Under the pieces are notes generated by a model. The model did no database searches and was not told the origin of the DNA. It saw only the letters and a list, made by a program, of their open reading frames with translations. A DNA stretch of 64,000 nt from Halothermothrix sp. (lineage in GTDB: Bacteria; Bacillota; Halanaerobiia; DY22613): contig JAENYK010000001.1 in NCBI GenBank assembly GCA_016841825.1, positions 496,001-560,000 of the forward strand. Direction: 5' to 3'. Numbering within the stretch: position 1 is the stretch's first letter; the number at the start of each line of letters is the position of its first letter. This document shows positions 1-64,000 of this stretch, piece by piece. The position numbers and the translations under genes are program-made.

Positions 1-111
1 AGTCACTGTGCTTAAGAAAACTATGAATACCAGAATGACCACCGCTATCAATATAACTGTTAATCGGTATGCTTTCAGATGAGTAGATTTTTTTTCAATT
101 TTGTTCAACAA
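1..111 (-). CDS. FecCD-type ABC transporter permease, N-terminal part
   Basis: The first 37 codons of a membrane protein run off the left edge. A GAGGAGG ribosome binding site at 117-124 precedes a TTG start at 111 (a second TTG follows at 108). The peptide begins with a basic stretch (LNKIEKKSTH) and then a hydrophobic segment (LTVILIAVVILVFIVFLS), as in the first membrane helix of FecCD/BtuC permeases. The family assignment comes mostly from its neighbours, a TroA/FecB-like lipoprotein and a FepC-like ATPase in the same direction. Too little is visible for domain-level proof. Confidence 0.6.
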   Translation of the reverse strand, partial: MLNKIEKKSTHLKAYRLTVILIAVVILVFIVFLSTVT

Positions 112-200
112 ATATACCTCCTCATCAAAGAACATTTTTGATGTCGTTGTTTAAATAGTAGAAAAATTTTGCTATGCAAACAACCTTAGCTTTTAAATAA

Positions 201-237
201 TGTGGAACGAGAGGAAGTGCAGTCCCACCGTTCCACA
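201..237. other. 9-bp inverted repeat between binding protein and permease genes
   Basis: The arms TGTGGAACG (201-209) and CGTTCCACA (229-237) are perfectly complementary. The hairpin lies inside the operon, after the substrate-binding protein gene. It may stabilise the upstream mRNA or partly terminate transcription, lowering permease expression relative to the binding protein. No good T-run follows on the minus strand. Confidence 0.5.
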
Positions 238-255
238 AATTTTTTTAAACGGTAT

Positions 256-1242
256 TTATTTTTGCGGCTGGCCAGTTTTCAATATTGCTTCCGCCGTTAC
301 CTTAACCATCTCTTCAGGGGTTGATCTGTTCGGGTTAACAGAGAATGGCAAAATTAAAAGCCGATTTTTCTTAACGGCATCTAGACCAGCCCACTGAGGA
401 TCGCTCTTGAATTTTTCTAAGATTGTTTTATTGTTTTCAGCATCTTTACTTGATGTCATGATAAAAACAAGGTCTGGATTGCTTGCCAAAATGGTTTCAA
501 CATCAAACGGAACAAAAGAAGATTTTTTGGCGTTTGGTAAATTATCAGGAACAATATTATCAATTCCCAATAATTTAAGCATAGAACCGTAGGAAGAAGC
601 GTTTTGCGCTGCAACAATGGCATCTCCATCCTGTATAACAATACCAGTTTTAATATCCGTTTCAGAGGCTATCTTCTCTTTAAACTCATCCGCAACCGTA
701 AATACCGACTGCACATATTGTTCGGCTACATCTTCTTTACCCAGCAGTTTCCCAATGTATCCTGTCACTTCCACTACAGAAATATCCCCCACCTTATCCG
801 GATCAAAATAATAAACCACCGCCCCCGTTTTTTCCAGTTCCTCCTCAAGCCCGGAATGGAATCTACTGCTAGCAATAATCAAATCGGGTTGAAGAACATA
901 GACCGATTCAATATTTACGCTGGATGCAGTTCCGATAGAGGGCAAAGCCATACCTTCTTCTGTAACTTTATAGTCATTGACTTTTCCGACAGGAGTAATG
1001 TCAATATTGAAAAGCGCCTGCATAACAGCAGAAGTCAGTGCCAGAACTCTTTCGGGATTTTCCGGAATCGTTACCTCCCGTCCAAGCTCATCCTTAACCG
1101 TATTTTTTGTTTGCATATCCGCAGGTTGATCAGCGGACAGATTTGTAGACTGAACTTGAGAATCGCCGTTGCATCCGACAAGCCCAAGTGACAATACCAA
1201 AACTGTCACCAGGGCAACTACAACATTTTTATTCAGTATCAT
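256..1242 (-). CDS. Metal-chelate ABC transporter substrate-binding lipoprotein (FecB/TroA-like)
   Basis: This 328-residue protein starts with a lipoprotein signal (hydrophobic VVVALVTVLVLSLGLVGC, lipobox LVGC), so it should be anchored outside the membrane. After a linker comes the two-lobed periplasmic-binding fold of the FecB/BtuF class: DELGREVTIPENPERVLAL opens the domain, IESVYVLQPDLIIASS sits in the first lobe and ILASNPDLVFIMTSS in the second. The family binds ferric siderophores, haem or corrinoids; the ligand cannot be told here. GAGGAGG precedes the ATG. It lies between the permease and a methyltransferase gene in one minus-strand operon. Confidence 0.85.
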   Translation of the reverse strand: MILNKNVVVALVTVLVLSLGLVGCNGDSQVQSTNLSADQPADMQTKNTVKDELGREVTIPENPERVLALTSAVMQALFNIDITPVGKVNDYKVTEEGMALPSIGTASSVNIESVYVLQPDLIIASSRFHSGLEEELEKTGAVVYYFDPDKVGDISVVEVTGYIGKLLGKEDVAEQYVQSVFTVADEFKEKIASETDIKTGIVIQDGDAIVAAQNASSYGSMLKLLGIDNIVPDNLPNAKKSSFVPFDVETILASNPDLVFIMTSSKDAENNKTILEKFKSDPQWAGLDAVKKNRLLILPFSVNPNRSTPEEMVKVTAEAILKTGQPQK

Positions 1243-1269
1243 TTTTATTCCTCCTCACATATGCATATT

Positions 1270-1866
1270 TTATTTTCTGATCTCAACCCATTTACCACTG
1301 CTTGTGTCTCCGTCTGTCATAATTCGATAATTAGATAGTCCGGATTTCTGCACCATAGCTTTAAATTCTTCAAGACTGGGCCTTTTCTCTTTTCTTTCAA
1401 TTTGCCCTTTTTTAAGAGTCTCCTGTAATCTGGCACGCATGGTTTCAGGAAGATACCTTCCCAGTCCGCCACCAACTACCGCAACACCCCCCGGCTTTAA
1501 AATCCTGTGAATTTCCGTCAGTCCTTTTTCCGGTTCTTTCCAGAACCAAATGGAACCTCTGCTCATGATAAAATTTGCGTAGTTATCCTCAAAAGGAAGA
1601 GCCTGAACATCAGCGTTAATAAATTCAGCTTCATTGTCCAAATCCAGCGAACCGAAAGTCTCCTTTGCTTGATCCAATGCTTCCTGGCTAATGTCAATAA
1701 AAACGATTTTCATATTGGTTATCTTTGCCATCTCCAAACCCAAAAAACCTGGGCCCACCCCAATATCTACAGCTATACCTTCATTAAGATTATAATCGTC
1801 TACAAATTGTTGAATCAACAAAGGATACATAGGTTGTAGTTTTGCAAAATTATTAGATTTAAGCAT
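1270..1866 (-). CDS. Class I SAM-dependent methyltransferase
   Basis: This 198-residue protein has a Rossmann methyltransferase core. The SAM-binding motif I is VDIGVGPGFLGLEMA (about residues 34-48), followed by the acidic strand IVFIDIS, the NADVQALPF segment and IHRILKPGGVAVVGG. It is most like methyltransf_11/UbiE-type enzymes; the substrate is unknown. Its start overlaps the stop of the upstream gene at 1866, so the two are translationally coupled. Its place inside a chelate-uptake operon suggests that it modifies the imported ligand or a product derived from it; this is inference. Confidence 0.85.
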   Translation of the reverse strand: MLKSNNFAKLQPMYPLLIQQFVDDYNLNEGIAVDIGVGPGFLGLEMAKITNMKIVFIDISQEALDQAKETFGSLDLDNEAEFINADVQALPFEDNYANFIMSRGSIWFWKEPEKGLTEIHRILKPGGVAVVGGGLGRYLPETMRARLQETLKKGQIERKEKRPSLEEFKAMVQKSGLSNYRIMTDGDTSSGKWVEIRK

Positions 1867-2798
1867 TATTTCTCATCTCCTATCGTACTAGCAAATTTAT
1901 CAAACTCATAAACTTGCTTGATATAAGCTTCCCAACCCTGCCAGTTTGTCAACTGCTGGTTATATGCAATCGTATCAGACATTGAGATACCTCCCAGAGC
2001 CGGCCAGGTTCCCTGCTCACTCAGGTAATTTTGCATTTCCTCGCCCATCAGCAGGTCGGCAATAATTTTAAGTTTTTCATCAGCACCTTTTTTCCACACA
2101 AGAACCTGAGGTAGAAGAACAAATCCTTCTGCGGGATAATTAATCGAAATGCCTCTGCCTTCTGCCATCAGAGCAAATGCTAAATTAGTCATCCCCATAT
2201 CATATTCTCCTGAAACAACCGACTTAATGACATTAGTCGGAGAGCCTTCATATATGGCTCTTTTTTCAAATTCAGAAAATTGTCCCGAAAATTTACGTTT
2301 TAAATAGGCTCCTACCGCTCTGCTTAAGGGCTTATCTCGTTCAGGAAATATAATTTTAAATTTTTCATTAAAGAGATCAGTCCAGGAATGTTTCAATTCC
2401 TCCTCCTTTATTTTTTTCGTGTTATAGAACATAGCCAGAGGGACCACAAATAGGGGATAAAACAATCCATGAGGATCTGTCAGCATTTTTAATTCTTCTC
2501 TTACCGGGTTTTCATTTGCGTATCGGCCTGCCAAATCTGAAAGCAATCCACTTTCTACTCTGTTTCTTAAAGCTGCAAATTCAGGGACATGGGTTACCAT
2601 CACATCGGGAACAATTCCTTTTTCAATAGATGGGCCTAACCATTCCTCGCTACAATCCGAAGTATATTCGGGATCATGGGGCGTGTAGAGCGCAATTTTA
2701 TCACCGATGTTTTTTTCCAGATTGGGTAGATAATTTTTTAAATAATCCAGCATGCGACCTCTTAAGTTAACTGGCGTGTGAATCATAATACGTATCAA
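1866..2798 (-). CDS. Signal-less periplasmic-binding-fold protein (PBP2-like)
   Basis: This 310-residue protein resembles extracellular solute-binding proteins of the iron/thiamine class: PDVMVTHVPEF near the N-terminus, LFYPLFVVPLAMFYNTKKI, and a C-terminal ADLLMGEEMQNYLSEQGTWPAL. It starts MIRIMIHTPVNLRGRM with no signal peptide or lipobox, so it would be cytoplasmic unless exported in another way. It is coupled to the methyltransferase gene and follows the ATPase gene. Possible roles are an intracellular ligand receiver or sensor. The fold call is fairly secure; the function is not. Confidence 0.7.
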   Translation of the reverse strand: MIRIMIHTPVNLRGRMLDYLKNYLPNLEKNIGDKIALYTPHDPEYTSDCSEEWLGPSIEKGIVPDVMVTHVPEFAALRNRVESGLLSDLAGRYANENPVREELKMLTDPHGLFYPLFVVPLAMFYNTKKIKEEELKHSWTDLFNEKFKIIFPERDKPLSRAVGAYLKRKFSGQFSEFEKRAIYEGSPTNVIKSVVSGEYDMGMTNLAFALMAEGRGISINYPAEGFVLLPQVLVWKKGADEKLKIIADLLMGEEMQNYLSEQGTWPALGGISMSDTIAYNQQLTNWQGWEAYIKQVYEFDKFASTIGDEK

Positions 2799-2817
2799 AT
2801 CTGATCATCCTCTTTCT

Positions 2818-3636
2818 TTATTTTATTTGTAAGTTTTCAAGCGGAGTGTCCATTGAACCGTCATATACACCCGCTGGAACGACTACATTGCGACAACATC
2901 TTTTAAACTTGCAAATATGTGCATATACCCCATACACATCTTGAATAGCCTGTTCCGTAATCACCTGCTCACTGCCTCCAGCCTTATAAACGTATCCGTT
3001 TTTCAGAAGATATACAGAATCAGATATCTCAATAGCGTGGTTGATGTCATGAAAAACGGCAACAACGGTTTTTTGGAAGTTGTCTTTCAAATCTTTTATT
3101 GTTCTAAGCAGTTCACATTGGTACTTCAAATCCATATATGTAACCGGTTCATCCAGTAGAATGATCGGCGTGTCTTGAGCGAGTACCATAGCAATCCAAA
3201 CACGCTGTTTTTCTCCCCCGGACAACATTTCCACCAGTCGGTGCGTCAGATGACCAATTTGCATGTAGTCGATAGCCCATACAATTTTCTCCTGATCCTC
3301 CTTCGTGTTTACCCATCCAGAGCGGTGGTAGGGAGCTCTCCCCATTGAAATTAATTCGTATACTGTTACACCTTGCAATCGTTCATGAGATTGTGGAAGA
3401 AAAGCTATTTTTCTCGAAATCTCCTTTACTCCCAATGTTTCTATAGGCCTGTCAAACAAAAACACCGAATTTCTTTTTGCAGGGATCAAGCCGCATAAAC
3501 AGCGCAGCAGTGTTGACTTTCCTGAACCGTTAGGGCCAATCAACGAAATAACTTGCCCTTTTTCAGCTATAAAATTTACATTTTTCAAAATATTTCGTTT
3601 ACCATAGTTAAAACTAAGCTCTTTGGCAATTAACAT
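2818..3636 (-). CDS. FepC/BtuD-type ABC transporter ATP-binding protein
   Basis: This is the ATPase of the chelate importer. It has Walker A GPNGSGKST, a Q-loop in AFLPQSHERLQG, the signature LSGGEKQRVW, Walker B TPIILLDEP and the H-loop VFHDINHA. The family length is about 260 residues, and this fits. The longest reading frame opens at a GTG inside the ribosome binding site; AAGGAGG placed 8 nt before the ATG at 3636 makes that the likely start. The C-terminus carries an extra Cys-containing tail (KFKRCCRN) that may bind metal. It heads the operon 2818-1. Confidence 0.88.
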   Translation of the reverse strand: MLIAKELSFNYGKRNILKNVNFIAEKGQVISLIGPNGSGKSTLLRCLCGLIPAKRNSVFLFDRPIETLGVKEISRKIAFLPQSHERLQGVTVYELISMGRAPYHRSGWVNTKEDQEKIVWAIDYMQIGHLTHRLVEMLSGGEKQRVWIAMVLAQDTPIILLDEPVTYMDLKYQCELLRTIKDLKDNFQKTVVAVFHDINHAIEISDSVYLLKNGYVYKAGGSEQVITEQAIQDVYGVYAHICKFKRCCRNVVVPAGVYDGSMDTPLENLQIK

Positions 3637-3659
3637 AAAATTCACCTCCTTATAATATT

Positions 3660-3675
3660 GTTAGAGTGATCTAAC
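3660..3675. promoter_or_regulatory. GTTAGA-N4-TCTAAC palindrome upstream of the ATPase gene
   Basis: A perfect 6-bp inverted repeat with a 4-bp spacer lies 24 bp before the ATPase start. A related site, GTTAG-N6-CTAAC, occurs at 3828-3843 beside a decayed copy of the gene start. The arrangement fits an operator for a metalloregulator; the regulator is not known. Confidence 0.4.
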
Positions 3676-3733
3676 TTATACTTTAAAAAAATTTTATCTT
3701 CATTTGATTTTCAAAACTTAGACCGCTTAGTAA

Positions 3734-3826
3734 ACAACTTGCTTTTTTGCAATAAAATTTATATTTTTCAAAATATTTTACCCCATTTAAACTACACTCT
3801 TTTACTATTACCAATCGAGTAATCAT
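3734..3826 (-). pseudogene. Decayed duplicate of the ABC ATPase 5' end
   Basis: Read on the minus strand from an ATG at 3826, this stretch aligns by eye with the first ~30 codons of the 2818-3636 ATPase gene, for example TATTTTGAAAAATATAAATT against TATTTTGAAAAATGTAAATT. Indels and substitutions have destroyed the frame. It is a tandem partial duplication left upstream of the working gene. Confidence 0.6.
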
Positions 3827-3842
3827 AGTTAGAATACACTAA

Positions 3843-3896
3843 CTCACCACCTTGATTTAATCCTTCTGTACAGAAGAATTAAATCAAGGTGGTGAG
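3843..3896. repeat. 54-bp near-perfect palindrome with no loop
   Basis: Two 27-nt arms, beginning CTCACCACCTTGATTTAAT and ending AAATCAAGGTGGTGAG, meet at CTGT/ACAG in the centre with a single mismatch. It sits between the arsR-type gene stop (3931) and the chelate operon. It could form a cruciform or a very strong RNA hairpin and would act as a transcription barrier between the two units. It might also be a mobile-element remnant. Confidence 0.85.
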
Positions 3897-3898
3897 AT

Positions 3899-3913
3899 TG
3901 ATACTCATTCTCA
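3899..3913. promoter_or_regulatory. Possible Fur-like box
   Basis: The 15-mer TGATACTCATTCTCA has 7-1-7 symmetry with 5 of 7 positions matching and resembles Fur boxes. It lies between the palindrome and the arsR-type gene stop. It could relate to iron control of the chelate operon. The match is by eye only. Confidence 0.3.
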
Positions 3914-3930
3914 CTAAATGAAGAAAAAAT

Positions 3931-4266
3931 TTATTTTTTGATACATTGACATTCGCATTCACCTGTTTGTTTGCGTTGACATTCAATGGCATATGGTTTA
4001 GATGCAATTTCTATCATTCTTTCACCAACCTGCTTTAGAAGAGACCGATTTACTATATAATGTGTATAATAGCCCCTTTTTTCCCCAGTGACCACACCAA
4101 TCTTTCTTAGCACCTGAAGATGTTGGGAAACAGCAGGTTTAGATATATCAAGCTGTTTTGCCAAACCCCCAACACATAAGTCATGGTTTAATAATATATT
4201 TATGATTTTAAATCTAGATTCATCTGATATTGTTTTTAATATATCATAATATTGTTTCAATTCCAT
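3931..4266 (-). CDS. ArsR/SmtB-family repressor with Cys-rich tail
   Basis: This 111-residue winged-helix regulator carries DESRFKIINILL (helix 1), DLCVGGLAKQLDISKPAVSQHLQVLRKIG (HTH; the DLCVGGL segment is where ArsR-type metal cysteines sit, but only one Cys is kept) and a wing GEKRGYYTHY. The C-terminus ECQRKQTGECECQCIKK holds four cysteines that could bind a soft or thiophilic metal. GAGG precedes the ATG at 4266; the longer frame reaches into the operator and is unlikely. Its promoter holds a palindrome, suggesting autorepression. It is separated from the chelate operon by the large palindrome, so whether it controls that operon is open. Confidence 0.85.
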   Translation of the reverse strand: MELKQYYDILKTISDESRFKIINILLNHDLCVGGLAKQLDISKPAVSQHLQVLRKIGVVTGEKRGYYTHYIVNRSLLKQVGERMIEIASKPYAIECQRKQTGECECQCIKK

Positions 4267-4287
4267 TTTTAAGACCTCTTTCGTGAT

Positions 4288-4334
4288 AAGTTGCAACTTA
4301 AATAAAGTATACTCTACTCAAACAAAATTGTCAA
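4288..4334 (-). promoter_or_regulatory. arsR-type gene promoter and operator
   Basis: TTGACA (4329-4334) and TATACT (4306-4311) are separated by exactly 17 bp on the minus strand, a near-consensus sigma-A promoter. The perfect 12-bp palindrome AAGTTGCAACTT (4288-4299) lies at about +1 to +12, where a bound repressor would block transcription. Confidence 0.75.
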
Positions 4335-4600
4335 TCACTTATCCAAATAATTGCACAATTATATAGTTTGTTTTATATGCAACAGCCTAACCCTTAAAAT
4401 CGGAAACTATGCTACAAAAGTACAGGACTACCCATATCCATCTACCGCTATACTGATCGCAAGGATACCAACCCGCTTCCAAACAACATCATCACCTGTC
4501 GAGTTGTTCCCAACTACCTTCGATATTTCCGATCTTGTCAAATTAGTCCAGGTTGAGTCAGCCATTGGCAGCCTTACTGTCCACAGTAAAGTAATAAAAA
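4335..4600. other. Gene-free stretch, probable remnant
   Basis: No complete gene is supported. The minus strand has an open stretch (LPMADSTWTNLTRSEISK onward, ending at a TAG near 4430) that reads like part of a protein but has no start and no recognisable family. It lies where the rest of the DHHW gene should be, yet it does not continue that frame. It is best seen as the scar of a rearrangement. Confidence 0.35.
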
Positions 4601-4888
4601 TCACTTTCTCAACAAAATTTGATCAGCTCCCTCCTGAATATGAACCCAAAAGTTTCGAAAAGGGAACTGATCTGAAAAATATGATTCAACTTTAGTCTCA
4701 TAGCTACCATCTATTACTCTTTCAAAATGGAAAACAGGCCATTGTGCTAAATAACGTCGTTCCTCTTTCGAGAAAGTTTTATCCGGTAAGGCCAGATGCA
4801 ATATAAACATAGCAAGGATAAATAAAAGCGGAAACATACACACTATATTCTTTATAATAGCCCAATCTTTTTTGTTATTTATTCTCAT
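4601..4888 (-). pseudogene. DHHW/AlgJ-like O-acetylation protein, truncated
   Basis: The 95-residue product has an N-terminal membrane segment (VCMFPLLFILAMFILHLAL), then TFSKEERRYLAQWP and VESYFSDQFPFRNFW, the typical opening of DHHW-family partners of MBOAT acyltransferases. Full-length members run to about 350-400 residues with a catalytic SGNH-like domain, which is absent here. GGAGG precedes the ATG at 4888, just after the MBOAT stop. It is truncated by a rearrangement near 4600, so it is probably non-functional. Confidence 0.7.
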
Positions 4889-4902
4889 ATCAATCCTCCA
4901 GG

Positions 4903-6309
4903 TCAAAATCGAAAATATATAAATGGGTTATAGGTTGAAGCAACCATATATGCCGTTGAAAAAAACATTAGTACACAATAGTACACGTTTACTGCAACTC
5001 TGTAAATATCGGCATGAATTCTTTTAAAGAATAATGCCAGTTTCTTCGACCAGGGTGAAGCGGCAATGATACAAACAATATAAAGAGAAGCATAAGCATT
5101 TAGCTTGACAATTGTCTGGTTATCAATAAGTGCATTGCCTCCCACTCCAAACATTATTCGCAGAAAACTCAACACATCCGTCAGGTTGGTAAATTCAAAA
5201 AACACCCAGCCTATAATAACAAACAGCAATAAATATATATGACGGACAGCCTTTGGCCATCGTGTCATGCTTTTCTGCAAAAACAATTTTTCTATTAATA
5301 TTAAAGTCCCAAAATAAAGCCCCCATAAAACAAAATTCCAGCTTGCACCATGCCAGAGCCCTGTGAGGAACCATACGAGAAATAAGTTCCGTATCATTTT
5401 CCACTTACCAACACGGCTCCCGCCAAGAGGAATATACACATATTCCTTAAACCATGATCCGAGAGAGATATGCCATCTCCGCCAAAATTCCGAGATACTT
5501 TGCGAAACATATGGATACCTGAAGTTTTCCTTGAAACGGAATCCAAACATTCTTCCCAATCCAATCGCCATATCTGAATACCCGCTAAAATCGAAATAAA
5601 TCTGCAATGCAAAGGCAATAATCCCAGCCCATGCCATGAGCACAGAAATTTCTGTACCGGGCATGGCTTTTACTTCGGACCAGAGCAGGCCTATATTATT
5701 GGCAAGAAGCACTTTTTTCGCCAGACCGCACAGGAAGCGCCGCATCCCGGAGAAAAATTTCTTGAAGGTCATACTCCTGTCAGCTAACTGTGATTCAATG
5801 TCTGCATAGTTGACAATAGGCCCGGCCACCAACTGCGGGAACATAGTAATATAAAGAGCCAAAAGAATCAGATTTTTTTGCGACTTTATTTTTCCTCTAT
5901 ATACATCAATCACATAAGATAGTGTCTGAAAGGTGTAAAACGAAATTCCTATGGGAAGCGCCGGTGTTCCCGCCTGCAAACTCCAACTGCCAATTGATGC
6001 TATTGTACTCAGAATCATGCCAAAGTATTTAAAATAAGCGAGACAGCCTAAATTGAAGACCAGGCTTATTATTAAAAAAAACTTCCTTTTCCGTCTGCTG
6101 GTATCATCTCTACCTAAAAGAGTGCATATATAGTAATTAATCATTATGGAACCGCACATCAATAGCACATAGACAGGTTCTCCCCAGGCGTAGAAAAACA
6201 GGCTTGCAGTAAACAGGATAATATTTCTGAAATGCTTTCCTAATGAATAATAGAGAATTACTGTGATCGGCAAAAAAGCAAATACAAAAAACAAACTGCT
6301 GAAGACCAT
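4903..6309 (-). CDS. MBOAT-family O-acyltransferase (AlgI-like)
   Basis: This 468-residue polytopic membrane protein has the MBOAT signature: RRWHISLGSWFKEYVYIPLG (about residues 275-295), then FLTGLWHGASWNFVLWG with the catalytic His of GLWHG. The N-terminal half has IGISFYTFQTLSYVIDVYRG and MFPQLVAGPI, both typical of AlgI/PatA proteins. It passes acetyl groups across the membrane to an extracellular acceptor. GGAGG precedes the ATG. It lies between an SGNH lipoprotein gene and a truncated DHHW gene, together an exopolysaccharide or wall O-acetylation set. Confidence 0.9.
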   Translation of the reverse strand: MVFSSLFFVFAFLPITVILYYSLGKHFRNIILFTASLFFYAWGEPVYVLLMCGSIMINYYICTLLGRDDTSRRKRKFFLIISLVFNLGCLAYFKYFGMILSTIASIGSWSLQAGTPALPIGISFYTFQTLSYVIDVYRGKIKSQKNLILLALYITMFPQLVAGPIVNYADIESQLADRSMTFKKFFSGMRRFLCGLAKKVLLANNIGLLWSEVKAMPGTEISVLMAWAGIIAFALQIYFDFSGYSDMAIGLGRMFGFRFKENFRYPYVSQSISEFWRRWHISLGSWFKEYVYIPLGGSRVGKWKMIRNLFLVWFLTGLWHGASWNFVLWGLYFGTLILIEKLFLQKSMTRWPKAVRHIYLLLFVIIGWVFFEFTNLTDVLSFLRIMFGVGGNALIDNQTIVKLNAYASLYIVCIIAASPWSKKLALFFKRIHADIYRVAVNVYYCVLMFFSTAYMVASTYNPFIYFRF

Positions 6310-6325
6310 ACACCTTACCCCTCCG

Positions 6326-6931
6326 CTATAATGATTTAGACAGTTTCTTCAGCCACAGCTGATAAAATTCTTTCTTGAAATGAACACCATCTTCGGCAAA
6401 TAAATCAGGGTTTTCCCTGACCAATACTCCGATGTCTGCATAATTAACAGATAACTTTCCCGCCAACTCCTGCAAAAGCTCGTTATATTCCTCTATTCTT
6501 TTATAGCGGGATTCTTGTTTTAATGCCTCCTGGGTTACAGGTGTTATGGATTGGAGATATATTTTACAGTCAGGCAGTTCTTCCTTTATCTTGCTAATCA
6601 GTTTCGTTAAATCATTTCTGAATAACTCTTTGGGGTCATCGACCGGCATGAGAAGGTCGCATGATCCCAACATGATAAAGACGTTATCGGGTTTCTTTTC
6701 AACCAGAGTATCAATGTCATCATAAGTGAAACCAGCTGTTGCTCCCGCCCCAGCTATTACACATTCTTCCGGTAGGATTTCATTAAAAGCAAAGCCTTCG
6801 GTAACGGAATCTCCCATAAATACACTGTTCTTAAACATAGCTGTAATATCTCCTTCAACAGTCTTATTTCCGCAGGCAGTCATACCAATCAAAAGAATGC
6901 CTATCAGGAAACTAATCATTAATTTTTTCAT
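6326..6931 (-). CDS. SGNH/GDSL-family lipoprotein hydrolase
   Basis: This 201-residue lipoprotein (MKKLMISFLIGILLIGMTAC, lipobox GMTAC) has SGNH blocks in order: FMGDSVTEGF (nucleophile Ser), AGAGATAGF (Gly block), MLGSCDL (GxND block with Cys for Asn) and AEDGVHFKKEF (DxxH). The Cys in the third block is unusual. It likely acts at the cell surface as an esterase or acetyltransferase, working with the MBOAT protein 16 bp downstream. It is the first gene of the O-acetylation operon. Confidence 0.85.
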   Translation of the reverse strand: MKKLMISFLIGILLIGMTACGNKTVEGDITAMFKNSVFMGDSVTEGFAFNEILPEECVIAGAGATAGFTYDDIDTLVEKKPDNVFIMLGSCDLLMPVDDPKELFRNDLTKLISKIKEELPDCKIYLQSITPVTQEALKQESRYKRIEEYNELLQELAGKLSVNYADIGVLVRENPDLFAEDGVHFKKEFYQLWLKKLSKSL

Positions 6932-7040
6932 GTAAAATACCTCTTTTCTTTATTTGATACACATATATTACAGCAGCAAAATGCAGAACAGGTGCAGACG
7001 AGATAAAGTTCGGATTTTATTTTTGTTCTAATTTAATGCA

Positions 7041-7070
7041 AAATAAAAGCCATGAAGTATCCTTCATAGC
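7041..7070 (-). terminator. Terminator after the sensor kinase gene
   Basis: On the minus strand GCTATGAAG-GATA-CTTCATGGC is followed by TTTTATTTT. It lies about 90 bp downstream of the kinase stop (7157) and separates the two-component genes from the SGNH operon. Confidence 0.7.
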
Positions 7071-7156
7071 TGTTTAGCTGATAAAATATTAAATTATTTG
7101 AATAAGAGTGTCTCAAACAGGGTACATATCTTTCTTAAGAAAATATAACCAATGCT

Positions 7157-8893
7157 TTATGTCTGTACCGGCAGTGAAAAGAAAAAACGGACGCCATCTT
7201 GCGTATTTTCCACACCATAAACTGCATGATGAAGCTCCAATATCTCTCTGGATATGGAGAGTCCAAGACCCATACCTGCTTTGGATGTCCTCGCCTCGAC
7301 CCGGTAGAATTGATCCCATATCTTTTTCCTGTCTTCCTCTGATATCGGGCTTCCCTGATTTTCTACACTGATTTCTGCTGTCTGTCCATTGCAGCTCACA
7401 GCTATGATGATTGCATGTCCATTCTCCGTATGTCGGATGGCATTACTGAGAAAATTAGTAATAACGCGACTGATTAGCCCTTTATGCCCCACTACCATTT
7501 GAGAACAAAGTCTTAATGTAAGAGAGAGATTTTTCTCCTGTATTTGCTCATTCAACGACCTGCATACTTCCATAATCACTTTATCTATTTCAAAAGGAGC
7601 CATTTCAGGTTTATAGGTACCAGATTCAAACTTAGCCAGATCCAACATGTTTACAACCAGGAAGTCCATTCGCTGTATTTCGTCTTCCATGGCCTGAAAG
7701 TAATGTTCCTTTTTTTCAGCTGCAATTCCGTCTTTTAAAATAGATAAACAACTTTTCATAACGGCAAGAGGCGTTTTCAGCTCGTGAGATACCCCGGCAA
7801 TAAATTCCTTCCGTGTATTTTCCAGCTGCTTCTCTTTATCGAGATCCTGTTTCAACTGACCAATATACGCTTCCATCTGGCTCGACAGGTAATTAATATT
7901 TCTAGATAACTGACCAATTTCATCCCCGGAACGCACTGGCAACTTTTCCGAAAAATCCATGTTTGCCATTTTCCCTGTGATCTGGTTGATGGATATCAGC
8001 GGTTTCGCCAGCCACTTAGAAAAAATAAATGCCAAAAATATAACACACAGAAAGGCAAATCCAAAAAAGTAAGGATAGAATTGCCGTATGACCGATATTG
8101 CTTCATCTACCGGCTGCAGAGAGGTCATTGCAAAAATATATCCCGTTACCCCGTTTTCAATAACCGGTTTAATAATTATCTTATATTCCGCAAAATTTTC
8201 TGTTGCACTATGTTCTTCTGTACGCTGAAGAGGTTTCGCATTATCAGCCAGCAGACCTGCTTGAAACTCTTTTACCTGTTCCAAAAAATACTGTTCATTA
8301 TAAGGAAATGATATATATTCCATTCGTTCCGGAAATACAGTTTTCGTTATCCTTCCCCTGTATAGACCAGTGCTAAGGTGACTATATGCTTTATCGGCAT
8401 AAGGACCATGCAACTTGTTCGCAATGTTTAAATTTACGACTCCCGTCGAATCAGTCTGTATCTGATAAGGTATCCTTTCATCTGCAATATTTACTGTATC
8501 AATAATTACCTCATCACCGACTATTAATGAAAAGAGTACAGCGGAAGAAAATTTTCCTTCAAAGGAGTACATTGGTATTCGTAAATTACCCTGGGATTCA
8601 TTCTTCAACCTCACTTCGATATAGTAATTTTCTACATCGCAGATACGTCCATATTCATCCAATTTCGTAATCCAGACATGGTTATTCTTAAAAAAATCTC
8701 CGGATGCTGCTTCCATTCCTTTTTTCGCTGCCAGGTTTAAGTATTCGTTCATATCCATTTTGAGAGTATCCGATTTCTTATTAATATAATATCTCTCAAA
8801 AAAGTAATTTTGCGTGATTCCAATGAATAAAAACATCGTAGAGATTAATAGAACTGTCAGCACAAACCATTTAAAAACAATACTTTTTTTCAT
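7157..8893 (-). CDS. Two-component sensor histidine kinase
   Basis: This 578-residue membrane kinase has a first helix at about residues 8-28, a long extracellular sensor region of about 240 residues, a second helix (FYPYFFGFAFLCVIFLAFIF), a HAMP linker (KPLISINQITGKM), HisKA with GVSHELKTPLAVM (phosphorylated His), and an HATPase domain with the N box NFLSNAIRHT and G2 box GMGLGLSISRE. Its ATG overlaps the regulator stop (8890-8893), so the two are coupled. The terminator at 7041 suggests it is not in the operon with the O-acetylation genes, though a link is possible. The signal is unknown. Confidence 0.9.
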   Translation of the reverse strand: MKKSIVFKWFVLTVLLISTMFLFIGITQNYFFERYYINKKSDTLKMDMNEYLNLAAKKGMEAASGDFFKNNHVWITKLDEYGRICDVENYYIEVRLKNESQGNLRIPMYSFEGKFSSAVLFSLIVGDEVIIDTVNIADERIPYQIQTDSTGVVNLNIANKLHGPYADKAYSHLSTGLYRGRITKTVFPERMEYISFPYNEQYFLEQVKEFQAGLLADNAKPLQRTEEHSATENFAEYKIIIKPVIENGVTGYIFAMTSLQPVDEAISVIRQFYPYFFGFAFLCVIFLAFIFSKWLAKPLISINQITGKMANMDFSEKLPVRSGDEIGQLSRNINYLSSQMEAYIGQLKQDLDKEKQLENTRKEFIAGVSHELKTPLAVMKSCLSILKDGIAAEKKEHYFQAMEDEIQRMDFLVVNMLDLAKFESGTYKPEMAPFEIDKVIMEVCRSLNEQIQEKNLSLTLRLCSQMVVGHKGLISRVITNFLSNAIRHTENGHAIIIAVSCNGQTAEISVENQGSPISEEDRKKIWDQFYRVEARTSKAGMGLGLSISREILELHHAVYGVENTQDGVRFFFSLPVQT

Positions 8894-9567
8894 AGCTGCT
8901 CCTCTTCAAACTTATAACCTGAACGGATGACTGTAACAATACAGCTGCCTTTACTACCCAGCTTGGCACGTAGGTTTCTGATATGGCTGTTCACTGTCTT
9001 TTCATCGCCATAAAAATCATAACCCCATATTTTTACTATTAATTGCTCTCTGGTAATAACAATCCCTTTATTTTGCATTAAATAAGCGAGAATTTCAAAT
9101 TCTGTATGCGTCAAATTGATGGTATTACCATCTACAGACACGTGTCTTGACCCGAGATTTATCACAATACCGCTGGTCGATATCAACATTCCATTCGTAG
9201 TGCCCGTATATTTTTCAAGAAACCGTTTCACTTTTGCCATTAAAACCCGGGGACTATACGGTTTGGTCAGATAATCATCCGCTCCCAATTCATATCCCAG
9301 AAGAGAGTCATCCTCATCTGAACGCGCAGTCAAAATGATGATAGGAATACTGGAATTTTTCCGTATTCTGCGGCATACTGACCAGCCATCAATCTTTGGC
9401 AGAACAATGTCCAGGATAACTAAATCAACAGAATTTGATTGAAACAGCTCTAAAGCTTTTTCCCCATCTGCAGCCTCTAATGTCTGATATCCATCTTCAA
9501 TCAGATAATCTATGATTACTTCACGTAATATATCTTCATCTTCTACAACCAATATTCTATTCATCAT
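8890..9567 (-). CDS. OmpR-family response regulator
   Basis: This 225-residue regulator has an N-terminal receiver with acidic pocket VVEDED, phospho-acceptor in LVILDIVLP, switch residue in IILTARSDED and Lys in YLTKPYSP. The C-terminal winged helix (LTHTEFEILAYLMQNKGIVITREQ, NSHIRNLRAKLG) is of OmpR/PhoB type. It partners the kinase whose ATG overlaps its stop. Two adjacent ATG codons could both serve as start. Confidence 0.92.
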   Translation of the reverse strand: MMNRILVVEDEDILREVIIDYLIEDGYQTLEAADGEKALELFQSNSVDLVILDIVLPKIDGWSVCRRIRKNSSIPIIILTARSDEDDSLLGYELGADDYLTKPYSPRVLMAKVKRFLEKYTGTTNGMLISTSGIVINLGSRHVSVDGNTINLTHTEFEILAYLMQNKGIVITREQLIVKIWGYDFYGDEKTVNSHIRNLRAKLGSKGSCIVTVIRSGYKFEEEQL

Positions 9568-10028
9568 CTAACCTCCACCTATAGTTTGTCCATTGCTGGT
9601 AGAAATCCCCTCAATATTAATGAACAAATTTCATGGAACGAAAATTAGCAACATCCAATCACTCCACAATTTTTAGTGATATCGTCATATCTATGCGTCT
9701 TTAAAATTATGAACTTTATAACCATTTCCAGTTAATATATTACCATATTCCCATTGACGCGTCAACGAGGATGAGTTACCAGAAAACAAACGCAGATTTA
9801 GATAAAAAGCTCAATTGGAAGCAATCCAAATGAGCTTAGTTCTGTCAGTTCCACTTGCTAGTCAATTCACCGCTTGCCCAGAATTGTTCCCATTTACATC
9901 GTAATGCCACTACTGATTACCCTGGGCGGTAAAAATCGGATGTTCAGTAGAAAAAACGAGGTCACCATTTGTATAAGGCATCTGCTTATCTTCTTACAGT
10001 TTTCTATCACATAAAACGTACTAAATAT
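9568..10028. other. Gene-free stretch with a small ORF remnant
   Basis: Besides the terminator at 9804-9836 I see no intact gene. On the minus strand from an ATG at 9981 a reading frame (MPYTNGDLVF, then HPIFTAQGNQ) continues after TAG as WHYDVNGNNSGQAVN and after TGA as LASGTDRTKLIW. It looks like part of a decayed gene of unknown family. Confidence 0.35.
9804..9836 (-). terminator. Terminator downstream of the msr(D)-like gene
   Basis: On the minus strand AGCTCATTTGGA-TTGCT-TCCAATTGAGCT forms a stem with one mismatch and is followed by TTTTATC. It lies about 190 bp after the ABC-F stop codon and probably ends that transcript. Confidence 0.7.
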
Positions 10029-11492
10029 TTATCTTATCAGGTTTAATCTTCTATCTTTGATTTCATAAATAACATCAGCTACATTATCAATCAATCGTTT
10101 ATCGTGAGTGATAAATAAAATTGTCCCTGCATACCCTTTCATCAACATTTCCAAAGCCTCTAAGCTAGGCAGATCAAGGAAGTTACTCGGTTCATCCAGT
10201 AACAGGATATTATACCGGCCCATGAGCATTTTAGCCAGCAACAACTTAACAATCTCACCACCACTTAAAACAGATAACTTTTTGCAAATATCATTCTGTT
10301 CAAAACCCATCGAAACCAACACTGAACGAATTTCTGATACATTGTAATCACAGTTCTCCTGCATAAACTCCATGATCTCCTGATTGCAATTGTACTTGTA
10401 ACCATTTTGGGCAAAATAACCTATTTCAGCTTTAGGAGAAATTAAAATACTATCTTCACGATTCAAAATCTTTTGAATTAAAGTCGTTTTCCCCACACCA
10501 TTGCCACCGGTCAACGCAACTTTTGACCCAAGTGGGATCTGAAAAGACGCCTTTTCAAGCAGCACCTTATCTCCAAACCTTATATTAATTTCCATACCAA
10601 TAATCGGATATGGATTATGAAGTTCCAATGCTTTACTCTGTCGGAAACGAATCATTCTGGTTCTTTCCGGAGCTTCCACACCAGCCAAAGATTCAATCCT
10701 GTGTTCCATAGACTTAGCAGCATTGTATAATTTTTTTTGCTTACTTCCCGTTGTTTTTTGATGTGCCAGACGTCCACCGCTTTCGGATTTGTTTCTCTTA
10801 GTAGCACCTTTTGCTTTTTTATCTATTTTACGAGCTTTTCTTCGTTTTTCCTCCACGGCCTGTTCCAGTCGATCACGTTCTGCAACAAATTGTTCGTATT
10901 TTGCAGCCTGGCTTCTACGCTCGTCCTCTTTTTGACGAAGATATTCAGAATAATTACCCCAATATTCCGTAATTTTGCCATTTTTTAGCTCCCAAATTTT
11001 GTCTACTACCTCATCAAGAAAATAGCGGTCATGACTGATAACTAACAATGCACCTGCAAAATATTTTAACTGTCCGATTAGAAAATCAATTCCTTCACGA
11101 TCTAAATGGCAAGTAGGCTCATCTGCCAAAATGCCATGTACTTGTTCTGAAAGAGCCTGTGCTATTTTGAGTCTTGTTTCTTCACCGCCACTCATGGTCT
11201 TTATCTCTAATTGATCAACACCGAGTTTCCCCATAATTGCATAATCTTTGACTTCCTGTAAAGTTACTTCATCTAGCTGAGGGATATAGGCGAATTCTCC
11301 AAAACGGTTGATTTTACATCCCGCTGGAGTTACTTCCCCCAAAAGCACCTTAAGTAAGGTACTTTTTCCTGCACCATTTGCTCCTACCAGGCCAATACGA
11401 TCATAATCATATAACTCTAATTCATCTAAATCCAAAACATCACGCCCTTTGTATTCCACACGAACGTCTTTTGCTTTTATTATTAATTCCAT
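10029..11492 (-). CDS. msr(D): Msr(D)-like ABC-F ribosomal protection protein
   Basis: This 487-residue protein, the length I recall for Msr(D), has no membrane segments and two ABC domains: first Walker [13 protein letters not shown] with signature [12 protein letters not shown], second Walker [12 protein letters not shown] with signature [13 protein letters not shown]. They are joined by a long charged antibiotic-resistance-domain linker (about residues 180-270, rich in Lys/Arg/Glu). Local sequence strongly recalls streptococcal Msr(D), which removes macrolides from the ribosome. AGGAGG precedes the ATG. Upstream lie two leader peptides and attenuator hairpins, so expression should be macrolide-inducible. 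The mef efflux gene that normally precedes msr(D) is absent. Confidence 0.88.
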
Positions 11493-11510
11493 TTTCTTTC
11501 CTCCTGTCTA

Positions 11511-11558
11511 AAATCGCATGTTTTCATTTTCCTGTTCGCAGAGAAAACCCTGCGATTT
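11511..11558 (-). promoter_or_regulatory. Alternative hairpins in front of the msr(D)-like gene
   Basis: AAATCGCA and TGCGATTT (arms 11551-11558 and 11511-11518) can pair to a hairpin ending just before the ribosome binding site. An alternative inner hairpin CGCAG/CTGCG (11537-11554) uses part of the same arm. The two are mutually exclusive, as in attenuation switches, and lie between the second leader peptide and the ABC-F start. Confidence 0.6.
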
Positions 11559-11570
11559 AAACATGAAGGA

Positions 11571-11591
11571 TTATATGAAAATATAATACAT
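11571..11591 (-). CDS. Leader peptide MYYIFI of the msr(D)-like gene
   Basis: A six-codon ORF, MYYIFI, lies behind AAAGGGGGA and ends 78 nt before the ABC-F start. It closely resembles the streptococcal msr(D) leader MYLIFM, on which macrolide-bound ribosomes stall. The family knowledge is established; that this variant stalls is inference. Confidence 0.72.
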   Translation of the reverse strand: MYYIFI

Positions 11592-11646
11592 AAATGTTCC
11601 CCCTTTACTAATTCGATGTGAATTCTTGCAAATGACCATTCAACAC

Positions 11647-11684
11647 AAAAAAAGGCTGCAGATGAACATAATTCATATGCAACC
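11647..11684 (-). terminator. Strong intrinsic terminator between the two leaders
   Basis: On the minus strand GGTTGCATATGAA-TTATG-TTCATCTGCAGCC is a 13-bp stem with one mismatch, followed directly by seven Ts. It would stop transcription before the second leader peptide and the msr(D)-like gene unless prevented, and is probably the attenuator of the first leader. Confidence 0.82.
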
Positions 11685-11814
11685 CTAATATCTCTATTAA
11701 AATATAGGACACCGACTACTACACTATGGCAGTCATACCTAATGTCTATAATAGAATACGATTAAAATAGTACATGAATGTTCATTCTGAGAATCCAAAT
11801 AAGGCTCAATAAAT

Positions 11815-11878
11815 AAACCTAAATTTATAGGTTTTTCTTACCCTATTTTTATTTAGTTATTTATACTAAACTAAATAA
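11815..11878 (-). promoter_or_regulatory. Attenuator hairpins at the end of leader 1
   Basis: A perfect 10-bp inverted repeat TTATTTAGTT/AACTAAATAA (11849-11878) includes the last codons of leader peptide 1. A second hairpin AAACCTA/TAGGTTT (11815-11834) follows. Ribosome stalling within the leader would open the first hairpin and could change which downstream structures form. Confidence 0.6.
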
Positions 11879-11904
11879 CGGAGTCTCATTTTAATAATAA
11901 ACAT
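11866..11904 (-). CDS. Leader peptide MFIIKMRLRYLV with macrolide-arrest motif
   Basis: This twelve-residue ORF lies behind AGAGG, about 30 nt downstream of a near-consensus promoter. It contains MRLR. The Arg-X-Arg motif is the known macrolide-dependent stalling signal in ErmD leaders and in the mef leader MTASMRLR. Its stop lies within an attenuator hairpin. Stalling here should promote read-through into the msr(D)-like gene. Confidence 0.72.
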   Translation of the reverse strand: MFIIKMRLRYLV

Positions 11905-11935
11905 TCTAATACCTCTTTTCTAAACATTTGCCTTT

Positions 11936-11964
11936 AGTATAACACATCTAGAAATGATTAGCAA
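11936..11964 (-). promoter_or_regulatory. Promoter of the leader-msr(D) transcript
   Basis: TTGCTA (11959-11964) and TATACT (11936-11941) are separated by 17 bp on the minus strand. The first leader peptide starts about 32 bp downstream of the -10 box. Confidence 0.75.
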
Positions 11965-11984
11965 TACCCTATATTTTGAAGCTT

Positions 11985-12140
11985 GATCACGCAATCTTCC
12001 ATCCCTTTGCCATCTCCTGAATTTTCCAGAGTTGCGAATATAAGCCTCTTTTTCCGGAAGCAGCGAATGGGTACCCTGCTCTACAAGACTTCCTTTGTCA
12101 AAAACAAGAATTTGATCTGCGGTCTGAATGGTACGTAAAT
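11985..12140 (-). pseudogene. Fragment of an exporter-type ABC ATPase C-terminus
   Basis: On the minus strand the residues TIQTADQILVFDKGSLVEQG followed by THSLLPEKEAYI match the end of MsbA/MdlB-type ABC domains, normally (I)xxADxIxVLxxGxxxExGTHxxLL. No Walker A or signature remains. It is a remnant lying immediately upstream of the msr(D) promoter. Confidence 0.6.
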
Positions 12141-12177
12141 GATGTCATAGTCCATCTCATTACGCACTTTCCAAAAA

Positions 12178-12744
12178 TCAGTTCTTCAGGCTCCCGGCAT
12201 ACACCGCCATCTGATACAATGCGACGATCCATGTATCGATGGTTCCTTCTTCCATTCCCGTTCGCACAATAACCGTGTTATTTTCTGGTGAGATATAGAG
12301 GTACTGCCCATGATTGCCATGGGCGAAATAGTCATATCCGCCCTTCTCATTAGCAAAGCTATACCACATGTACTGATATCCGATACCGCTGGCATTCATA
12401 GGTTCCGAGGCAATAATCGACCTGTCGAGCCACTCCTCGCTTACAAGGGTTTGCCCATTCCATTTACCGCGATGCAAGAGCATACTGCCAATCTTTGCAA
12501 AATCGATGGACCTGAAATTCAAGCCGCTCTCCATCTTTTCAAATCCGGATTTTTCGCTGTCAAGACTCCACGAGGCGTCGCTCTGAGCACCGACCTTTTC
12601 CCAAATCTTCGTCCGTAAATATTCGGAAACGCTCATGCCTGTACTGCGCTCCAGAATCATACCCAGCAGCAGAGGATGGTAGTTGTGGCACTTAATGAAC
12701 ATAACAGATATCTTTGGGTAATGGATAAATCTTTCATGGGTCAT
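12178..12744 (-). pseudogene. N-truncated serine beta-lactamase-like hydrolase
   Basis: The 188 codons match the C-terminal half of class C-type (PF00144) serine hydrolases: YHPLLLGMILERSTGMSVSE, DFAKIGSMLLHRGKWNGQTL, VSEEWLDRSI, and YFAHGNHGQYLYISPENNTV with the HGxxG box. The N-terminal SxxK nucleophile motif is missing, and the YxN position is altered (KCHNYHP). The apparent start is only an internal Met without a good ribosome binding site. It is a degraded gene, probably formerly a peptidase or esterase. Confidence 0.7.
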
Positions 12745-12855
12745 CCTCCTTACTTACTACTTACTACAAACGATTTAATAATATCACAAAAAATACATTG
12801 TCAATAGTTTTGGTAAAAATTATTTCTTTACAATTTATCTTCTGTTATAAAAACT

Positions 12856-12879
12856 TAAAGCTGCCTGATGGCAGCTTTA
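12856..12879. terminator. Bidirectional terminator-like hairpin
   Basis: The 10-bp perfect stem TAAAGCTGCC-TGAT-GGCAGCTTTA stands alone in a gene-poor stretch, with short T/A tails on both sides. No intact gene ends at it now; it probably belonged to a lost gene. Confidence 0.55.
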
Positions 12880-13049
12880 TAAATTGAGTTTGAACTGTCC
12901 TATTTACCCTTTAAACCACAATTCATCACGATCATTATGCACTAAACGCAAACAATCCTAATAAATACATTTCTACTAAATTAAAAAGACATATTTCATT
13001 ATCAACTAAGCAAGTTCATCTCTTTTTTTGTTAGCCGATACAATAAGCA

Positions 13050-13203
13050 TCATTGGAGGCGCATTTCATCCTTCATACCCGGAATATCCATCATATATCT
13101 GTCTACATTGACAATATTGGCATGCCAGGCCTTTAGGCTATTTAGGAAATGCTCATGTCCCTCTGGTGACTTCAGCTCGTCTCTTGTCTGCTGCCTATTC
13201 CGT
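13050..13203 (-). pseudogene. Unrecognised gene remnant
   Basis: The minus strand is open for about 51 codons and ends in TGA: QTRDELKSPEGHEHFLNSLK continues as AWHANIVNVDRYMMDIPGMK. It reads like genuine protein, but there is no start codon with a ribosome binding site and I do not recognise the family. Confidence 0.4.
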
Positions 13204-13246
13204 ATTTACTTAGTTCGTAATTGATCAATATTTGGAGATGAGATAA

Positions 13247-13339
13247 ATGCTTATTCAATGCACGAAAGCCTTACTGGACAAGATGAATATTACCTGTATA
13301 TTGCTGAAATATATCTTCCAAATGACTCCTGTTTCATAA
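13247..13339 (+). pseudogene. DUF6933-like gene start, broken
   Basis: GGAGA precedes an ATG opening MLIQCTKALLDKMNI, which resembles the N-terminus of DUF6933-type proteins (MxIxCTKKLLDELxI). The frame is lost within 20 codons and stops at 13339. Only the start is recognisable. Confidence 0.4.
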
Positions 13340-14040
13340 ACATCACCATCTATCCATATAAGATGCTATTGCAACTAATTTTAAGTGTGAATATTTAGCG
13401 ATGATGGTATTGTAAGGGATGTCATCCTGCTGGTTTTATCGCCAGAGGAGATCTATCAGAGAAAACTGATATAGACGAAACATAATGTACAAAAAGGGTT
13501 TTCTTGTCTTTATAGAGAATAATAAATACTGCTACAACAGAAATAGTGCATAAAATTTTTGTCAACTACAGATTTTAGTGTTGAGCCAAGATTATTCACC
13601 TTAATCAGCTAATAATTTGATAGAGGGGTGGCATCGTATTCATTAATTCACACTACAAACGCTTCCAGAGAGATATTTGTTTTAGCTTTGACTTCATTAT
13701 AACATGTGCTGCAATTGCAATGATCAGTTTCTTTAGAACATTTAATGTCGAGCTGGATATTAATAATACTCCTTGAGCACAGTAATTTATAGGCACTATC
13801 CAAAGATATTACTGTACAAGATTTATTACTTTCGGGCTGGAAGAAAAAATTGCCGCAAAAAATCTGTAGTCGTTTCATCTATTTTAATGAGTTTGCTTAA
13901 ATTTTTTTGGAAAATACCTTCATTATTACAGATTTGAATGAAGCAATAATATTGATAATATCGGTTCTGGAGGTATACAACTGTCGAGGGTTTGAAATAA
14001 TTACATTAAAGCAGATATTAAAATAAATTAACACAACATT
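13340..14040. other. Gene-poor stretch
   Basis: I see no supported gene in these ~700 bp. A 76-codon minus-strand ORF at 13648-13878 has four clustered Cys residues (CSKETDHCNCSTC) but no ribosome binding site and no recognised family; it may be chance. Confidence 0.4.
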
Positions 14041-14054
14041 AAGGAGGTAGTTCT

Positions 14055-14420
14055 ATGAATTTCAGCTGGAGCACTCTGAGAGTAAAGAATCTCGAAGAAT
14101 CCATCAAGTTTTATGCAGATGTCCTCGGGCTTGAGGTGGTAAACAGATTTAAAGGCGGACTTGGAACAGATATTGCATTTTTAGGCAGTGGGGAAACAAA
14201 AATTGAACTTATTTGTGACGGTGAGTGCCGTGATACAAATGTCGGCTGCGATATTTCCTGGGGCTTTGAAGTCAAATCTCTTGATGAGACAATTGCCATG
14301 GTTAAGGAAAAAGGCATTAACATTGACAGCGGCCCGATCCAGCCAAATCCCCATATCAGATTTATCTTTATCAAAGATCCGGATGGGATGAGAATACAAT
14401 TGGCTGAGCATATTGCGTAA
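14055..14420 (+). CDS. VOC/glyoxalase-fold protein
   Basis: This 121-residue protein has the paired beta-alpha-beta-beta-beta modules of the VOC superfamily: SWSTLRVKNLEESIKFYADV followed by LGLEVV at the N-terminus, and FIKDPDGMRIQLAEH at the C-terminus, where Glu/Gln/His metal ligands usually sit. The family includes glyoxalases, dioxygenases and fosfomycin/bleomycin resistance proteins. Given the resistance-rich setting a drug-binding role is possible but unproven. AAGGAGG lies 7 nt before the ATG. It is a single-gene plus-strand unit with its own terminator, facing the van cluster. Confidence 0.85.
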   Translation: MNFSWSTLRVKNLEESIKFYADVLGLEVVNRFKGGLGTDIAFLGSGETKIELICDGECRDTNVGCDISWGFEVKSLDETIAMVKEKGINIDSGPIQPNPHIRFIFIKDPDGMRIQLAEHIA

Positions 14421-14445
14421 AATGGTTAAATCTATTTAAAGAAGA

Positions 14446-14480
14446 TGTTAGATACGCTTTATTGTGTCTAACACCTTTTT
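14446..14480 (+). terminator. Terminator of the VOC gene
   Basis: TGTTAGATAC and GTGTCTAACA pair around a short loop and are followed by CCTTTTTG, 26 bp after the VOC stop codon. Confidence 0.75.
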
Positions 14481-14806
14481 GTTCTTTGCTCCTGTTAACA
14501 TCAAAAATCCCCTATGTCATCTATAAAACGCCCTTAAAAATCGGGATAAAAACTTTTTTACTTCGATTATTGCTCTTTTTTTGCTCTAAAACCACTACAT
14601 ATATGGTTAAAGATAATTATGTCTTGAAACATCATGCAAGATATCTTAATACTCCCAATTTATTTTACAAATATTGCTTTCGCGCTAATCCATTTAACAT
14701 CAAATATGAATTATTTCAGTATATTATGTATCTTAACACAGAACCTAACTCATACCAAGCTTCATGCAAAGTTGTACAAGCGATTGTTTTCAATAACAAT
14801 CCGCAG

Positions 14807-14836
14807 AAAAAAAGGCAAGAGGCTATCGCTCCTGCC
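14807..14836 (-). terminator. Terminator of the vanW-vanG-vanXY transcript
   Basis: On the minus strand GGCAGGAG-CGATAG-CCTCTTGCC is followed by seven Ts, 74 bp after the vanXY-like stop codon. No vanT gene intervenes, so the operon ends here. Confidence 0.82.
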
Positions 14837-14909
14837 TGTAATATCTATGCAGTTGACCTCAATAAGAAAAAAAAGATGCTGATTTCTCAACGTCTCAGCC
14901 AGGTTCCCG

Positions 14910-15668
14910 TTACCTTGCCCTCCATACAGTGACGACAAATCCATCCATATTGTTACCGGATACTGAATATGGCGTATCACCTTCTATATCAAACGTGACG
15001 ATTTCCTTGTCGGCGGGTAGATAAGATACATCTATCTGCGAGCTGCCAAAATCGTATTCCAACGAGTTGTGCCCATAGGAAATTTGCCTAATTCTGGCGT
15101 GGTATTCTTCCAGTGTGTCACCCATTTGCTCCATTATCATGGCATGGGGAGCACCGACATATCTGAAATGCCAGGGTTCACAGGCAATACCTGTTATTTT
15201 CTCTTTACCTTCCGGGTATCGTTCAATAAACCCAAACCTGCCCGCCATCTCCCTGAAGGCTCCGCATACTCCAGTATAGGGGAAGTATGGCCGTATAAAG
15301 TCTATGTCCGGCTGGTTCAACGCAAGGTCAACCGCGAGTCCAGTCTGATGTTCGCTATGCCCAGGAAGCGCAACATATTTTGCGGTAAAGTCTGAGCCGT
15401 TTTTCAATAAGGATTCACTGTAAATCTGTTCTTGTTCCCGTTCTGACCGCCAACCGCTGACAGCCGTGATTTGTCCATGCGCGCATAGCTCATCCATCAG
15501 CTTTTCATAGACTGCCGCAAAACGGCGTTCCAAAAGCACATTGTTGTTCGTGGTGTCTACGGGTGCGAGCGTTTTATATGGTGATCCTTCCCGGTATGGA
15601 TGATCCCGGTTGACGAGGATTAGGTGACCTGTATGCACCATATTTCTTGAAAGCGATACCGTTTTCAT
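14910..15668 (-). CDS. vanXY: VanXY-like D,D-dipeptidase/carboxypeptidase
   Basis: This 252-residue M15B metallopeptidase has no signal or membrane segment, so it should be cytoplasmic like VanXY and unlike membrane-bound VanY. Motifs in order: AVSGWRSEREQEQIY (substrate-binding Arg), PGHSEHQTGLAVDLA (zinc His and Asp) and GIACEPWHFRYVGAPHA (catalytic Glu, zinc His). It removes D-Ala-ended precursors so that modified ones dominate. Its ATG overlaps the ligase stop by 4 nt. In VanG clusters vanT follows; here only a terminator follows. Confidence 0.87.
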   Translation of the reverse strand: MKTVSLSRNMVHTGHLILVNRDHPYREGSPYKTLAPVDTTNNNVLLERRFAAVYEKLMDELCAHGQITAVSGWRSEREQEQIYSESLLKNGSDFTAKYVALPGHSEHQTGLAVDLALNQPDIDFIRPYFPYTGVCGAFREMAGRFGFIERYPEGKEKITGIACEPWHFRYVGAPHAMIMEQMGDTLEEYHARIRQISYGHNSLEYDFGSSQIDVSYLPADKEIVTFDIEGDTPYSVSGNNMDGFVVTVWRAR

Positions 15669-16729
15669 GCGCCTACCGCCAATCCGATAGCCGTATTGAT
15701 AACTTGTTCAAATGTCATGCCAACAGCTTTGAGCATATTCATATAGCGGCTGTTGCCAGTGAAGCCGGGGATTGTATTCACTTCGTTGAAAACGATCTCC
15801 CCGTCCGGTGTAAGGAACATATCCACCCTCGCAAAACCCGTACAGCCCAGCGCCTTATAAATGATTTTGGCCGTTTCCTTGATTTCCTCGGATTTTTGCT
15901 CTGGTATACTCGCCGGAGCATGGATACGCGCCGTGGCGCGGAAGTATTTTTCATCATAATCGAAGAAGCTATTTTCAGGCGCGTCAGCCCAAAGCTCGAT
16001 TTTATCGACCGCCCCAACTATAAGTTCGTCGTTGCCCAATACGGAGCAGCCGACTTCAAAGCCGGGGATACTTTCCTCAACTATAACCTCCTCATCATAT
16101 TCAAGGGCGAGTTTCACGGCTGCTGGCAAGTCACTTTCGCTCAAAATTTTAGTAATTCCGTAAGATGAGCCGCCGTTTACGGGCTTCACAAACAACGGGT
16201 ATCCGATGTTTTTAGCCATTAACGATGATGAATTAATATCCGTTTCGTATTTCAAGGTGAAAGAACGTGGCACACGAATACCAGCTAAACTTGCTATTTT
16301 GTGAGCTTTGTCTTTATTCATACCGAGAGCGGAAGCAAGCATTTTACAGCCAACGACGGGGATACCGGCAAGTTCTAACAGAGCCTGAACCGTACCGTCT
16401 TCACCGTATTTTCCATGCAATATAGGCAGAGCAGCGTCAATCATGATTGTGTGAGTTCTGTCCCAACCTAATACCGATACACCGTGAGTTACGCGATCAG
16501 GAGAAATAATTGCCTTAACGCAATCAATGGGATTATTCCACGTATTATTTTTAATCTTTTCGTATGAGCCTGAAAAATAAAACCACTCGCCAAGCCTGGT
16601 TATGCCAATCAATACTGGCTCGTATTTTTTATGATCCATATGTGTGATCACGGCATACGCGGATTGTAATGAAATCTCGTGCTCGGAAGAGTAGCCTCCG
16701 AACAGTACAGCGATTTTAAGTTTATTCAT
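15665..16729 (-). CDS. vanG: VanG-type D-Ala:D-Ser (D-Ala:D-X) ligase
   Basis: This 354-residue ATP-grasp enzyme follows VanG closely by eye: KIAVLFGGYSSEHEISLQSA at the start, PILHGKYGEDGTVQALLELA, GIPVVGCKMLASALGMNKDK, PLFVKPVNGGSSYGITK, the omega-loop FFDYDEKYFRATARIHAPA, and VFNEVNTIPGFTGNSRYMNM. The EKY omega-loop and overall similarity point to D-Ala-D-Ser rather than D-Ala-D-Lac. It would make vancomycin-resistant peptidoglycan precursor termini. GAGGAG before the ATG at 16729 decides the start. It overlaps vanW by 8 nt and vanXY by 4 nt. Confidence 0.88.
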   Translation of the reverse strand: MNKLKIAVLFGGYSSEHEISLQSAYAVITHMDHKKYEPVLIGITRLGEWFYFSGSYEKIKNNTWNNPIDCVKAIISPDRVTHGVSVLGWDRTHTIMIDAALPILHGKYGEDGTVQALLELAGIPVVGCKMLASALGMNKDKAHKIASLAGIRVPRSFTLKYETDINSSSLMAKNIGYPLFVKPVNGGSSYGITKILSESDLPAAVKLALEYDEEVIVEESIPGFEVGCSVLGNDELIVGAVDKIELWADAPENSFFDYDEKYFRATARIHAPASIPEQKSEEIKETAKIIYKALGCTGFARVDMFLTPDGEIVFNEVNTIPGFTGNSRYMNMLKAVGMTFEQVINTAIGLAVGA

Positions 16730-17561
16730 AGCATTTTTCTCCTCTCTCAACTATTGGTGTATTGTCGGGAAGCTGATAACCAATCTCACAAAGATTTTTA
16801 TATAACAGTCTTTCAGACAAGATCGCCTGTGTACTGGCGGCCATTTCCCGGCGGTAAATCGAAATTTCCTCATATATCCTGCCGTTCTCGCGGGAATACG
16901 ATAAGTCTTTACCTTCGATTTCATAGACAAAAGGTGAATCTTTGTCCGTGAATAAACTTCCGATAATATGCGTGTCGTCAAAAGCAATACCAATTTGAAA
17001 CGTAATATCCGTTTCATTCTTAACTTTAAGGTCAAGCCAACCCTCGCTGATCGTAGCGTCCACGCCCTCCGGCTCCTCATCCCGCATAGTGGGAAAATCT
17101 TTTACTTTATGCGTATGCCTTTCCACAACGGCAAGCGGCGAGTGTAAAAACCCCCAAAACAGCAGATTGCTCATCTGGCAAAGACCGCCACCGTCTGAAA
17201 TACAAAGCTTTCCGTTTTTTAGAACTAACCCGTCTTTATAGGGCGTATGTTTATCAGCGTTCCGTACTGTTTGCCAGAACGAAAAAGTTTCCCCAGGCTT
17301 TATCAAAAGGCCGTTCAGTGTCTTAGCAGCAAGTTTCAAGTTAAAAACTTTGTTTTCCTGATATCTCATATCAAAGCCTGTATTTTCATTTAGAAGCTTC
17401 GATTTGGTTTCAGATATACAAAAAGGTAAAAGCTCTGGAGCCTTTGTTTTCGCATAACGGTTCCGGTCAAAGTACATCTTGGCATAGAAGATTATTTTTC
17501 TTTGTGTCCTACGGATCGGCAGTAAGAATGGAAACAGCTGAGTAATTTGTTTTCTTTTCAT
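16722..17561 (-). CDS. vanW: VanW-like protein
   Basis: This 279-residue protein carries the VanW domain: NLKLAAKTLNGLLIKPGETF, SFWQTVRNADKHTPYKDGL, CISDGGGLCQMSNLLFWG and ERHTHKVKDFPT. VanW accompanies vanB and vanG clusters; its biochemical role is unknown. No clear signal peptide is visible. GGAGG lies before the ATG, and the gene is the first structural gene after a VanR-type repeat array, so it heads the inducible operon vanW-vanG-vanXY. Its last codons overlap the ligase start. Confidence 0.85.
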   Translation of the reverse strand: MKRKQITQLFPFLLPIRRTQRKIIFYAKMYFDRNRYAKTKAPELLPFCISETKSKLLNENTGFDMRYQENKVFNLKLAAKTLNGLLIKPGETFSFWQTVRNADKHTPYKDGLVLKNGKLCISDGGGLCQMSNLLFWGFLHSPLAVVERHTHKVKDFPTMRDEEPEGVDATISEGWLDLKVKNETDITFQIGIAFDDTHIIGSLFTDKDSPFVYEIEGKDLSYSRENGRIYEEISIYRREMAASTQAILSERLLYKNLCEIGYQLPDNTPIVERGEKCYE

Positions 17562-17649
17562 GTCCGTACCTCCTTTCGGGAATGTAAAAACCTGTCCGAT
17601 TCGACAATTTCATCTTATCGAAATCAGGCAGGCGATGTTGGAATTTTAA

Positions 17650-17697
17650 CTTATCAAAATCTTAATAAATTCTTATGAAGAACTTATTATTTTCTTA
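17650..17697 (-). promoter_or_regulatory. Five phased CTTA repeats (VanR-type sites) before vanW
   Basis: CTTA (TAAG on the coding strand) begins at 17650, 17661, 17672, 17683 and 17694, an exact 11-bp period, one helical turn. Such direct repeats are how OmpR-family activators such as VanR bind. The array lies about 90 bp upstream of the vanW start and overlaps the 3' end of a 15-codon ORF. Confidence 0.75.
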
Positions 17698-17734
17698 TGC
17701 TGCTTGACTTTTTCTTTTTTACTCTTCGTGCCAT
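17687..17734 (-). CDS. 15-residue basic peptide ORF between vanS and vanW
   Basis: ATG at 17734 opens MARRVKKKKSSSIRK and stops within the VanR-type repeats. AAGGAGCT lies 10 nt before the ATG, but that ribosome binding site forms the last arm of a 16-bp hairpin (17743-17789), so translation would be restricted. It may be a regulatory leader or a small basic peptide. I recognise no homologue. Confidence 0.4.
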   Translation of the reverse strand: MARRVKKKKSSSIRK

Positions 17735-17742
17735 AATAAATC

Positions 17743-17789
17743 AGCTCCTTATTCTGTGATGATATTATTTAAACACAGAAGAAGGAGCT
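17743..17789 (-). terminator. 16-bp hairpin after vanS, masking a ribosome binding site
   Basis: On the minus strand AGCTCCTTCTTCTGTG and CACAGAATAAGGAGCT pair with one mismatch around a 15-nt loop. It lies about 40 bp after the vanS stop. It lacks a T-run, so it may act less as a terminator than by sequestering the AAGGAG of the 15-codon ORF. Confidence 0.55.
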
Positions 17790-17804
17790 ATGTTGGAATT
17801 CCAT

Positions 17805-17830
17805 CTTATGAACTTCTTAAGATTTTCTTA
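17805..17830 (-). promoter_or_regulatory. Three phased CTTA repeats at the vanS 3' end
   Basis: CTTA begins at 17805, 17816 and 17827, an exact 11-bp period, overlapping the vanS stop codon. It matches the arrays before vanW and vanR and probably marks an additional VanR-controlled promoter driving the 17687-17734 region. Confidence 0.68.
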
Positions 17831-18973
17831 TAACGGAAGCTTTACTGTAAATGTAGTATTATCTGGGTTGCTTTCCACAGAGATTGTTCCATCGTGAGCC
17901 GTGACAATTTCTTGGGCGATTGCCAAACCTAACCCTGCTCCACCGGTGTTTGTGGAACGTGTAGAATCTAATCGGTAAAATTTTTCAAAAATAGTTTCAA
18001 GCTTTACCTGTGGGATTGGATTTCCCTGATTAGTAAAAGTTATAACAATATTTTTGTCCTGCTGTTTAGCAGAAATGCCAATGACGCTGTTTTCATAGCT
18101 ATAGGCTATCGCATTTTTCAGAATGTTATTGAACACACGGGCCAGTTTGTCCGCATCTCCCCATAGAATGAGGCCGTCAGGCACATTGACAGACACCTGC
18201 TTTTCCTGTGGGGTCAGCATTGGATAGAATTCATCTGCCATCTGCTGGAGCATGAACAGTAAATTGATTTTTTCCTTATTTAAAACAATAGTTTGAAGAT
18301 TAAATCTTGTGATCTCAAAAAACTCATTTATAAGCTGCTCTAATCGATAAGCTTTTTCCAAGGTAATACCGACATATTTTGCTTTCTGTTCAGGAGGCAT
18401 ATCAGGAGCTTCATCCAGAAGACTTAAGTATCCTATAACAGAGGTCAGAGGTGTCTTTATATCATGAGCCAGGTAAACTACCAAATCATTTTTGCGCTGC
18501 TCGGCATCAAGTGCAGCTTTCTTTTGTTTTTCCAAGTTGTTTTTTATCTGATTAAGCTTATTTTCCATAAAATCCAATTCCAGTGATAATGTAATTTCAT
18601 CATCGGATTCCTCAGCAAGTTTATCCATTCCAGCACTTACTTCATCGAAATATTTAGTAAACCAGGAAACTGAAAATTTAAGCAAAATAACTAAGCATAT
18701 GAGAACCACAATAAGTGTAATAGCTTCTATATGATTAAAAAATAAAAGATGAGAAATCGTTACAGCATCTCTGTCACGCATATGAAACGTATTCTTTAAA
18801 AATTGTACAATACTATCTCCAACACTGAAGTTTTCTTGAATGAAAAAACGCAGGAAGTAAACAGTTGCAGCTGTGGCAAAAATAATAAGGAGCATTTGAA
18901 AAAATACTTTCCTTTTTAATTTTGTATAATCATTCCTTCTTTTATCTCTCTTACTTTTCAATTTTATAGCCAA
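17828..18973 (-). CDS. vanS: VanS-like sensor histidine kinase
   Basis: This 381-residue kinase has two membrane helices (FQMLLIIFATAATVYFLRFF and AITLIVVLICLVILLKFSV), a short extracellular loop, a HAMP-like linker, HisKA with VVYLAHDIKTPLTSVIGYLS (phospho-His) and HATPase with NILKNAIAYS and GGAGLGLAIAQE. It senses glycopeptides or wall damage in Van systems. The frame opens with TTG codons within vanR, so the exact start (18973 or 18961) is uncertain; overlap with vanR implies coupling. Confidence 0.87.
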   Translation of the reverse strand: MAIKLKSKRDKRRNDYTKLKRKVFFQMLLIIFATAATVYFLRFFIQENFSVGDSIVQFLKNTFHMRDRDAVTISHLLFFNHIEAITLIVVLICLVILLKFSVSWFTKYFDEVSAGMDKLAEESDDEITLSLELDFMENKLNQIKNNLEKQKKAALDAEQRKNDLVVYLAHDIKTPLTSVIGYLSLLDEAPDMPPEQKAKYVGITLEKAYRLEQLINEFFEITRFNLQTIVLNKEKINLLFMLQQMADEFYPMLTPQEKQVSVNVPDGLILWGDADKLARVFNNILKNAIAYSYENSVIGISAKQQDKNIVITFTNQGNPIPQVKLETIFEKFYRLDSTRSTNTGGAGLGLAIAQEIVTAHDGTISVESNPDNTTFTVKLPL

Positions 18974-19649
18974 CCCCCCATACCGTTTTGATATATTTAG
19001 GGTGCTCTGCGCTGTCGTGCATTTTTTCCCTTAAATGCCTGATATGAACCATTACCGTATTATTGCTGTTAGTAAAATATTTGTCCCCCCATACCTCTTG
19101 GAACAACTCTTCCGAACTGACCACCCGTCCGCGATTGGAGCAAAGGACCCAAAGAATTGAAAACTCTGTAGGAGTGAGAGATAGCTTTTTTTCATTCAGC
19201 GTACATTCATGGGTATCCATATCCAATACCAAGCCGGAAAAGGTAATCAAGTGTTCTTCCTGTTTTGGCTCCGCAGAATTATATTTGGTAAATCTCCGGA
19301 GCTGCGCCTTTACACGGGCAACAAGTTCCAAAGGGCGAAACGGCTTGGTGATATAGTCATCAGCACCTAAAGTCAGCCCGGTAATCTTATCGATTTCTTC
19401 TTCTTTGGCTGTCAACATGATAACCGGAAATTTATGCTTTTCCCGGATTTGCTGACAGATTGAAAAACCGTCTACATCAGGGAGCATGACATCCAATATT
19501 GCTAAATCTATATTTTGGTTTTCAACACACTGTAAAGCATCCCGCCCATTATAGAACTTGAACACATCATAATTTTCGTTTTTCAAATATACTTCAATCA
19601 AGTCCGCAATGGACTGCTCATCATCTACCACTAAAATATTTGCTGTCAT
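18951..19649 (-). CDS. vanR: VanR-like OmpR-family response regulator
   Basis: This 232-residue regulator has a receiver with VVDDEQS, phospho-Asp in LAILDVMLPDVDG, VIMLTAKEEE and YITKPFRP, then a winged helix (LTPTEFSILWVLCSNRGRVV, NTVMVHIRHLREKM). With vanS it should activate its own promoter and the vanW operon through the 11-bp-phased repeats. It is followed immediately by vanS. Confidence 0.9.
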   Translation of the reverse strand: MTANILVVDDEQSIADLIEVYLKNENYDVFKFYNGRDALQCVENQNIDLAILDVMLPDVDGFSICQQIREKHKFPVIMLTAKEEEIDKITGLTLGADDYITKPFRPLELVARVKAQLRRFTKYNSAEPKQEEHLITFSGLVLDMDTHECTLNEKKLSLTPTEFSILWVLCSNRGRVVSSEELFQEVWGDKYFTNSNNTVMVHIRHLREKMHDSAEHPKYIKTVWGVGYKIEK

Positions 19650-19685
19650 AGTCTCTCAACCCCTTCTTTCACAAAAACCCATAAT

Positions 19686-19750
19686 ATTATATCAAGGAAT
19701 CGAAAACGGTTTTGTGGGTTTAATCTTATCAAATCCTTAAGATTATCTTA
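19686..19750 (-). promoter_or_regulatory. vanR promoter with three phased VanR-type repeats
   Basis: A perfect -10 TATAAT lies at 19686-19691 with only a weak -35 (ACAAAC at 17 bp). Just upstream, CTTA begins at 19725, 19736 and 19747, an exact 11-bp period. A strong -10 with a poor -35 and phased upstream repeats is the pattern of an activator-dependent, autoregulated promoter. Confidence 0.72.
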
Positions 19751-19779
19751 AGGCAATATGCTGTTTTTCCTGTTTTCTT

Positions 19780-19941
19780 TCAGTCTACATCGGCAGGCTT
19801 TGGAGCATCCTTTGGTATCGCCCATGAACGGTCAAAACGCGCAACACCATCTATCCTGTTTTCTTCGCAAAGTTTTTGTATGCTACGTTCTGAAATGCCC
19901 CATTTGATTGCAGCATCCCGAACAGAAATATAGTCTAACAT
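19780..19941 (-). CDS. 53-residue excisionase-type helix-turn-helix protein
   Basis: GGAGG precedes an ATG that opens MLDYISVRDAAIKWGISERS and ends DRSWAIPKDAPKPADVD. The VRDAAIKWGISERSIQKLCEE segment followed by RFDRSWAIPKDA is characteristic of small HTH_17 DNA-binding proteins common on clostridial mobile elements. It lies directly upstream of the vanR promoter in the same direction, the place vanU (a different regulator) holds in VanG operons. It may control the van cluster or an element that carried it. Confidence 0.75.
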   Translation of the reverse strand: MLDYISVRDAAIKWGISERSIQKLCEENRIDGVARFDRSWAIPKDAPKPADVD

Positions 19942-20315
19942 TTTGCCAACCTCCATGACAGGTTAGCTTTATTATATACACATATCTGTATAATATCAAG
20001 AAAAAGCATGAAATAATTAGCTATGAAAAACTATATAGTGTATTATGTTGCATCGTTTAGATAATAGAAGGCCGCCAACACATGCTTGCATCCTTCTATT
20101 TATGCCCAAAGTCAGAAAGAAACATATTGCGTTTGATCGGCCTCTGTGAAACCGACTTACGGTGATTCTTCCAGTCCTCCTCAAGCAGCTTGCAGGGGTG
20201 ATGTTTATCGCCACCCCTGTTTCTAAATCTATATTATCGGTCACAAACATACCTGTTTAAAGAGAATAAAGGTTTCAAGTGCTTTCATCAACCCTGCCAT
20301 TGCTGCACCGCTTTT
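19942..20315. other. Gene-poor stretch
   Basis: No supported gene. Some minus-strand codons (KLLEEDWKNHRKSVSQRPIK) look coding-like, but the frame is broken on both sides. This is probably remnant sequence. Confidence 0.35.
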
Positions 20316-20528
20316 TTAGATTTGTCGGCATGTATTGTATTCCATCATCAGATCGTCGTCAACGTCCTTTCGCATCGTTCCCCTGCTTTTCCCGTTCTGG
20401 ATAAGCTTCTTGGTATAAATATTCCCCACGAAGATTGACTTTTCATTGTTACGGTTTTGTATTCGCTGTGAAATGTCAGTATCCAGCGCACCATAAAAGA
20501 AAGAGTCGGTAACTGTGAACAATCTCAC
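20316..20528 (-). pseudogene. Possible TetR-type regulator C-terminal remnant
   Basis: The 70-codon open frame (RLFTVTDSFFYGALDTDISQ, ending DVDDDLMMEYNTCRQI) has the style of a TetR ligand-binding domain. There is no HTH, no ribosome binding site, and the frame is lost before a plausible C-terminus. It abuts the KTR gene. The family call is tentative. Confidence 0.35.
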
Positions 20529-20530
20529 GG

Positions 20531-20719
20531 TTATCGGCTCTGCATCCTCGCGTCTGGCTCTTTGATAACTGACATATTCAGTTGTTTTACATTAATTATC
20601 GTTTCCTGTTTACACTTGGGACAAAATAGCGGGAAGTTTTCAAGCACCGTATCATCACGTATCTTGACCCGTGTTTTGTTGCCACAGACCGGGCATAATA
20701 TCCACTCGCATTTACACAC
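20531..20719 (-). CDS. Cysteine-rich KTR domain protein
   Basis: This 62-residue zinc-ribbon-like protein has WILCPVCGNKTRVKIRDDT and FPLFCPKCKQETIINVKQLN: two CPxC knuckles and the KTR motif. It starts with GTG behind AAAGGG. Such proteins are frequent next to regulators and ABC cassettes on mobile elements; function unknown. A second, mutated copy lies at 28975-29163. Confidence 0.85.
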   Translation of the reverse strand: MCKCEWILCPVCGNKTRVKIRDDTVLENFPLFCPKCKQETIINVKQLNMSVIKEPDARMQSR

Positions 20720-20766
20720 TTTATCATCCCTTTACTTGATGTTTTTGTTGATCTCTATCGTAAACA

Positions 20767-21537
20767 TTAAACTGCTTTCCGTTTGTATGCGCGCATCGCA
20801 AATAGATATGCGACGATCAGTATCCCTAAGCACCACATGAGCGCAATCCAAATATCATTTCCGACAGGTTGCCCCGACAGGAGCGCGCGTATAGCTTCCA
20901 CTATTGAAGTCACCGGCTGGTTTTCGGCAAAAATACGAACGACTGACGGCATTGATTCGGTGGGTACAAACGCCGAACTAATAAATGGAAGAAAGATCAG
21001 CGGATAGGAAAAGGCAACTGCACCATCCACCGATTTTGCGGACAGTCCGGCAATTGCCGCAATCCATGTCAAAGCCAGTGTAAACAGCGTGAGTATACCG
21101 ACCACAGCAAGCCATGGCAATACTCCTGCTGACGAACGGAAGCCCATTATGATTGCTACGAAAATGATCAAGACAACCGAAATCGCATTGGATACCAGTG
21201 AGGTCAGCACATGTCCCCACAGCGCAGCCGAACGCGCAATCGGCATAGAATGGAATCGTTCAAAGATGCCACACTGCAAATCCATAAACAAGCGATAAGC
21301 CGTATAGGATATGCCGCTTGCTATCGCAATCAGCAGGATACCAGGTAACAGATAATTCACATAGTTATCCATGCCGGTTTGAATCGCACCGCCCAACACA
21401 TAGACGAACAATAGCATCATCGCAATGGGAGTGATAGCAACTGTGATGATGGTGTCCACGCTGCGGAAAATATGACGCATGGAACGTCCAACCATAACGC
21501 CCATATCGTTGAAAAAGTATTTCTTTACGGTTCCCAT
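20767..21537 (-). CDS. ABC-2 family permease (DrrB-like)
   Basis: This 256-residue membrane protein has six predicted helices and the ABC-2 pattern: ITPIAMMLLFVYVLGGAIQT, YLLPGILLIAIASG, RFHSMPIARSAALWGHVLTS and FPFxSSAFVP-like LPFISSAFVPTESMP. It exports drugs or lipids with the ATPase whose stop immediately precedes its ATG. It is the last gene of the PadR-DUF1048-DUF1048-ATPase-permease operon. Confidence 0.88.
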   Translation of the reverse strand: MGTVKKYFFNDMGVMVGRSMRHIFRSVDTIITVAITPIAMMLLFVYVLGGAIQTGMDNYVNYLLPGILLIAIASGISYTAYRLFMDLQCGIFERFHSMPIARSAALWGHVLTSLVSNAISVVLIIFVAIIMGFRSSAGVLPWLAVVGILTLFTLALTWIAAIAGLSAKSVDGAVAFSYPLIFLPFISSAFVPTESMPSVVRIFAENQPVTSIVEAIRALLSGQPVGNDIWIALMWCLGILIVAYLFAMRAYKRKAV

Positions 21538-22296
21538 TTATTCATCCTCCTTCTTGCCGATGATTGCGAGGAATATCTCCTCCAGCGTCGGTTGTTTTTC
21601 CACATACTCCACCTTTGCGGGCGGGAACAACTTTTTCAGTTCCTCAAGGGTGCTGTTCGCAATAATTTTCCCTTCATGCAGAATGGCGATTCGATCCGCA
21701 AGCTGCTCGGCTTCCTCCAAATATTGTGTGGTCAGGAACACCGTTGTACCGCCTCCAGCAAGCTCTTTGACAGTTTTCCATACCTCGATGCGTCCTTCGG
21801 GATCAAGCCCAGTGGTTGGCTCGTCGAGAAAGATAAGCTGCGGTTCTCCCACAAGGCTCATGGCAATGTCGAGTCTGCGGCGCATACCGCCCGAATAGCT
21901 AAAAACCCTGCGGTCGGCGGCCTCAGTCAAGCTAAAGCGTTTGAGTAAATCGTCAGCCACTTGACGCGGATTGGTAAGGTGCCGCAGCCTGGCGATCATG
22001 ATGAGATTTTCCCGCCCTGTCAAAATCTCGTCCACGGCGGCGAATTGCCCTGTCAGGCTGATGGACTGGCGCACATAGTCGGGCTTTGTCGCAACGTCGA
22101 AGCCATTTACGGCGGCGGTTCCGCCGTCCTGTTTCAGCAGCGTGGTGAGGATTCTGACAATCGTTGTCTTGCCCGCACCGTTGGAGCCGAGCAGGGCGAA
22201 AATACTGCCTTTTTCCACCTCAAAATCTATACCCTTTAGAACATGAAGTTTCTTGTAGGACTTTTGCAACCCGTTTACTTGAATTGCTTTTTCCAT
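21538..22296 (-). CDS. ABC transporter ATP-binding protein (DrrA-like)
   Basis: This 252-residue ATPase has Walker A GSNGAGKTT, signature YSGGMRRRLDIA, Walker B LIFLDEPTTGLDP and the H-loop region FLTTQYLEEA. The C-terminal VEYVEKQPTLEEIFLAI is typical of daunorubicin-type exporters. The gene is directly followed by its permease gene. Confidence 0.9.
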   Translation of the reverse strand: MEKAIQVNGLQKSYKKLHVLKGIDFEVEKGSIFALLGSNGAGKTTIVRILTTLLKQDGGTAAVNGFDVATKPDYVRQSISLTGQFAAVDEILTGRENLIMIARLRHLTNPRQVADDLLKRFSLTEAADRRVFSYSGGMRRRLDIAMSLVGEPQLIFLDEPTTGLDPEGRIEVWKTVKELAGGGTTVFLTTQYLEEAEQLADRIAILHEGKIIANSTLEELKKLFPPAKVEYVEKQPTLEEIFLAIIGKKEDE

Positions 22297-22311
22297 CCCA
22301 ATACCCCCCTT

Positions 22312-22662
22312 TTACTTTGTTTTATCCGTAACCTTTTTTATGGCCTTGTTAACTTTTCGGTTAACAGATTCTTGATAGATATCAGCGTAAGTTTTTGAAT
22401 CTTTGATTAGATCGTCGCAGAAAGCCGCTACGTCACTGCCCGTCACTTCGAGCACGCCTTTCCCCAGGGCCGCACCTTCTTCAAAAAGATCGATAATCCC
22501 CGAGAGTAAACCCGTCCCTTCGGTTAGCTCAACAGGGCTGACCTTAAAGAGATATTTCTGAATCTCTTTATAAACAATCTGATAATCTTGCGGTAGCGCT
22601 TTGACACGCGCCACGTGCGCTCGCCACTCTTTTTTACCTTCGATGATATCTCGTATTCTCAT
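22312..22662 (-). CDS. DUF1048 family protein
   Basis: This 116-residue protein matches the small helical DUF1048 family: KKEWRAHVARVKALPQDYQI near the start and GKGVLEVTGSDVAAFCDDLI. These proteins are regularly found in pairs between a PadR repressor and a DrrAB-type exporter. The function is not established; they may be accessory regulators. It lies 10 bp after the second DUF1048 gene. Confidence 0.85.
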   Translation of the reverse strand: MRIRDIIEGKKEWRAHVARVKALPQDYQIVYKEIQKYLFKVSPVELTEGTGLLSGIIDLFEEGAALGKGVLEVTGSDVAAFCDDLIKDSKTYADIYQESVNRKVNKAIKKVTDKTK

Positions 22663-22671
22663 TTTATCCTC

Positions 22672-23019
22672 CTATTTACCTAATTTTTTAGCGATATTAT
22701 TGTTGAGTTGCTCGCGCCACTTGTCGCGAAAAGACTTTGCCCCTTCTTCACCGGCCAGTGCTGAACAGAAGCCTTTGATATCGTCACCTAAAACCTCTTG
22801 AACACTCTGACCGTCCGCCGCCGTTTCTTCGAGCAGGCCAAGCACACCGTCAAGAATTGGCATCAGGTTGCGACCGGAGAAATCTGAGTGTGCCCAAAGA
22901 TTGGCATTAATTTTTTCCCATGCCGCTTGATAATCAGCAGGCAGCTTTCTGGCTCGCGATTCAAAAGTTTTTAAATCTTTAGTCATGTCGCTACCTGTGA
23001 TCTTTTCCCAAAAATTCAT
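22672..23019 (-). CDS. DUF1048 family protein
   Basis: This 115-residue paralogue of the next gene has LKTFESRARKLPADYQAAWE and GQSVQEVLGDDIKGFCSAL. Its ATG overlaps the end of the padR gene by 4 nt, so it is translationally coupled to the repressor. Confidence 0.85.
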   Translation of the reverse strand: MNFWEKITGSDMTKDLKTFESRARKLPADYQAAWEKINANLWAHSDFSGRNLMPILDGVLGLLEETAADGQSVQEVLGDDIKGFCSALAGEEGAKSFRDKWREQLNNNIAKKLGK

Positions 23020-23351
23020 TGTATTCCCTCCTTTAACTCGTTAATTTTTGATGATACAAATTCCCATTTTTGCCAGAAATTTTGTAGTTTCTTACGCCCC
23101 GCGTCGTTGAGCACGAAAAACTTTCGCGGCGGCCCCATGTCGGAAGGTTTTTTCGTAATTTCCACCAGCTTGTTTTTCTCAAGCCGCACCAAAATAGTAT
23201 AAACTGTCCCATCCACAACATCCGAAAATCCGAGGGCGTTCAACCGCCGCGTGATTTCGTAGCCGTAGGTTTCTCCACGGCTAATAATTTCAAGTACACA
23301 GCCCTCAAGCACGCCTTTGAGCATTTCAGTTAGGTTTTCCAGCACAATCAC
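23016..23351 (-). CDS. PadR-family transcriptional repressor
   Basis: This 111-residue winged-helix regulator has GVLEGCVLEIISRGETYGYE, TRRLNALGF, VVDGTVYTILVRLEKNKLVE and GPPRKFFVLNDAGRKKLQNF. It should repress its own operon (DUF1048 pair and DrrAB-type exporter) until a drug binds. A TACTATATAGTA palindrome lies about 45 bp upstream. Confidence 0.9.
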   Translation of the reverse strand: MIVLENLTEMLKGVLEGCVLEIISRGETYGYEITRRLNALGFSDVVDGTVYTILVRLEKNKLVEITKKPSDMGPPRKFFVLNDAGRKKLQNFWQKWEFVSSKINELKEGIQ

Positions 23352-23395
23352 CCCTTCACTATTCTGTATGACTAATATTCAGTATTACTTACTAC

Positions 23396-23407
23396 TACTA
23401 TATAGTA
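23396..23407. promoter_or_regulatory. Palindromic operator upstream of padR
   Basis: TACTATATAGTA is a perfect 12-bp palindrome in the padR promoter region, of the kind bound by PadR-s2 regulators (ATAT core). Autoregulation is inferred. Confidence 0.5.
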
Positions 23408-23658
23408 ACACATAATAGTTGGTTTGTCAATAGAAGTTGTTCCAATATCACATCAGCCGTATGCTATCCCATAGAAAAGAACCCTATTGCGAACCAGGAC
23501 AAAGAGTCTTATGTTGGATATGATTACGCTTGATTACGGGAAAACAGCCAAAAAAGAAAAGGGGCTGATTTCTCAACACCTTAATCTAATCTCCATTATG
23601 CTCATGAAACGAAGCTGCGTCTGCCACATGCTTCAATTTTTCATAAGATTTTTATTTC

Positions 23659-24261
23659 CTATTTTATGGCATTTAAAATGAAAAGAGAGGCATCTTTATT
23701 CATAAATATTCCTTTTCCATGATGGAAAGTACGAGCAGCAGCAGATGCAAAGCCGATTTGTATGAGTAAATCTATCAACTCTTTTTGCTCAAAGCCATTG
23801 TGAACCTTATCGGAAGTTATATTTTCGTTTTTATCGAAGTCAACAAGTAATAAATGCCCATCTTCTTTCAATACATCAAATAATTTAGTCAACATTAAAC
23901 GACTATTTTTAATATGAAGGAGAACCTGTGACATTATAACATAGTCAACTCGTAATGTGCCTGGTATCTCTTCTAAAAAATCACAACACAATGTTCTGGT
24001 GCATTCAATATGCCCAATTTCGATTTTTCGATTAACCTGTTCAATCATTTGGGTAGATGGGTCAACAAAGAGCATTGATTTGAACATGTCGATTAATCCC
24101 ATACCGATAAGACCTGTTCCACAACCATAATCCAAAGCAGTTTTATCTTTTGTGTCTTTTAGTTCGGAACGCACAGACTGAACAATGATTTTCGCTATAT
24201 TCACCCTGGTTTCTGTATCGTATCGGCTCGCCATCTGTTCCCAAACATTATTCATCTCCAT
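23659..24261 (-). CDS. Class I SAM-dependent methyltransferase
   Basis: This roughly 200-residue enzyme has motif I ALDYGCGTGLIGMGLI, acidic strand MLFVDPSTQMIEQV, VDYVIMSQVLLHIKN and LKEDGHLLLVDFDKNE. It is a small-molecule type (methyltransf_25-like); substrate unknown. GAGAGG precedes ATGGAGATG at 24261, which I prefer to the upstream ATG. It is a single gene between the PadR cassette and an XRE gene. Confidence 0.85.
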   Translation of the reverse strand: MEMNNVWEQMASRYDTETRVNIAKIIVQSVRSELKDTKDKTALDYGCGTGLIGMGLIDMFKSMLFVDPSTQMIEQVNRKIEIGHIECTRTLCCDFLEEIPGTLRVDYVIMSQVLLHIKNSRLMLTKLFDVLKEDGHLLLVDFDKNENITSDKVHNGFEQKELIDLLIQIGFASAAARTFHHGKGIFMNKDASLFILNAIK

Positions 24262-24575
24262 AATACCTCTCTCTTTTCTCATATTTAATCTGATAATCAC
24301 ATTTTATAAATAATCAGTAATTAGCCAATGGCAGCTCATTCATCCAATTAGAGTATGGCAAGTTCCATTCTAGCGGAAGCCTGTTGAGCGTATATTTAAA
24401 AGCAGATCTAGTTCATTTATGAGAATTGATTTTATTCCACCTGCCCTATATTTTGCCTGTTTTACGCTTTATTCATTCCAACAGCTGCATGAGCTGCCAT
24501 TGATAATACCACCTGCAAAATTGGTAGCAGTGGGAGTCATAGAACTTAGATATGTTTGTATAAATAGTTGTCTTA
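24262..24575. other. Intergenic stretch without visible gene
   Basis: I see no ORF with a ribosome binding site and no clear terminator. It separates the methyltransferase gene from the small XRE gene, both on the minus strand. Confidence 0.4.
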
Positions 24576-24797
24576 TTATAAAAATTCTATCTGAAATACT
24601 TCTTCAATTGAAACTTTAAAAACCTGAGCTATTTTAGCCGCTAACAAAAGAGAAGGGGAGTATTTGTCTTGTTCTAGTGCAATGATTGTCTGTCGAGTAC
24701 ATCCGACTAAGTCAGCTAACCGTTTCTGGCTCATTTCGTCACAAAGAAATCTTAGTTTACGAATATTATTTGAAATCTTAATATTTTCCATATCCAT
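24576..24797 (-). CDS. Small XRE-family repressor
   Basis: This roughly 73-residue regulator is a single helix-turn-helix: ISNNIRKLRFLCDEMSQKRL, ADLVGCTRQTIIALEQDKYS and PSLLLAAKIAQVFKVSIEEV. Such proteins usually pair with a small membrane protein gene, here the overlapping truncated gene 24778-25068. The start MDMENIK is chosen because the longer frame lies entirely inside the neighbour. Confidence 0.85.
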   Translation of the reverse strand: MDMENIKISNNIRKLRFLCDEMSQKRLADLVGCTRQTIIALEQDKYSPSLLLAAKIAQVFKVSIEEVFQIEFL

Positions 24798-25068
24798 CAA
24801 CCCGTTTCTCATACCATAAATAAAATCCACTATTTACTATATAAGTGAAAAACACAGTGGTATAGGCTAAAAACCACATCCAAGATGCTGGCATTAGAAC
24901 ATCATTTTCATAGAATACATAAATTGATATGCCAAAAAAGTAAACATACATCAGTATTAATATCATTGTAGCCTTAAAAGACTTTAGCTCAACTAAAAAT
25001 TCACGTTCATCCTTTATAGATTTTCTTCCTCTTAGTTGAATGATACAATAAATAAGATAGCCTAGTAT
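24778..25068 (-). pseudogene. Small membrane protein (DUF2178-like), 5' truncated
   Basis: The minus-strand frame runs FNGILGYLIYCIIQLRGRKS, KDEREFLVELKSFKATMILI, then two more hydrophobic segments and ends VDGYGKY. It looks like the usual partner of small XRE repressors, with helices and a KDERE motif, but there is no start codon with a ribosome binding site. The 5' end runs into the stop of the XRE-desulfoferrodoxin gene, where the real N-terminus seems to have been cut off. Confidence 0.5.
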
Positions 25069-25640
25069 ACCATTAAACCATGTTTAATACAATAAACATA
25101 TAGTTTTCCACCAGTAGTTATGGGGATTCGAAAGGTTGGGCTTTGCTCGGGGTATAAACGATTAAGATATATTTTGTCGCTTTTAACATAGGCCACAAAA
25201 GAAAGATAATGCTCTTTGGTCATTGGATGGTCAATGGTGACAAAGTAATCAGTATCTATTTCCTCTACTGTGATTTTGATTGCAGCAGGTGAATCCGTAG
25301 GCAAGATAGGTTCCAACTTTCTTCCACAGCAGAATATAGAGGCACTTCCTGTACTAACCAGAATATTTCCGCAGGAAGAGCAGACATAAAAACGTACGTT
25401 GTCAATATTGCCATTGTCTGGGCTATTTGCTGTAATTTCGCCCTCCATCATCTGTTTCATATCAACACCCAAAATAGCGGATAGTTTCGACCACAGAGAT
25501 AGATCAGGACACCCTAAACCACATTCCCATTTAGAAACCGTTTTATTTTGAATGCCCAGCGCATCTGCAATATTTCTCTGCGTAAGATTTTTTTCCTTTC
25601 GCAACTTGGCAATCAATTTTCCTATTTTCACACAATCCAT
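25062..25640 (-). CDS. XRE helix-turn-helix fused to a desulfoferrodoxin-like domain
   Basis: Residues 1-65 are an XRE HTH (IGKLIAKLRKEKNLTQRNIA, KTVSKWECGLGCPDLSLW). Residues 80-192 look like desulfoferrodoxin: a desulforedoxin-type iron knuckle CSSCGN...FCCGRKL (Cys-x2-Cys...Cys-Cys) and superoxide-reductase ligands HPMTKEHY and YVYCIKHGL (His, His, Cys, His). The EKHVP loop that supplies the first His and catalytic Lys is not visible. This suggests an iron-based redox sensor, not an active reductase. It lies 34 bp after the AAA-VWA gene. Confidence 0.75.
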   Translation of the reverse strand: MDCVKIGKLIAKLRKEKNLTQRNIADALGIQNKTVSKWECGLGCPDLSLWSKLSAILGVDMKQMMEGEITANSPDNGNIDNVRFYVCSSCGNILVSTGSASIFCCGRKLEPILPTDSPAAIKITVEEIDTDYFVTIDHPMTKEHYLSFVAYVKSDKIYLNRLYPEQSPTFRIPITTGGKLYVYCIKHGLMVY

Positions 25641-25674
25641 GTCTCCACCTCCATTTCTGCCTAGTATAACATAT

Positions 25675-27714
25675 TTATAGATATCTTGCGATGATTTGCA
25701 CTAATCTTGCCGGAAGTTGCCTCAAATCTGTTATATCTAGGGTATTTTCTGCTCCGTAAAGTTCACGGATAGATTCTTTATCCTGTCCAATTGCGGCGGC
25801 CAGGAACTGGATACCTTTTCGGCGATATTCCTGTAAAGTATCTTTCATATCATAAGCTGCTTTTTCACCTGTATAATCAGGCATAGCCTTCGGCTGCCCG
25901 TCACTGATGCTGATTATTAATTTGCTTTTTTGCGGTGCATTAAGCAATCTATCGGAAATAATACGCAATGCCATACCATCTCGGTTATTGCTGCGAGCCT
26001 GAATATTCATAAGAGCATATTTTTCATCCGTGTCTTTGCTTTCAAAATCTACATATGCATAAATGGACATTTGCTCAAGTTTAGAGCGGTCTGCTGTATC
26101 CCCATAAACCATTATCGGAATGCCACACCCAGTGCAGAACTCATATAAAGCGACGGCTGCCTGTTTTGCTGCATCTAAGCGGCCAAAGGCTGACATAGAC
26201 GCTGATTCATCAATCCTGAGTGCAACTATAAGAGAGGGTTCTTCCTCGGGTGGTCGCTTACGGGCAAATACGCGAAAATCCAAAGAAGCAGCTTGATCCG
26301 CACAGAATTTTGTGCCATAAAGCTGAGATTTTGCAAATTCAGCGGAAACTTCATGCTCCAAAAGTGGATTTGTTTTGCGGATTAGTTCCCGAATGACTGG
26401 TAGCAAGTCGGCAGTAATGTTGTGATATTCTTCTCTGTTTTGAGCGGTAGCTTCCGGACGGTGGACAATCAGCTTGATTCCCTCATGAAAGCTACCCTTA
26501 ACACTTTGCCGAGCCTCTATGTTCAACCGTTTACGAAATTCTTTTCTTTGTGATTCGCTTGTAGCAGAGTTATCAAGTTCATGGTAAAAAGGAGTTCCAT
26601 CTTCTCCATTATCATTGCTTGAAACATCAGTAGTTCTATCACTGTTCATATTTGAATGTCCCTCGCTGTCTGCTGATTTTCTCAAACGCACTGCATTTTT
26701 ATCAGTTTTGTCTGTTCCGGCAGAATATTCTCCGTTCTCGGAAATATTAAGTTCCATAACTTCCGGATTTTCTCCATCTGAATGAGAATGACAGACAGCA
26801 TTAAGTTCTGCAAGCTTATCTAGCAAGCCATGGCTTGCTAGTGCCTGTTCTAAAATAGCAATCTCCTGTGGGTCAGTGGTAATTTTGTAAAGTACCTTAT
26901 GATATAAAGTAGTTTGTACTGATGCGCCACTGGCAACGGCATCAATCCAAAAGATGTAAGATCGCATCCCGGCCACTCCTTTGATTGCATTAGCTTGGGC
27001 CGTTTCATCCAACAAGATAATAGTTTCAGCTAAAAGGGAAAGAACATTTTCAGAGTGATAACCGGTCTTAGCTTGGGCTCGTTCCATCATAACTGCTTTG
27101 GATGGTAAGTCTAGTTTCTCTGCATGTTGTACTCGATCACGTAAAGCTTCATTTAAAGGACGGTAGCCATTGTAGCCGCGGTTTGTTGTAATAACAGCAA
27201 CAAAATCCGGATGTCGATGTGCAATGCGAGTTGGTAAGTTTAAGCTGCCATCCGGTTCTAATGCGGAATTCAGGGCCATCAAAACAGCTGCATCCCGAAT
27301 AACTGTCGGTTCCTGAATTTCCAGGAGCCATCCATTTTCATAAGCACGGACAATTTCTGACGGATAATATCGATATTCAATCGTATCTGATTTATCGTCT
27401 TCTTCAGGTAATACCGGTAGAATAGAGCCTAGCACATCGGATTTATCCATATCAGCAAAGCACGTTATTTTTGTATAAGGAAGGTTAAAATCAGCAGAGA
27501 GGGCTTTGGCAAGCTGAGTTTTTCCCGACCCTGCATCGCCTTCCAGCAAAATTGTACTGATTTTCATTTCACCGCGATTCCAGTTCCTTACTACTTCTTG
27601 ATATATACGATTCTCTGCTTCACTTTCAATATGTGAGGAAGGCTTTTGCCAGACAAGAGATTGCTCCGCTTCTGTTAACCGTCTGGTGGGTGATAGAATA
27701 CAGTTCTGTTTCAT
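25675..27714 (-). CDS. MoxR-type AAA ATPase fused to a VWA domain
   Basis: This 679-residue protein has an N-terminal AAA+ module (Walker A LLEGDAGSGKTQLAKALSAD, sensor region AVITTNRGYNGYRPLNEALR with the Arg-finger region DRVQHAEKL), a charged linker of about 110 residues at 320-430, and a C-terminal VWA domain with the MIDAS motif LRIDESASMS (DxSxS) and IISISDGQPK. The order recalls BchD/CobT-like chelatase subunits and MoxR-VWA chaperone systems. It follows a 156-residue partner gene with 1 bp between them. The substrate is unknown. Confidence 0.8.
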   Translation of the reverse strand: MKQNCILSPTRRLTEAEQSLVWQKPSSHIESEAENRIYQEVVRNWNRGEMKISTILLEGDAGSGKTQLAKALSADFNLPYTKITCFADMDKSDVLGSILPVLPEEDDKSDTIEYRYYPSEIVRAYENGWLLEIQEPTVIRDAAVLMALNSALEPDGSLNLPTRIAHRHPDFVAVITTNRGYNGYRPLNEALRDRVQHAEKLDLPSKAVMMERAQAKTGYHSENVLSLLAETIILLDETAQANAIKGVAGMRSYIFWIDAVASGASVQTTLYHKVLYKITTDPQEIAILEQALASHGLLDKLAELNAVCHSHSDGENPEVMELNISENGEYSAGTDKTDKNAVRLRKSADSEGHSNMNSDRTTDVSSNDNGEDGTPFYHELDNSATSESQRKEFRKRLNIEARQSVKGSFHEGIKLIVHRPEATAQNREEYHNITADLLPVIRELIRKTNPLLEHEVSAEFAKSQLYGTKFCADQAASLDFRVFARKRPPEEEPSLIVALRIDESASMSAFGRLDAAKQAAVALYEFCTGCGIPIMVYGDTADRSKLEQMSIYAYVDFESKDTDEKYALMNIQARSNNRDGMALRIISDRLLNAPQKSKLIISISDGQPKAMPDYTGEKAAYDMKDTLQEYRRKGIQFLAAAIGQDKESIRELYGAENTLDITDLRQLPARLVQIIARYL

Positions 27715-27715
27715 A

Positions 27716-28186
27716 TTAATAACCCCCCAATTCTTCTAAAATGCGATTAAGTATCCGCTGCCGTTCCCCGATCAATTCCCCTAGATCATTTAAACTCTGT
27801 GCAAATGCTTTGATATCCTCATTGATATTTTGATTATTAATCCAAACCTCTACGGGCAATACACCTCCCTGTATCCCAATACGTTCCACGGTGGGTTTTT
27901 CCGGATCATATAAAAGTGGAAGACGATAAGCCTCCTTAAAGTAAAGTAATGTTCTAGATAAAAAGATCATCAAGTCAAATACTTGATGGATAGGTAACTC
28001 CTGGGCCAAAATCAATTCGTCACCCTCATCAATTTTCCAAATCTGTGCGGCGATCTGCATTTTTTTATTTTCTTCTAGTATTGGTACACCCAAAGTTAAA
28101 CGTTTGATATCAGATTGATAAGCGTTTCTACCGTCTATACGGTCATAACCATTTGATACAATAACAACTTTTTCATTCATCGCCAT
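27716..28186 (-). CDS. Hypothetical partner protein of the AAA-VWA gene
   Basis: This roughly 155-residue acidic protein (EKVVIVSNGYDRIDGRNAYQ, QIWKIDEGDELILAQELPIH, LGELIGERQRILNRILEELG) ends in a predicted helical segment. No membrane segment or catalytic motif is visible. I do not firmly recognise the family (DUF6530 is a weak guess). GAGGAGG precedes two possible ATG codons (28186, 28180). The tight spacing says it acts with the AAA-VWA protein. Confidence 0.7.
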   Translation of the reverse strand: MAMNEKVVIVSNGYDRIDGRNAYQSDIKRLTLGVPILEENKKMQIAAQIWKIDEGDELILAQELPIHQVFDLMIFLSRTLLYFKEAYRLPLLYDPEKPTVERIGIQGGVLPVEVWINNQNINEDIKAFAQSLNDLGELIGERQRILNRILEELGGY

Positions 28187-28239
28187 ATCCTCCTCGTATT
28201 GGGATCAGCAGCTAAACACTGCTCTCTTAAACTTTCTAA

Positions 28240-28485
28240 CTATGAGCTGTATGATCTTCGTTTGAGTCATCATCCTTTAACACTTTGATAACTGATAGCT
28301 CAAAGTTTCCTGGTCCATATTTGTTCCAAAGTTCCTGTAATTGTTTATTGGGATGCCAATTTGCTGTCAATTTAGTACCAGTGCTAAGTCTGCTTTTGTA
28401 TCTTTAGAAATGCCTAAAAATGCTTCGCCAGTTTCAGAATGCCTGTTTTTATAGGCTTCTAAAAGTTCTTTTTTTTATATCCATC
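28240..28485 (-). pseudogene. Small GIY-YIG-type nuclease gene, frameshifted
   Basis: From ATG at 28485 the pieces MDIKKRTF / LLEAYKNRHSETGEAF / LGISKDTKADLALVLN, LTANWHPNKQLQELWNKYGP and FELSVIKVLKDDDSNEDHTA are spread over different frames and end at a TAG at 28240. Their order matches the small clostridial GIY-YIG-annotated proteins (ELLExYKxR, FLGxxKDTKA, HPNxxLQELWN, DDDxxEDHT). At least two frameshifts make it non-functional. Confidence 0.65.
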
Positions 28486-28974
28486 TTGTTCAGCTCAACT
28501 TTATTATATACTTATATTCTTTAAAACATAATCCACGCTCCGTAGACCAAATGAATGAATTATTATTCAAAAGACATTATTGTAAAAACAGTAGATTAGC
28601 TATATTCTTGATTAATTGGTCGTAGAGGTTTTACCATTTTCTGTGCGATAAAAGTGTTATAAACAAAAAAACGCCAATCAGGAGCTGTTTCCCAGCAATC
28701 GGCGGTAAGTCTTAATAAACTTAACACCCTCTCCAATTGCACAAAACTTACCTATAATGAGCTTATCTCCTAAGAATTCATAATGATGTTCTATATTATC
28801 GTAAAATTTCTCAGGAGATTTTTTATTATCACTGTACTAAGGTAAGCGTAAAATATTTGGACGCTTATTCTACAGTTGTTGATTCACATTAGAACTTCAT
28901 GATAATACCTTTCTCGTCGGCATACAGTAAGGAGTTATAACGAATGAGCCGACAACTGTGATTTCACTCACATG
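28486..28974. other. Gene-free stretch
   Basis: I see no supported gene. The last ~20 bp resemble the sequence flanking the other KTR gene (TTATCGGCTCTGC and CTGGCTCTTTGATAACT are shared with 20530-20575), showing that the duplication extends beyond the coding region. Confidence 0.4.
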
Positions 28975-29163
28975 TTATCGGCTCTGCGTCTTAGCGCCTG
29001 GCTCTTTGATAACTGGCATATTCAATTGTATTAAATTGATTAGCGTTTCATTTTTGCACATTGAACAGAATAACGGGAAGGTTTTAAGCTCCGTGTCTTC
29101 TCGTATTTTCAACCTTGTTTTATTGCCGCATACAGAATACAATATCCATTCGCATATCTCCAT
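28975..29163 (-). CDS. Cysteine-rich KTR domain protein, mutated second copy
   Basis: This 62-residue product has exactly the length of the 20531-20719 copy: WILYSVCGNKTRLKIREDTE and FPLFCSMCKNETLINLIQLN. The first CPxC knuckle is YSVC, so one metal-binding Cys is lost, and the second reads CSMC. The start MEICEW matches the other copy; the longer frame reaches into the ABC permease gene. It is probably a decaying paralogue. Confidence 0.65.
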   Translation of the reverse strand: MEICEWILYSVCGNKTRLKIREDTELKTFPLFCSMCKNETLINLIQLNMPVIKEPGAKTQSR

Positions 29164-29186
29164 ATCATTTTGAAATACCTTCTCGG

Positions 29187-29813
29187 TTACATGTCTTTGT
29201 GAGAAACCATTTTCGGACATGTCAGCCATGAAAACAAATATGCTATAACACTAAAGGCTGTAACTATTCCATATAAAAGAAGCATATTTTCTTCCATATC
29301 TATAAAATGACTTAAAAGAAACCTTACCCCTGTGAATGCGCCTGCCGTAACCACATAAGAAAGTATCAACCCAACAACGCTTTTTTCAGCATCAAGCAAG
29401 TAAGAAAGTGGAATATTAACACTACCGGGAAGTAACGAAATAATAACCGCAAGACAGGAATTCATGAGTAATGAGTTTACATCAAAGCTGTGGTTCAATA
29501 CTGACACAGAAATACTGATAATTGCTCCCAACACAATTCCTAATATACCAAGAAGCACATACATATGATATTTACTTGATATGATTTGCGTCCTCGATAC
29601 TGGGAGCGTTGCGGAAAACTTATCCCACTGTGTTATCTTATCATTTGATATAGTCGTTACTGCTGCCGTACTCAACGAAACAGCAGCTACTGAAATCAAA
29701 AGCCACGGCGAACTTAATACCGCCAATCCCACTCCAACAATGACCAGTGTCAAAACCATTATCAACGAGCTATCCCGCATAATATAAAAATCTTTTAGTA
29801 ATAAACCTTTCAT
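29187..29813 (-). CDS. ABC-2 type membrane permease (YtrC/D-like)
   Basis: This 208-residue protein has six hydrophobic segments (LIMVLTLVIVGVGLAVLSSP, YHMYVLLGILGIVLGAIISI and so on). ISNDKITQWDKFSATLPVSR is the conserved motif of ABC-2 membrane_5 proteins. It forms an exporter with the ATPase encoded just upstream (4-nt overlap). The C-terminus ends close to the KTR gene. Confidence 0.85.
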   Translation of the reverse strand: MKGLLLKDFYIMRDSSLIMVLTLVIVGVGLAVLSSPWLLISVAAVSLSTAAVTTISNDKITQWDKFSATLPVSRTQIISSKYHMYVLLGILGIVLGAIISISVSVLNHSFDVNSLLMNSCLAVIISLLPGSVNIPLSYLLDAEKSVVGLILSYVVTAGAFTGVRFLLSHFIDMEENMLLLYGIVTAFSVIAYLFSWLTCPKMVSHKDM

Positions 29814-30673
29814 TTTGTCTCTCCCTTCACATAAAGCAGCATAATTTCATCAATTGTTGCCGGGTCAATGACTGCTTTTGGGTATTTCTTTTTCGCTGAA
29901 TCTTTATCGTTGACCAACACTTGCCACTCGTAATCTTGTTTTCGATATGTGATAATATCCGGCTTATCTATGGCTTCAAATTGCGCTGCACCGCATTTGA
30001 TTATCCCATATTTATATCTAAGTTCATCTTTGGATTTACTGAATACAACCTTGCCGTTATGAATAAAAACGATATAATCAGCAACCTTTTCTAAATCACT
30101 TGTGATGTGTGAGGATACTAAAATTGAGTTGCTCTCATCCTGTACAAAATCTAAAAACATATCTAAGATATCATCACGGGCAACCGGGTCAAGCCCACTT
30201 GTAGCTTCATCCAAAATCAAAAGTTTGGATTGGTGAGAAAGCGCAACGGCGATAGATAGCTTCATCTTCATTCCTTTGGAAAATTCTTTGACTTTTTTCT
30301 CGGCCGGCAGGGTTAGCTTTTTTAGTAAAGTGAAATAACCATTTTCGTCCCATGTTGAATAAATATTTTTAAAAACATTGTTCAGTTTTTTAGGCGATAA
30401 TCCTTCTGGGAAATTACTACCGTCAAAAACTACACCAATTTGATTGCGTACAGCATTGTCAATTTCCTGATTTTGCTTGCCCATAATAGAAATAGTACCG
30501 GAATCTTTCTTAATCAACCCAAGAATAGCATTGATAGTCGTGCTTTTCCCTGCGCCGTTTTCACCGATTAACCCTACAATCGTCCCGAGTGGTACGCTGA
30601 ACGATACACCATCTAAAACAAAATCGTGATACTTCTTTGTCAGACTGTTTACAATTAAAGCATTGTCTTTCAT
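29810..30673 (-). CDS. ABC transporter ATP-binding protein (YtrB-like)
   Basis: This 287-residue ATPase has Walker A GLIGENGAGKSTT, signature FSKGMKMKLSIA, Walker B KLLILDEATSGLDP and the H-loop LVSSHITSDLEKV. The signature starts FSKG rather than LSGG, as in the YtrB/CcmA-like group. It sits between a GntR regulator (6 bp) and its permease (4-nt overlap), the usual three-gene ytr-type cassette. Confidence 0.9.
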   Translation of the reverse strand: MKDNALIVNSLTKKYHDFVLDGVSFSVPLGTIVGLIGENGAGKSTTINAILGLIKKDSGTISIMGKQNQEIDNAVRNQIGVVFDGSNFPEGLSPKKLNNVFKNIYSTWDENGYFTLLKKLTLPAEKKVKEFSKGMKMKLSIAVALSHQSKLLILDEATSGLDPVARDDILDMFLDFVQDESNSILVSSHITSDLEKVADYIVFIHNGKVVFSKSKDELRYKYGIIKCGAAQFEAIDKPDIITYRKQDYEWQVLVNDKDSAKKKYPKAVIDPATIDEIMLLYVKGETK

Positions 30674-30679
30674 TATTAA

Positions 30680-31054
30680 TCATCCCTCCTGATAGAACAG
30701 CCTTAGTAGCTCAATGAGTTTTTCGACTGGAATACCGCTTGTCCTTCCAATATCTGCGGCTTCCTGCAAATGCTCCTCGGCCCGGCGCTGTTGTTCTTCT
30801 TGGTAAAAATTTTTGTTCTGTGCCGATACAAAACTCCCACGACCTACAGTTGTTTCTATGAAACCATCCCTCTGCAAATCCTCATAAGCCTTTTGAACAG
30901 TAATCACACTGACATGAATGGATTTCGCCAGAGAACGCATAGATGGAATGGGGTCACCCGTTTGTAGTTCGCCGCTCATAATCATTGCCTTTATCTGCGA
31001 TGTTATTTGCTCATAGATGGGCTTGCTTGTATTGCTACTTATGATAATTTCCAT
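30680..31054 (-). CDS. GntR (YtrA-type) transcriptional regulator
   Basis: This 124-residue regulator has a GntR winged helix: KPIYEQITSQIKAMIMSGEL, GDPIPSMRSLAKSIHVSVIT and VQKAYEDLQRDGFIETTVGR, then a short helical tail instead of a large effector domain. AAAGGAGGG before the ATG at 31054 fixes the start. It likely represses the downstream ABC genes; YtrA regulators respond to wall-active antibiotics. Confidence 0.9.
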   Translation of the reverse strand: MEIIISSNTSKPIYEQITSQIKAMIMSGELQTGDPIPSMRSLAKSIHVSVITVQKAYEDLQRDGFIETTVGRGSFVSAQNKNFYQEEQQRRAEEHLQEAADIGRTSGIPVEKLIELLRLFYQEG

Positions 31055-31261
31055 AACAGCCCTCCTTTCAATAAAGAGTGCTGTCGCAAAAGTGACTTTC
31101 CCTGCATAGAACAAATCTCCTTGATTGCTATAACAGATTAGTTGACTTAATAAGGAGTTTCGTTTCTGCTGAGTATCTATACCTTAAAAATCAAACTTGC
31201 GACAGCCACTGACAGTTTGTAACACCTAATTTTTGAAGTACTTCAATAATACGTTGAATGT

Positions 31262-31437
31262 TTATTTTTTCAGTAATGGTTTCCCATCCTTGTCAAGCAA
31301 AACTGTAAGGCCTGAACCAACATTAGGAAATATAACTAGCAAATACTGCACTCCTGTCTCTTTGTCAGTCATTACATTTGCTAATGTTGCACCTTCAGCA
31401 TTAACATGCTCCATTCAAATCTTTTTTCTTTCGCCAT
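31262..31437 (-). pseudogene. DUF6440-like small protein, one frameshift
   Basis: AGGAGG precedes ATG at 31437 (MAKEKRFEW). After a frameshift the frame continues EHVNAEGATLANVMTDKETG, VQYLLVIFPNVGSGLTVLLD and KDGKPLLKK to a stop at 31262. DKETGVxYL and GLTVLLDKDGKP are the DUF6440 hallmarks. A 12-bp inverted repeat lies in its promoter region. Confidence 0.6.
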
Positions 31438-31465
31438 AATTAGTTTGCCTCCTTGGTTAAACTTC

Positions 31466-31500
31466 ACTATAATGTACTTATTGTATATGTACATTATAGT
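31466..31500 (-). promoter_or_regulatory. 12-bp perfect inverted repeat upstream of the DUF6440-like gene
   Basis: ACTATAATGTAC (31466-31477) and GTACATTATAGT (31489-31500) are perfectly complementary with an 11-bp spacer, immediately upstream of the ribosome binding site. It resembles a dimeric repressor operator; the cognate repressor is not apparent nearby. Confidence 0.6.
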
Positions 31501-31919
31501 TCAATGAAGTACACTTGTCAACTTTAATTTTTCTATAATTTACGCTTTCGGGGCTTAAGCATTGAACCCGACACAGTTGTTGCTCCTACTTGCCCATTTT
31601 TCAGAAAAATAACATGTATGTGTTAACTCCTTTATTTTCTTCCTCCATAGATTTTCAGAGCATGCATGGCACTTGAATACGACCCTGATAATTGGCTTGC
31701 TAGTGTAACGACAAATCAATATATAAAGAAAGAACGCCGTATAAAAAACCGACATTCTTTCATCATTACCCAGTCTCGAAATTACTTCAATGCGTAATAT
31801 CGACATGTCTACACACTCCATGTCTAAAACAACTGAAACATCAATTTTATTTTTCCTGAAATCATCGCCATCTGTTGTGAAAGTAGTATATCGTGCAAAG
31901 TGCTGAAAACTCAGGATTT
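31501..31919. other. Intergenic stretch at the island/core border
   Basis: A 132-codon minus-strand ORF (31555-31953) overlaps the rRNA methyltransferase end, lacks a ribosome binding site and matches nothing I know. I treat it as non-coding or remnant. The neighbouring gene content changes here from mobile to housekeeping. Confidence 0.35.
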
Positions 31920-33305
31920 TTACGTATCCTTCCTGTGCATTCCTACTACACACTCCACATGATAAGTATGCGGAAATAAGTCCACAGGCTGCACTTCTAC
32001 TACCTGATACCCATGCTCCTGCAATGCAGCTAAATCTCTCGCCAGAGTAGTAGGATTACAGGAAACATATACAATCCGCTCCGGCTGGGTCTCCCCAAAA
32101 ACCTTTAGCACATTCTCATGGCAACCCTTTCGCGGCGGATCTACCACCACTACATCAAAAGTAACACCATCATTAGTCAAACGCGGCAGCACCTCTTCCA
32201 CCAGACCGGAATAGAAAAACAGGTTCTCCAACCCATTCAAGACCGCATTTCTCTCTGCATCCTCAATAGCCTGTTCAATTACTTCAATTCCATGCACAAC
32301 TCCTGCTGCTCTTGCCAGATACAAAGAAATAGTTCCAATTCCACAATAGGCATCCAGGACCACCTCATGACCACTTAACCCTGCATATTTGATAACCTGG
32401 TCATATAAAATTCTGGATTGCAGAGTATTCACCTGGAAGAAAGATTGAGCAGAAATCTCAAACTCTAATTCTCCAATATAGTCGATGATCCTCTCTTCTC
32501 CCAGTATCAACTTAGTCTCCCTTCCAAGAATCACATTGGTCTTCTGTGAATTAATGTTTTGCAGAACACTGACCAACTCAGGAATCTCCTCCATTACCCT
32601 TTTCGCAATATTCTTGCCTTCCGGAAAATGATATCCATTAGTGACAAAGACTAGCATCGCCTGGTTAGTACACACTCCTACCCTAACCAACAGATGGCGG
32701 ATAAGTCCTGTGTGGTGTATCTCATCATAGATTGATATCTGTTCATCATTCAAAACTTGTAGAGTTTTGCGAACAATCTTATTAATCAGAGGATGCTGAA
32801 TCTGACAGTACTCATTGGAGATGATCTCATGTGTTCCAGGAGCGTAAAAACCAGTGATTATCTCTGCATTACCCCGTCCATCTTTCTTAACTCCCAAAGG
32901 AAACTGTGCTTTATTGCGATAGAATCTCTGCTCACTGGCAAGGGTAGGCAGCACATTTACTCCCTTAATTCCACCAATTCGTTCAATGGCATCTATCACC
33001 AGCTGCCGCTTGAGCTGCAGCTGTTCTTCATAATCCACGTGTTGCATCTGACAGCCACCACACTCGTTATACACATTGCATGAAGGATTAATCCGATATG
33101 CAGACGGACTAATGATCTCCAGTAGTTTACCTCTCCCATACCTCTTCTTCACCTCGCTAACCTCAATTTTAACCTTCTCCCCGGGAATTCCACCGGGAAC
33201 AAAGATCGCAAAATTATTAATCCTGCCCACAGTCTCACCACCATAGGCCAGGTTGTCCAATTGTATAGTAAGAATCTCACCTTTTTTAATCGGTCTGTCA
33301 CCCAT
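31920..33305 (-). CDS. rlmD: 23S rRNA (uracil-5-)-methyltransferase, RlmD/RlmCD type
   Basis: This 461-residue protein has an N-terminal TRAM domain (ILTIQLDNLAYGGETVGRIN), the CGGCQMQH segment of the iron-sulfur Cys set, a SAM domain (VVLDAYCGIGTISLYLARAA), DVVVVDPPRKGCHE and the catalytic-Cys motif ERIVYVSCNPTTLARDLAAL. The HTYHVECVVGM end is typical. It methylates U1939 and/or U747 in 23S rRNA. AAGGAGG lies before the ATG. Annotations often call it rumA. Confidence 0.92.
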   Translation of the reverse strand: MGDRPIKKGEILTIQLDNLAYGGETVGRINNFAIFVPGGIPGEKVKIEVSEVKKRYGRGKLLEIISPSAYRINPSCNVYNECGGCQMQHVDYEEQLQLKRQLVIDAIERIGGIKGVNVLPTLASEQRFYRNKAQFPLGVKKDGRGNAEIITGFYAPGTHEIISNEYCQIQHPLINKIVRKTLQVLNDEQISIYDEIHHTGLIRHLLVRVGVCTNQAMLVFVTNGYHFPEGKNIAKRVMEEIPELVSVLQNINSQKTNVILGRETKLILGEERIIDYIGELEFEISAQSFFQVNTLQSRILYDQVIKYAGLSGHEVVLDAYCGIGTISLYLARAAGVVHGIEVIEQAIEDAERNAVLNGLENLFFYSGLVEEVLPRLTNDGVTFDVVVVDPPRKGCHENVLKVFGETQPERIVYVSCNPTTLARDLAALQEHGYQVVEVQPVDLFPHTYHVECVVGMHRKDT

Positions 33306-33345
33306 AAAGTCAAATCCTCCTTAAATATATATCTAAATTCTATGA

Positions 33346-33436
33346 CTTCCACTTCTATAAGTGGGAGCTGCCTTGTTTCTACTTCAGATGGGGTTGAATT
33401 CCCATCCGAAGCCCCGAGGTTCAGCTTTAGCTGAAC
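33346..33436. repeat. Three consecutive hairpins, IS200/IS605-end-like
   Basis: CTTCCACTT/AAGTGGGAG (about 33347-33367), CTTCAGATGGG/CCCATCCGAAG (about 33381-33410) and GTTCAGC-TTTA-GCTGAAC (33420-33436) follow one another upstream of the rRNA methyltransferase gene. Adjacent imperfect hairpins with short loops are typical of IS200/IS605-family ends or of the omega-RNA at tnpB 3' ends. No transposase or TnpB gene is nearby, so this would be an orphan remnant or a small palindromic element. Confidence 0.45.
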
Positions 33437-33627
33437 GAATTCACTACCTAAATCTAGTTTTTGGAGATTACCATCTTTTTAATCTATTGATTCTATAGGT
33501 TCACTTCAGTGGTAATATCAACTATTATATGATAATATATTTTTCAAAATTTATCAAATAAAAGTGGTATATATTTCCCCTTGAGGTAATATAAATAGTA
33601 GTAAATGGACAAACAGGAGGTAATACT

Positions 33628-33792
33628 ATGTATCGGGAAGAGAGCAGCAAACGACTTTTTGCCCGAATTAACTATCTAAAGAAAAAACAAACCCAAACCT
33701 CTGATCTGATGAAAAAGCTGGAACTCACTATCCGTATTAACAACCTGAAAACCATCCTTGATCTGATCAACTCAGACCAAAACTACAATTAA
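33628..33792 (+). CDS. 54-residue helical protein of unknown function
   Basis: CAGGAGG lies 8 nt before an ATG opening MYREESSKRLFARINYLKKK, followed by QTQTSDLMKKLELTIRINNL and KTILDLINSDQNYN. The sequence is charged with regular leucine/isoleucine spacing, suggesting a helical hairpin or short coiled coil. It has its own terminator. The strong ribosome binding site and terminator argue that it is real. It resembles Spo0E-like two-helix proteins in size, but the SxxxD motif is not present. Confidence 0.6.
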   Translation: MYREESSKRLFARINYLKKKQTQTSDLMKKLELTIRINNLKTILDLINSDQNYN

Positions 33793-33810
33793 AAACAATA
33801 AATGCGTGAT

Positions 33811-33838
33811 GAAAGCCAACATCACAGTTGGTTTTCTT
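33811..33838 (+). terminator. Terminator of the 54-residue gene
   Basis: GAAAGCCAAC-ATCACA-GTTGGTTTTC forms a 10-bp stem with one wobble pair and a T-rich right arm, 19 bp after the stop codon. Confidence 0.65.
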
Positions 33839-33905
33839 CATATAGACGGGGCTATGGCAAACTGCTATAGCCCCCCTCATTTCGCTGCTACAAACCATTC
33901 CCACC

Positions 33906-34598
33906 CTAGAGTATCATCGCAATCAACACATACCTTAGATTAGCGACAAAATGAATTCCCATAGCGGTTACCAGACCTTTTCGCCAATAAATATACCCAA
34001 AGAAAAGACTAATTCCAAAGTTCAAGATAAATGAGCAAAAGGTAATATAGTTTAAGCGATAAATCACCCCTTGCACCTGAAACATCGTCACATGCCCGAT
34101 AGCAAAGATGAGTGCTGCCAGAATGTTAGCCACATGTTTATTTCTAAAAACTTTTACCAACAAAGTCATAGCCCCAAAACGGGTAAATATCTCCTCTACC
34201 AATGCAGCATAAAAAGGGATAAAAAGTGCAAATTTTAATCTAGTAGGATAAAACCCTGGAGCAATCTTCATAAAATACCGATCTCCAAAAATAAAAACCA
34301 GAGCACCCATAAACAATCCATAAATCATAATCCTTTGCCAGTTTCGCTTCAAATCGACTATACTCCCCAGACCACCAAGTCCTTCCTGTTTGCTCCAGGC
34401 AAAACCGATCAAACAGGCGATAAAAACAACCAGTAATAACTCCCCTACCTCAGCCCAAAAATCTGGCCAGGAGAAATGAGGACCTTCTACCAACATACCT
34501 CCTGGTGTACTATAGGCTACCATATAATATATATAGGGCAGTGCCAATAATACTGCCGCAAGAGTAATAATCACACTATATACCATATTTTTCCTCAC
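33906..34598 (-). CDS. CPBP-family intramembrane metalloprotease
   Basis: This 230-residue protein has about six to eight helices and the CAAX/CPBP motifs: YAALVEEIFTRFGAM (EExxxR), FAIGHVTMF (His) and AMGIHFVANLRY (HxxxN). These proteases act in membrane protein processing or bacteriocin self-immunity. It starts with GTG behind AAAGGAGG. It is divergently arranged with the MATE gene. Confidence 0.88.
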   Translation of the reverse strand: MRKNMVYSVIITLAAVLLALPYIYYMVAYSTPGGMLVEGPHFSWPDFWAEVGELLLVVFIACLIGFAWSKQEGLGGLGSIVDLKRNWQRIMIYGLFMGALVFIFGDRYFMKIAPGFYPTRLKFALFIPFYAALVEEIFTRFGAMTLLVKVFRNKHVANILAALIFAIGHVTMFQVQGVIYRLNYITFCSFILNFGISLFFGYIYWRKGLVTAMGIHFVANLRYVLIAMIL

Positions 34599-34753
34599 GG
34601 TGCATCCTCCTTTAGCATCAATTTACTTATTAATAATTATGTGCCAACAGCAGGCGATATTCCTTTGACAAAACCCTTTCCCCTATGTTATTATTTATTT
34701 ATCATTATTTTTGTTTCCGAAATAATTTATCTAAGAAAGGAGTGGTGCAACAA

Positions 34754-36157
34754 GTGGGAAAAATTAAAGAAGATTTTACAACTATGAGTATCCCCAAAAG
34801 TGTTGTACTCCTGGCATGGCCTGTAATCTTAAGAATGGCCTTGCAAATGATTGTAGGAATTGTAGACTTAAAATTCGTAGGTTCATTGGGAGCAGCAGCT
34901 ATCGCATCGGTCGGTATTGGCAATAATCTATTATGGTTTATCATCAGTGCGACCACTGCTTTCAGTGTAGGTACAACAGCTCTGGTAGCCCGAAATGTTG
35001 GTGCCAAAGATTATGCTCAGGCAGAAGAAATCTCACGGCAATCCATAGCCATTACGTTTGTAGTAGCATTAATCATCGGTATCCTGGCATCTATCTTTGC
35101 CACACCGATTATAAATCTGATGATTATGGGTATGGACACACCAGACCCATTAGTTATTGAATATGGAACTGTTTATTTTCAGTGGACAGCATTGGCCTTT
35201 CCATTTTTCTTCACCTTGATGGTTCTTAACGGGACTTTACAGGGAGCCGGGGATATGAAAACCCCTTTAAAAGTGATGGTCGTTGCCAATATCTTTAACA
35301 TAATCTTTGACTATTTATTGATTTTCGGCATTGGCCCATTCCCTGAACTGGGTGTAGCAGGCGCAGCCATTGCCTCTTCTCTGGCACGGATTGTAGCTTT
35401 TAGTCTGGCATTTTATGTGCTCATTACAGGTAGGACTAATTTCCGTATTCATTGGCCAAAAAACTTCAAATTCAACTGGGAGATCATCCGTCAGGTTGCC
35501 AGTATTGGCATCCCCGCCGGTGCCGAACAATTAATTAGAAATGGTGGAACCACCATCTTGACCATGATTGTCGCTACCCTGGGGACACCTGCCCTTGCAG
35601 CTAATCAGATAGTAATGCGAGGTATCTCGATTGCTAATATGCCGGCATTTGGTTTCAATATGGCAGCCACCACTTTAGTTGGGCAAAATCTAGGAGCCAA
35701 AAAAACAGATAGAGCAGAAGAAACCGGTTACACTGCCACCAAAATGGCAGCACTATTCATGTTGATTTTTGGTTTATTTATCTTCGCAGGAGCCAGATAT
35801 ATCACTCTATTTTTTACTAAAGATCCAGAGGTTATCTCACTGGCAGTCCTGGCGTTACGTATTGTTGCCTGCTCACTGCCATTTTTAGGAATTCTCTTGA
35901 CTTTCGCAGGAGCCTTGCGAGGTGCAGGTGATACTACCTGGGTTATGCTAATCACCCTGTTTGGAGTCTGGGGCACCAGGGTAGCTCTGGCATTCCTTCT
36001 GGCTGTCGTCTTTAAGGTAGGTTTTGTTGGAGTCTGGATAGCTTTCACTATAGACTTTATCGGACGGTCGGCTATGTTCTACGCCAGATATCGTAGTGGT
36101 AGATGGAAACAGATCAAACTTCGCAAAGAAGAAGAAATTCAGCCCATAGAGCAATAA
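34754..36157 (+). CDS. MATE-family multidrug efflux protein
   Basis: This roughly 467-residue protein has 12 membrane segments in two MATE repeats: LLAWPVILRMALQMIVGIVD, FVGSLGAAAIASVGIGNNLL, VLNGTLQGAGDMKTPLKVMV, GIPAGAEQLIRNGG and FAGALRGAGDTTWVMLITLF. It exports drugs or metabolites using Na+ or H+. The frame opens upstream at 34685, but AAAGGAG and the GTG at 34754 give a better N-terminus. A terminator follows. Confidence 0.9.
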   Translation: MGKIKEDFTTMSIPKSVVLLAWPVILRMALQMIVGIVDLKFVGSLGAAAIASVGIGNNLLWFIISATTAFSVGTTALVARNVGAKDYAQAEEISRQSIAITFVVALIIGILASIFATPIINLMIMGMDTPDPLVIEYGTVYFQWTALAFPFFFTLMVLNGTLQGAGDMKTPLKVMVVANIFNIIFDYLLIFGIGPFPELGVAGAAIASSLARIVAFSLAFYVLITGRTNFRIHWPKNFKFNWEIIRQVASIGIPAGAEQLIRNGGTTILTMIVATLGTPALAANQIVMRGISIANMPAFGFNMAATTLVGQNLGAKKTDRAEETGYTATKMAALFMLIFGLFIFAGARYITLFFTKDPEVISLAVLALRIVACSLPFLGILLTFAGALRGAGDTTWVMLITLFGVWGTRVALAFLLAVVFKVGFVGVWIAFTIDFIGRSAMFYARYRSGRWKQIKLRKEEEIQPIEQ

Positions 36158-36162
36158 ACATT

Positions 36163-36203
36163 AAAGGCACTGGTTCAGTAATTAACTGACTCAGTGCCTT
36201 TTT
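36163..36203 (+). terminator. Terminator of the MATE gene
   Basis: AAAGGCACTGGTTCAG and CTGACTCAGTGCCTTTTT pair around ATTAA just after the MATE stop. It may also serve the converging YhhN gene. Confidence 0.8.
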
Positions 36204-36226
36204 GCAGCATTGGCTATTTTCAAAAA

Positions 36227-36937
36227 CTATCTTAAAAATCCCAACACAATACACAACTCGGCCAAAATATATGTACTCATAATCCAGACCTCACCATCAG
36301 GAGTCCTCTTTTTTAATTTGAAAGATTGAAAAGACAAAATCGAATCAGATATTATAAATAATAATGAACCAATGAAAGGTAACCAGAATTCAATGTTATG
36401 AACATTCCAGAGTCGAGTAAGGCTAGTAAAACTCATAGTGATCATGCCGAGTATATAAACGAAAACTGGTATCAAATATGATTTGATAAATGGATACAAA
36501 ACCTTCAGAAAAACTACAGCATAAATCAAAAATGGAATCGTCAATACATAAAACCAATCAGGAACATCTGCTAAAAAAGAAGTAGTCTCCAGAAAAACTA
36601 CTGTATACAAGATATGCCCAGATAGGAATGAAACCAGACCAGCACTAAAGAAAAGCTTATTTTCCGGCCACAGCAAAAATATATCTCCAAAAAATCCACA
36701 GATTAGTGCAAATACAATTAACCAGTTATGATCTGTCGCACTCATAACATAATATAAAGCTAATAGAGGCATTAGTAATGGCTTAGTAACATATATTCCC
36801 TCAAGATTGTCCGTTTTATCAGAGACCAAATTAACTATGGAAACGATGGCGAAGGCAAGAACAACCAATAGGTTAGCTAACATCGCCTTTTTTGACACCT
36901 CCTTGCCGCAAATTTTGTCGAATTTTCCCCTTACCAT
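36227..36937 (-). CDS. YhhN/TMEM86-family membrane protein (lysoplasmalogenase-like)
   Basis: This protein of up to 236 residues has about eight helices and the YhhN core: YVTKPLLMPLLALYYVMSAT, ALICGFFGDIFLLWPENKLF and FSAGLVSFLSGHILYTVVFL (conserved Asp and His), and ISDSILSFQSFKL near the end. Characterised eukaryotic members hydrolyse lysoplasmalogen; the bacterial role is uncertain. Anaerobic clostridia contain plasmalogens, so the activity is plausible. The start is uncertain: AAGGAGG occurs inside the frame, near an alternative start at about 36883. Confidence 0.8.
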   Translation of the reverse strand: MVRGKFDKICGKEVSKKAMLANLLVVLAFAIVSIVNLVSDKTDNLEGIYVTKPLLMPLLALYYVMSATDHNWLIVFALICGFFGDIFLLWPENKLFFSAGLVSFLSGHILYTVVFLETTSFLADVPDWFYVLTIPFLIYAVVFLKVLYPFIKSYLIPVFVYILGMITMSFTSLTRLWNVHNIEFWLPFIGSLLFIISDSILSFQSFKLKKRTPDGEVWIMSTYILAELCIVLGFLR

Positions 36938-37124
36938 TTTACATTATATTTCTTAAATTTACAATATATCTACAGAGAGAACGTTTTTTTAAAAGTATTA
37001 TAGGACTAAAGGCCTAATATTGTACTTCAATACTATAATCCAAAAGTCCTCCTTTATCTAAATAAATATGCATTATAAATTAAAAAAATTCCTCTAGAAA
37101 GATTTTCCGAAGACTAAAAGTAAT

Positions 37125-37158
37125 AAAAAAGCAATACCTTTACGGCATTGCTTTTTTT
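37125..37158. terminator. Bidirectional terminator
   Basis: AAAAAAGCAATACC-TTTAC-GGCATTGCTTTTTTT has A- and T-runs on both sides with one mismatch in the stem. It lies about 120 bp after the 21-residue ORF on the minus strand. Confidence 0.7.
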
Positions 37159-37276
37159 AAACCCACAGATACAATTTTACCCGTGTGCCAACAACATCAT
37201 CAATTTTTATATATAGCCAAAAAACATGTGTTATTATGCAGCGCGAGTCGCGACTTTGCACTTAATTTAACAAACA

Positions 37277-37342
37277 TTATTTTTTAGGTTTGTTATTAGT
37301 TTTAGCTGGCTTGCTATCTTTAGGAGTAGCCTTTTTATCCAT
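37277..37342 (-). CDS. 21-residue Lys/Pro-rich peptide
   Basis: AGGAGGTGA, fully complementary to the 16S anti-SD, lies 7 nt before an ATG opening MDKKATPKDSKPAKTNNKPK and ending with one more Lys. The peptide is extremely basic, with no Cys, aromatic residue or hydrophobic segment. The exceptional ribosome binding site argues that it is expressed. The radical SAM gene at 37615 lies upstream in the same direction but has its own terminator between, so they are not obviously one unit. Function unknown. Confidence 0.55.
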   Translation of the reverse strand: MDKKATPKDSKPAKTNNKPKK

Positions 37343-37360
37343 ATTGGAGTCACCTCCTCC

Positions 37361-37382
37361 ATTAATATACTTACATATTAAT
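37361..37382 (-). promoter_or_regulatory. 8-bp inverted repeat before the 21-residue gene
   Basis: ATTAATAT (37361-37368) and ATATTAAT (37375-37382) are perfectly complementary and end just before the ribosome binding site. TTGCGA-N17-TAATAT overlaps it as a possible promoter. An operator or a small RNA hairpin are both possible. Confidence 0.4.
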
Positions 37383-37545
37383 GTATTCAATGTATTTTCG
37401 CAATCTTCAATTTGGATTAAATTTTACTGTTTTTAACTCATTTTCTCTTACTTATTTTATTGGCAATTAACTTCCTTACGCTATATACAAAAATATCATG
37501 CAAACTCAATTTTACCAAAATAGACTATGCGAAAAAAGTAGAAAA

Positions 37546-37609
37546 TAAAAAAGGCAATATGTCCGCCAATCTACAGTACATACTGTTAAGAAAGGTGAAG
37601 ACTGTTGCC
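37546..37609 (-). terminator. Terminator of the radical SAM gene
   Basis: On the minus strand GGGCAA ... TTGCC encloses an inner hairpin ACAGTA/TACTGT and is followed by TTTTTT. It lies just after the radical SAM stop codon. Confidence 0.6.
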
Positions 37610-37614
37610 CTGTA

Positions 37615-38661
37615 TCAAATCCGATAATATTTACGATAACTCCAATATTGATCCTTTACCCACTGCAGTCTCTGATTACTTTGAAAATTAATACTCTCCG
37701 TAGTAATTGAATCTAAATCCCCTTCATCTGCACAGGAGAGTAGGGCTTTAAAAAGATCATACGGAGCCAACCTAAGATCATAGATAATATACATTAACTC
37801 TTGACCCATATTGGTCACTATCCAGTTAGATTTCTGATTGGCTACAGTTATTCTCAAATCCAGAAGCAGCTGTTCTATCTCTTTCCACTGTGGTCCGAAT
37901 TCCTGACTAAAATAAGCTAACCAATGATAAATCGTCTGAGCCCTCTCATCCATTATCTGATAAGGAATGTATGGATCTGAAGAAGGTAAATATAATTTAC
38001 GACTACGATATTCAAAACCAATGGGGGTCTCTTTCTCCAGATCTAAACAACTAGTCAAAATATCTGTGAAAGGAGTTATCCCCAGGAGTTTATTCTTCTC
38101 CAAAAAAACCAGATCATTGTGCAAATGATCAATGGTAGTCAGGGGTTCAAACAGAATATATTCTGGCTGAATCTGACAGCGCAACGCCTGCAAAATCTGT
38201 ATGGCATAGTGCTGATCGGCAGCAGTCATCTTCATTCCATAACGATATAACACATCCTGATTAGAATTAATCACCTTCAAATTCACACAACGTAAACCTT
38301 GCTGTCGCAGCGAGATAAGATGCTTCTGATTTTTTAAAATAAGCTTAACCGGACTGGAGAAAGAGAAGGCAAATTGCTGCCCTCTTCTGTCCAGGGTTAT
38401 TAGCAATCTGCTTACAGATTCTACATACTGCAAAAAATTATCATCAACAAATTCTAAATGCCTGACTCCCTGTTCCCACAAAAGCGAAAGCAGATCTTCT
38501 AATTGGGGAATAGGAGTAAAAGATACCTCCCGACCTTCTTCATCTGGTATAGAGCAAAAAGTACAGCTATTATTACAACCTTTACTAATCCGTAATCGCA
38601 CACTATCGACAAAACTCTCATTCAAATAATCAAAAAAACTGTCCTCTTTAATTAGTTCCAT
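37615..38661 (-). CDS. Radical SAM protein
   Basis: This 348-residue protein has the cluster motif SKGCNNSCTFCSIPDEEGRE (CxxxCxxC), then VRHLEFVDDNFLQY, a GGE/acidic-type strand, and LRCVNLKVINSN in the barrel. The C-terminal ~130 residues are rich in Trp/Tyr and match no auxiliary-cluster pattern I recognise; no further Cys-rich SPASM motif is visible. The reaction is unknown. It lies downstream of gatB but 180 bp away, with its own terminator. Confidence 0.82.
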   Translation of the reverse strand: MELIKEDSFFDYLNESFVDSVRLRISKGCNNSCTFCSIPDEEGREVSFTPIPQLEDLLSLLWEQGVRHLEFVDDNFLQYVESVSRLLITLDRRGQQFAFSFSSPVKLILKNQKHLISLRQQGLRCVNLKVINSNQDVLYRYGMKMTAADQHYAIQILQALRCQIQPEYILFEPLTTIDHLHNDLVFLEKNKLLGITPFTDILTSCLDLEKETPIGFEYRSRKLYLPSSDPYIPYQIMDERAQTIYHWLAYFSQEFGPQWKEIEQLLLDLRITVANQKSNWIVTNMGQELMYIIYDLRLAPYDLFKALLSCADEGDLDSITTESINFQSNQRLQWVKDQYWSYRKYYRI

Positions 38662-38842
38662 CTACTCCGCCTCTCAATTCACTAAATTACGGTAAACAAA
38701 GATTTAACCTACAAAATCTAGACCTACTCGTCAATCCCTCAATCCTAAAAGAGTAACAATATATGATAAACTTCGCCATCCTATCATTTTTTCCTTGATT
38801 TTAGTTCTAAAAATTTGACTTTTTAGAAAATTTATTTTCTAC

Positions 38843-40297
38843 TTAGCTTTTCAACTTTTCCCCTAAAATCATTACTACCAGCTGTGGATTAGCTATCCCT
38901 TCAGTCTCCTTCATTACTTGACCGATCAGATATTTGCGGGCTCTCTCTTTACCAGCATAATAATCATCAATGGCAGCTGGATTATTTGCCAATACTTTAT
39001 CTACAATTACTGATAATTGACTTTTGTCATTAATCTGTTTCAGATTGCGTTGTTCCACAATCTTCTCTGGCTGCATACCAGTCTCAAACATCTCTTCAAA
39101 GACAATCTTAGCTATTTTTCCGGAGATAATTCCCTGATCGATCATCTTTAGCAGTTCTGCCAGGTATCTACCGGTTAAGATCAGTTGGTCATATTCCAGG
39201 TCTTTCTCCTTAACCAGTCGTAAAAAGTCACCCATTATCCAATTGGATACTATCTTCGGATTTGGATACTCGCTGACTGCTGACTCAAAAAAATCTGCCA
39301 ATCTCTTATCAATAGTCAATACTTGAGCATCATATTCAGGCAGATCATATTGGTTAATCAGCCTGGTACGTCTCTCATGCGGTAATTCATCCAGAGTTTT
39401 TCTGATCTCCCCTATCCACTTAGCACTAATCTCCAGAGGAGGTAGATCGGGCTCAGGAAGATACCGATAATCCCCGGCATCTTCTTTACCTCTCATAACT
39501 ATGGTCTCTTCTATCTTCTCATCCCACATCCTGGTCTCCTGAATCACTTGACCACGATTACTCAGGATCTGAGTCTGACGCCTGATTTCAAAGTCCAAAG
39601 CCTTCTCCAGAGCCCTAAAAGAATTCATATTCTTTAATTCAATTCTATTCCCCAACTTATTTGAGTTCACTGGTCTAAGAGAGATATTGGCGTCAACTCT
39701 GAGCGATCCTTCTTCCATATTACAATCCGATATCTCTAAATACTCCAGAATAGATTTGAGTGCATTTAAGTAAACTCGAGCCTGATCAGGACTTTGAATA
39801 TCTGGTTCAGTAACTATCTCAATCAGTGGCACTCCTGTTCTATTCAAATCTACCAGACCTACTCCCGATCGCGAACCACAATCTTCACTTTTATGTACCA
39901 GTTTACCTGCATCTTCCTCCAGATGAATTCGGTTTATCCTTACGCGAAAAGGTTGGGACTGATCGTCGCTTAGATCCAAATACCCTGAATGACAGATCGG
40001 CTGATCATATTGAGTAATCTGATACCCTTTAGGTAAATCTGGATAAAAATAATTCTTACGATCAAATTTGCAGATTGAATTAATCTCACAGTGTAAAGCC
40101 AGACCTGCTTTAATAGCATATTCAACTACTATCTTATTTAAAACTGGCAGCACACCTGGTAAACCAAGACATATCGGACAGGTCTGAACATTAGGTTCTG
40201 CACCAAATCTGGTACTACAGCCGCAGAATATTTTGGATTCTGTGACAAGCTGGGCATGCACTTCCAGGCCAATTATCGGTTGAAAGTCCGGAACCAT
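38843..40297 (-). CDS. gatB: Asp-tRNA(Asn)/Glu-tRNA(Gln) amidotransferase subunit B
   Basis: This 484-residue protein begins FQPIIGLEVHAQLVTESKIF with FCGCSTRFGAEPNVQTCPIC (zinc Cys set), KNYFYPDLPKGYQITQYDQP and VDLNRTGVPLIEIVTEPDIQ, and ends with the YqeY-like tail domain (AIDDYYAGKERARKYLIGQV). It activates Glu- or Asp-tRNA for transamidation. GGAGG before the ATG at 40297 decides the start; a longer frame exists. It follows the GNAT gene in the gatC-gatA-GNAT-gatB operon. Confidence 0.93.
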   Translation of the reverse strand: MVPDFQPIIGLEVHAQLVTESKIFCGCSTRFGAEPNVQTCPICLGLPGVLPVLNKIVVEYAIKAGLALHCEINSICKFDRKNYFYPDLPKGYQITQYDQPICHSGYLDLSDDQSQPFRVRINRIHLEEDAGKLVHKSEDCGSRSGVGLVDLNRTGVPLIEIVTEPDIQSPDQARVYLNALKSILEYLEISDCNMEEGSLRVDANISLRPVNSNKLGNRIELKNMNSFRALEKALDFEIRRQTQILSNRGQVIQETRMWDEKIEETIVMRGKEDAGDYRYLPEPDLPPLEISAKWIGEIRKTLDELPHERRTRLINQYDLPEYDAQVLTIDKRLADFFESAVSEYPNPKIVSNWIMGDFLRLVKEKDLEYDQLILTGRYLAELLKMIDQGIISGKIAKIVFEEMFETGMQPEKIVEQRNLKQINDKSQLSVIVDKVLANNPAAIDDYYAGKERARKYLIGQVMKETEGIANPQLVVMILGEKLKS

Positions 40298-40366
40298 ATT
40301 TACACCTCCAAATTCACTGGATTTCAATTCTCCCATAACAATATTGATAATATAAGGGATATCGGG

Positions 40367-40852
40367 CTAAAGAATCAATTCTAATTCCAGTTCATCCCTG
40401 AGTGGTATTCCGTCATTCCCTAATAAAGGAATCTGAGGTTTGATCTTCCGGGACTCATCAATAGCGTCGGGATAGACCGCAATCAGGTGATAACCTCGCT
40501 TTTGGTAGAAACGTAAAGCATTAACATTGTCATTGGTGGTAATCAACCATATTCTGTGACAACCTGCTTCTATAGCGATATTTTTGACACAGTTCAATAA
40601 AACAGTACCCACACCTCTGTTTCTCACTATACTCTCCAGAACAATGACCTCACAATTTTGATCTTTGATCTGAAAACTCAGATACCCTGATGGCTCTCCC
40701 GTATGATCTCTGGCCACCAAAGTAGGATGTTGATTAATATTTTCAACTTGACCACGTCTGATTATGATATTAGAACCCCAACTCTGAATTAACAAATTCT
40801 GTAACCATTGACGCTCAAAATCTGTGGTTATTTCTGATATTGTCCAATTCAT
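40367..40852 (-). CDS. GNAT-family acetyltransferase inserted in the gat operon
   Basis: This roughly 161-residue protein has the GNAT core: CEVIVLESIVRNRGVGTVLL (acetyl-CoA pyrophosphate loop, RxxGxG/A-type) and HRIWLITTNDNVNALRFYQK followed by RGYHLIAVYPDAIDESR. The substrate is unknown. Its ATG overlaps the gatA stop (ATGA at 40849-40852), so it is translated with the amidotransferase subunits. It separates gatA from gatB, which usually adjoin. Confidence 0.87.
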   Translation of the reverse strand: MNWTISEITTDFERQWLQNLLIQSWGSNIIIRRGQVENINQHPTLVARDHTGEPSGYLSFQIKDQNCEVIVLESIVRNRGVGTVLLNCVKNIAIEAGCHRIWLITTNDNVNALRFYQKRGYHLIAVYPDAIDESRKIKPQIPLLGNDGIPLRDELELELIL

Positions 40853-42327
40853 CTTGTAATCCCCCAATCTTTTTTAGCTAATAGCCCAAGCTCCTGTTCC
40901 AAAGTATAAGCCACTCGCAGCAGGGTAGCCTCGGCAAAATGTTTACCCAGTATCTGCAGACCTATCGGTAATCCTGTAGAATCAAAACCTATAGGAATTG
41001 AAATAGCTGGAATCCCTGCCAGATTGGCAGGTACAGTTAAAATATCACTTTTATACATAGCCAGCGGGTTTTGCAGATTCTCCTGCAGTTTGAAAGCGGT
41101 AGTCGGTGTAGTAGGAGAGATTAAAACATCAAAATTGGCAAATACTCTGGCAAAATCCTCAATTATCAGAGTCCGCACCTTTTGTGCTTTCCGATAATAC
41201 TGATCGTAATAACCGACGCTCAGGGTATAGGTTCCCAACATAATTCTCCGCTTGACCTCAGAACCAAAACCTTCACTACGGGTAAGACTATAGAGATCAT
41301 TCAGATCTGTGACTTCATGGGCACGCTTTCCAAAACGTATTCCATCAAATCTACTCAAATTTGAACTGGCTTCCGCTGGTGCTAGAATATAATATGTCGG
41401 TAAAGCCATTTCTGTATGCGGTAATGAAACTTCTTCTACCTGCGCCCCAAGCTTCTCCAAAATTCTAATCGCTTTATATGTTAACTGGCTGATCTCAGGA
41501 TGAATATTCTGCTCAAAATATTCTTGCGGAACACCAAGCTTTATATCTTTGACATCTGTGATCAGAGCTTGCGTAAAGTCTTCAGTTCCACGTCGAACCG
41601 ATGTTGAATCTCTGGGATCGTAACCGATCAACTGATTCAATACTAAAGCACTGTCAGTTACATCTCTGGTCAGTGGTCCAATCTGATCCATACTGGATGC
41701 GAATGCGATTAATCCATAACGGGATACCGAACCATAGGTTGGTTTTAATCCAACAATTCCACAAAAAGCAGCCGGTTGTCTGATCGAACCACCAGTATCT
41801 GACCCCAGGGCCAGCACCACTTCTCCCGCAGCCACCGCAGCAGCTGATCCTCCACTGGAACCACCGGGAACCCTGGTCAGATCCCAGGGATTACGCGTCG
41901 GATAAAATGCCGAGTTCTCAGTCGAAGACCCCATGGCAAATTCATCCAGGTTAGTCTTACCCATCAGAATGGTTCCACCCCTGGTCAAACGTTCAACCAC
42001 AGTAGCATCGTAAGGTGGGAAGTATTCAGCCAACATCTTTGATCCACTGGTCGTTCTTATCCCCCGTGTCAAGAGATTATCTTTGAGACCGATGGGAATT
42101 CCCCACAGGTCGGAAAGTCGATCATCCATTGCGCCAGAGGCTAACTGTCTATCTAACTCCCGGGCCAGCTTTAAAGCTCTCTCCTCAGTAATGGTGATAA
42201 AAGCTTTGACTTTATTCTCTATCTGTTCAATCCTGCACAGGTGGGCCCTCAGTAGATCTTCAACTGAAATCTCTCTTTTTAGCATCATAGCAGATAATTC
42301 GCGACCACTCTTACGAAATAGCTCCAT
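40849..42327 (-). CDS. gatA: Asp-tRNA(Asn)/Glu-tRNA(Gln) amidotransferase subunit A
   Basis: This 492-residue amidase has the Ser-cisSer-Lys triad in context: [20 protein letters not shown] (Lys), [20 protein letters not shown] (cis-Ser) and [17 protein letters not shown] (nucleophile Ser). It releases ammonia from Gln for the GatB active site. GGAGG precedes the ATG, 11 bp after gatC. Confidence 0.95.
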
Positions 42328-42338
42328 AATACACCTCC

Positions 42339-42626
42339 TTATCTCCCGAGTATTTTCGGAGTTTTAAAGTAGGATTCTTCCCTTTCTGGAGCATTAGCAA
42401 AAATCGCTTCCTTATCCAGAGACTGCTGCACCTTATCCTCACGGTAGACATTTTTCAGTGATATGACCTGAACTGTTGGTTCTACATCAGTAGTATCTAT
42501 CTGATTTAAAGTATTAATATATTCCAGAATGCTTCCCAGCTGGTGAGTATACTGCTGAACCTCTTTTTCGGTACATTTTAATCGGGCCAATTTGGCCACA
42601 CGCTCTATCTCCAATTGATTAATCAT
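42339..42626 (-). CDS. gatC: Asp-tRNA(Asn)/Glu-tRNA(Gln) amidotransferase subunit C
   Basis: This 95-residue protein shows IERVAKLARLKCTEKEVQQY, LGSILEYINTLNQIDTTDVE and PTVQVISLKNVYREDKVQQS, the GatC pattern. It stabilises GatA-GatB. The start is ATG at 42626 behind AAAGG; the longer frame runs into non-coding DNA. It is the first gene of the gat operon. Confidence 0.93.
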   Translation of the reverse strand: MINQLEIERVAKLARLKCTEKEVQQYTHQLGSILEYINTLNQIDTTDVEPTVQVISLKNVYREDKVQQSLDKEAIFANAPEREESYFKTPKILGR

Positions 42627-42723
42627 GATTACACCAGCCTTTCTATAGATTATTTTCCATTTATTATAGCACAAAAAGAGGATGATTATCAACTTAGTAT
42701 TAAAAGTCATTACCCTGCAATGC

Positions 42724-42746
42724 AAAAACCCCAGAATACACTGGGG
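42724..42746 (-). terminator. Terminator of the LysM/M23 gene
   Basis: On the minus strand CCCCAG-TGTATT-CTGGGG is followed by TTTTTGC. It lies 45 bp after the peptidase stop and before gatC. Confidence 0.8.
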
Positions 42747-42790
42747 CTGACTTAACACACAAACCATTATATCTTTCACTATTCTGTCTT

Positions 42791-43915
42791 TCACTTCAGA
42801 TAATTCATCGGATTTTGTGCCTTACCATCTTTTTGAACTTCAAAATGCAGATGTGGGCCGGTGGAACGTCCAGAATTACCCGACCTGGCGATAAGCTGCC
42901 CCTGTTTTACATAGTCTCCCCCTGTAACCAGCAGTTTGCTGTTATGACCATATAATGTACGATAACCATTCCCATGATCGATAATCACTGTATTCCCATA
43001 GCCATTAACCCAACCACCCCAGACTACTTTACCACTGGCAGCTGCTATAATATTGCGCCCAATAGGTAGTGCAATATCAATGCCCCAATGCATCTTACCC
43101 CAACGTGATCCATAGGGAGAAGAGATCGTTCCCCTGGCAGGCCAGATAAACATACTTTGCTGAATTTTTGTACTGCTGCCAGATTGACCAGAAGTAATAT
43201 TTGGCGAAGTTGCAATCTTCAACTTCATGCCAGTCCGGATAGTATCGGGATTCTTGATATTGTTAAGCTTGATCAAATCCTGATAACTTATTCCGAATTT
43301 GCCGGCAATCGACCAAAGATTTTCCCCGGATTTGACTATATAGCTCTGAATCTTCTGAACCAGGTTTAATTTCATGCCAACTTTGATACTGTCAGGGTCC
43401 TTTAAATTGTTATACGCAATAATATCCTGATAGCTGAGATTAAACTTTTTGGCAATTGACCAGAGGCTCTCACCATTCTTTACTGTGTACGTTTCCGGAA
43501 TCTGAAATGCTGCAGTAGTTCCGTTTTTATCCGAACTATGAGGTATTTTGATGGACATCCCTGGACGAATTTTATCTGGATTTGTTAAACCATTGAAATC
43601 AATTAAGTCAAGATAGCTAATATCAAATTTTTGCGAAATTGACCAGAGAGTCTCCCCCTTTTTTACCTGATACAATTTAAAACGATCACCAACATTAAGC
43701 TCCATCCCTGGTTTAATAAAGTCATTATTACGAATTCCGTTTAATCTGGCTAACTCATCTACACTCACCTGATAATGACGGGCAATAGTCCATAAAGTCT
43801 CACCTTTCTTTACCTGGTGAACAGAAGCCTCAGCTACTGCCGGGGCTATTAGAGTAAAACCGATTATAGTTGTGGCTAAAGTAAAACCCAACATTTTGCG
43901 ATAAAAAACCTTCAT
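42791..43915 (-). CDS. Secreted M23 endopeptidase with four LysM repeats
   Basis: This 374-residue protein has a signal peptide (MLGFTLATTIIGFTLIAPAVAEA), four LysM domains (each VKxGExLWxIxxxF...DxIxxGMxL, about residues 34-76, 81-125, 140-185, 190-233) and a C-terminal LytM/M23 domain with HWGIDIALPIGRN, VIIDHGNGYRTLYGHNSKLL and GRSTGPHLHFEVQKDG (zinc and catalytic His). It cleaves peptidoglycan cross-links in the wall. Clear AGGAG start and own terminator. Confidence 0.93.
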   Translation of the reverse strand: MKVFYRKMLGFTLATTIIGFTLIAPAVAEASVHQVKKGETLWTIARHYQVSVDELARLNGIRNNDFIKPGMELNVGDRFKLYQVKKGETLWSISQKFDISYLDLIDFNGLTNPDKIRPGMSIKIPHSSDKNGTTAAFQIPETYTVKNGESLWSIAKKFNLSYQDIIAYNNLKDPDSIKVGMKLNLVQKIQSYIVKSGENLWSIAGKFGISYQDLIKLNNIKNPDTIRTGMKLKIATSPNITSGQSGSSTKIQQSMFIWPARGTISSPYGSRWGKMHWGIDIALPIGRNIIAAASGKVVWGGWVNGYGNTVIIDHGNGYRTLYGHNSKLLVTGGDYVKQGQLIARSGNSGRSTGPHLHFEVQKDGKAQNPMNYLK

Positions 43916-44170
43916 TGCCTCATCTCCTTCTAAATTTGATTATCTGGACAAATAGTATGTTGATTGCTACGACGTTTGCAGTGGCACAACGGTTTTCTCT
44001 ATTTCTTTTTATATTCATTATAAATTGTTATATTCCTTTAGGTATTATGTGGGAATGTCCAAAAAATCGAAGTTAGCCGGAATGCTCACCTCGATTAAAG
44101 AAACCCTGGCTGGCCATTTAGATGTACTCACAGATCAACTCTTCTGTCAGATGAGACGTGACAATGTACA

Positions 44171-45952
44171 TTACATTAGCGAATACAAAAATCGTACTAT
44201 CCTTTCAGCAACTTCTATTTCGTTATTTCTTCGGGAAAATCCATGTCCTTCATCTTTTAGGATTAGATATTCTACCCTGACTCCCTGCTTTCGCACTTTA
44301 TTAACAAATTGATCTGATTCCTCTTTAATTACCCGGGGATCATTAGCTCCCTGAATTATCAACATAGGTTTTGTCATATTTTCAAGATAAGTTATCGGTG
44401 AATCTTTGATCAACCTTTCCCGATCTTCTGCGGCGTCACCCAGCCGTTGTTTCATTGATGATCTCCAGAATTCAGGAATGGATTGCACAAAACTGATTAG
44501 ATTTGTTGGACCAAAGATGTTTACCACCCCTTTCCACAAATGAGGATGCCGTCCATGCAATAGTAATGCCAGATAACCTCCATAGCTTTCTCCGATAATA
44601 AACATATTTTGCGGATTAATATGTTTGTCTTTAATCAGCCATTCTACACCTGCCAACAGATCCAACCTTGGACCTTCTCCCCAATCCTGCTCAACCATCT
44701 TCAGAAAATCTGCTCCATAATGGGTGCTTCCCCTAAAGTTAGGGGCAAAAATGCTAAATCCATTGGCCAGAAGATATTGAAACATACCCCGAAATGACTT
44801 ACGGATTGCCGACTGAGGTCCACCATGGGGCCAGATGATCCAATGATCATTATAATTTTTTTCAGCTTTAAATAATAGTCCTTCAATCTCCAGACCATCA
44901 AATGAACGATAGCGAACAGTCTCTGGGCAGACAAAAATATCTTTCTTTACCCCAGGAATTGGATTATTAGTCACTGGTAAGAGCTGACCTGTAGAAAGAT
45001 CAAAGGTAAATATGTTTTCGGAACTGATCGCACTCGAACCCAGAAAGTACAATTTACCTGATTTTTGACCGAATTCTACCTTGTAAATCGTGGTCATCTC
45101 TGTAGGAACTTTGATCTTCCTACCGGATTTCAGATTTAGGAGATACAGATAATCTTCCACACCTTTCTGAAATATATAGGAGATCCATTTTTTATTGGAA
45201 GACACTTTTAATCCTCCGATATCCCCTGGCTCTCTTAAAAAGACCGTGTATTCATTATTTTGAAAATCATACTTCATGATATAGCGATATTTCTCATACA
45301 AATTAGTAGTAAAAAGAACCTCATATTTGCTGATAAATTGCACATCTTCTGCCACATGGGGCACATCTTCCGGTGTCAGCAGAAGATGTTCTCCACTCTG
45401 CAGGTCATATAACCAGGACTGGATAAAAGAGTGGCTAAAATGCTTGATATAATACACATACCCCTGATCGGCAAATATCTGAATTGAATAACAGTTGGCT
45501 TCCTCCTGAAATAGCAATTGATGGTCTCCCGTATCCAGGTCATAAGTAAAGATATTCATATAGGACAGATCAGCCCGATTGGAGGTATAATAGATTTTAC
45601 CTTTCCCATCGAACTGACAGACCTCATTATGATACCCATCTCCCTCAGTGATTCTCACCAACTCACTGCCCGTTGACTGCATCAGGTAAATCTGATAATT
45701 CTCATCTCCAGTCTGATCAGCTGAAAAAGCAAGCATCGAACCATCTGGAGAGAAGATAGGAAAAAGGGTAATCTGTCCACTTAAGGTTAACGGATACGGA
45801 TAGGTGTTGGGTAAGTCCATACCCCAGAGGTCAAATTCGCCTTTTATATTGCTGTCAAAAACGAGCTTAGTTTCATCTTTTGATAGGGCAAAAGTGAAGA
45901 TTTTGGTTGCTTCAAAAAAACGATTTGCAGGTGATGAAGGCCACTTGATCAT
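44171..45952 (-). CDS. S9-family serine peptidase (acylaminoacyl-peptidase-like)
   Basis: This 593-residue protein has an N-terminal WD40-like beta-propeller (repeats such as FPIFSPDGSMLAFSADQTGD) and a C-terminal alpha/beta hydrolase: WIIWPHGGPQSAIRKSFRGM (oxyanion loop), FIIGESYGGYLALLLHGRHP (GxSxGG nucleophile), IIQGANDPRVIKEESDQF (Asp) and LKDEGHGFSRRNN (His). No signal peptide, so cytoplasmic; it would trim short peptides. Single gene with GAGGAG start. Confidence 0.9.
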   Translation of the reverse strand: MIKWPSSPANRFFEATKIFTFALSKDETKLVFDSNIKGEFDLWGMDLPNTYPYPLTLSGQITLFPIFSPDGSMLAFSADQTGDENYQIYLMQSTGSELVRITEGDGYHNEVCQFDGKGKIYYTSNRADLSYMNIFTYDLDTGDHQLLFQEEANCYSIQIFADQGYVYYIKHFSHSFIQSWLYDLQSGEHLLLTPEDVPHVAEDVQFISKYEVLFTTNLYEKYRYIMKYDFQNNEYTVFLREPGDIGGLKVSSNKKWISYIFQKGVEDYLYLLNLKSGRKIKVPTEMTTIYKVEFGQKSGKLYFLGSSAISSENIFTFDLSTGQLLPVTNNPIPGVKKDIFVCPETVRYRSFDGLEIEGLLFKAEKNYNDHWIIWPHGGPQSAIRKSFRGMFQYLLANGFSIFAPNFRGSTHYGADFLKMVEQDWGEGPRLDLLAGVEWLIKDKHINPQNMFIIGESYGGYLALLLHGRHPHLWKGVVNIFGPTNLISFVQSIPEFWRSSMKQRLGDAAEDRERLIKDSPITYLENMTKPMLIIQGANDPRVIKEESDQFVNKVRKQGVRVEYLILKDEGHGFSRRNNEIEVAERIVRFLYSLM

Positions 45953-46285
45953 CTTATCACTCCTCTATTGACCTATAAGTCTTCATTAATTGTTCTCTGG
46001 TTTATAATTTACTGAACGAAAATGCACACATAAATACAATCTGAATCGGATAGATATTTTACTAATGAATTTTCCTGCATTTCTATAGTATGCGCGATTA
46101 ACCTACAATCAAAGCATTGTTTGGAGAGAAAAGAAAATTTTTTATAAAAATAAAAGTGAGATTAAAGACAAATGAAAATTATCGACGTATAAGTCATCAG
46201 CCCATGTATTGTTAAAGGGCTTTTTCATTTGCTTGCAATCTCACTGGTTATCCTTAGATTGAATTCAGTCAATCGTCTATTCAGT
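45953..46285. other. Intergenic stretch
   Basis: No gene is supported. A hairpin AGCCC ... GGGCT followed by TTTT on the plus strand (46199-46225) has no plus-strand gene ahead of it; it may be an orphan terminator. Confidence 0.4.
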
Positions 46286-48382
<2,097 letters not shown>

Positions 48383-48534
48383 CTAGCAATTGTAATAATA
48401 GGTGGAATATAGTTTTATCTTCTCTGTAGAACGTTACAGCAAACTTATACTTAAGTACAATTGGCTCTATTTTGGTCTCTCTCCTTTAATCTGAACAATA
48501 TGTGCTGAAAGAATGTATGATAAATATGACTAAC

Positions 48535-50922
48535 TCAATTTATCCGTTCAATCGGTGCATATTGGAGTAATACTTTCTTCAATCCCACAGCAGGGAAAAC
48601 GATATCCAACTCCTGATCTTCTCCTGTTCCCTTTACACCAACGACTGTTCCCTTTCCGAATGTAGGATGTTTTACCCGTTCACCGCCAGTATATTGTAGG
48701 AATCTGTCAATCGCACCTTCCGGCCTGTTGATCTCATTTTGCATAAGTTGTTTGCGGGCTTTATGTACAGGGGTGATCTCTTCCCTTTCAAGTTCGGAAA
48801 CAATCCCAAACAGTTCTTCGGGAATATCTTCAACAAACCGTGAGACCGGGTTGTACTTAGACTGTCCGAACATAAGTCGAGTTGTCGCATGACTAAGGTA
48901 GAGACGTTCTTTGGCCCGGGTGATACCCACATAACAGATACGGCGTTCTTCTTCCAACTCTTCATAATCCTCCAGGCTTCTGGCATGGGGGAAGATCATC
49001 TCCTCCATACCAGTGAGGAAGACTACCGGAAACTCCAATCCTTTAACAGTATGTAGGGTCATCAGCAGAACTCCATCTTCTGCGGCATCCATGGAGTCCA
49101 GATCGGAGACCAGAGCTACTTCTTCTAAGTAAGATGCCAGAGTATAACCCTGACTACCACGAATATACTCTTCCATGGCGGAAAATAATTCCTGAATATT
49201 TTCGATTCTGGTCTGTGCCTCAACGGTTCCTGCCAATTCCAGATCCTTTAGATATCCAGTGTCTTCCAACATACGTTTGGTCAGGTCGGTTACAGTAAGG
49301 TTCTCACTAAGTGAACGTAATACTTCGATCATCCGATAGAATTCGAGCAGTGAATTAGTAGCCTTACCACGAATAGCAGAAATCTGCTTGACTCGACCAG
49401 CCGCTTCGTAGAGACTAATTCCCATCCGCTCGGCATATGCTGCCAGGTGATCTAAGGAAGTATTACCAATACCGCGGCGGGGCTTATTGACGATTCGTAA
49501 GAAAGAGACATCATCAACCGGATTATAGATTAACCGCAAATATGCGATAGTGTCTTTGATCTCCATCCGATCATAGAATTTGAGTCCACCAAAAACCTTA
49601 TAGGGAATCCGATTACGCATCAGAACATCCTCAAATACCCGGGACTGAGCATTAATCCGATAGAGGATGGCAAAATCTGAGTAATTATAGCCATGTTGTC
49701 TTCTCAATTCCATAACCTGTGAGACCACATACTGTGCTTCCTCCCGATCGGTATTGGCCTTAAACAGATTCAGGTATTCACCCTTTCCCTTATCTGTTCG
49801 CAAACGTTTATCCTTACGCCCGACGTTTTTGACGATAACATAATGGGCAGCATCCAGGATTCGCTCAGTAGAACGATAGTTCTGCTCAAGCTTGACAACT
49901 CTGGCATCTGGGTAATCTTCTTCAAAGCTCAGGATATTGCGAATATCTGCTCCTCTGAAGCCATAGATACTCTGGTCGGGGTCACCGACAACACAGATAT
50001 TACGGTGTTTTTTGGCCAGTAAGTTAACCAGAACGTACTGGGCATGGTTGGTATCCTGATACTCATCAACCAGAATCTGCTGAAACTTATCTTGATAGTA
50101 TTCACTGACATGGGGATACTTACGCAGCAGTTCCACGGTTAGCATAATCAGATCGTCAAAGTCCAGTGCATTACTACTCTTCAACATCTTCTGATATTGG
50201 CCATATACTTTGTCCACAATGGTCTCGATGTAACCCCCCACAGTGGATCCGTATTCCTCCGGATCGATCAGCTCGTTTTTGGCATTACTGATCATGGCCA
50301 GCACCGCACTGGGTTTAACCTGTTTGGAATCTATATTTAACTCTTTAAGTATATTCTTTACCACAGTCTGCTGGTCAGATGAATCGTAAATGACAAAATT
50401 ACTCTTATAACCTAACTTCTCAATCTCTCGACGTAAGATGCGGACACAGATGGAATGGAATGTGCCAATCCACAGTCCTTCACTGTTATACCCCATCAAT
50501 CGCTCGACACGTTCTTTCATCTCGTTGGCGGCTTTGTTGGTAAAGGTAACAGCCAGGATATTGTAGGGTCTAACCCCTCCGGAGATTAACCGGACTACTC
50601 CAGGTGGAAGATTACGGAATTTCCGACTCTCCTGTTCCTCTAACCAACTCTCCATTAACTGTAGATCATCTTCAGTAAGACCAGCAGGTATCTGTTCACT
50701 CTTGTATGTGTGAGCAAATTGCATGATAAAGTGGAGTTTGTGGGTGAGAACGGTGGTTTTGCCGGTCCCCGCCCCCGCCAGGATAAGCACAGGGGCATTA
50801 CCGGTAAAGACAGCTTCCCGTTGCTCGGTATTCAAATGCCTGTAAAATGATTCGATTATTTGGTCGCGTAAGCGGAAGTATTCCTTCTGTACAGTTTCGG
50901 TTAACATTAATTTATTCACCAA
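48535..50922 (-). CDS. pcrA: UvrD/PcrA-type DNA helicase
   Basis: This roughly 795-residue SF1 helicase has Q motif LNTEQREAVF, Walker A LAGAGTGKTTVL, Ia NILAVTFTNKAANEMKERVE, II ILVDEYQDTNHAQY, III CVVGDPDQSIYGFRGAD, IV/V LEQNYRS and TLHTVKGLEFPVVF, VI ICYVGITRAKERLY and a C-terminal Tudor-like domain (GERVKHPTFGKGTVVGVKGT). About 50 residues are inserted between Walker A and motif Ia, which explains the extra length. The start is either GTG at 50922 or ATG at about 50907. Confidence 0.95.
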   Translation of the reverse strand: MVNKLMLTETVQKEYFRLRDQIIESFYRHLNTEQREAVFTGNAPVLILAGAGTGKTTVLTHKLHFIMQFAHTYKSEQIPAGLTEDDLQLMESWLEEQESRKFRNLPPGVVRLISGGVRPYNILAVTFTNKAANEMKERVERLMGYNSEGLWIGTFHSICVRILRREIEKLGYKSNFVIYDSSDQQTVVKNILKELNIDSKQVKPSAVLAMISNAKNELIDPEEYGSTVGGYIETIVDKVYGQYQKMLKSSNALDFDDLIMLTVELLRKYPHVSEYYQDKFQQILVDEYQDTNHAQYVLVNLLAKKHRNICVVGDPDQSIYGFRGADIRNILSFEEDYPDARVVKLEQNYRSTERILDAAHYVIVKNVGRKDKRLRTDKGKGEYLNLFKANTDREEAQYVVSQVMELRRQHGYNYSDFAILYRINAQSRVFEDVLMRNRIPYKVFGGLKFYDRMEIKDTIAYLRLIYNPVDDVSFLRIVNKPRRGIGNTSLDHLAAYAERMGISLYEAAGRVKQISAIRGKATNSLLEFYRMIEVLRSLSENLTVTDLTKRMLEDTGYLKDLELAGTVEAQTRIENIQELFSAMEEYIRGSQGYTLASYLEEVALVSDLDSMDAAEDGVLLMTLHTVKGLEFPVVFLTGMEEMIFPHARSLEDYEELEEERRICYVGITRAKERLYLSHATTRLMFGQSKYNPVSRFVEDIPEELFGIVSELEREEITPVHKARKQLMQNEINRPEGAIDRFLQYTGGERVKHPTFGKGTVVGVKGTGEDQELDIVFPAVGLKKVLLQYAPIERIN

Positions 50923-51048
50923 CCTGTTTTTGGATTTGTGGGGAGATTCTGGCGAACGTATGTACGTGTGATCTCCTCAAACTTACTATTTCCGTGTTGG
51001 AGGGGAATTTTCCTGCTGGTTGGGGAATTTTTTTGGGGGGGAAGGAAA

Positions 51049-51089
51049 AAGCGAAGTTCTGTTACTTAAACTGTGACAGAACTTCGCTT
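51049..51089. terminator. 14-bp perfect hairpin with T-run on the minus strand
   Basis: AAGCGAAGTTCTGT (51049-51062) and ACAGAACTTCGCTT (51076-51089) are perfectly complementary with a 13-nt loop. Read on the minus strand it ends CGCTTTTTCC and looks like a terminator, shielding pcrA from upstream transcription. Confidence 0.65.
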
Positions 51090-51499
51090 CATAAAAGCAT
51101 GAGTTTTGTGAGGTAAATAATGTGATGTTTAACTCTTTGATCCACTATGTATGGAGAAAAAGAACCAATGTTATGATAACTACACTCTAAAGTCTAAAAA
51201 TTAAATAAGCTAGGCGATTACACCATTTATCTCCAACACAAAAAGGATATTAGATTCTCCATATATGCTCAGTTATCAGTTCTCGAACATAATCTAACTT
51301 AATGACTGCTCTCATTTTTCTTAACTAATAAAATCTAATGATGAACTCAGTAGAGAAAAGAAAATCAATCTTGTAGCTCTATTACTTCCCGGAATTACTC
51401 CACCATCGCAAAGAATTACTCTTTGATGCAATTTGATGCCACTTTTAATTCTTTTAAATTCAGCCACTTATATTGAGAGAAACACAGACTCATTATTAA
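51090..51499. other. AT-rich gene-free stretch
   Basis: No ORF with a ribosome binding site and no repeat was seen. It is the transition between the pcrA-ligA core and the accessory segment. Confidence 0.4.
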
Positions 51500-51852
51500 A
51501 CATCAATTAGATAAATACTACCTAATCCCTGTCTTAGCACATTAAAACCCATGGTAGAGCCATATTTCTTTAATATGTTGTTGAATAAGGGTTCAGTAAT
51601 TTCAGTAGGTAAATCTTTTAATCTACTCGAAAGTTGGACTGGGCTTATAGATTCAAGACCAAGTAATTTTTTAAAATTATCATCATTTAGTTGATTGTAT
51701 CACGTAATCCTTTGTGTAGATGCAACTGAGCAAAAATGAATAATTGGATGGTTTTGAGCTTTTTAGCATACTTATCTGCATGATTGATAAGTTGTAAATC
51801 AAATTAGTTGAAATAGTTAAAAAAATGTGGTTTTTGTTATATCTTTGTCCAT
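51500..51852 (-). pseudogene. IS4-type transposase N-terminal remnant
   Basis: From an ATG at 51852 (MDKDITKTTF) the fragments YQIMQISMLKSSKPSN-like, then after frameshifts NDDNFKKLLGLESISPVQLS, SRLKDLPTEITEPLFNNILK and KYGSTMGFNVLRQGLGSIYL, match the N-terminal part of IS4-type DDE transposases (SISxxQLSRRLxDLP, IDxS next to the first catalytic Asp). The catalytic core and inverted repeats are absent. It shows past transposition at the edge of the accessory region. Confidence 0.65.
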
Positions 51853-52075
51853 AAGGATATCTCCTTATTATTAGGGACTTGGGCAAAGACTATCCAATCT
51901 CTAATTATAAAGAGTTTTTTCTTTTTATTCAATCAAATTTGATCAATTTGGGACTTGACACTTCATTATTTTTGTTATGAAACGCTAGTGTTATATATTA
52001 TACATCATATAGCTTTAAACTGATAACATTGTCTTATCATTCTGAAAATACAGAAACAAACTATGCTATTAACAA
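51853..52075. other. AT-rich intergenic stretch
   Basis: No supported gene or clear terminator before the radical SAM gene stop at 52076. Confidence 0.35.
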
Positions 52076-53746
52076 CTAAAATGTGTCAAATTTAGTTTTC
52101 CCTAACTCATTAGATATATTATTGATATATATCAACATTTTTCTAAAAGAATCTATAATTGGTTCATTATAGCTTAAATAATTGTGATTAAAGGTTGCTT
52201 TAATACCTTCGAAGCTTGTTTCACTCCAACCATCCTCAGCCAAATCTAAAATCTGCATGAAAAAATTATATATCTCATCCCTAGCAGCAGCTAAATATCT
52301 ATCTACTTTATCTTCAAAAGGTATAATTGTTTCATTTATCTCTTTAAATTTTCCAAGATATTTCCGTTCAAGTTTTCGCAATATAATATTTTTTTTATAT
52401 TCAATATAATTTATCATATTAGATAAATACTGAAGTTTTACGTTATTTAGAGTTAATATTTTTTCATAAATCGTTTGTACCTTCGAATCACAAAAATCAT
52501 AATGATAAACCTTATAATGTTGATAACCTTCCCGTACCAATCCATCTGTTATTACCTGTCTAGTTAGATTAGAACCAGGGTAAAGTGCAACCTTAGAAAA
52601 CAAATGTATTATTTTAAAAAAATTAATATTTTTAAGGAAAATTGCATTATTTCTTAATTCATTTACAGTTGAGTATGGGTGATAAGTAACAAACCCTGAT
52701 GGAGTAACATCTATCCTCAGCTCACGTAAAAAATTAATTGCTTCATAACTTTGATTTAATTTAATGCCTTTTTTATAGACCTCCAAACCTGAAGTACTTC
52801 CAGCCTCCAAACCCATCTCTACCTGCACTAATCCAATCTCGCGAAGAGTTTTTACTAATTTTTGATTATCCATAATTGAATCTACTCGTGTCAAAATATA
52901 GAAGAAGCACTCTATGTTTCTTTGTTCCATTTCACTAATAAAATTCTGAACCCAATCTATCCCTCTTGGCGATGAATTAATAAAATTTAAATCACATAGA
53001 TTTATTGTATCGTGAATATTTTTGTTTTTCCCATATCTATTAATTAAATATTCAATTTCATCAACAATTTTTTTAGGAGAACGACACCTCCATTTACTTC
53101 CTCCACCTAAAGAAAAAAAACTATTAGCATTGCAAAAACTACAAGTACCTAAACAACCTCTCGAGCAAAGGACATTTAATGTTGCTTTAATATTATTTTG
53201 TATTCCTTTTTCTAAACTAATATGAACTGGTTCTTTAATAGAATCTATATCTACGATGGCTTCTCTATCGGGATTTTTAATAATTGAATCGCCTGAACGA
53301 TAATAAACCCCCTTTACTAAGATGGGTTCTATAGATTTTTCAATATTGTTCACTAATTCAACAATTGTCTGCTCTCCTTCTCCTCTTACAACTGCATAGA
53401 TTTCTGGTGAATCTTTTAAAATCTTTTCAGCAGCAAATGTAGCATGTTCTCCTCCAAAAATTAATTTTATAGATGTGTCATAGTAATATAATGCCTTAGC
53501 AATAGATAATGCAGATGAAAAATTCGAATAAACTGCTGATAATCCAATAATATCATATTTCCCTTTTTTCAATTTTTCGACCACCACTTTATCTTCCAAA
53601 CCTAACATATGAGCATCAATGATATGAACATCGTGGGAAGCTTCTTTTAAAGCTCCTCCGATATAAGCTAAACCTAAGTGTTCATCCCCAGTATAAAATC
53701 CCAAAGATAGTTCCTCTATTTTAGGATAGACCAATGCTACCTTCAT
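52076..53746 (-). CDS. B12-binding-type radical SAM protein (second of a pair)
   Basis: This 556-residue protein has an N-terminal cobalamin-binding-like Rossmann domain: LGLAYIGGALKEASHDVHII, DAHMLGLE (a DxHxxG motif) and KLIFGGEHATFAAEKIL. The radical SAM core has VLCSRGCLGTCSFCNANSFF (CxxxCxxC) and VQVEMGLEAGSTSGLEVYKK. The C-terminal ~180 residues are helical, rich in Lys/Ile and unlike known domains. AAAGGGG precedes the ATG. It is the last gene of the peptide-rSAM-MFS-rSAM locus and is paralogous to 55009-56550. It likely methylates or otherwise modifies an unactivated carbon; the substrate may be the upstream 28-residue peptide. Confidence 0.85.
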   Translation of the reverse strand: MKVALVYPKIEELSLGFYTGDEHLGLAYIGGALKEASHDVHIIDAHMLGLEDKVVVEKLKKGKYDIIGLSAVYSNFSSALSIAKALYYYDTSIKLIFGGEHATFAAEKILKDSPEIYAVVRGEGEQTIVELVNNIEKSIEPILVKGVYYRSGDSIIKNPDREAIVDIDSIKEPVHISLEKGIQNNIKATLNVLCSRGCLGTCSFCNANSFFSLGGGSKWRCRSPKKIVDEIEYLINRYGKNKNIHDTINLCDLNFINSSPRGIDWVQNFISEMEQRNIECFFYILTRVDSIMDNQKLVKTLREIGLVQVEMGLEAGSTSGLEVYKKGIKLNQSYEAINFLRELRIDVTPSGFVTYHPYSTVNELRNNAIFLKNINFFKIIHLFSKVALYPGSNLTRQVITDGLVREGYQHYKVYHYDFCDSKVQTIYEKILTLNNVKLQYLSNMINYIEYKKNIILRKLERKYLGKFKEINETIIPFEDKVDRYLAAARDEIYNFFMQILDLAEDGWSETSFEGIKATFNHNYLSYNEPIIDSFRKMLIYINNISNELGKTKFDTF

Positions 53747-53772
53747 AAATTATCAACCCCTTTAAATTCAAC

Positions 53773-54969
53773 TTAATGATTATATTTTATACTAATTAAT
53801 AAAATTGCTGCCAATGCAATAAAAACAGAACCAGCAATCAAAAATATTAAATTATAATAATTTAAGCCTATTAATATTCCTCCAAGATAGGTGCTCAAGG
53901 AATCTCCAAGATTAAAACTTGTATTCATAAAACCTGAAGATGTCCCATGGTTTTCTGGCTCAATGTTTTCAAAGATATAATTTTGAAAAAGTGGATTTAC
54001 CAAATTCATTAATCCACTGATTAATACTATTAAAACTATATGTAGTAATGTTAAATTCCATACTATCATCAAAGCGTAAGCAACTGCAATAATAAAAAAT
54101 CCTACTACAATTATTTTCTCTAGAGAAAACTTCTTTACCAACAAAGAACCAGAAAAAGCCATAATTGCAGAAAAAATTTGAATCATTGACATTAATACAC
54201 CAATATATAAAGCGTTTATCATCAACCTTTTTGCAAAATATAAATTTACATAAGGGGACAAAATAACGGTAAAACCTAATAAAAAAAATGTCAAAATTAA
54301 AAAAGAATAAACCATTATATTTTCTTTTTTAAATAAATCCATATACCAACTTTGGTCCATTTCTCTCTTCTTTTTAGTTTTCTTGCCAAAAACATATTCT
54401 TTCTCCTCAATATAGAACAGAGGTATAACTGAGATAATATAAAATAGTCCAGCAAAAATTAAACCTGTCCTATATATTTGACTGACCAGATTAATCCTAG
54501 CTAAATAGCCACCTAGAATTGAACCTAAAGTTAAAGAAGCTAAACCAATTGCTTTTGCAGTACTAAATAGAGCTGATCTCTGCTCATTTGCACCATACTG
54601 CATTAAAAATGGCCCAGATATACACATCAAAGCGGAAAAACTCAATCCATATAGTATTGCTAAACAAATTAATCCTACTTGATCTACAACGAAACTTTCT
54701 AAAAGAAAAGTCATTCCAGCCAACAACCCAGAGATTATTAAAATTTTTTTCTTTGAAAATCTGTCTATCAAAACACCTACAGGAATACTTCCGGCCGCCA
54801 TAGCTAAATTTCCAACAGCCAGAAAAAGACCTAAGAATTTTTCCGAGATACCCACATTTATTATGTATAGGTTAAATAAAACAAGAAATATTCCTAAAGC
54901 AATATTCATTAAAATCTTTGAAAAAAAATAAAAATTGATATTACGATTAAAATTAAGTATTTTAAACAT
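53773..54969 (-). CDS. MFS transporter between two radical SAM genes
   Basis: This 398-residue protein has 12 hydrophobic segments. The loop GVLIDRFSKKKILI is the MFS A-motif (GxLaDrxGrkk-type); LQSxY-like FQNYIFENIEPENHGTSSGF lies in the C-terminal half. AAGGAG precedes the ATG. Its tight location between two radical SAM genes (26 and 39 bp) suggests that it exports the pathway product or gives self-protection. Confidence 0.88.
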   Translation of the reverse strand: MFKILNFNRNINFYFFSKILMNIALGIFLVLFNLYIINVGISEKFLGLFLAVGNLAMAAGSIPVGVLIDRFSKKKILIISGLLAGMTFLLESFVVDQVGLICLAILYGLSFSALMCISGPFLMQYGANEQRSALFSTAKAIGLASLTLGSILGGYLARINLVSQIYRTGLIFAGLFYIISVIPLFYIEEKEYVFGKKTKKKREMDQSWYMDLFKKENIMVYSFLILTFFLLGFTVILSPYVNLYFAKRLMINALYIGVLMSMIQIFSAIMAFSGSLLVKKFSLEKIIVVGFFIIAVAYALMIVWNLTLLHIVLIVLISGLMNLVNPLFQNYIFENIEPENHGTSSGFMNTSFNLGDSLSTYLGGILIGLNYYNLIFLIAGSVFIALAAILLISIKYNH

Positions 54970-55008
54970 CCATCTTGTCTCCTTTTCAAAATATTAAATT
55001 ATACTATC

Positions 55009-56550
55009 CTATTGATCTAGCTGTCGAAAGACATCTCTTATTTTATTAATAAATATTTCTCTTTGTATACATAAAGTCGAAAGTTTGTTTTTATCGACTT
55101 TATCAATAACTTGAATTGCATAATCATACGTAGCTTTGTTGATAACTCTAAAGCTAAGATTAAATCTTTGCTTATAAGTTTCTAGTACTAAAAGCTTATT
55201 ACTTTCAATCTCTTTACTCTTTGTTTTAAAATATTTATTAATACCAGAAACAAAACCTAGATATTTTTGAACAACAGGTTCCGCTACTATTTTCATATAT
55301 TCTTCATAAATTATCCCAACTTTTTTATCAACGAATTTATATCCATTTGGATATGGATTAAGAATGTTTATGTTTCCATCCTTAATTAATCTATGCTCCA
55401 TCATACTTCCTGGAAAAATTTCCAATTTTTGACTTAGTCTACCTAATAGATTTTGTCCAAGGTCATAATAAAATTTCAAATTTTCTTTTAACTCTGAAAT
55501 TACTATATATGGATTAAACAAAATAAAACCACATGTCGGATCAATCAAATCGTGTTTCGTTAATAATTTATAGATATCATAGTTTTGCTTAACACTAACT
55601 TTCTTGTTATAAATTTCAAGAGTAGTTTCAGTTCCACTTTCCAATCCAATAAAGACATCAATTAGTCCTGCTTTTTTCAATAAAACAATGATTTCTTCAT
55701 CCGCTAATGTTAAACTGTTAGCACGCAAGTTTATTTTGAAATTAATCTGTAATTTTCTTCTTAATACTTCAGTTGCGAAATCCCGAGCTCTTTCTTTACT
55801 TTCGAAAGTTGGTATAATGAAAATATCATCATTAAAGTTAAAATAACTTAAATTGTAATTATTAATAATTAACTCAATTTCTTCAATAATACTTTTAACA
55901 GTTCTACTTCTCCAACGAGGATTAAACATTGGAGTACTGCAGAATGAACATTTACCAATACACCCTCTACTTGATGAAATACATGCAATTGCAAATGAAT
56001 GCTTTTTTAATTGTTCTTCAAGAACATCTCTCGCTGGGAAGGGCAAATTATTAATATCTGGCATTGATCTAGCTTTATTTTTAATAATTCTATCTTTTTC
56101 TTTAATCCACATACCTTTACACCCTATTAAAGTTTGATTTGATGAAAGACAATTAAGAAGTTCTACCAACGTTTCTTCTCCTTCACCACGGCAAACAAAA
56201 TCTATTACATCTATTTGAAGTAATTTTTCCGCTAAAAAGTGGGCATGATGACCTCCCAATAAAACTCGAATATTTGGATTGGAGACTTTTAATTTTTTTG
56301 CCATAGAAATTACTTTATCAATTATTGAATAAGTTGTAGTAAAACCAACTACATTCGGTCTAAAGTCTTTAACTTTAGTAAAAATTGCATCTATGGATAA
56401 ATTTTGTGCATCCCCATCTAACAATAAAGTTTCATAACCAGCTTTTCTTGCACTTGCAGCAAGATAAGCTAATCCAATATGCTCACTATAATGAATGTCA
56501 TATGTCTCATCTTCCGGCATATTTAATAAAGCAAGTCTCATCTTTTGCAT
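55009..56550 (-). CDS. B12-binding-type radical SAM protein (first of a pair)
   Basis: This 513-residue protein has a B12-binding-like N-terminus (IGLAYLAASARKAGYETLLL, DGDAQNLS where the DxHxxG His is absent, VLLGGHHAHFLAEKLL) and a radical SAM core with ISSSRGCIGKCSFCSTPMFN (CxxxCxxC) and VFIGLESGTETTLEIYNKKV. A helical C-terminal region of about 150 residues follows. GGGAGG precedes the ATG. It starts about 70 bp after the 28-residue gene, behind a terminator-like hairpin. It shares layout with 52076-53746 but is only moderately similar by eye. Confidence 0.85.
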   Translation of the reverse strand: MQKMRLALLNMPEDETYDIHYSEHIGLAYLAASARKAGYETLLLDGDAQNLSIDAIFTKVKDFRPNVVGFTTTYSIIDKVISMAKKLKVSNPNIRVLLGGHHAHFLAEKLLQIDVIDFVCRGEGEETLVELLNCLSSNQTLIGCKGMWIKEKDRIIKNKARSMPDINNLPFPARDVLEEQLKKHSFAIACISSSRGCIGKCSFCSTPMFNPRWRSRTVKSIIEEIELIINNYNLSYFNFNDDIFIIPTFESKERARDFATEVLRRKLQINFKINLRANSLTLADEEIIVLLKKAGLIDVFIGLESGTETTLEIYNKKVSVKQNYDIYKLLTKHDLIDPTCGFILFNPYIVISELKENLKFYYDLGQNLLGRLSQKLEIFPGSMMEHRLIKDGNINILNPYPNGYKFVDKKVGIIYEEYMKIVAEPVVQKYLGFVSGINKYFKTKSKEIESNKLLVLETYKQRFNLSFRVINKATYDYAIQVIDKVDKNKLSTLCIQREIFINKIRDVFRQLDQ

Positions 56551-56571
56551 AGAACCTCCCTAGATAAAACC

Positions 56572-56598
56572 AAAATCTAGGTCGAAACCTAGATTTTT
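56572..56598 (-). terminator. UUCG-capped terminator-like hairpin after the 28-residue gene
   Basis: On the minus strand AAAATCTAGGT-TTCG-ACCTAGATTTT is a perfect 11-bp stem with a UUCG tetraloop, followed by GGTTTTAT. It lies between the peptide gene and the first radical SAM gene. Partial termination here would make peptide mRNA much more abundant than enzyme mRNA. Confidence 0.75.
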
Positions 56599-56618
56599 GA
56601 TCCTTTATTAAGTATAAT

Positions 56619-56705
56619 TTAAAACTTTTCTTCAATTTTTTTAATCAGATCATAAAATTCTTTACAAGTAGTCAAACCATTTAAAGCCTTTGCATTCATC
56701 TTCAT
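56619..56705 (-). CDS. 28-residue peptide, putative precursor of the rSAM-MFS locus
   Basis: GGAGGGG lies 7 nt before an ATG at 56705. The product starts MKMNAKALNGLTTCKEFYDL and ends IKKIEEKF. It has a single Cys, one Tyr and two Phe, and an amphipathic Lys/Glu-rich C-terminal helix. A consensus promoter precedes it, a UUCG hairpin follows, and two B12-type radical SAM genes and an MFS gene lie downstream in the same direction. This arrangement is that of a RiPP precursor. I recognise no known precursor family. Confidence 0.7.
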   Translation of the reverse strand: MKMNAKALNGLTTCKEFYDLIKKIEEKF

Positions 56706-56748
56706 TTAAATTCCCCTCCTCTTCTTCAAAAAAGTAAGTATTTTCTTT

Positions 56749-56777
56749 ATTATAATATTATTTGTATAATATGTCAA
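56749..56777 (-). promoter_or_regulatory. Consensus promoter of the peptide-rSAM locus
   Basis: TTGACA (56772-56777) and TATAAT (56749-56754) are separated by exactly 17 bp, a perfect sigma-A promoter. The spacer contains the inverted repeat ATATTAT-ACAA-ATAATAT, a possible operator. The predicted transcript start is about 37 nt before the peptide ATG. Confidence 0.85.
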
Positions 56778-56984
56778 GCATTCAATTATAATTATTTTCT
56801 GTTTTTAAATATTATCATAAGATCAAGTTTGACAGTTAATAGTTAAAAATCACTGTTTGAAAAGCTAAGAACCTTGATTTTACCTAATTCTTATTTTAAA
56901 AAAGCAAAATGTTTATAGCTACAATAATTTTGAATTTTTACTAATAAATCCATAAAATTAATTTTCTCATAACCCCTACCAAAA

Positions 56985-57110
56985 CCTATAAACACGTGTA
57001 CCTTTCAAAAACAGATTGATTCAAGCTAACCCTACCCTCCCTGACAGAATACTTCTTATTTTCCACACTCCACACCAATACCATAACACCAATCATTCCT
57101 AAAATACTGG
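56985..57110 (-). repeat. Partial direct copy of the 61.8-kb ABC permease 3' end
   Basis: The minus strand reads LGMIGVMVLVWSVENKKYSV, matching VGMVGVMVLVWSVGNKKYSA at the end of the permease gene 61856-62650. The non-coding flank is shared as well (AAACACGTGTACCTTTCAAA here, AAACACGTATCCTTTTCAAA near 61815). The copy is in direct orientation 4.8 kb away and carries substitutions and indels. Confidence 0.8.
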
Positions 57111-57316
57111 ATAAAGTATATCAGAAAAAGTGTTTCAACTAACTATGGAAAGAACCCATTTGACGCTTACAGAACAATCCAGGATAGACTACACAATTTT
57201 AGATTACACTTGTCCACATTTGAACTTTTTGACCTCAAAGTTTCTTTTTTCGTGCAAAAAACATTGCTTTTAGAGAAGTATTTCATTTTTTCTATCCAAA
57301 AATTGAATTATGAAAT

Positions 57317-57456
57317 TTACTTACCTGATAACACAACGCCAATCAAACACTTCATAGCAAGTAGTGTTAGAAGACCTGGACCTACATTAATCATTATTAT
57401 CAAAATCATTCCGAAATCTGTATATGGCTTAAAATATTTGCATAGCTTTTAATCAT
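57317..57456 (-). pseudogene. Small hydrophobic protein downstream of the ABC permease, frameshifted
   Basis: ATG at 57456 behind GAAGG overlaps the shifted permease end. After one frameshift the frame reads LCKYFKPYTDFGMILIIMIN and VGPGLLTLLAMKCLIGVVLS, then GK and stop. It would be a roughly 46-residue single-span membrane protein. The family is unknown; its position suggests an accessory or immunity peptide of the ABC system. Confidence 0.45.
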
Positions 57457-57528
57457 TGATGACCTTCTCTCTCCGTGTAAATACTTTCTTTTTCACCAGC
57501 AAACAAGTTAGAACTATACCAGATATAA

Positions 57529-58923
57529 CTAATAAAGATACTTTTCCTGTAAAATTTTAGAACTAAATGGGCTATATGTAAGAATTACAAAAGGATTAAC
57601 CATATATGGCAATACCTTTCTTACTGAATACAATATAAACCATACACTGATTGATATTAAAATACCAATATTTTCATTTTTTATAAAAGTAATTAATAAC
57701 AAATTTAGTGACACCATAAGCAATAAATTCGGTACAGTTGCTAAAATCACTCTCTGCGTCTGAAAACTGTCAAGTTTAAATAAAATTATTACTAAAACCG
57801 TATAAAAAACAACAGTGAACAAACAAACTGCAATAAAAATAATACTTCGATAACTAAATTGTTTGCTCCTGGCCTTTGGAATTATTTTGACCATACTCTC
57901 AATGTTTACATCCCGTTCAACTGCTGTAATGCTTCTAACTAAAGGTATTATAGTTATAGGAAAGATAAACTCTGACACTGCTAAAATCACTGGGTAAAAA
58001 GACTCAAGATTGCCAGCTTTTGAAAGGGCAACGACAGCCACAAAAAAAATTACTGCCGAAGGAACTAAAAAAATACTAAATATCCTAAAATTATAAGCTA
58101 TCTTATATTCGTAGCGAGCCATGCTTCGCGCTCGACCTCGACTGCGGTCAGTATGATAGTTAAATTTCAACCCAACTTTTTTGCCAATCCGCAAGTTATC
58201 ATAAATTTTAGCTGAGCTAATTGCTAATATAATACTGCTAATCAAGAAACCAATTATTTTTAGGATATTGATTGGATTCGTTAAGGCATCAAAGACAGTC
58301 AATGGTACATATATCTTAACAATATAATTAATAAATACTGCTAAAATGAACCACATAAAAATGCTAAATGTATAGTATAATATAAACTTTTTTCCTTCAA
58401 CTAAACTACTAACAAAATAATAAATCAGAACATATAACGCAATATGTGGCAATAACCTGATTATACCTTCGACTAATGAATATCCAAAGATATGGATAAA
58501 TTTAATTTGTAGCATTGGATATTTTACTTTCAATACAATATTACCTATAATAGATCCAAACATACCAAATAACCATAGTGAAAATACTAAATTGCAAATT
58601 CTCGCTAAAATTAAATACATTGAATTAAGGGGAATGATATAACTTAACTCTTTAACATTTTCATGTGAGTTAAGATATCCATAAATAATAAATATTGAAA
58701 AGAGAACTGATAATATAGAACAGTCTAGTACTGAACGTCGAACCCATTCTAAATCAGCAGATAATATTCCTTTACTCACAATTTCGGTGGTTAAATAAGT
58801 ACCTTTAATTAAAAAACTTCGGCCAGCACCATACACCAGATAAGATATTACAGCAGTGACACATAAATATGGTAATAGATTTTTATAAATTAGCCTGGCT
58901 TCATTTTTGATATTTATCCACAC
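57529..58923 (-). CDS. ABC-2-like multi-span permease, C-terminus frameshifted
   Basis: This 464-residue protein has about ten to twelve hydrophobic segments (LLPYLCVTAVISYLVYGAG, IIGFLISSIILAISSAKIYD and others) and no ATPase motif. It starts with GTG behind GAGGAGG, directly after the ATPase gene. Past SSKIL a one-base change ends the frame at 57529; in the other frame the protein would continue TGKVSLLVISGIVLTCLLVK and KKVFTRREKVIND to a stop at 57449, restoring a final helix and basic tail. The transporter substrate is unknown. Confidence 0.75.
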   Translation of the reverse strand: MWINIKNEARLIYKNLLPYLCVTAVISYLVYGAGRSFLIKGTYLTTEIVSKGILSADLEWVRRSVLDCSILSVLFSIFIIYGYLNSHENVKELSYIIPLNSMYLILARICNLVFSLWLFGMFGSIIGNIVLKVKYPMLQIKFIHIFGYSLVEGIIRLLPHIALYVLIYYFVSSLVEGKKFILYYTFSIFMWFILAVFINYIVKIYVPLTVFDALTNPINILKIIGFLISSIILAISSAKIYDNLRIGKKVGLKFNYHTDRSRGRARSMARYEYKIAYNFRIFSIFLVPSAVIFFVAVVALSKAGNLESFYPVILAVSEFIFPITIIPLVRSITAVERDVNIESMVKIIPKARSKQFSYRSIIFIAVCLFTVVFYTVLVIILFKLDSFQTQRVILATVPNLLLMVSLNLLLITFIKNENIGILISISVWFILYSVRKVLPYMVNPFVILTYSPFSSKILQEKYLY

Positions 58924-59801
58924 CTAAATTACCTCCTCTCCTACCATCTTTAAATATGCTTCTTCCAGATTAGGTATTATTTCGGTAAAGTTTTTACCAG
59001 GCTTATCTTTGGACAAAATCCGTAGATAGTGATGTTCCTTTTCCACAATATTTGAAGTTATTTTGCATTTCTGTGACAAATCCATGTATTGATCCATTGT
59101 CACAGTACCACTCCATACAAAACCTTTAGATTGCTCCAATAAATCTTTAATCGCACCATTAAAAATAATTTGACCTTTTTTTATAATAGCTAAACGACTA
59201 CTAATATTCTCCACATCCGCAACAATATGTGTAGACAAAATAATCGCCCTATCGGTTGCTAAAGAGGATAAAAAGTTTCGAAATCTAATTCTTTCTTCAG
59301 GATCTAAACCTGCTGTAGGCTCATCAACAATAAGTATTTTCGGATCATTTAGTAAAGTAATGGCAATCCTAAACGCTGTCTCATACCACCAGATAAAGTT
59401 GATACTTTAACATACTTTTTTTCTTGTAAACCGACAACGTTCAAAAGCCTTTCAATCAAAGCAGTTCTTCTTTTAAAATCTTGATGCCCCCTGAGCTGAG
59501 CAAAATAATCCAATTCCTCAGCTACTTTCAATGAAGGGTATAATCCGAATTCTTGCGGCAAATAGTTGATAATATGTCTAACCTTTTCAATATTTTGCTT
59601 ACTATCTAAAGATATTCCATCCACCAAAATTTGACCACTCGTTGGTGCAAGTAAGCCAACCAGCATTTTCATCATTGTAGTCTTTCCTGCACCATTTGGT
59701 CCTAATAGAGCAAAAACTCCTGTGCCAATCTCCAGGTTTAAATCTTGAATCGCAGTAACCTGTCCAAATCTTTTTGTTACATTTCTCAAACTAATATTCA
59801 C
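58924..59801 (-). pseudogene. ABC transporter ATP-binding protein with a frameshift
   Basis: The N-terminal ORF (59349-59801) has Walker A LLGPNGAGKTTMMKMLVGLL and signature LSGGMRQRLG, then shifts frame after RLG. The other frame continues IAITLLNDPKILIVDEPTAG (Walker B), LSTHIVADVENISSRLAI (H-loop) and ends at 58924. Loss of a single base at GGAATT, now GGATT, explains it. The joined product of about 292 residues would be an ordinary exporter ATPase for the downstream permease. Either the gene is recently dead or the base was mis-called. Confidence 0.82.
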
Positions 59802-59967
59802 TTAAACCCACCTCTTTTTTAATTGAGTAGATTTTCGAGAACTCGTAACTTAACTAATACCAATAACCTGGTACATTAGCTTCATGGGCTTTACCCCCAC
59901 TTCTCGACAACTTCATACAGCAAAATTAGTAATTACAGTAGTTTGTACCAGTAATTTTACGCATACA
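59802..59967. other. Intergenic stretch upstream of the ABC operon
   Basis: No gene and no convincing promoter elements are visible. Confidence 0.3.
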
Positions 59968-60125
59968 TCACAAAATCTCTCCATATTGCTCAAAATATAT
60001 TTTTTGAATTGTTTCAATCTCATTTTCCAAATTATCATTATATCCTAAACTCCCGTTTTCAATTATAATAATATTATTTGCAATTTCGCTTATAAAATCT
60101 AAATTATGGCTACTAAATTAATATT
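59968..60125 (-). pseudogene. Fragment of another ABC ATPase C-terminus
   Basis: The minus strand reads SSHNLDFISEIANNIIIIEN and then GSLGYNDNLENEIETIQKIY to a TGA at 59968. SSHNLxxIxxIAxxIxIIxxG is the H-loop region of bacteriocin/lantibiotic-type ABC ATPases. The rest of the gene is missing. Confidence 0.55.
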
Positions 60126-60471
60126 TTTAAATTTTACCATATTTGCATACTCTCCTTTCATTTTAACATCTCTCAACTTAATATTTTGATTTTCTATATT
60201 ATCCAAATAATCGTTTCTTACTCCACTTTCAATCAAAGATCTTCATGATAGAATAACACATTTTTATTAATAATACACTAATTTTGATATATGCAAATAT
60301 ATTAAACAAATTTCAGCAAATACCTTTTTATTTGACTAACTTTTTTCATAGTACTAAAATTACACGAATGGCAAGGGAAGCACAACACTGAATGTGTTAA
60401 GTTTCTATAGAGCATTTCATATCTCCCTTCGTCAAAAAATTAAATTTTTTTTTAAATTTGTCTTAAAATTA
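60126..60471. other. AT-rich stretch without a gene
   Basis: I see no coding sequence. It contains only the region leading to the TPR gene promoter. Confidence 0.4.
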
Positions 60472-60500
60472 TTGCTTAGAATCAATTATCATGGTATAAT
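60472..60500 (+). promoter_or_regulatory. Promoter of the TPR-peptide pair
   Basis: TTGCTT (60472-60477) and TATAAT (60495-60500) are separated by 17 bp on the plus strand, about 90 bp before the TPR start codon. Confidence 0.7.
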
Positions 60501-60592
60501 TAAGAAGTATCTAATAAATTGGTTATAATTACATCTTTAGGAATTAATAATAAATGTTAATCATGACTACTTATTAGGGAGGATGTGAGTTA

Positions 60593-61526
60593 ATGGATGA
60601 AAATTTAGCATTATCAGCAGAAATTTATTATCAAGATGCAATCAATTCACTCAAAGAAAAGGATTTAGTCAGTTAATGTGGGAAGTGCCAGAATTTTGGC
60701 TAATGGTGATAACGATTTGTTATCAAAAATAGCTTTTTTAAAAGCTAGAGGACTTTATCTACTTCAAGAGTATGATAAAGCACTGTCTGCTATTGACAAA
60801 GCTATGAAATCTAATCAAGGTGCTGATGTAATTAGGTTACAGAAATATCGTGGATTAATTTGGGGGTATCAGGGGAGATTTGCAGAAGCGATTAATTTAT
60901 TCTCTGATTTGCTAGAAGAAACAAATGATTATATTTTACTCACTGAGTTGTATAGCAATATCACCTGGGCAAATTTAGCTTTGTACAGAACAGAGGAAAA
61001 AAATAAACTTTTAGAGGAAGCAAAAAAATATTTAGATTTACTTGATGACAACAGAAAAAAAAGAATATTGTTAAACTATGGTGAATATCATTTTTGTAAT
61101 AAAGATTATAATCAAGCGATAGAAATCATCGAACGTGCTATTCCGTATTGTACCGAAGAAGAGATGCCTTTAGTTTATAACAACTTGGCTGAATTACATT
61201 TCCAGTTTGGTGATAGGTTCAAAACTGAGGAATACTTACATAAGGCAGAAGTTCTTGCTGAAAAATACAGTAATTATTTAGAGGTTGCAAAATCCCTATA
61301 TACACAGGGGTTATTAGAAATTAAAGACGATGAATGGTTAAAGGCTACCGATTCATTATATGTATCACTAAAATATTTTATTAAAACCAATGCTATATCC
61401 TACGCTTTCAATTGCTTTATTCAAATTCTAGATATATCTCACCAATTAGAAAATGATTGTGTGCTTTCTATCAAAAGAAGTGCTAAAGACTTTTTCTCCG
61501 AAACACCTTTTTACAATAAAATGTAA
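60593..61526 (+). CDS. TPR-repeat protein (Rap-like), with an apparent frameshift
   Basis: GGGAGG precedes ATG at 60593 (MDENLALSAEIYYQDAINSL), but this frame stops at 60676. From 60678 a second frame continues for 282 residues of TPR-like helices: LKARGLYLLQEYDKALSAID, YRGLIWGYQGRFAEAINLFS, LLNYGEYHFCNKDYNQAIEI, VYNNLAELHFQFGDRFKTEE and LYTQGLLEIKDDEWLKATDS. A +1 shift would join the two at SNVGSARILANG. No HTH is visible, so it resembles Rap more than PlcR/NprR-type sensors. A secreted-looking 48-residue ORF follows 21 bp later. It is the only rightward operon in this part. Confidence 0.72.
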
Positions 61527-61547
61527 TATATATTAGGGGGGATTATT

Positions 61548-61694
61548 GTGAAAAAAGTATTTTGTTTTTTGTTGATGACTTTGATTTTTGTCGAAGGAAC
61601 CTTCATGATTTTAACTGATCAACCTTCTGCTGTGCCTAATGTTTCTGGAGAGATTTATACGACAAATAATTGGCCCGATCCGGATGAAAATTAA
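61548..61694 (+). CDS. 48-residue secreted peptide precursor (Phr-like)
   Basis: GGGGGGA lies before GTG at 61548. The product has a basic start and a hydrophobic signal-like segment (MKKVFCFLLMTLIFVEGTFM), then ILTDQPSAVPNVSGEIYTTN and an acidic tail NWPDPDEN. It follows a TPR gene by 21 bp and is closed by a strong terminator, as with phr genes after rap genes. The mature peptide would come from the C-terminal part. Family unknown. Confidence 0.68.
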   Translation: MKKVFCFLLMTLIFVEGTFMILTDQPSAVPNVSGEIYTTNNWPDPDEN

Positions 61695-61715
61695 TTTATC
61701 TACATTTTAAAAACA

Positions 61716-61770
61716 AAAGTAAAGCGTTTTTGAAACCTACAAAATATTCCAAAACGCTTTACTTTATTTT
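61716..61770 (+). terminator. Terminator of the TPR-peptide operon
   Basis: AAAGTAAAGCGTTTT (61716-61730) and AAAACGCTTTACTTT (61751-61765) form a perfect 15-bp stem followed by ATTTTTAAT, 21 bp after the peptide stop. Confidence 0.82.
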
Positions 61771-61855
61771 TAATTATAATACTCCGTTTTCATAGCACTG
61801 CCCAAACCCAATAAACACGTATCCTTTTCAAAAACAGAGTGACTCAAACTACCCT

Positions 61856-62650
61856 CTACCCTCCCTGAGCAGAATACTTCTTATTTCCCACACTCCACAC
61901 CAGTACCATCACACCAACCATACCGACAACCCACACAAACTGCTTACCCAATTCTGCATACAGCAGACTCCCACTCAACTTACCCTGCAAAATAGACACC
62001 GGAACATAATAGATATACTGAAAAGGGAGATTCTCAGCTATAACTCGCAAAAACCCCGGAAATAGGGCAATGGGGAATATCTGTCCAGATAGAACTCTAA
62101 TCACATTCCACAAATTATCACGCAAGGTTAGAATATTCTCAACCCAGAAAGTCAATGACCCAACATAGAAAAACAATGCATACATAATCACCATACCAAA
62201 AAAGGCAGATAGTACACTGAGTACTATTCTCAGCACACTCAATTTGATGGTTATTGGAATAATTAATCCGAAAACACTTAAAAAAATGAATCCGGCGGCA
62301 AATCCCCAGATAAAATAGCCTATCTTAGTAAAAAAACCATATAAGGGATAGTACAATGGTTTAGACAAATATAGATTCAAACGTCCTTGATTAATATCTG
62401 ACCATACCTCATAAGCAGTAATTCCCACCGGCATTATAGCACTCTCGAATATCTTGAGTAGAAAATAATAAGAAACCATATCATTGAATGTATAGTTAGC
62501 AATAGCTGCCTTGCTTTGAAAGACGAATTTCCAGATGAAGTAAATAATCAATAATTGGAGTGGTAGATTAACCAATTGCCCAACAAAATTCAAACTATAT
62601 TCCTTCCCTTTCCTCAATTCAATCCAGATTAACCGTAAATATTTCTTCAT
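61856..62650 (-). CDS. ABC-2 family permease (DUF990-like exporter, subunit 2)
   Basis: This 264-residue protein has six hydrophobic segments and the pattern of ABC2_membrane_6 (DUF990-type) permeases: NFVGQLVNLPLQLLIIYFIW, SDINQGRLNLYLSKPLYYPL, FYVGSLTFWVENILTLRDNL and GQIFPIALFPGFLRVIAENL. It pairs with the preceding permease. Its last codons are duplicated at 56985-57110. GGAGG precedes the ATG, 2 bp after the partner gene. Confidence 0.85.
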   Translation of the reverse strand: MKKYLRLIWIELRKGKEYSLNFVGQLVNLPLQLLIIYFIWKFVFQSKAAIANYTFNDMVSYYFLLKIFESAIMPVGITAYEVWSDINQGRLNLYLSKPLYYPLYGFFTKIGYFIWGFAAGFIFLSVFGLIIPITIKLSVLRIVLSVLSAFFGMVIMYALFFYVGSLTFWVENILTLRDNLWNVIRVLSGQIFPIALFPGFLRVIAENLPFQYIYYVPVSILQGKLSGSLLYAELGKQFVWVVGMVGVMVLVWSVGNKKYSAQGG

Positions 62651-62652
62651 TT

Positions 62653-63447
62653 TTATCCTCCATTCGCCTCATACCGTGTTAATCCCATATTCCAGGTCAG
62701 TTTAAACAGATAAAGTACTATCGCCGAAAACACAATGAATTTTAGTACAAAGTCCAACTTCAAACTATCTTTGTTCAGGAAAATCACCGCTGGATAATAT
62801 GAAATAAAGGCTACAGGTATAATGTAAGTTAACACCAGCTTAATTTTTTCGGGAAATATTGATAGTGGATATTGTTTACTATCAGCTAATCCAAATATTA
62901 GCGAACGAAAGACTTCTATCTGTCCTACCCAAAAAGCTAAAAATGTAACAATCCCATATAAACAGTTATAGATGAACACACCCCAAACCAAAATAATTAA
63001 CGAATATAAGACATTCATCGCATTAATTGAGATATCATACCGCAGAACAATAGTTACGATAAGAACTATACTGACGATCAACTCCTCAATAAAGTAAATA
63101 ATTGAGACCCTTTCAAAAAGCACTGCAAAAAGCGTATTAATTGGCCGAACCAGAAATTTGTCAAGACCACCCTGTACTATGGTATATGGCAGATCACGAA
63201 AACCAAAGAATATTCCCCCAATACTTTCCCCCACAAAAGTAATACCTGTATATAGAGCTAATTCTGGAAAACTCCAATCCCCAAAAGATTGAATATGACT
63301 CAACAACGTGTACCAAAATATCAGAACAAAAGAAAAATTAAATATTAAATGCACCAAAGTCATCACAAATTCAAAGTTAAAAGTCTTTATCTTATGCCAG
63401 GAAATAATCATAAACCGATAAAGCAGTTTCGAATAATATTTAACCAT
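62653..63447 (-). CDS. ABC-2 family permease (DUF990-like exporter, subunit 1)
   Basis: This 264-residue protein has six hydrophobic segments with LALYTGITFVGESIGGIFFG, YTIVQGGLDKFLVRPINTLF (the conserved DxxL.RP loop) and FLAFWVGQIEVFRSLIFGLA. GAGGAGG decides the ATG at 63447; the longer frame lies in the ATPase gene. It forms a heteromeric exporter with the neighbour and the ATPase 63440-64000. The substrate is unknown. Confidence 0.85.
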   Translation of the reverse strand: MVKYYSKLLYRFMIISWHKIKTFNFEFVMTLVHLIFNFSFVLIFWYTLLSHIQSFGDWSFPELALYTGITFVGESIGGIFFGFRDLPYTIVQGGLDKFLVRPINTLFAVLFERVSIIYFIEELIVSIVLIVTIVLRYDISINAMNVLYSLIILVWGVFIYNCLYGIVTFLAFWVGQIEVFRSLIFGLADSKQYPLSIFPEKIKLVLTYIIPVAFISYYPAVIFLNKDSLKLDFVLKFIVFSAIVLYLFKLTWNMGLTRYEANGG

Positions 63448-64000
63448 TGGAAACCTCCTCTTTATCAGGTTTCTCATACATATCTCGAATTATCTCTTCT
63501 AAACTAAGGTAATTAATATTTATATCAAAAATCTCATTCCGATTTAACAAATTATTTATTGTAGTTGTGAGCTTGTCTATAGGAACTTTGATCAATGACT
63601 CAAACTTATTTGAGGATAGAGACATAGCATAATTTCGGGGAATGATTTTGCTTATATCAAAATCTTCGTGATGTTTGACCTGAATGATCTTATATTTGTC
63701 TCTACTTTCGATCTGATCTAAATTCCCATCATAACAAACTCTACCTTTATCCAGGATTATGATTCGCTTACATAATCTATCTATATCATTTAGATCATGA
63801 GTTGTCAAAAATATTGTTGTATTTAATTCAGTGTTAAGAAAAGTTAAAAAATCTAATATTTTTTGTTTCGCTATTATATCCAGACCCAATGTTGGTTCAT
63901 CTAAAAATAAAATTTTCGGATTATGTAATAAAGAAGCAACGAATTCACAACGCATTCTCTGACCTAAAGATAACTTTCTAACCGGAATTTTTAAAAGTGA
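63440..64000 (-). CDS. ABC transporter ATP-binding protein, C-terminal part
   Basis: The frame is open to the right edge. It enters with PVRKLSLGQRMRCEFVASLL (signature LSLGQRMR), then KILFLDEPTLGLDIIAKQKI (Walker B) and FLTTHDLNDIDRLCKRIIIL (H-loop), and ends with a regulatory tail EEIIRDMYEKP. LSLGQ in place of LSGGQ is usual in ATPases of DUF990-type exporters. It overlaps the permease start by 8 nt. The Walker A region lies outside the window. Confidence 0.88.
   Translation of the reverse strand, partial: SLLKIPVRKLSLGQRMRCEFVASLLHNPKILFLDEPTLGLDIIAKQKILDFLTFLNTELNTTIFLTTHDLNDIDRLCKRIIILDKGRVCYDGNLDQIESRDKYKIIQVKHHEDFDISKIIPRNYAMSLSSNKFESLIKVPIDKLTTTINNLLNRNEIFDININYLSLEEIIRDMYEKPDKEEVSNG

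Follow-up and report, generated by a model that had tools for sequence, protein, structure and literature searches.

A short peptide gene beside paired B12-dependent radical SAM genes in Halothermothrix sp. as a probable RiPP-like pathway of an undescribed family

Within a 64,000-nt stretch of the Halothermothrix sp. genome (the window), we found an operon that combines a 28-codon gene with two B12-dependent radical SAM genes and a transporter gene, and whose product is probably a RiPP-like compound from an undescribed family. The peptide very probably represents a new family of ribosomally made and chemically modified peptides, since enzymes of this kind also stand beside a related small peptide in unrelated bacteria. 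From these arrangements we infer that the peptide is an enzyme substrate, that it is modified at carbon atoms and that a product is formed and exported. B12-radical SAM enzymes functionalise carbon atoms beyond the reach of ordinary chemistry and, to our knowledge, few of them have a known peptide substrate.

Layout of the window operon

All parts of the operon lie on the minus strand, with gaps of 68, 39 and 26 nt from the peptide gene to rs1, from rs1 to the MFS gene and from there to rs2:

56749..56777 (-): promoter-like TTGACA-17-TATAAT, matching the consensus at 12/12 positions
56713..56720 (-): Shine-Dalgarno sequence AGGAGGGG, 7 nt 5' of the peptide ATG
56619..56705 (-): ORF of 28 codons, precursor-like 28-aa peptide MKMNAKALNGLTTCKEFYDLIKKIEEKF
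56572..56597 (-): hairpin in the interval between the peptide and the first enzyme
55009..56550 (-): rs1, B12-binding and radical SAM protein, 513 aa (Pfam PF02310 and PF04055; CxxxCxxC at 197-204)
53773..54969 (-): MFS transporter, putative exporter, 398 aa (Pfam PF07690)
52076..53746 (-): rs2, B12-binding and radical SAM protein, 556 aa (Pfam PF02310 and PF04055)

An earlier note on this DNA had described a perfect promoter, a 28-codon gene with a strong ribosome binding site (RBS), a peptide with a single Cys, one Tyr and two Phe, and then a B12-type radical SAM protein, an MFS transporter and a second B12-type radical SAM protein in one direction with short gaps. Each of these is present, and between 51600 and 57600 no other site matches the sigma-70 promoter consensus at 12/12 positions. 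Among the intergenic ATG ORFs that are 20-60 aa long, only six in the whole 64 kb have a comparably strong RBS, the 28-mer included. The hairpin, absent from that description, was equalled in stability by none of 200 shuffles (z = -4.0) and is a probable leaky terminator (attenuator); imperfect terminators damp the expression of downstream genes in RiPP clusters (PMC7113386). The peptide leader folded as a whole was no better than its shuffles (z -0.09), leaving the hairpin alone to stand out, and an Rfam search of the operon region returned no known RNA element. Neither an M16 peptidase nor a recognised peptide-binding domain was found in the window operon.

The G+C content is 29% at 51-57.5 kb (29-32% over 51000-64000) versus 42% at 40-50 kb, as expected of acquired DNA, and the AT-rich 51000-64000 stretch is likely to have been acquired. 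Upstream of the operon, an ABC ATPase at 58924-59801 (-), adjoining a 464-aa membrane protein (57529-58923), appears split over two ORFs (59801-59349 and 59238-58924) and is therefore probably broken or frameshifted. A remnant at 56986-57096 (-), MIGVMVLVWSVENKKYS..., resembles the C-terminal end (VGMVGVMVLVWSVGNKKYS) of an ABC-2 permease at 61856-62650, which points to duplication or recombination immediately upstream of the operon.

A related peptide beside the enzymes in unrelated bacteria

Used on its own in a genome-wide scan, rs1 retrieved no relative. Relatives were obtained when rs1 and rs2 were aligned with a Dethiobacter homologue and this alignment was run against 85,000 species genomes, and from a tblastn search of plasmid records. 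Full-length relatives are present in D. metallidurans (Desulfosporosinus; L120), Deltaproteobacterium bin617 (L122), the HOT.MB2.46 MAG (L123 and L161) and Burkholderia stagnalis (L164). These four distant loci were selected by enzyme similarity alone, and in 4/4 a short ORF with a strong RBS touches an enzyme of the same clade. The earlier note had proposed a co-conserved short ORF at other loci as its own test; such ORFs were found at all four, and the four peptides are homologous. We define them here as the MAINLMAP family, with the N-terminus M-A-x-[NS]-[LM]-x-A-P.

The D. metallidurans operon consists of an M16 peptidase, a radical SAM enzyme, a 35-aa peptide beginning MAINLMAP (MAINLMAPLSDKKVVKLAENLSKKIDQKLAEKESK), a second radical SAM enzyme, a transposase, a third radical SAM enzyme, AzlC and AzlD. 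The transposase insertion aside, B. stagnalis has the same order (M16, radical SAM, peptide, two radical SAM, AzlC, AzlD), so that one arrangement is common to a Firmicute and a betaproteobacterium; its 55-aa peptide, MAINLMAPKGNDQNVKLSTEIWKKLNEVK..., also begins MAINLMAP and is annotated as WP_155628734.1. The HxxEH motif is intact in both M16 proteins. The first eight residues of the two peptides are identical while 5/8 codons differ, a mark of selection on the protein sequence. Bin617 has a 37-aa peptide, MAINLAAPKGDKKTVVLAANLAKKLSRK..., beginning MAINLAAP and placed behind the radical SAM gene.

Immediately before the radical SAM array of HOT.MB2.46 lies MAKSMMAPLADKRIVDL..., with an RBS, a GTG start codon and the beginning MAKSMMAP; a profile of the other three peptides picked it from 5,622 small ORFs (E 7e-4). 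The number of enzymes in the array may reach about nine, provided that its two contigs adjoin; the contig ends carry complementary halves of a single enzyme, which suggests that they do. An MFS gene lies near the array end on the second contig, and BLAST gave no homology between its product and the MFS protein of the window operon. This MAG is labelled Acetobacteraceae, and the phylum draw around it yielded Bacillota genomes identical to those drawn for the window. The Dethiobacter contig (L091) carries radical SAM, IS, radical SAM, AzlC and AzlD, and ends upstream of these.

As a control, we scanned 46 other B12-radical SAM loci for a short ATG ORF with a strong RBS. Only three of the 46 had a qualifying ORF, all belonging to another peptide cassette family of the window's own genome, leaving 0/43 outside those cassettes. 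By the same rule 4/5 of the family loci (the window and the four distant ones) qualify, or 5/5 if the GTG start in HOT.MB2.46 is allowed. The general hallmark of RiPP pathways, a precursor gene beside modifying enzymes and conserved together with them, is thus found in the window and at four distant loci. Hairpins also occur 3' of the peptide genes of B. stagnalis (z -6.2) and D. metallidurans (-5.5), with a weaker one in bin617 (-2.0).

Searches around G442, G443 and G444 gave no further clear members except lone, peptide-less Desulfobacterota homologues. Six such distant homologues (L197-L202, from the phylum of G443; 531-546 aa) have no recognisable adjacent peptide, and several lie, as judged by eye, beside a CtpA-like protease gene. 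Viral contigs contained no enzyme relative, and two MAINLMAP pattern matches in them look like chance.

Place of the window peptide in the family

The window 28-mer is probably a divergent member of the family, judging by its sequence. With N-termini anchored, it shares M1, N4, A7 and LxKKI with the MAINLMAP peptides and lacks A2, P8 and the MAP motif; in this comparison it scored best among the 604 small ORFs in the window, with an equally good result from 0.09% of shuffles (p 0.0009). A local profile search with the four-peptide HMM did not single it out. Its similarity to the other peptides is weak.

The 28-mer as query against 398 genomes of the phylum gave chance hits only, and a second copy in its own genome was not found. 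The only close relative of the operon, in the same-family genome G001 (L029, 7530-11365 (-)), is a decayed copy with the same gene order. Its rs1 lacks the first 236-246 residues, both radical SAM genes contain stops or frameshifts, and a transposase stands upstream at the expected peptide site, where a transposase-associated deletion removed the peptide; the MFS gene is intact and its product 54% identical to that of the window. Because this operon is dead and its peptide gone, with no close orthologue of the 28-mer to be read there, it neither confirms nor refutes the window peptide.

Enzymes rs1 and rs2

Both enzymes combine PF02310 and PF04055 with conserved CxxxCxxC cysteines, as is characteristic of class B (B12-dependent) radical SAM proteins. 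The earlier note had recognised no known precursor or combination of enzyme families matching this locus. In NCBIfam, rs1 and rs2 reach 163 and 178 bits against the BchE equivalog cut-off of 481, 128 and 118 against 650 for HpnR, 90 and 91 against 282 for TIGR03975, and 110 and 98 against 750 for ApyD (NF050148). Since they fall far below the cut-off of every family matched, no curated family claims them. In the tree, rs2 lies within the clade of peptide-adjacent enzymes (support 97/96 for the wider clade and 90/84 with Dm1, Bs1 and bin617); rs1 has no firm placement.

AlphaFold models of rs1 and rs2 have pLDDT values of 87 and 92. The best PDB match of the rs2 model is OxsB (5ul4; VIA Z 28, 502 residues, rmsd 4.3, 18% identity), and the predicted fold is OxsB-like over almost the entire chain. 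A candidate reading of the rs2 C-terminal domain as a new peptide-binding fold was dropped, as the OxsB alignment extends through it.

Proposed pathway and alternatives

In the pathway that we propose, the peptide would be the substrate of the B12-radical SAM enzymes, with the conserved N-terminus (MAINLMAP in the family, MKMNAKAL in the window) as core and the variable, charged, helical C-terminus as a follower held by the enzymes. The earlier note had counted the helical Lys/Glu tail as part of what is modified and exported; because the conserved part is the N-terminus, a role as recognition follower is more likely for this tail than one as product. Unactivated carbons of the core would be acted on by rs1 and rs2, most simply as C-methylases, and across the family two to about nine B12-radical SAM enzymes would modify core carbons. 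In the two full operons the M16 peptidase would remove the follower, a step left to a general protease in the window, and the small product would leave through MFS or AzlCD. The hairpin would let the peptide be produced in excess over the enzymes. The MFS exporter of the earlier note recurs in one relative operon and is not conserved, AzlCD taking its place in two. The note's RiPP-like interpretation is, overall, supported.

AzlCD is an amino-acid exporter and suggests a very small product in those two operons, which makes a PQQ-like use of the peptide a serious variant: the peptide could serve as carrier or scaffold during the assembly of a small amino-acid-like molecule or cofactor that is afterwards excised, as for PQQ and pearlins. 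As a variant of the pathway above, its probability overlaps with that of the main explanation; taken by itself we consider it rather unlikely. The very short peptides and the pairing of AzlCD with an M16 peptidase of intact HxxEH in two operons speak for it, but the operons show no PqqB/C-like or peptide-aminoacyl ligase gene as a second type of building or releasing enzyme, and the window and HOT.MB2.46 have MFS in place of AzlCD.

It is improbable that the short ORF is instead a regulatory leader peptide, whose translation would control the hairpin and enzyme expression while the enzymes act on a lipid, a porphyrin-like compound or another small molecule. The terminator-like hairpin does lie directly 3' of the ORF, and the best family scores are those of BchE and HpnR, enzymes of tetrapyrroles and hopanoids, but these scores are well below half of the cut-offs. 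The 28-mer is not rich in any one amino acid, and across phyla the N-terminus of the peptide is conserved at the protein level. The position of the peptide between the first and second enzymes in D. metallidurans and B. stagnalis, and behind the enzyme in bin617, would also be odd for a leader. Even more improbable is a chance ORF in front of a small-molecule pathway of two enzymes that has no relation to the MAINLMAP systems: the weak similarity to the other peptides and the HMM miss would fit it, but a perfect promoter and strong RBS are aimed at this ORF, it ranks first in the anchored alignment, rs2 groups with peptide-adjacent enzymes, and unrelated loci outside the own-genome cassettes have no qualifying ORF.

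Comparison with known systems

Bottromycin has an N-terminal core and a C-terminal follower (PMC10885120), and its bot/btm clusters encode several class B cobalamin-dependent radical SAM methyltransferases and an MFS exporter (PMC7113386). The RiPP-like pathway proposed here shares the multiple class B enzymes, the MFS gene in the window and, as we infer, the core and follower order. The precursor sequence differs, the fuller operons have an M16 peptidase and AzlCD, and the radical SAM enzymes reach no cut-off of a curated RiPP B12-radical SAM family. No gene for a YcaO cyclodehydratase or a PurAH-type amidohydrolase was found, with all ORFs of the window operon (by Pfam) and of the D. metallidurans operon accounted for and B. 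stagnalis assessed by annotation. The window pathway is thus like bottromycin in architecture and not a member of that class.

A tiny precursor, radical SAM enzymes and, in two relative operons, an M16 peptidase recall the PQQ system, whose PqqF is an M16 peptidase as well. PQQ is made from a tiny precursor by a radical SAM step first and PqqF/G processing afterwards (PMC8326336). Differences are that PqqE is a SPASM enzyme without a B12 domain and that PqqD, PqqB and PqqC were not seen in the operons here. TIGR03975 (RiPP maturation radical SAM C-methyltransferase) and ApyD share the B12-binding and radical SAM composition and act on ribosomal peptides, whereas rs1 and rs2 score far under both cut-offs. 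OxsB, which acts on a nucleotide, is similar in fold to the rs2 model at 18% identity, and a common fold shows no common substrate.

Other radical SAM peptide loci

The window's own genome also contains three paralogous cassettes, each with a B12-radical SAM gene, a SPASM-type radical SAM gene and a 33-39 aa ORF with AGGAGG:

L031:8934-9053 (+): short ORF MINKYWNLEEYNFGEL...
L033:7742-7861 (+): short ORF MIDKMWELDNLDFGDL...
L032:8292-8393 (-): short ORF MVNKFWNLDQMEV...

Their short ORFs share a leader and vary in the tail, which suggests a second RiPP family. In L031 and L033 the SPASM enzymes score 245-261 bits with TIGR03913 (GDL-motif peptide maturase), a resemblance that stays below the cut-off of 592. 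Elsewhere in this genome (contig C22, 284000-296000; L034), five B12-binding radical SAM genes form an array beside an ABC transporter ATPase, interleaved with two proteins of ~110-125 aa that appear PqqD-like by eye. Locus L037 of G017 (6044-12467) carries a B12-radical SAM gene followed directly, as read by eye, by an M16-like peptidase and then by a methyltransferase-like ORF, a SPASM-like radical SAM protein and a PqqD-like protein, and is possibly another peptide pathway with an M16 enzyme.

Novelty and significance

A search of the open-access literature gave no description of the M16, AzlC, B12-radical SAM and peptide combination. What is new is the peptide family and the operon type, thinly spread across phyla; RiPPs with B12-radical SAM enzymes are already known as a kind. 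More tentatively, such RiPP-like pathways may have spread horizontally and may use between two and about nine B12-radical SAM enzymes to rebuild roughly the first eight residues of a tiny peptide, with M16 freeing a product of a size for AzlCD; non-canonical amino acids, small antimetabolites or a cofactor would then be made by a ribosomal route.

The family ranges over Desulfosporosinus, a Deltaproteobacterium, Burkholderia and a fourth MAG, with a divergent form in the window. Its conserved eight-residue putative core and follower, with up to about nine B12-radical SAM partners, offer a defined, bench-testable substrate set and a motif for genome mining. AzlCD and M16 hint at an amino-acid-sized product, which, if true, would join RiPP chemistry to small-molecule biosynthesis.

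Follow-up and report, generated by a model that had tools for sequence, protein, structure and literature searches.

The window, by which we mean the whole stretch of 64,000 nucleotides that was analysed, carries on its plus strand a gene for a tetratricopeptide-repeat (TPR) protein, hereafter the receptor, directly followed by a small open reading frame (ORF) and a hairpin. The pair is surrounded by minus-strand ABC-transporter genes and consists of the following features:

60593–60676, plus strand: N-terminal part of the TPR receptor gene, 27 codons from an ATG, the frame being closed by the TAA at 60674–60676
60678–61526, plus strand: main frame of the TPR receptor, 282 aa from a GTG, with Pfam TPR matches and 46% identity to the relative L025
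61548–61694, plus strand: putative secreted propeptide, 48 aa, GTG start, with a hydrophobic signal-like N-terminus and an acidic Pro/Asp tail
61717–61765 (ends approximate), plus strand: perfect 15-bp inverted repeat, terminator-like, which could serve both strands

The closest relative of the window receptor, L025, comes from the sister-genus genome G001, a single contig of 3,557,532 bases; the genome of the window is referred to as G000. The class of these genomes looks like Halanaerobiia, and G001 is presumably Anoxybacter fermentans. The first 27 codons correspond to residues 1–27 of L025 (13 of 27 identical, E 2e-5), and the main frame, read in another frame, aligns to residues 32–321 with 8 gap columns. 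Since the two stretches of L025 are matched in different frames, the receptor gene, intact in relatives, is judged from the sequence to be broken in the window copy, with the lesion lying between the two stretches. A sequence-only reading of this DNA had described a TPR-only protein, and this description stands as regards the TPR matches of the main frame (TPR_12, 4e-10; TPR_2, 4e-9) and the absence of a helix-turn-helix (HTH) domain, but not as regards a single ORF. By Pfam no fused HTH was found in the window protein or its family, TPR and other helical-repeat families being matched instead, and RNPP_C scored 18.8 bits on the window protein, under its cut-off of 26.5 bits. A profile search of PDB sequences gave 131 matches, the 60 listed among them being general TPR and other helical-repeat proteins. 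A single-sequence structure model of the TPR protein had a pLDDT of 56.5, too low for a reliable count of the TPRs, and a Foldseek search with it returned 897 matches at E≤10, one of them (LGN) at E≤0.001. Because RapF, RapH, RappLS20 and NprR appeared intermixed with unrelated TPR proteins and the model was too poor, this search had no discriminating power.

The 48-residue ORF was found just as the earlier reading had put it, with a GTG start 21 nt past the TPR stop, a hydrophobic N-terminus and an acidic tail. It is provided with a G-rich ribosome site and ends in ...TTNNWPDPDEN; by eye, its hydrophobic stretch ends in ILT/D, as against an A-x-A-like site in most sisters. The 15-bp terminator that had been proposed was likewise borne out: folding of 61695–61775 gave −20.1 kcal/mol (z −7.4), a value reached by none of 200 shuffles, though a strict terminator scan with a loop limit of 3–8 returned 0 sites. 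A proposed promoter was not substantiated, as a scan found 10 promoter-like sites where shuffled sequences had 8.0 ± 2.9, which is the level of chance. No separate HTH gene lies beside the window pair. In its surroundings, the adjoining ABC-transporter ATPase gene is also split, into minus-strand ORFs at 58924–59238 and 59349–59801. ABC2_membrane_6 permease pairs adjoin a receptor-peptide pair at two loci (window 61856–64000 and L073:2854–5439), and since their orientation relative to the pair differs between these loci, the neighbourhood may be a coincidence. Two radical SAM-like proteins flanking a major-facilitator-like transporter were recognized by eye on the minus strand at 52076–56550 of the window; for Anoxybacter fermentans, eight radical SAM sactipeptide clusters have been reported (PMC10931772).

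With 24 matches of the window TPR protein in its own genome, the receptor belongs to a large family. At E≤1e-15 the family profile had 29 matches in G000 and 9 in G001, these genomes belonging to one family and to different genera, and the unbroken members in G000 (n = 15) measure 302–333 aa. This first-branch profile had no match at E≤1e-15 in the other 57 of 59 class genomes, at E≤1e-25 the family had none in the other 396 of 398 phylum genomes, and further scans of genome contigs found no relatives. The profile of a second, more distant TPR branch gave 28 matches in G000 and 13 in G001, some of them common to the first profile, and two of the other 57 class genomes had one match each. The statement that the pair stands alone on the plus strand thus holds locally, amid the ABC-transporter genes, but not for the genome, in which the TPR family has more than 20 genes. 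As sister cassettes adjoin genes of unrelated kinds and the window receptor frame is broken, the suggestion that the pair might control the transporter or radical SAM genes near it found no support. A phage or plasmid origin was rejected, the window protein having no plasmid match, L025 no phage match and alignment A4 no match in viral contigs. Near the L008 pair, L069:5342–6963 contains a repeated FNPRTRVGCD-type reading, and the adjacent ORFs resemble Cas2 and Cas1 by eye.

Small ORFs beside TPR genes were counted by a rule that called for 35–75 codons, a start −12 to +60 nt from the stop of the preceding gene, a ribosome site, a basic start and a hydrophobic core, the Sec signal of precursors being called by hydropathy and basic start; the window precursor is positive by this rule. 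A small signal-like ORF was detected after 19 of 28 core TPR genes, the window included, versus 5 of 478 other ORFs (Fisher p 1.9e-23), these controls being ORFs of at least 90 aa from the window and from regions picked around TPR/HTH genes, and not a random sample. Four of the five control positives themselves belong to TPR or HTH-TPR modules: two come after TPR proteins so divergent that the profile misses them, and two are flanked by a small HTH gene on one side and a TPR gene on the other. The downstream small ORF is missing after 9 of the 28 core genes, and among the more distant TPR genes only 3 of 19 were positive. When 500 bp on both sides and both strands of 50 TPR-hit ORFs were scanned, 26 distinct small ORFs were obtained, of which 26 lay on the receptor strand and 0 on the opposite one; 23 were downstream of the receptor and 3 upstream (L135, L136, L138). 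The search for small ORFs beside homologues, which the sequence-only reading had suggested as a check, therefore supports an RRNPP-like pair, as the small secreted-type ORF recurs beside homologues and always on the same strand.

Over 380 aligned codons from the 10 closest peptide pairs, 164, 111 and 211 differences fell on codon positions 1, 2 and 3, a substitution pattern characteristic of protein-coding sequence. Distances among receptors and among their peptides were correlated (Mantel r 0.34, p 0.004, 19 pairs, full-length and partial receptors being mixed, with those of the window, L007, L017 and L020 partial), and the tails alone gave r 0.23 (p 0.008). The main fork of the receptor tree separates two groups (support 91/80 and 89/99), each of which contains peptide-bearing receptors from both genomes. 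On contig C14 of G000 (L065:6718–11854), only the first of five tandem TPR receptor genes is followed by a peptide gene, and the remaining four, which are among the nine core genes lacking the small ORF, form one tree group (support 95/98). As peptide-bearing receptors of both genomes stand astride the main fork and the orphans group together, the simplest reading of the tree would be that the pairing predates the split of the two genera and was lost in the tandem array; the orphan receptors of this array might possibly listen to other peptides.

The precursor tails come in two flavours. In one, D-P-x-x-x-P-G/D directly follows the signal stretch (L009, L010, L012, L020), and in the other a C-terminal G/N-P or W-P is followed by acids, as in the window (NNWPDPDEN), L002 (SNWPGFSED), L003 (GPWPDPDTDG), L029 (NGPLPIADED) and L120 (NGPTWPGDS). 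Repeats occur within the precursors of L137 (GPIQKPV/GPIQRPV) and L017 (PHPEPGN/PYPEPGN), and at L030 a single receptor is backed by two similar precursors. Multi-peptide precursors, several similar precursors per receptor and receptors without a peptide have been reported as RRNPPA features (PMC9765709).

Proteins with a double HTH (Pfam HTH_3; about 175 aa) gave 12 matches in G000 and 17 in G001. For eight of these 29, one of the 38 matches of the TPR family profile is found no more than 1 kb away, about 0.4 being expected (the eight were counted by eye from coordinates, and the expected 0.38 was obtained with a rough formula), and six of the eight are arranged tail-to-tail with the TPR gene. 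Other double-HTH genes adjoin more distant TPR genes (L117, L122, L124, L126), and several members are far from any TPR gene, some of their contexts being common to both genomes (L113/L123; L114/L125). At L135:3076–4663 and L136:3208–4659 a small HTH gene, a secreted-type peptide gene and a TPR gene follow each other on one strand, an order that may correspond to an HTH-TPR receptor divided among the genes of an operon-like unit. Near double-HTH and TPR genes of G001 a protein of about 90–120 aa with a Y-Y-L...N-G start recurs (L079:4745–5107, L080:7906–8178, L122:4549–4821, L126:7961–8242), the two members scanned having no significant Pfam match; at some loci it is accompanied by a 69-aa HTH protein.

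Both genomes encode Omp85 and LpxC, the latter stop-interrupted in G001, and on this ground the host cells likely possess an outer membrane with LPS. Anoxybacter has been placed in the Halanaerobiales, which are described as having LPS outer membranes (PMC5007114). Our literature search returned no paper joining RRNPP with diderm or with Halanaerobi-, and none joining RRNPP, separate gene, HTH and TPR.

Among known systems, an HTH-less "subfamily 17 of Anoxybacter fermentans" has been placed by Moi et al. (2025) beside Rap in a nine-TPR clan of candidate RRNPP receptors (PMC12700828), the subfamilies having been drawn from the RRNPP_detector set (PMC12700828; PMC10075063). The signature used by RRNPP_detector is a receptor of 250–500 aa with a propeptide of 10–100 aa at −60 to 400 bp and a Sec signal (PMC10075063); the main frame of the window receptor, with 282 aa and TPR matches, falls within this range, though its frame is broken, and so does the propeptide, with 48 aa at 21 bp. 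Subfamily 17 likewise combines an HTH-less TPR receptor with an adjacent propeptide in the same host group, the likeness of the receptors being drawn from their description. The present family is very probably subfamily 17, so that systems of its kind have already been published as predictions. The paper treats the family as gram-positive, and in the sections consulted separate HTH genes and an expansion in a second genus are not mentioned. The separate double-HTH genes by many receptors, the very large expansion and the host with an outer membrane, as indicated by LpxC and Omp85, are unreported in the literature searched. With Rap-Phr of Bacillus the family has in common that an HTH-less TPR receptor gene precedes a gene for a propeptide, here putatively of Sec type, that a genome has many copies and that some receptors have no peptide, but it differs in lacking the RapH_N three-helix domain, its receptors measuring 302–333 aa. 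RapH_N (PF18801) was found in neither G000 nor G001, while the Bacillus subtilis control was positive, which rules out canonical Rap identity; of the Rap-Phr-like pair named in the earlier reading, the RRNPP-like part remains and Rap does not. NprR, QssR and other HTH-bearing RRNPP receptors share the TPR receptor with a small propeptide gene, but their DNA-binding domain lies within the receptor, whereas here a separate double-HTH gene adjoins the receptor in a subset of cases. The window pair appears to be a damaged representative of a large family restricted to one lineage, and the sequence-only reading had named its class correctly.

In our view the pair is, with good probability, a cassette of an RRNPP-type peptide-signalling family with an HTH-less receptor. 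The downstream gene would give a precursor of 40–60 residues exported by Sec, from which the Pro/Asp-rich C-terminal tail would be released as the signal. The mature peptide would return to the cytoplasm via an Opp-type oligopeptide ABC transporter, and genes for Opp-type binding proteins (SBP_bac_5) are present, with 11 matches in G000 and 9 in G001. Pairing and co-inheritance suggest that the receptor from the preceding gene would bind it with its TPR superhelix. As the receptor has no DNA-binding domain, it would have to release or capture a partner, which by analogy to Rap could be a response regulator or, at loci that have one, the double-HTH repressor-like protein encoded next door. Spo0A_C gave one match in each genome.

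That the window pair itself is a dead remnant without present function, whatever the family does, has nearly an even chance of being correct. The receptor frame is broken after 27 codons, with the 8 gap columns against L025, and the neighbouring ABC ATPase gene is also in two pieces; on the other hand, the precursor ORF has remained intact along with its ribosome site and terminator, its peptide might still serve a sister receptor, and in a draft of 43 contigs the break could be a sequencing error. The broken frame together with a precursor devoid of an A-x-A-like site indicates that the window copy is probably decaying, and we expect it to have a residual role at most, its peptide perhaps still acting on the receptor of a sister cassette. 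A different explanation, which we find unlikely, is that the small ORF encodes an uncleaved single-helix membrane peptide that tethers or controls the TPR protein, no extracellular signal being involved. Every counted precursor does have one hydrophobic helix after a basic start, a feature selected for by the rule, and the window copy lacks the canonical cleavage residue, but A-x-A-like sites with D/G/N-P tails behind them are seen in most sisters, the basic N-terminus should put the tail outside, away from a cytoplasmic TPR protein, and the repeated tail motifs of L137 and L017 suit signal precursors better. Highly improbable is a RiPP- or bacteriocin-like precursor for which the TPR protein would provide immunity or a scaffold and the nearby radical SAM genes the modification, as these genes, the one feature in its favour, lie about 4 kb off on the opposite strand, the sister-cassette neighbours listed (judged by eye from the first 110 residues of each) include no radical SAM protein, and typical modifiable Cys/Ser-rich cores were not seen.

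If the peptide-signalling cassette is the right explanation, the roughly 20 diverging receptor-peptide pairs in one genome would form a natural series for the co-evolution of receptor and signal specificity. Further work is merited by the outer-membrane context of the family and by its separate HTH genes. Beyond the cassette itself, we tentatively put forward, as a rather doubtful extension, a split RRNPP system in a diderm Firmicute, in which receptor and double-HTH DNA-binding partner would be separate, their genes tail-to-tail or in the same operon, and the peptide may stay in the periplasm and serve as a private or contact-limited timer and not as a population signal. Separate HTH genes beside HTH-less receptors, if truly partners, would offer a route from Rap-like receptors to DNA without a fused domain. 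RRNPP systems have been described for single-membrane gram-positive cells, and with LpxC and Omp85 encoded in these genomes, a peptide signal across or inside an outer membrane becomes a testable question.
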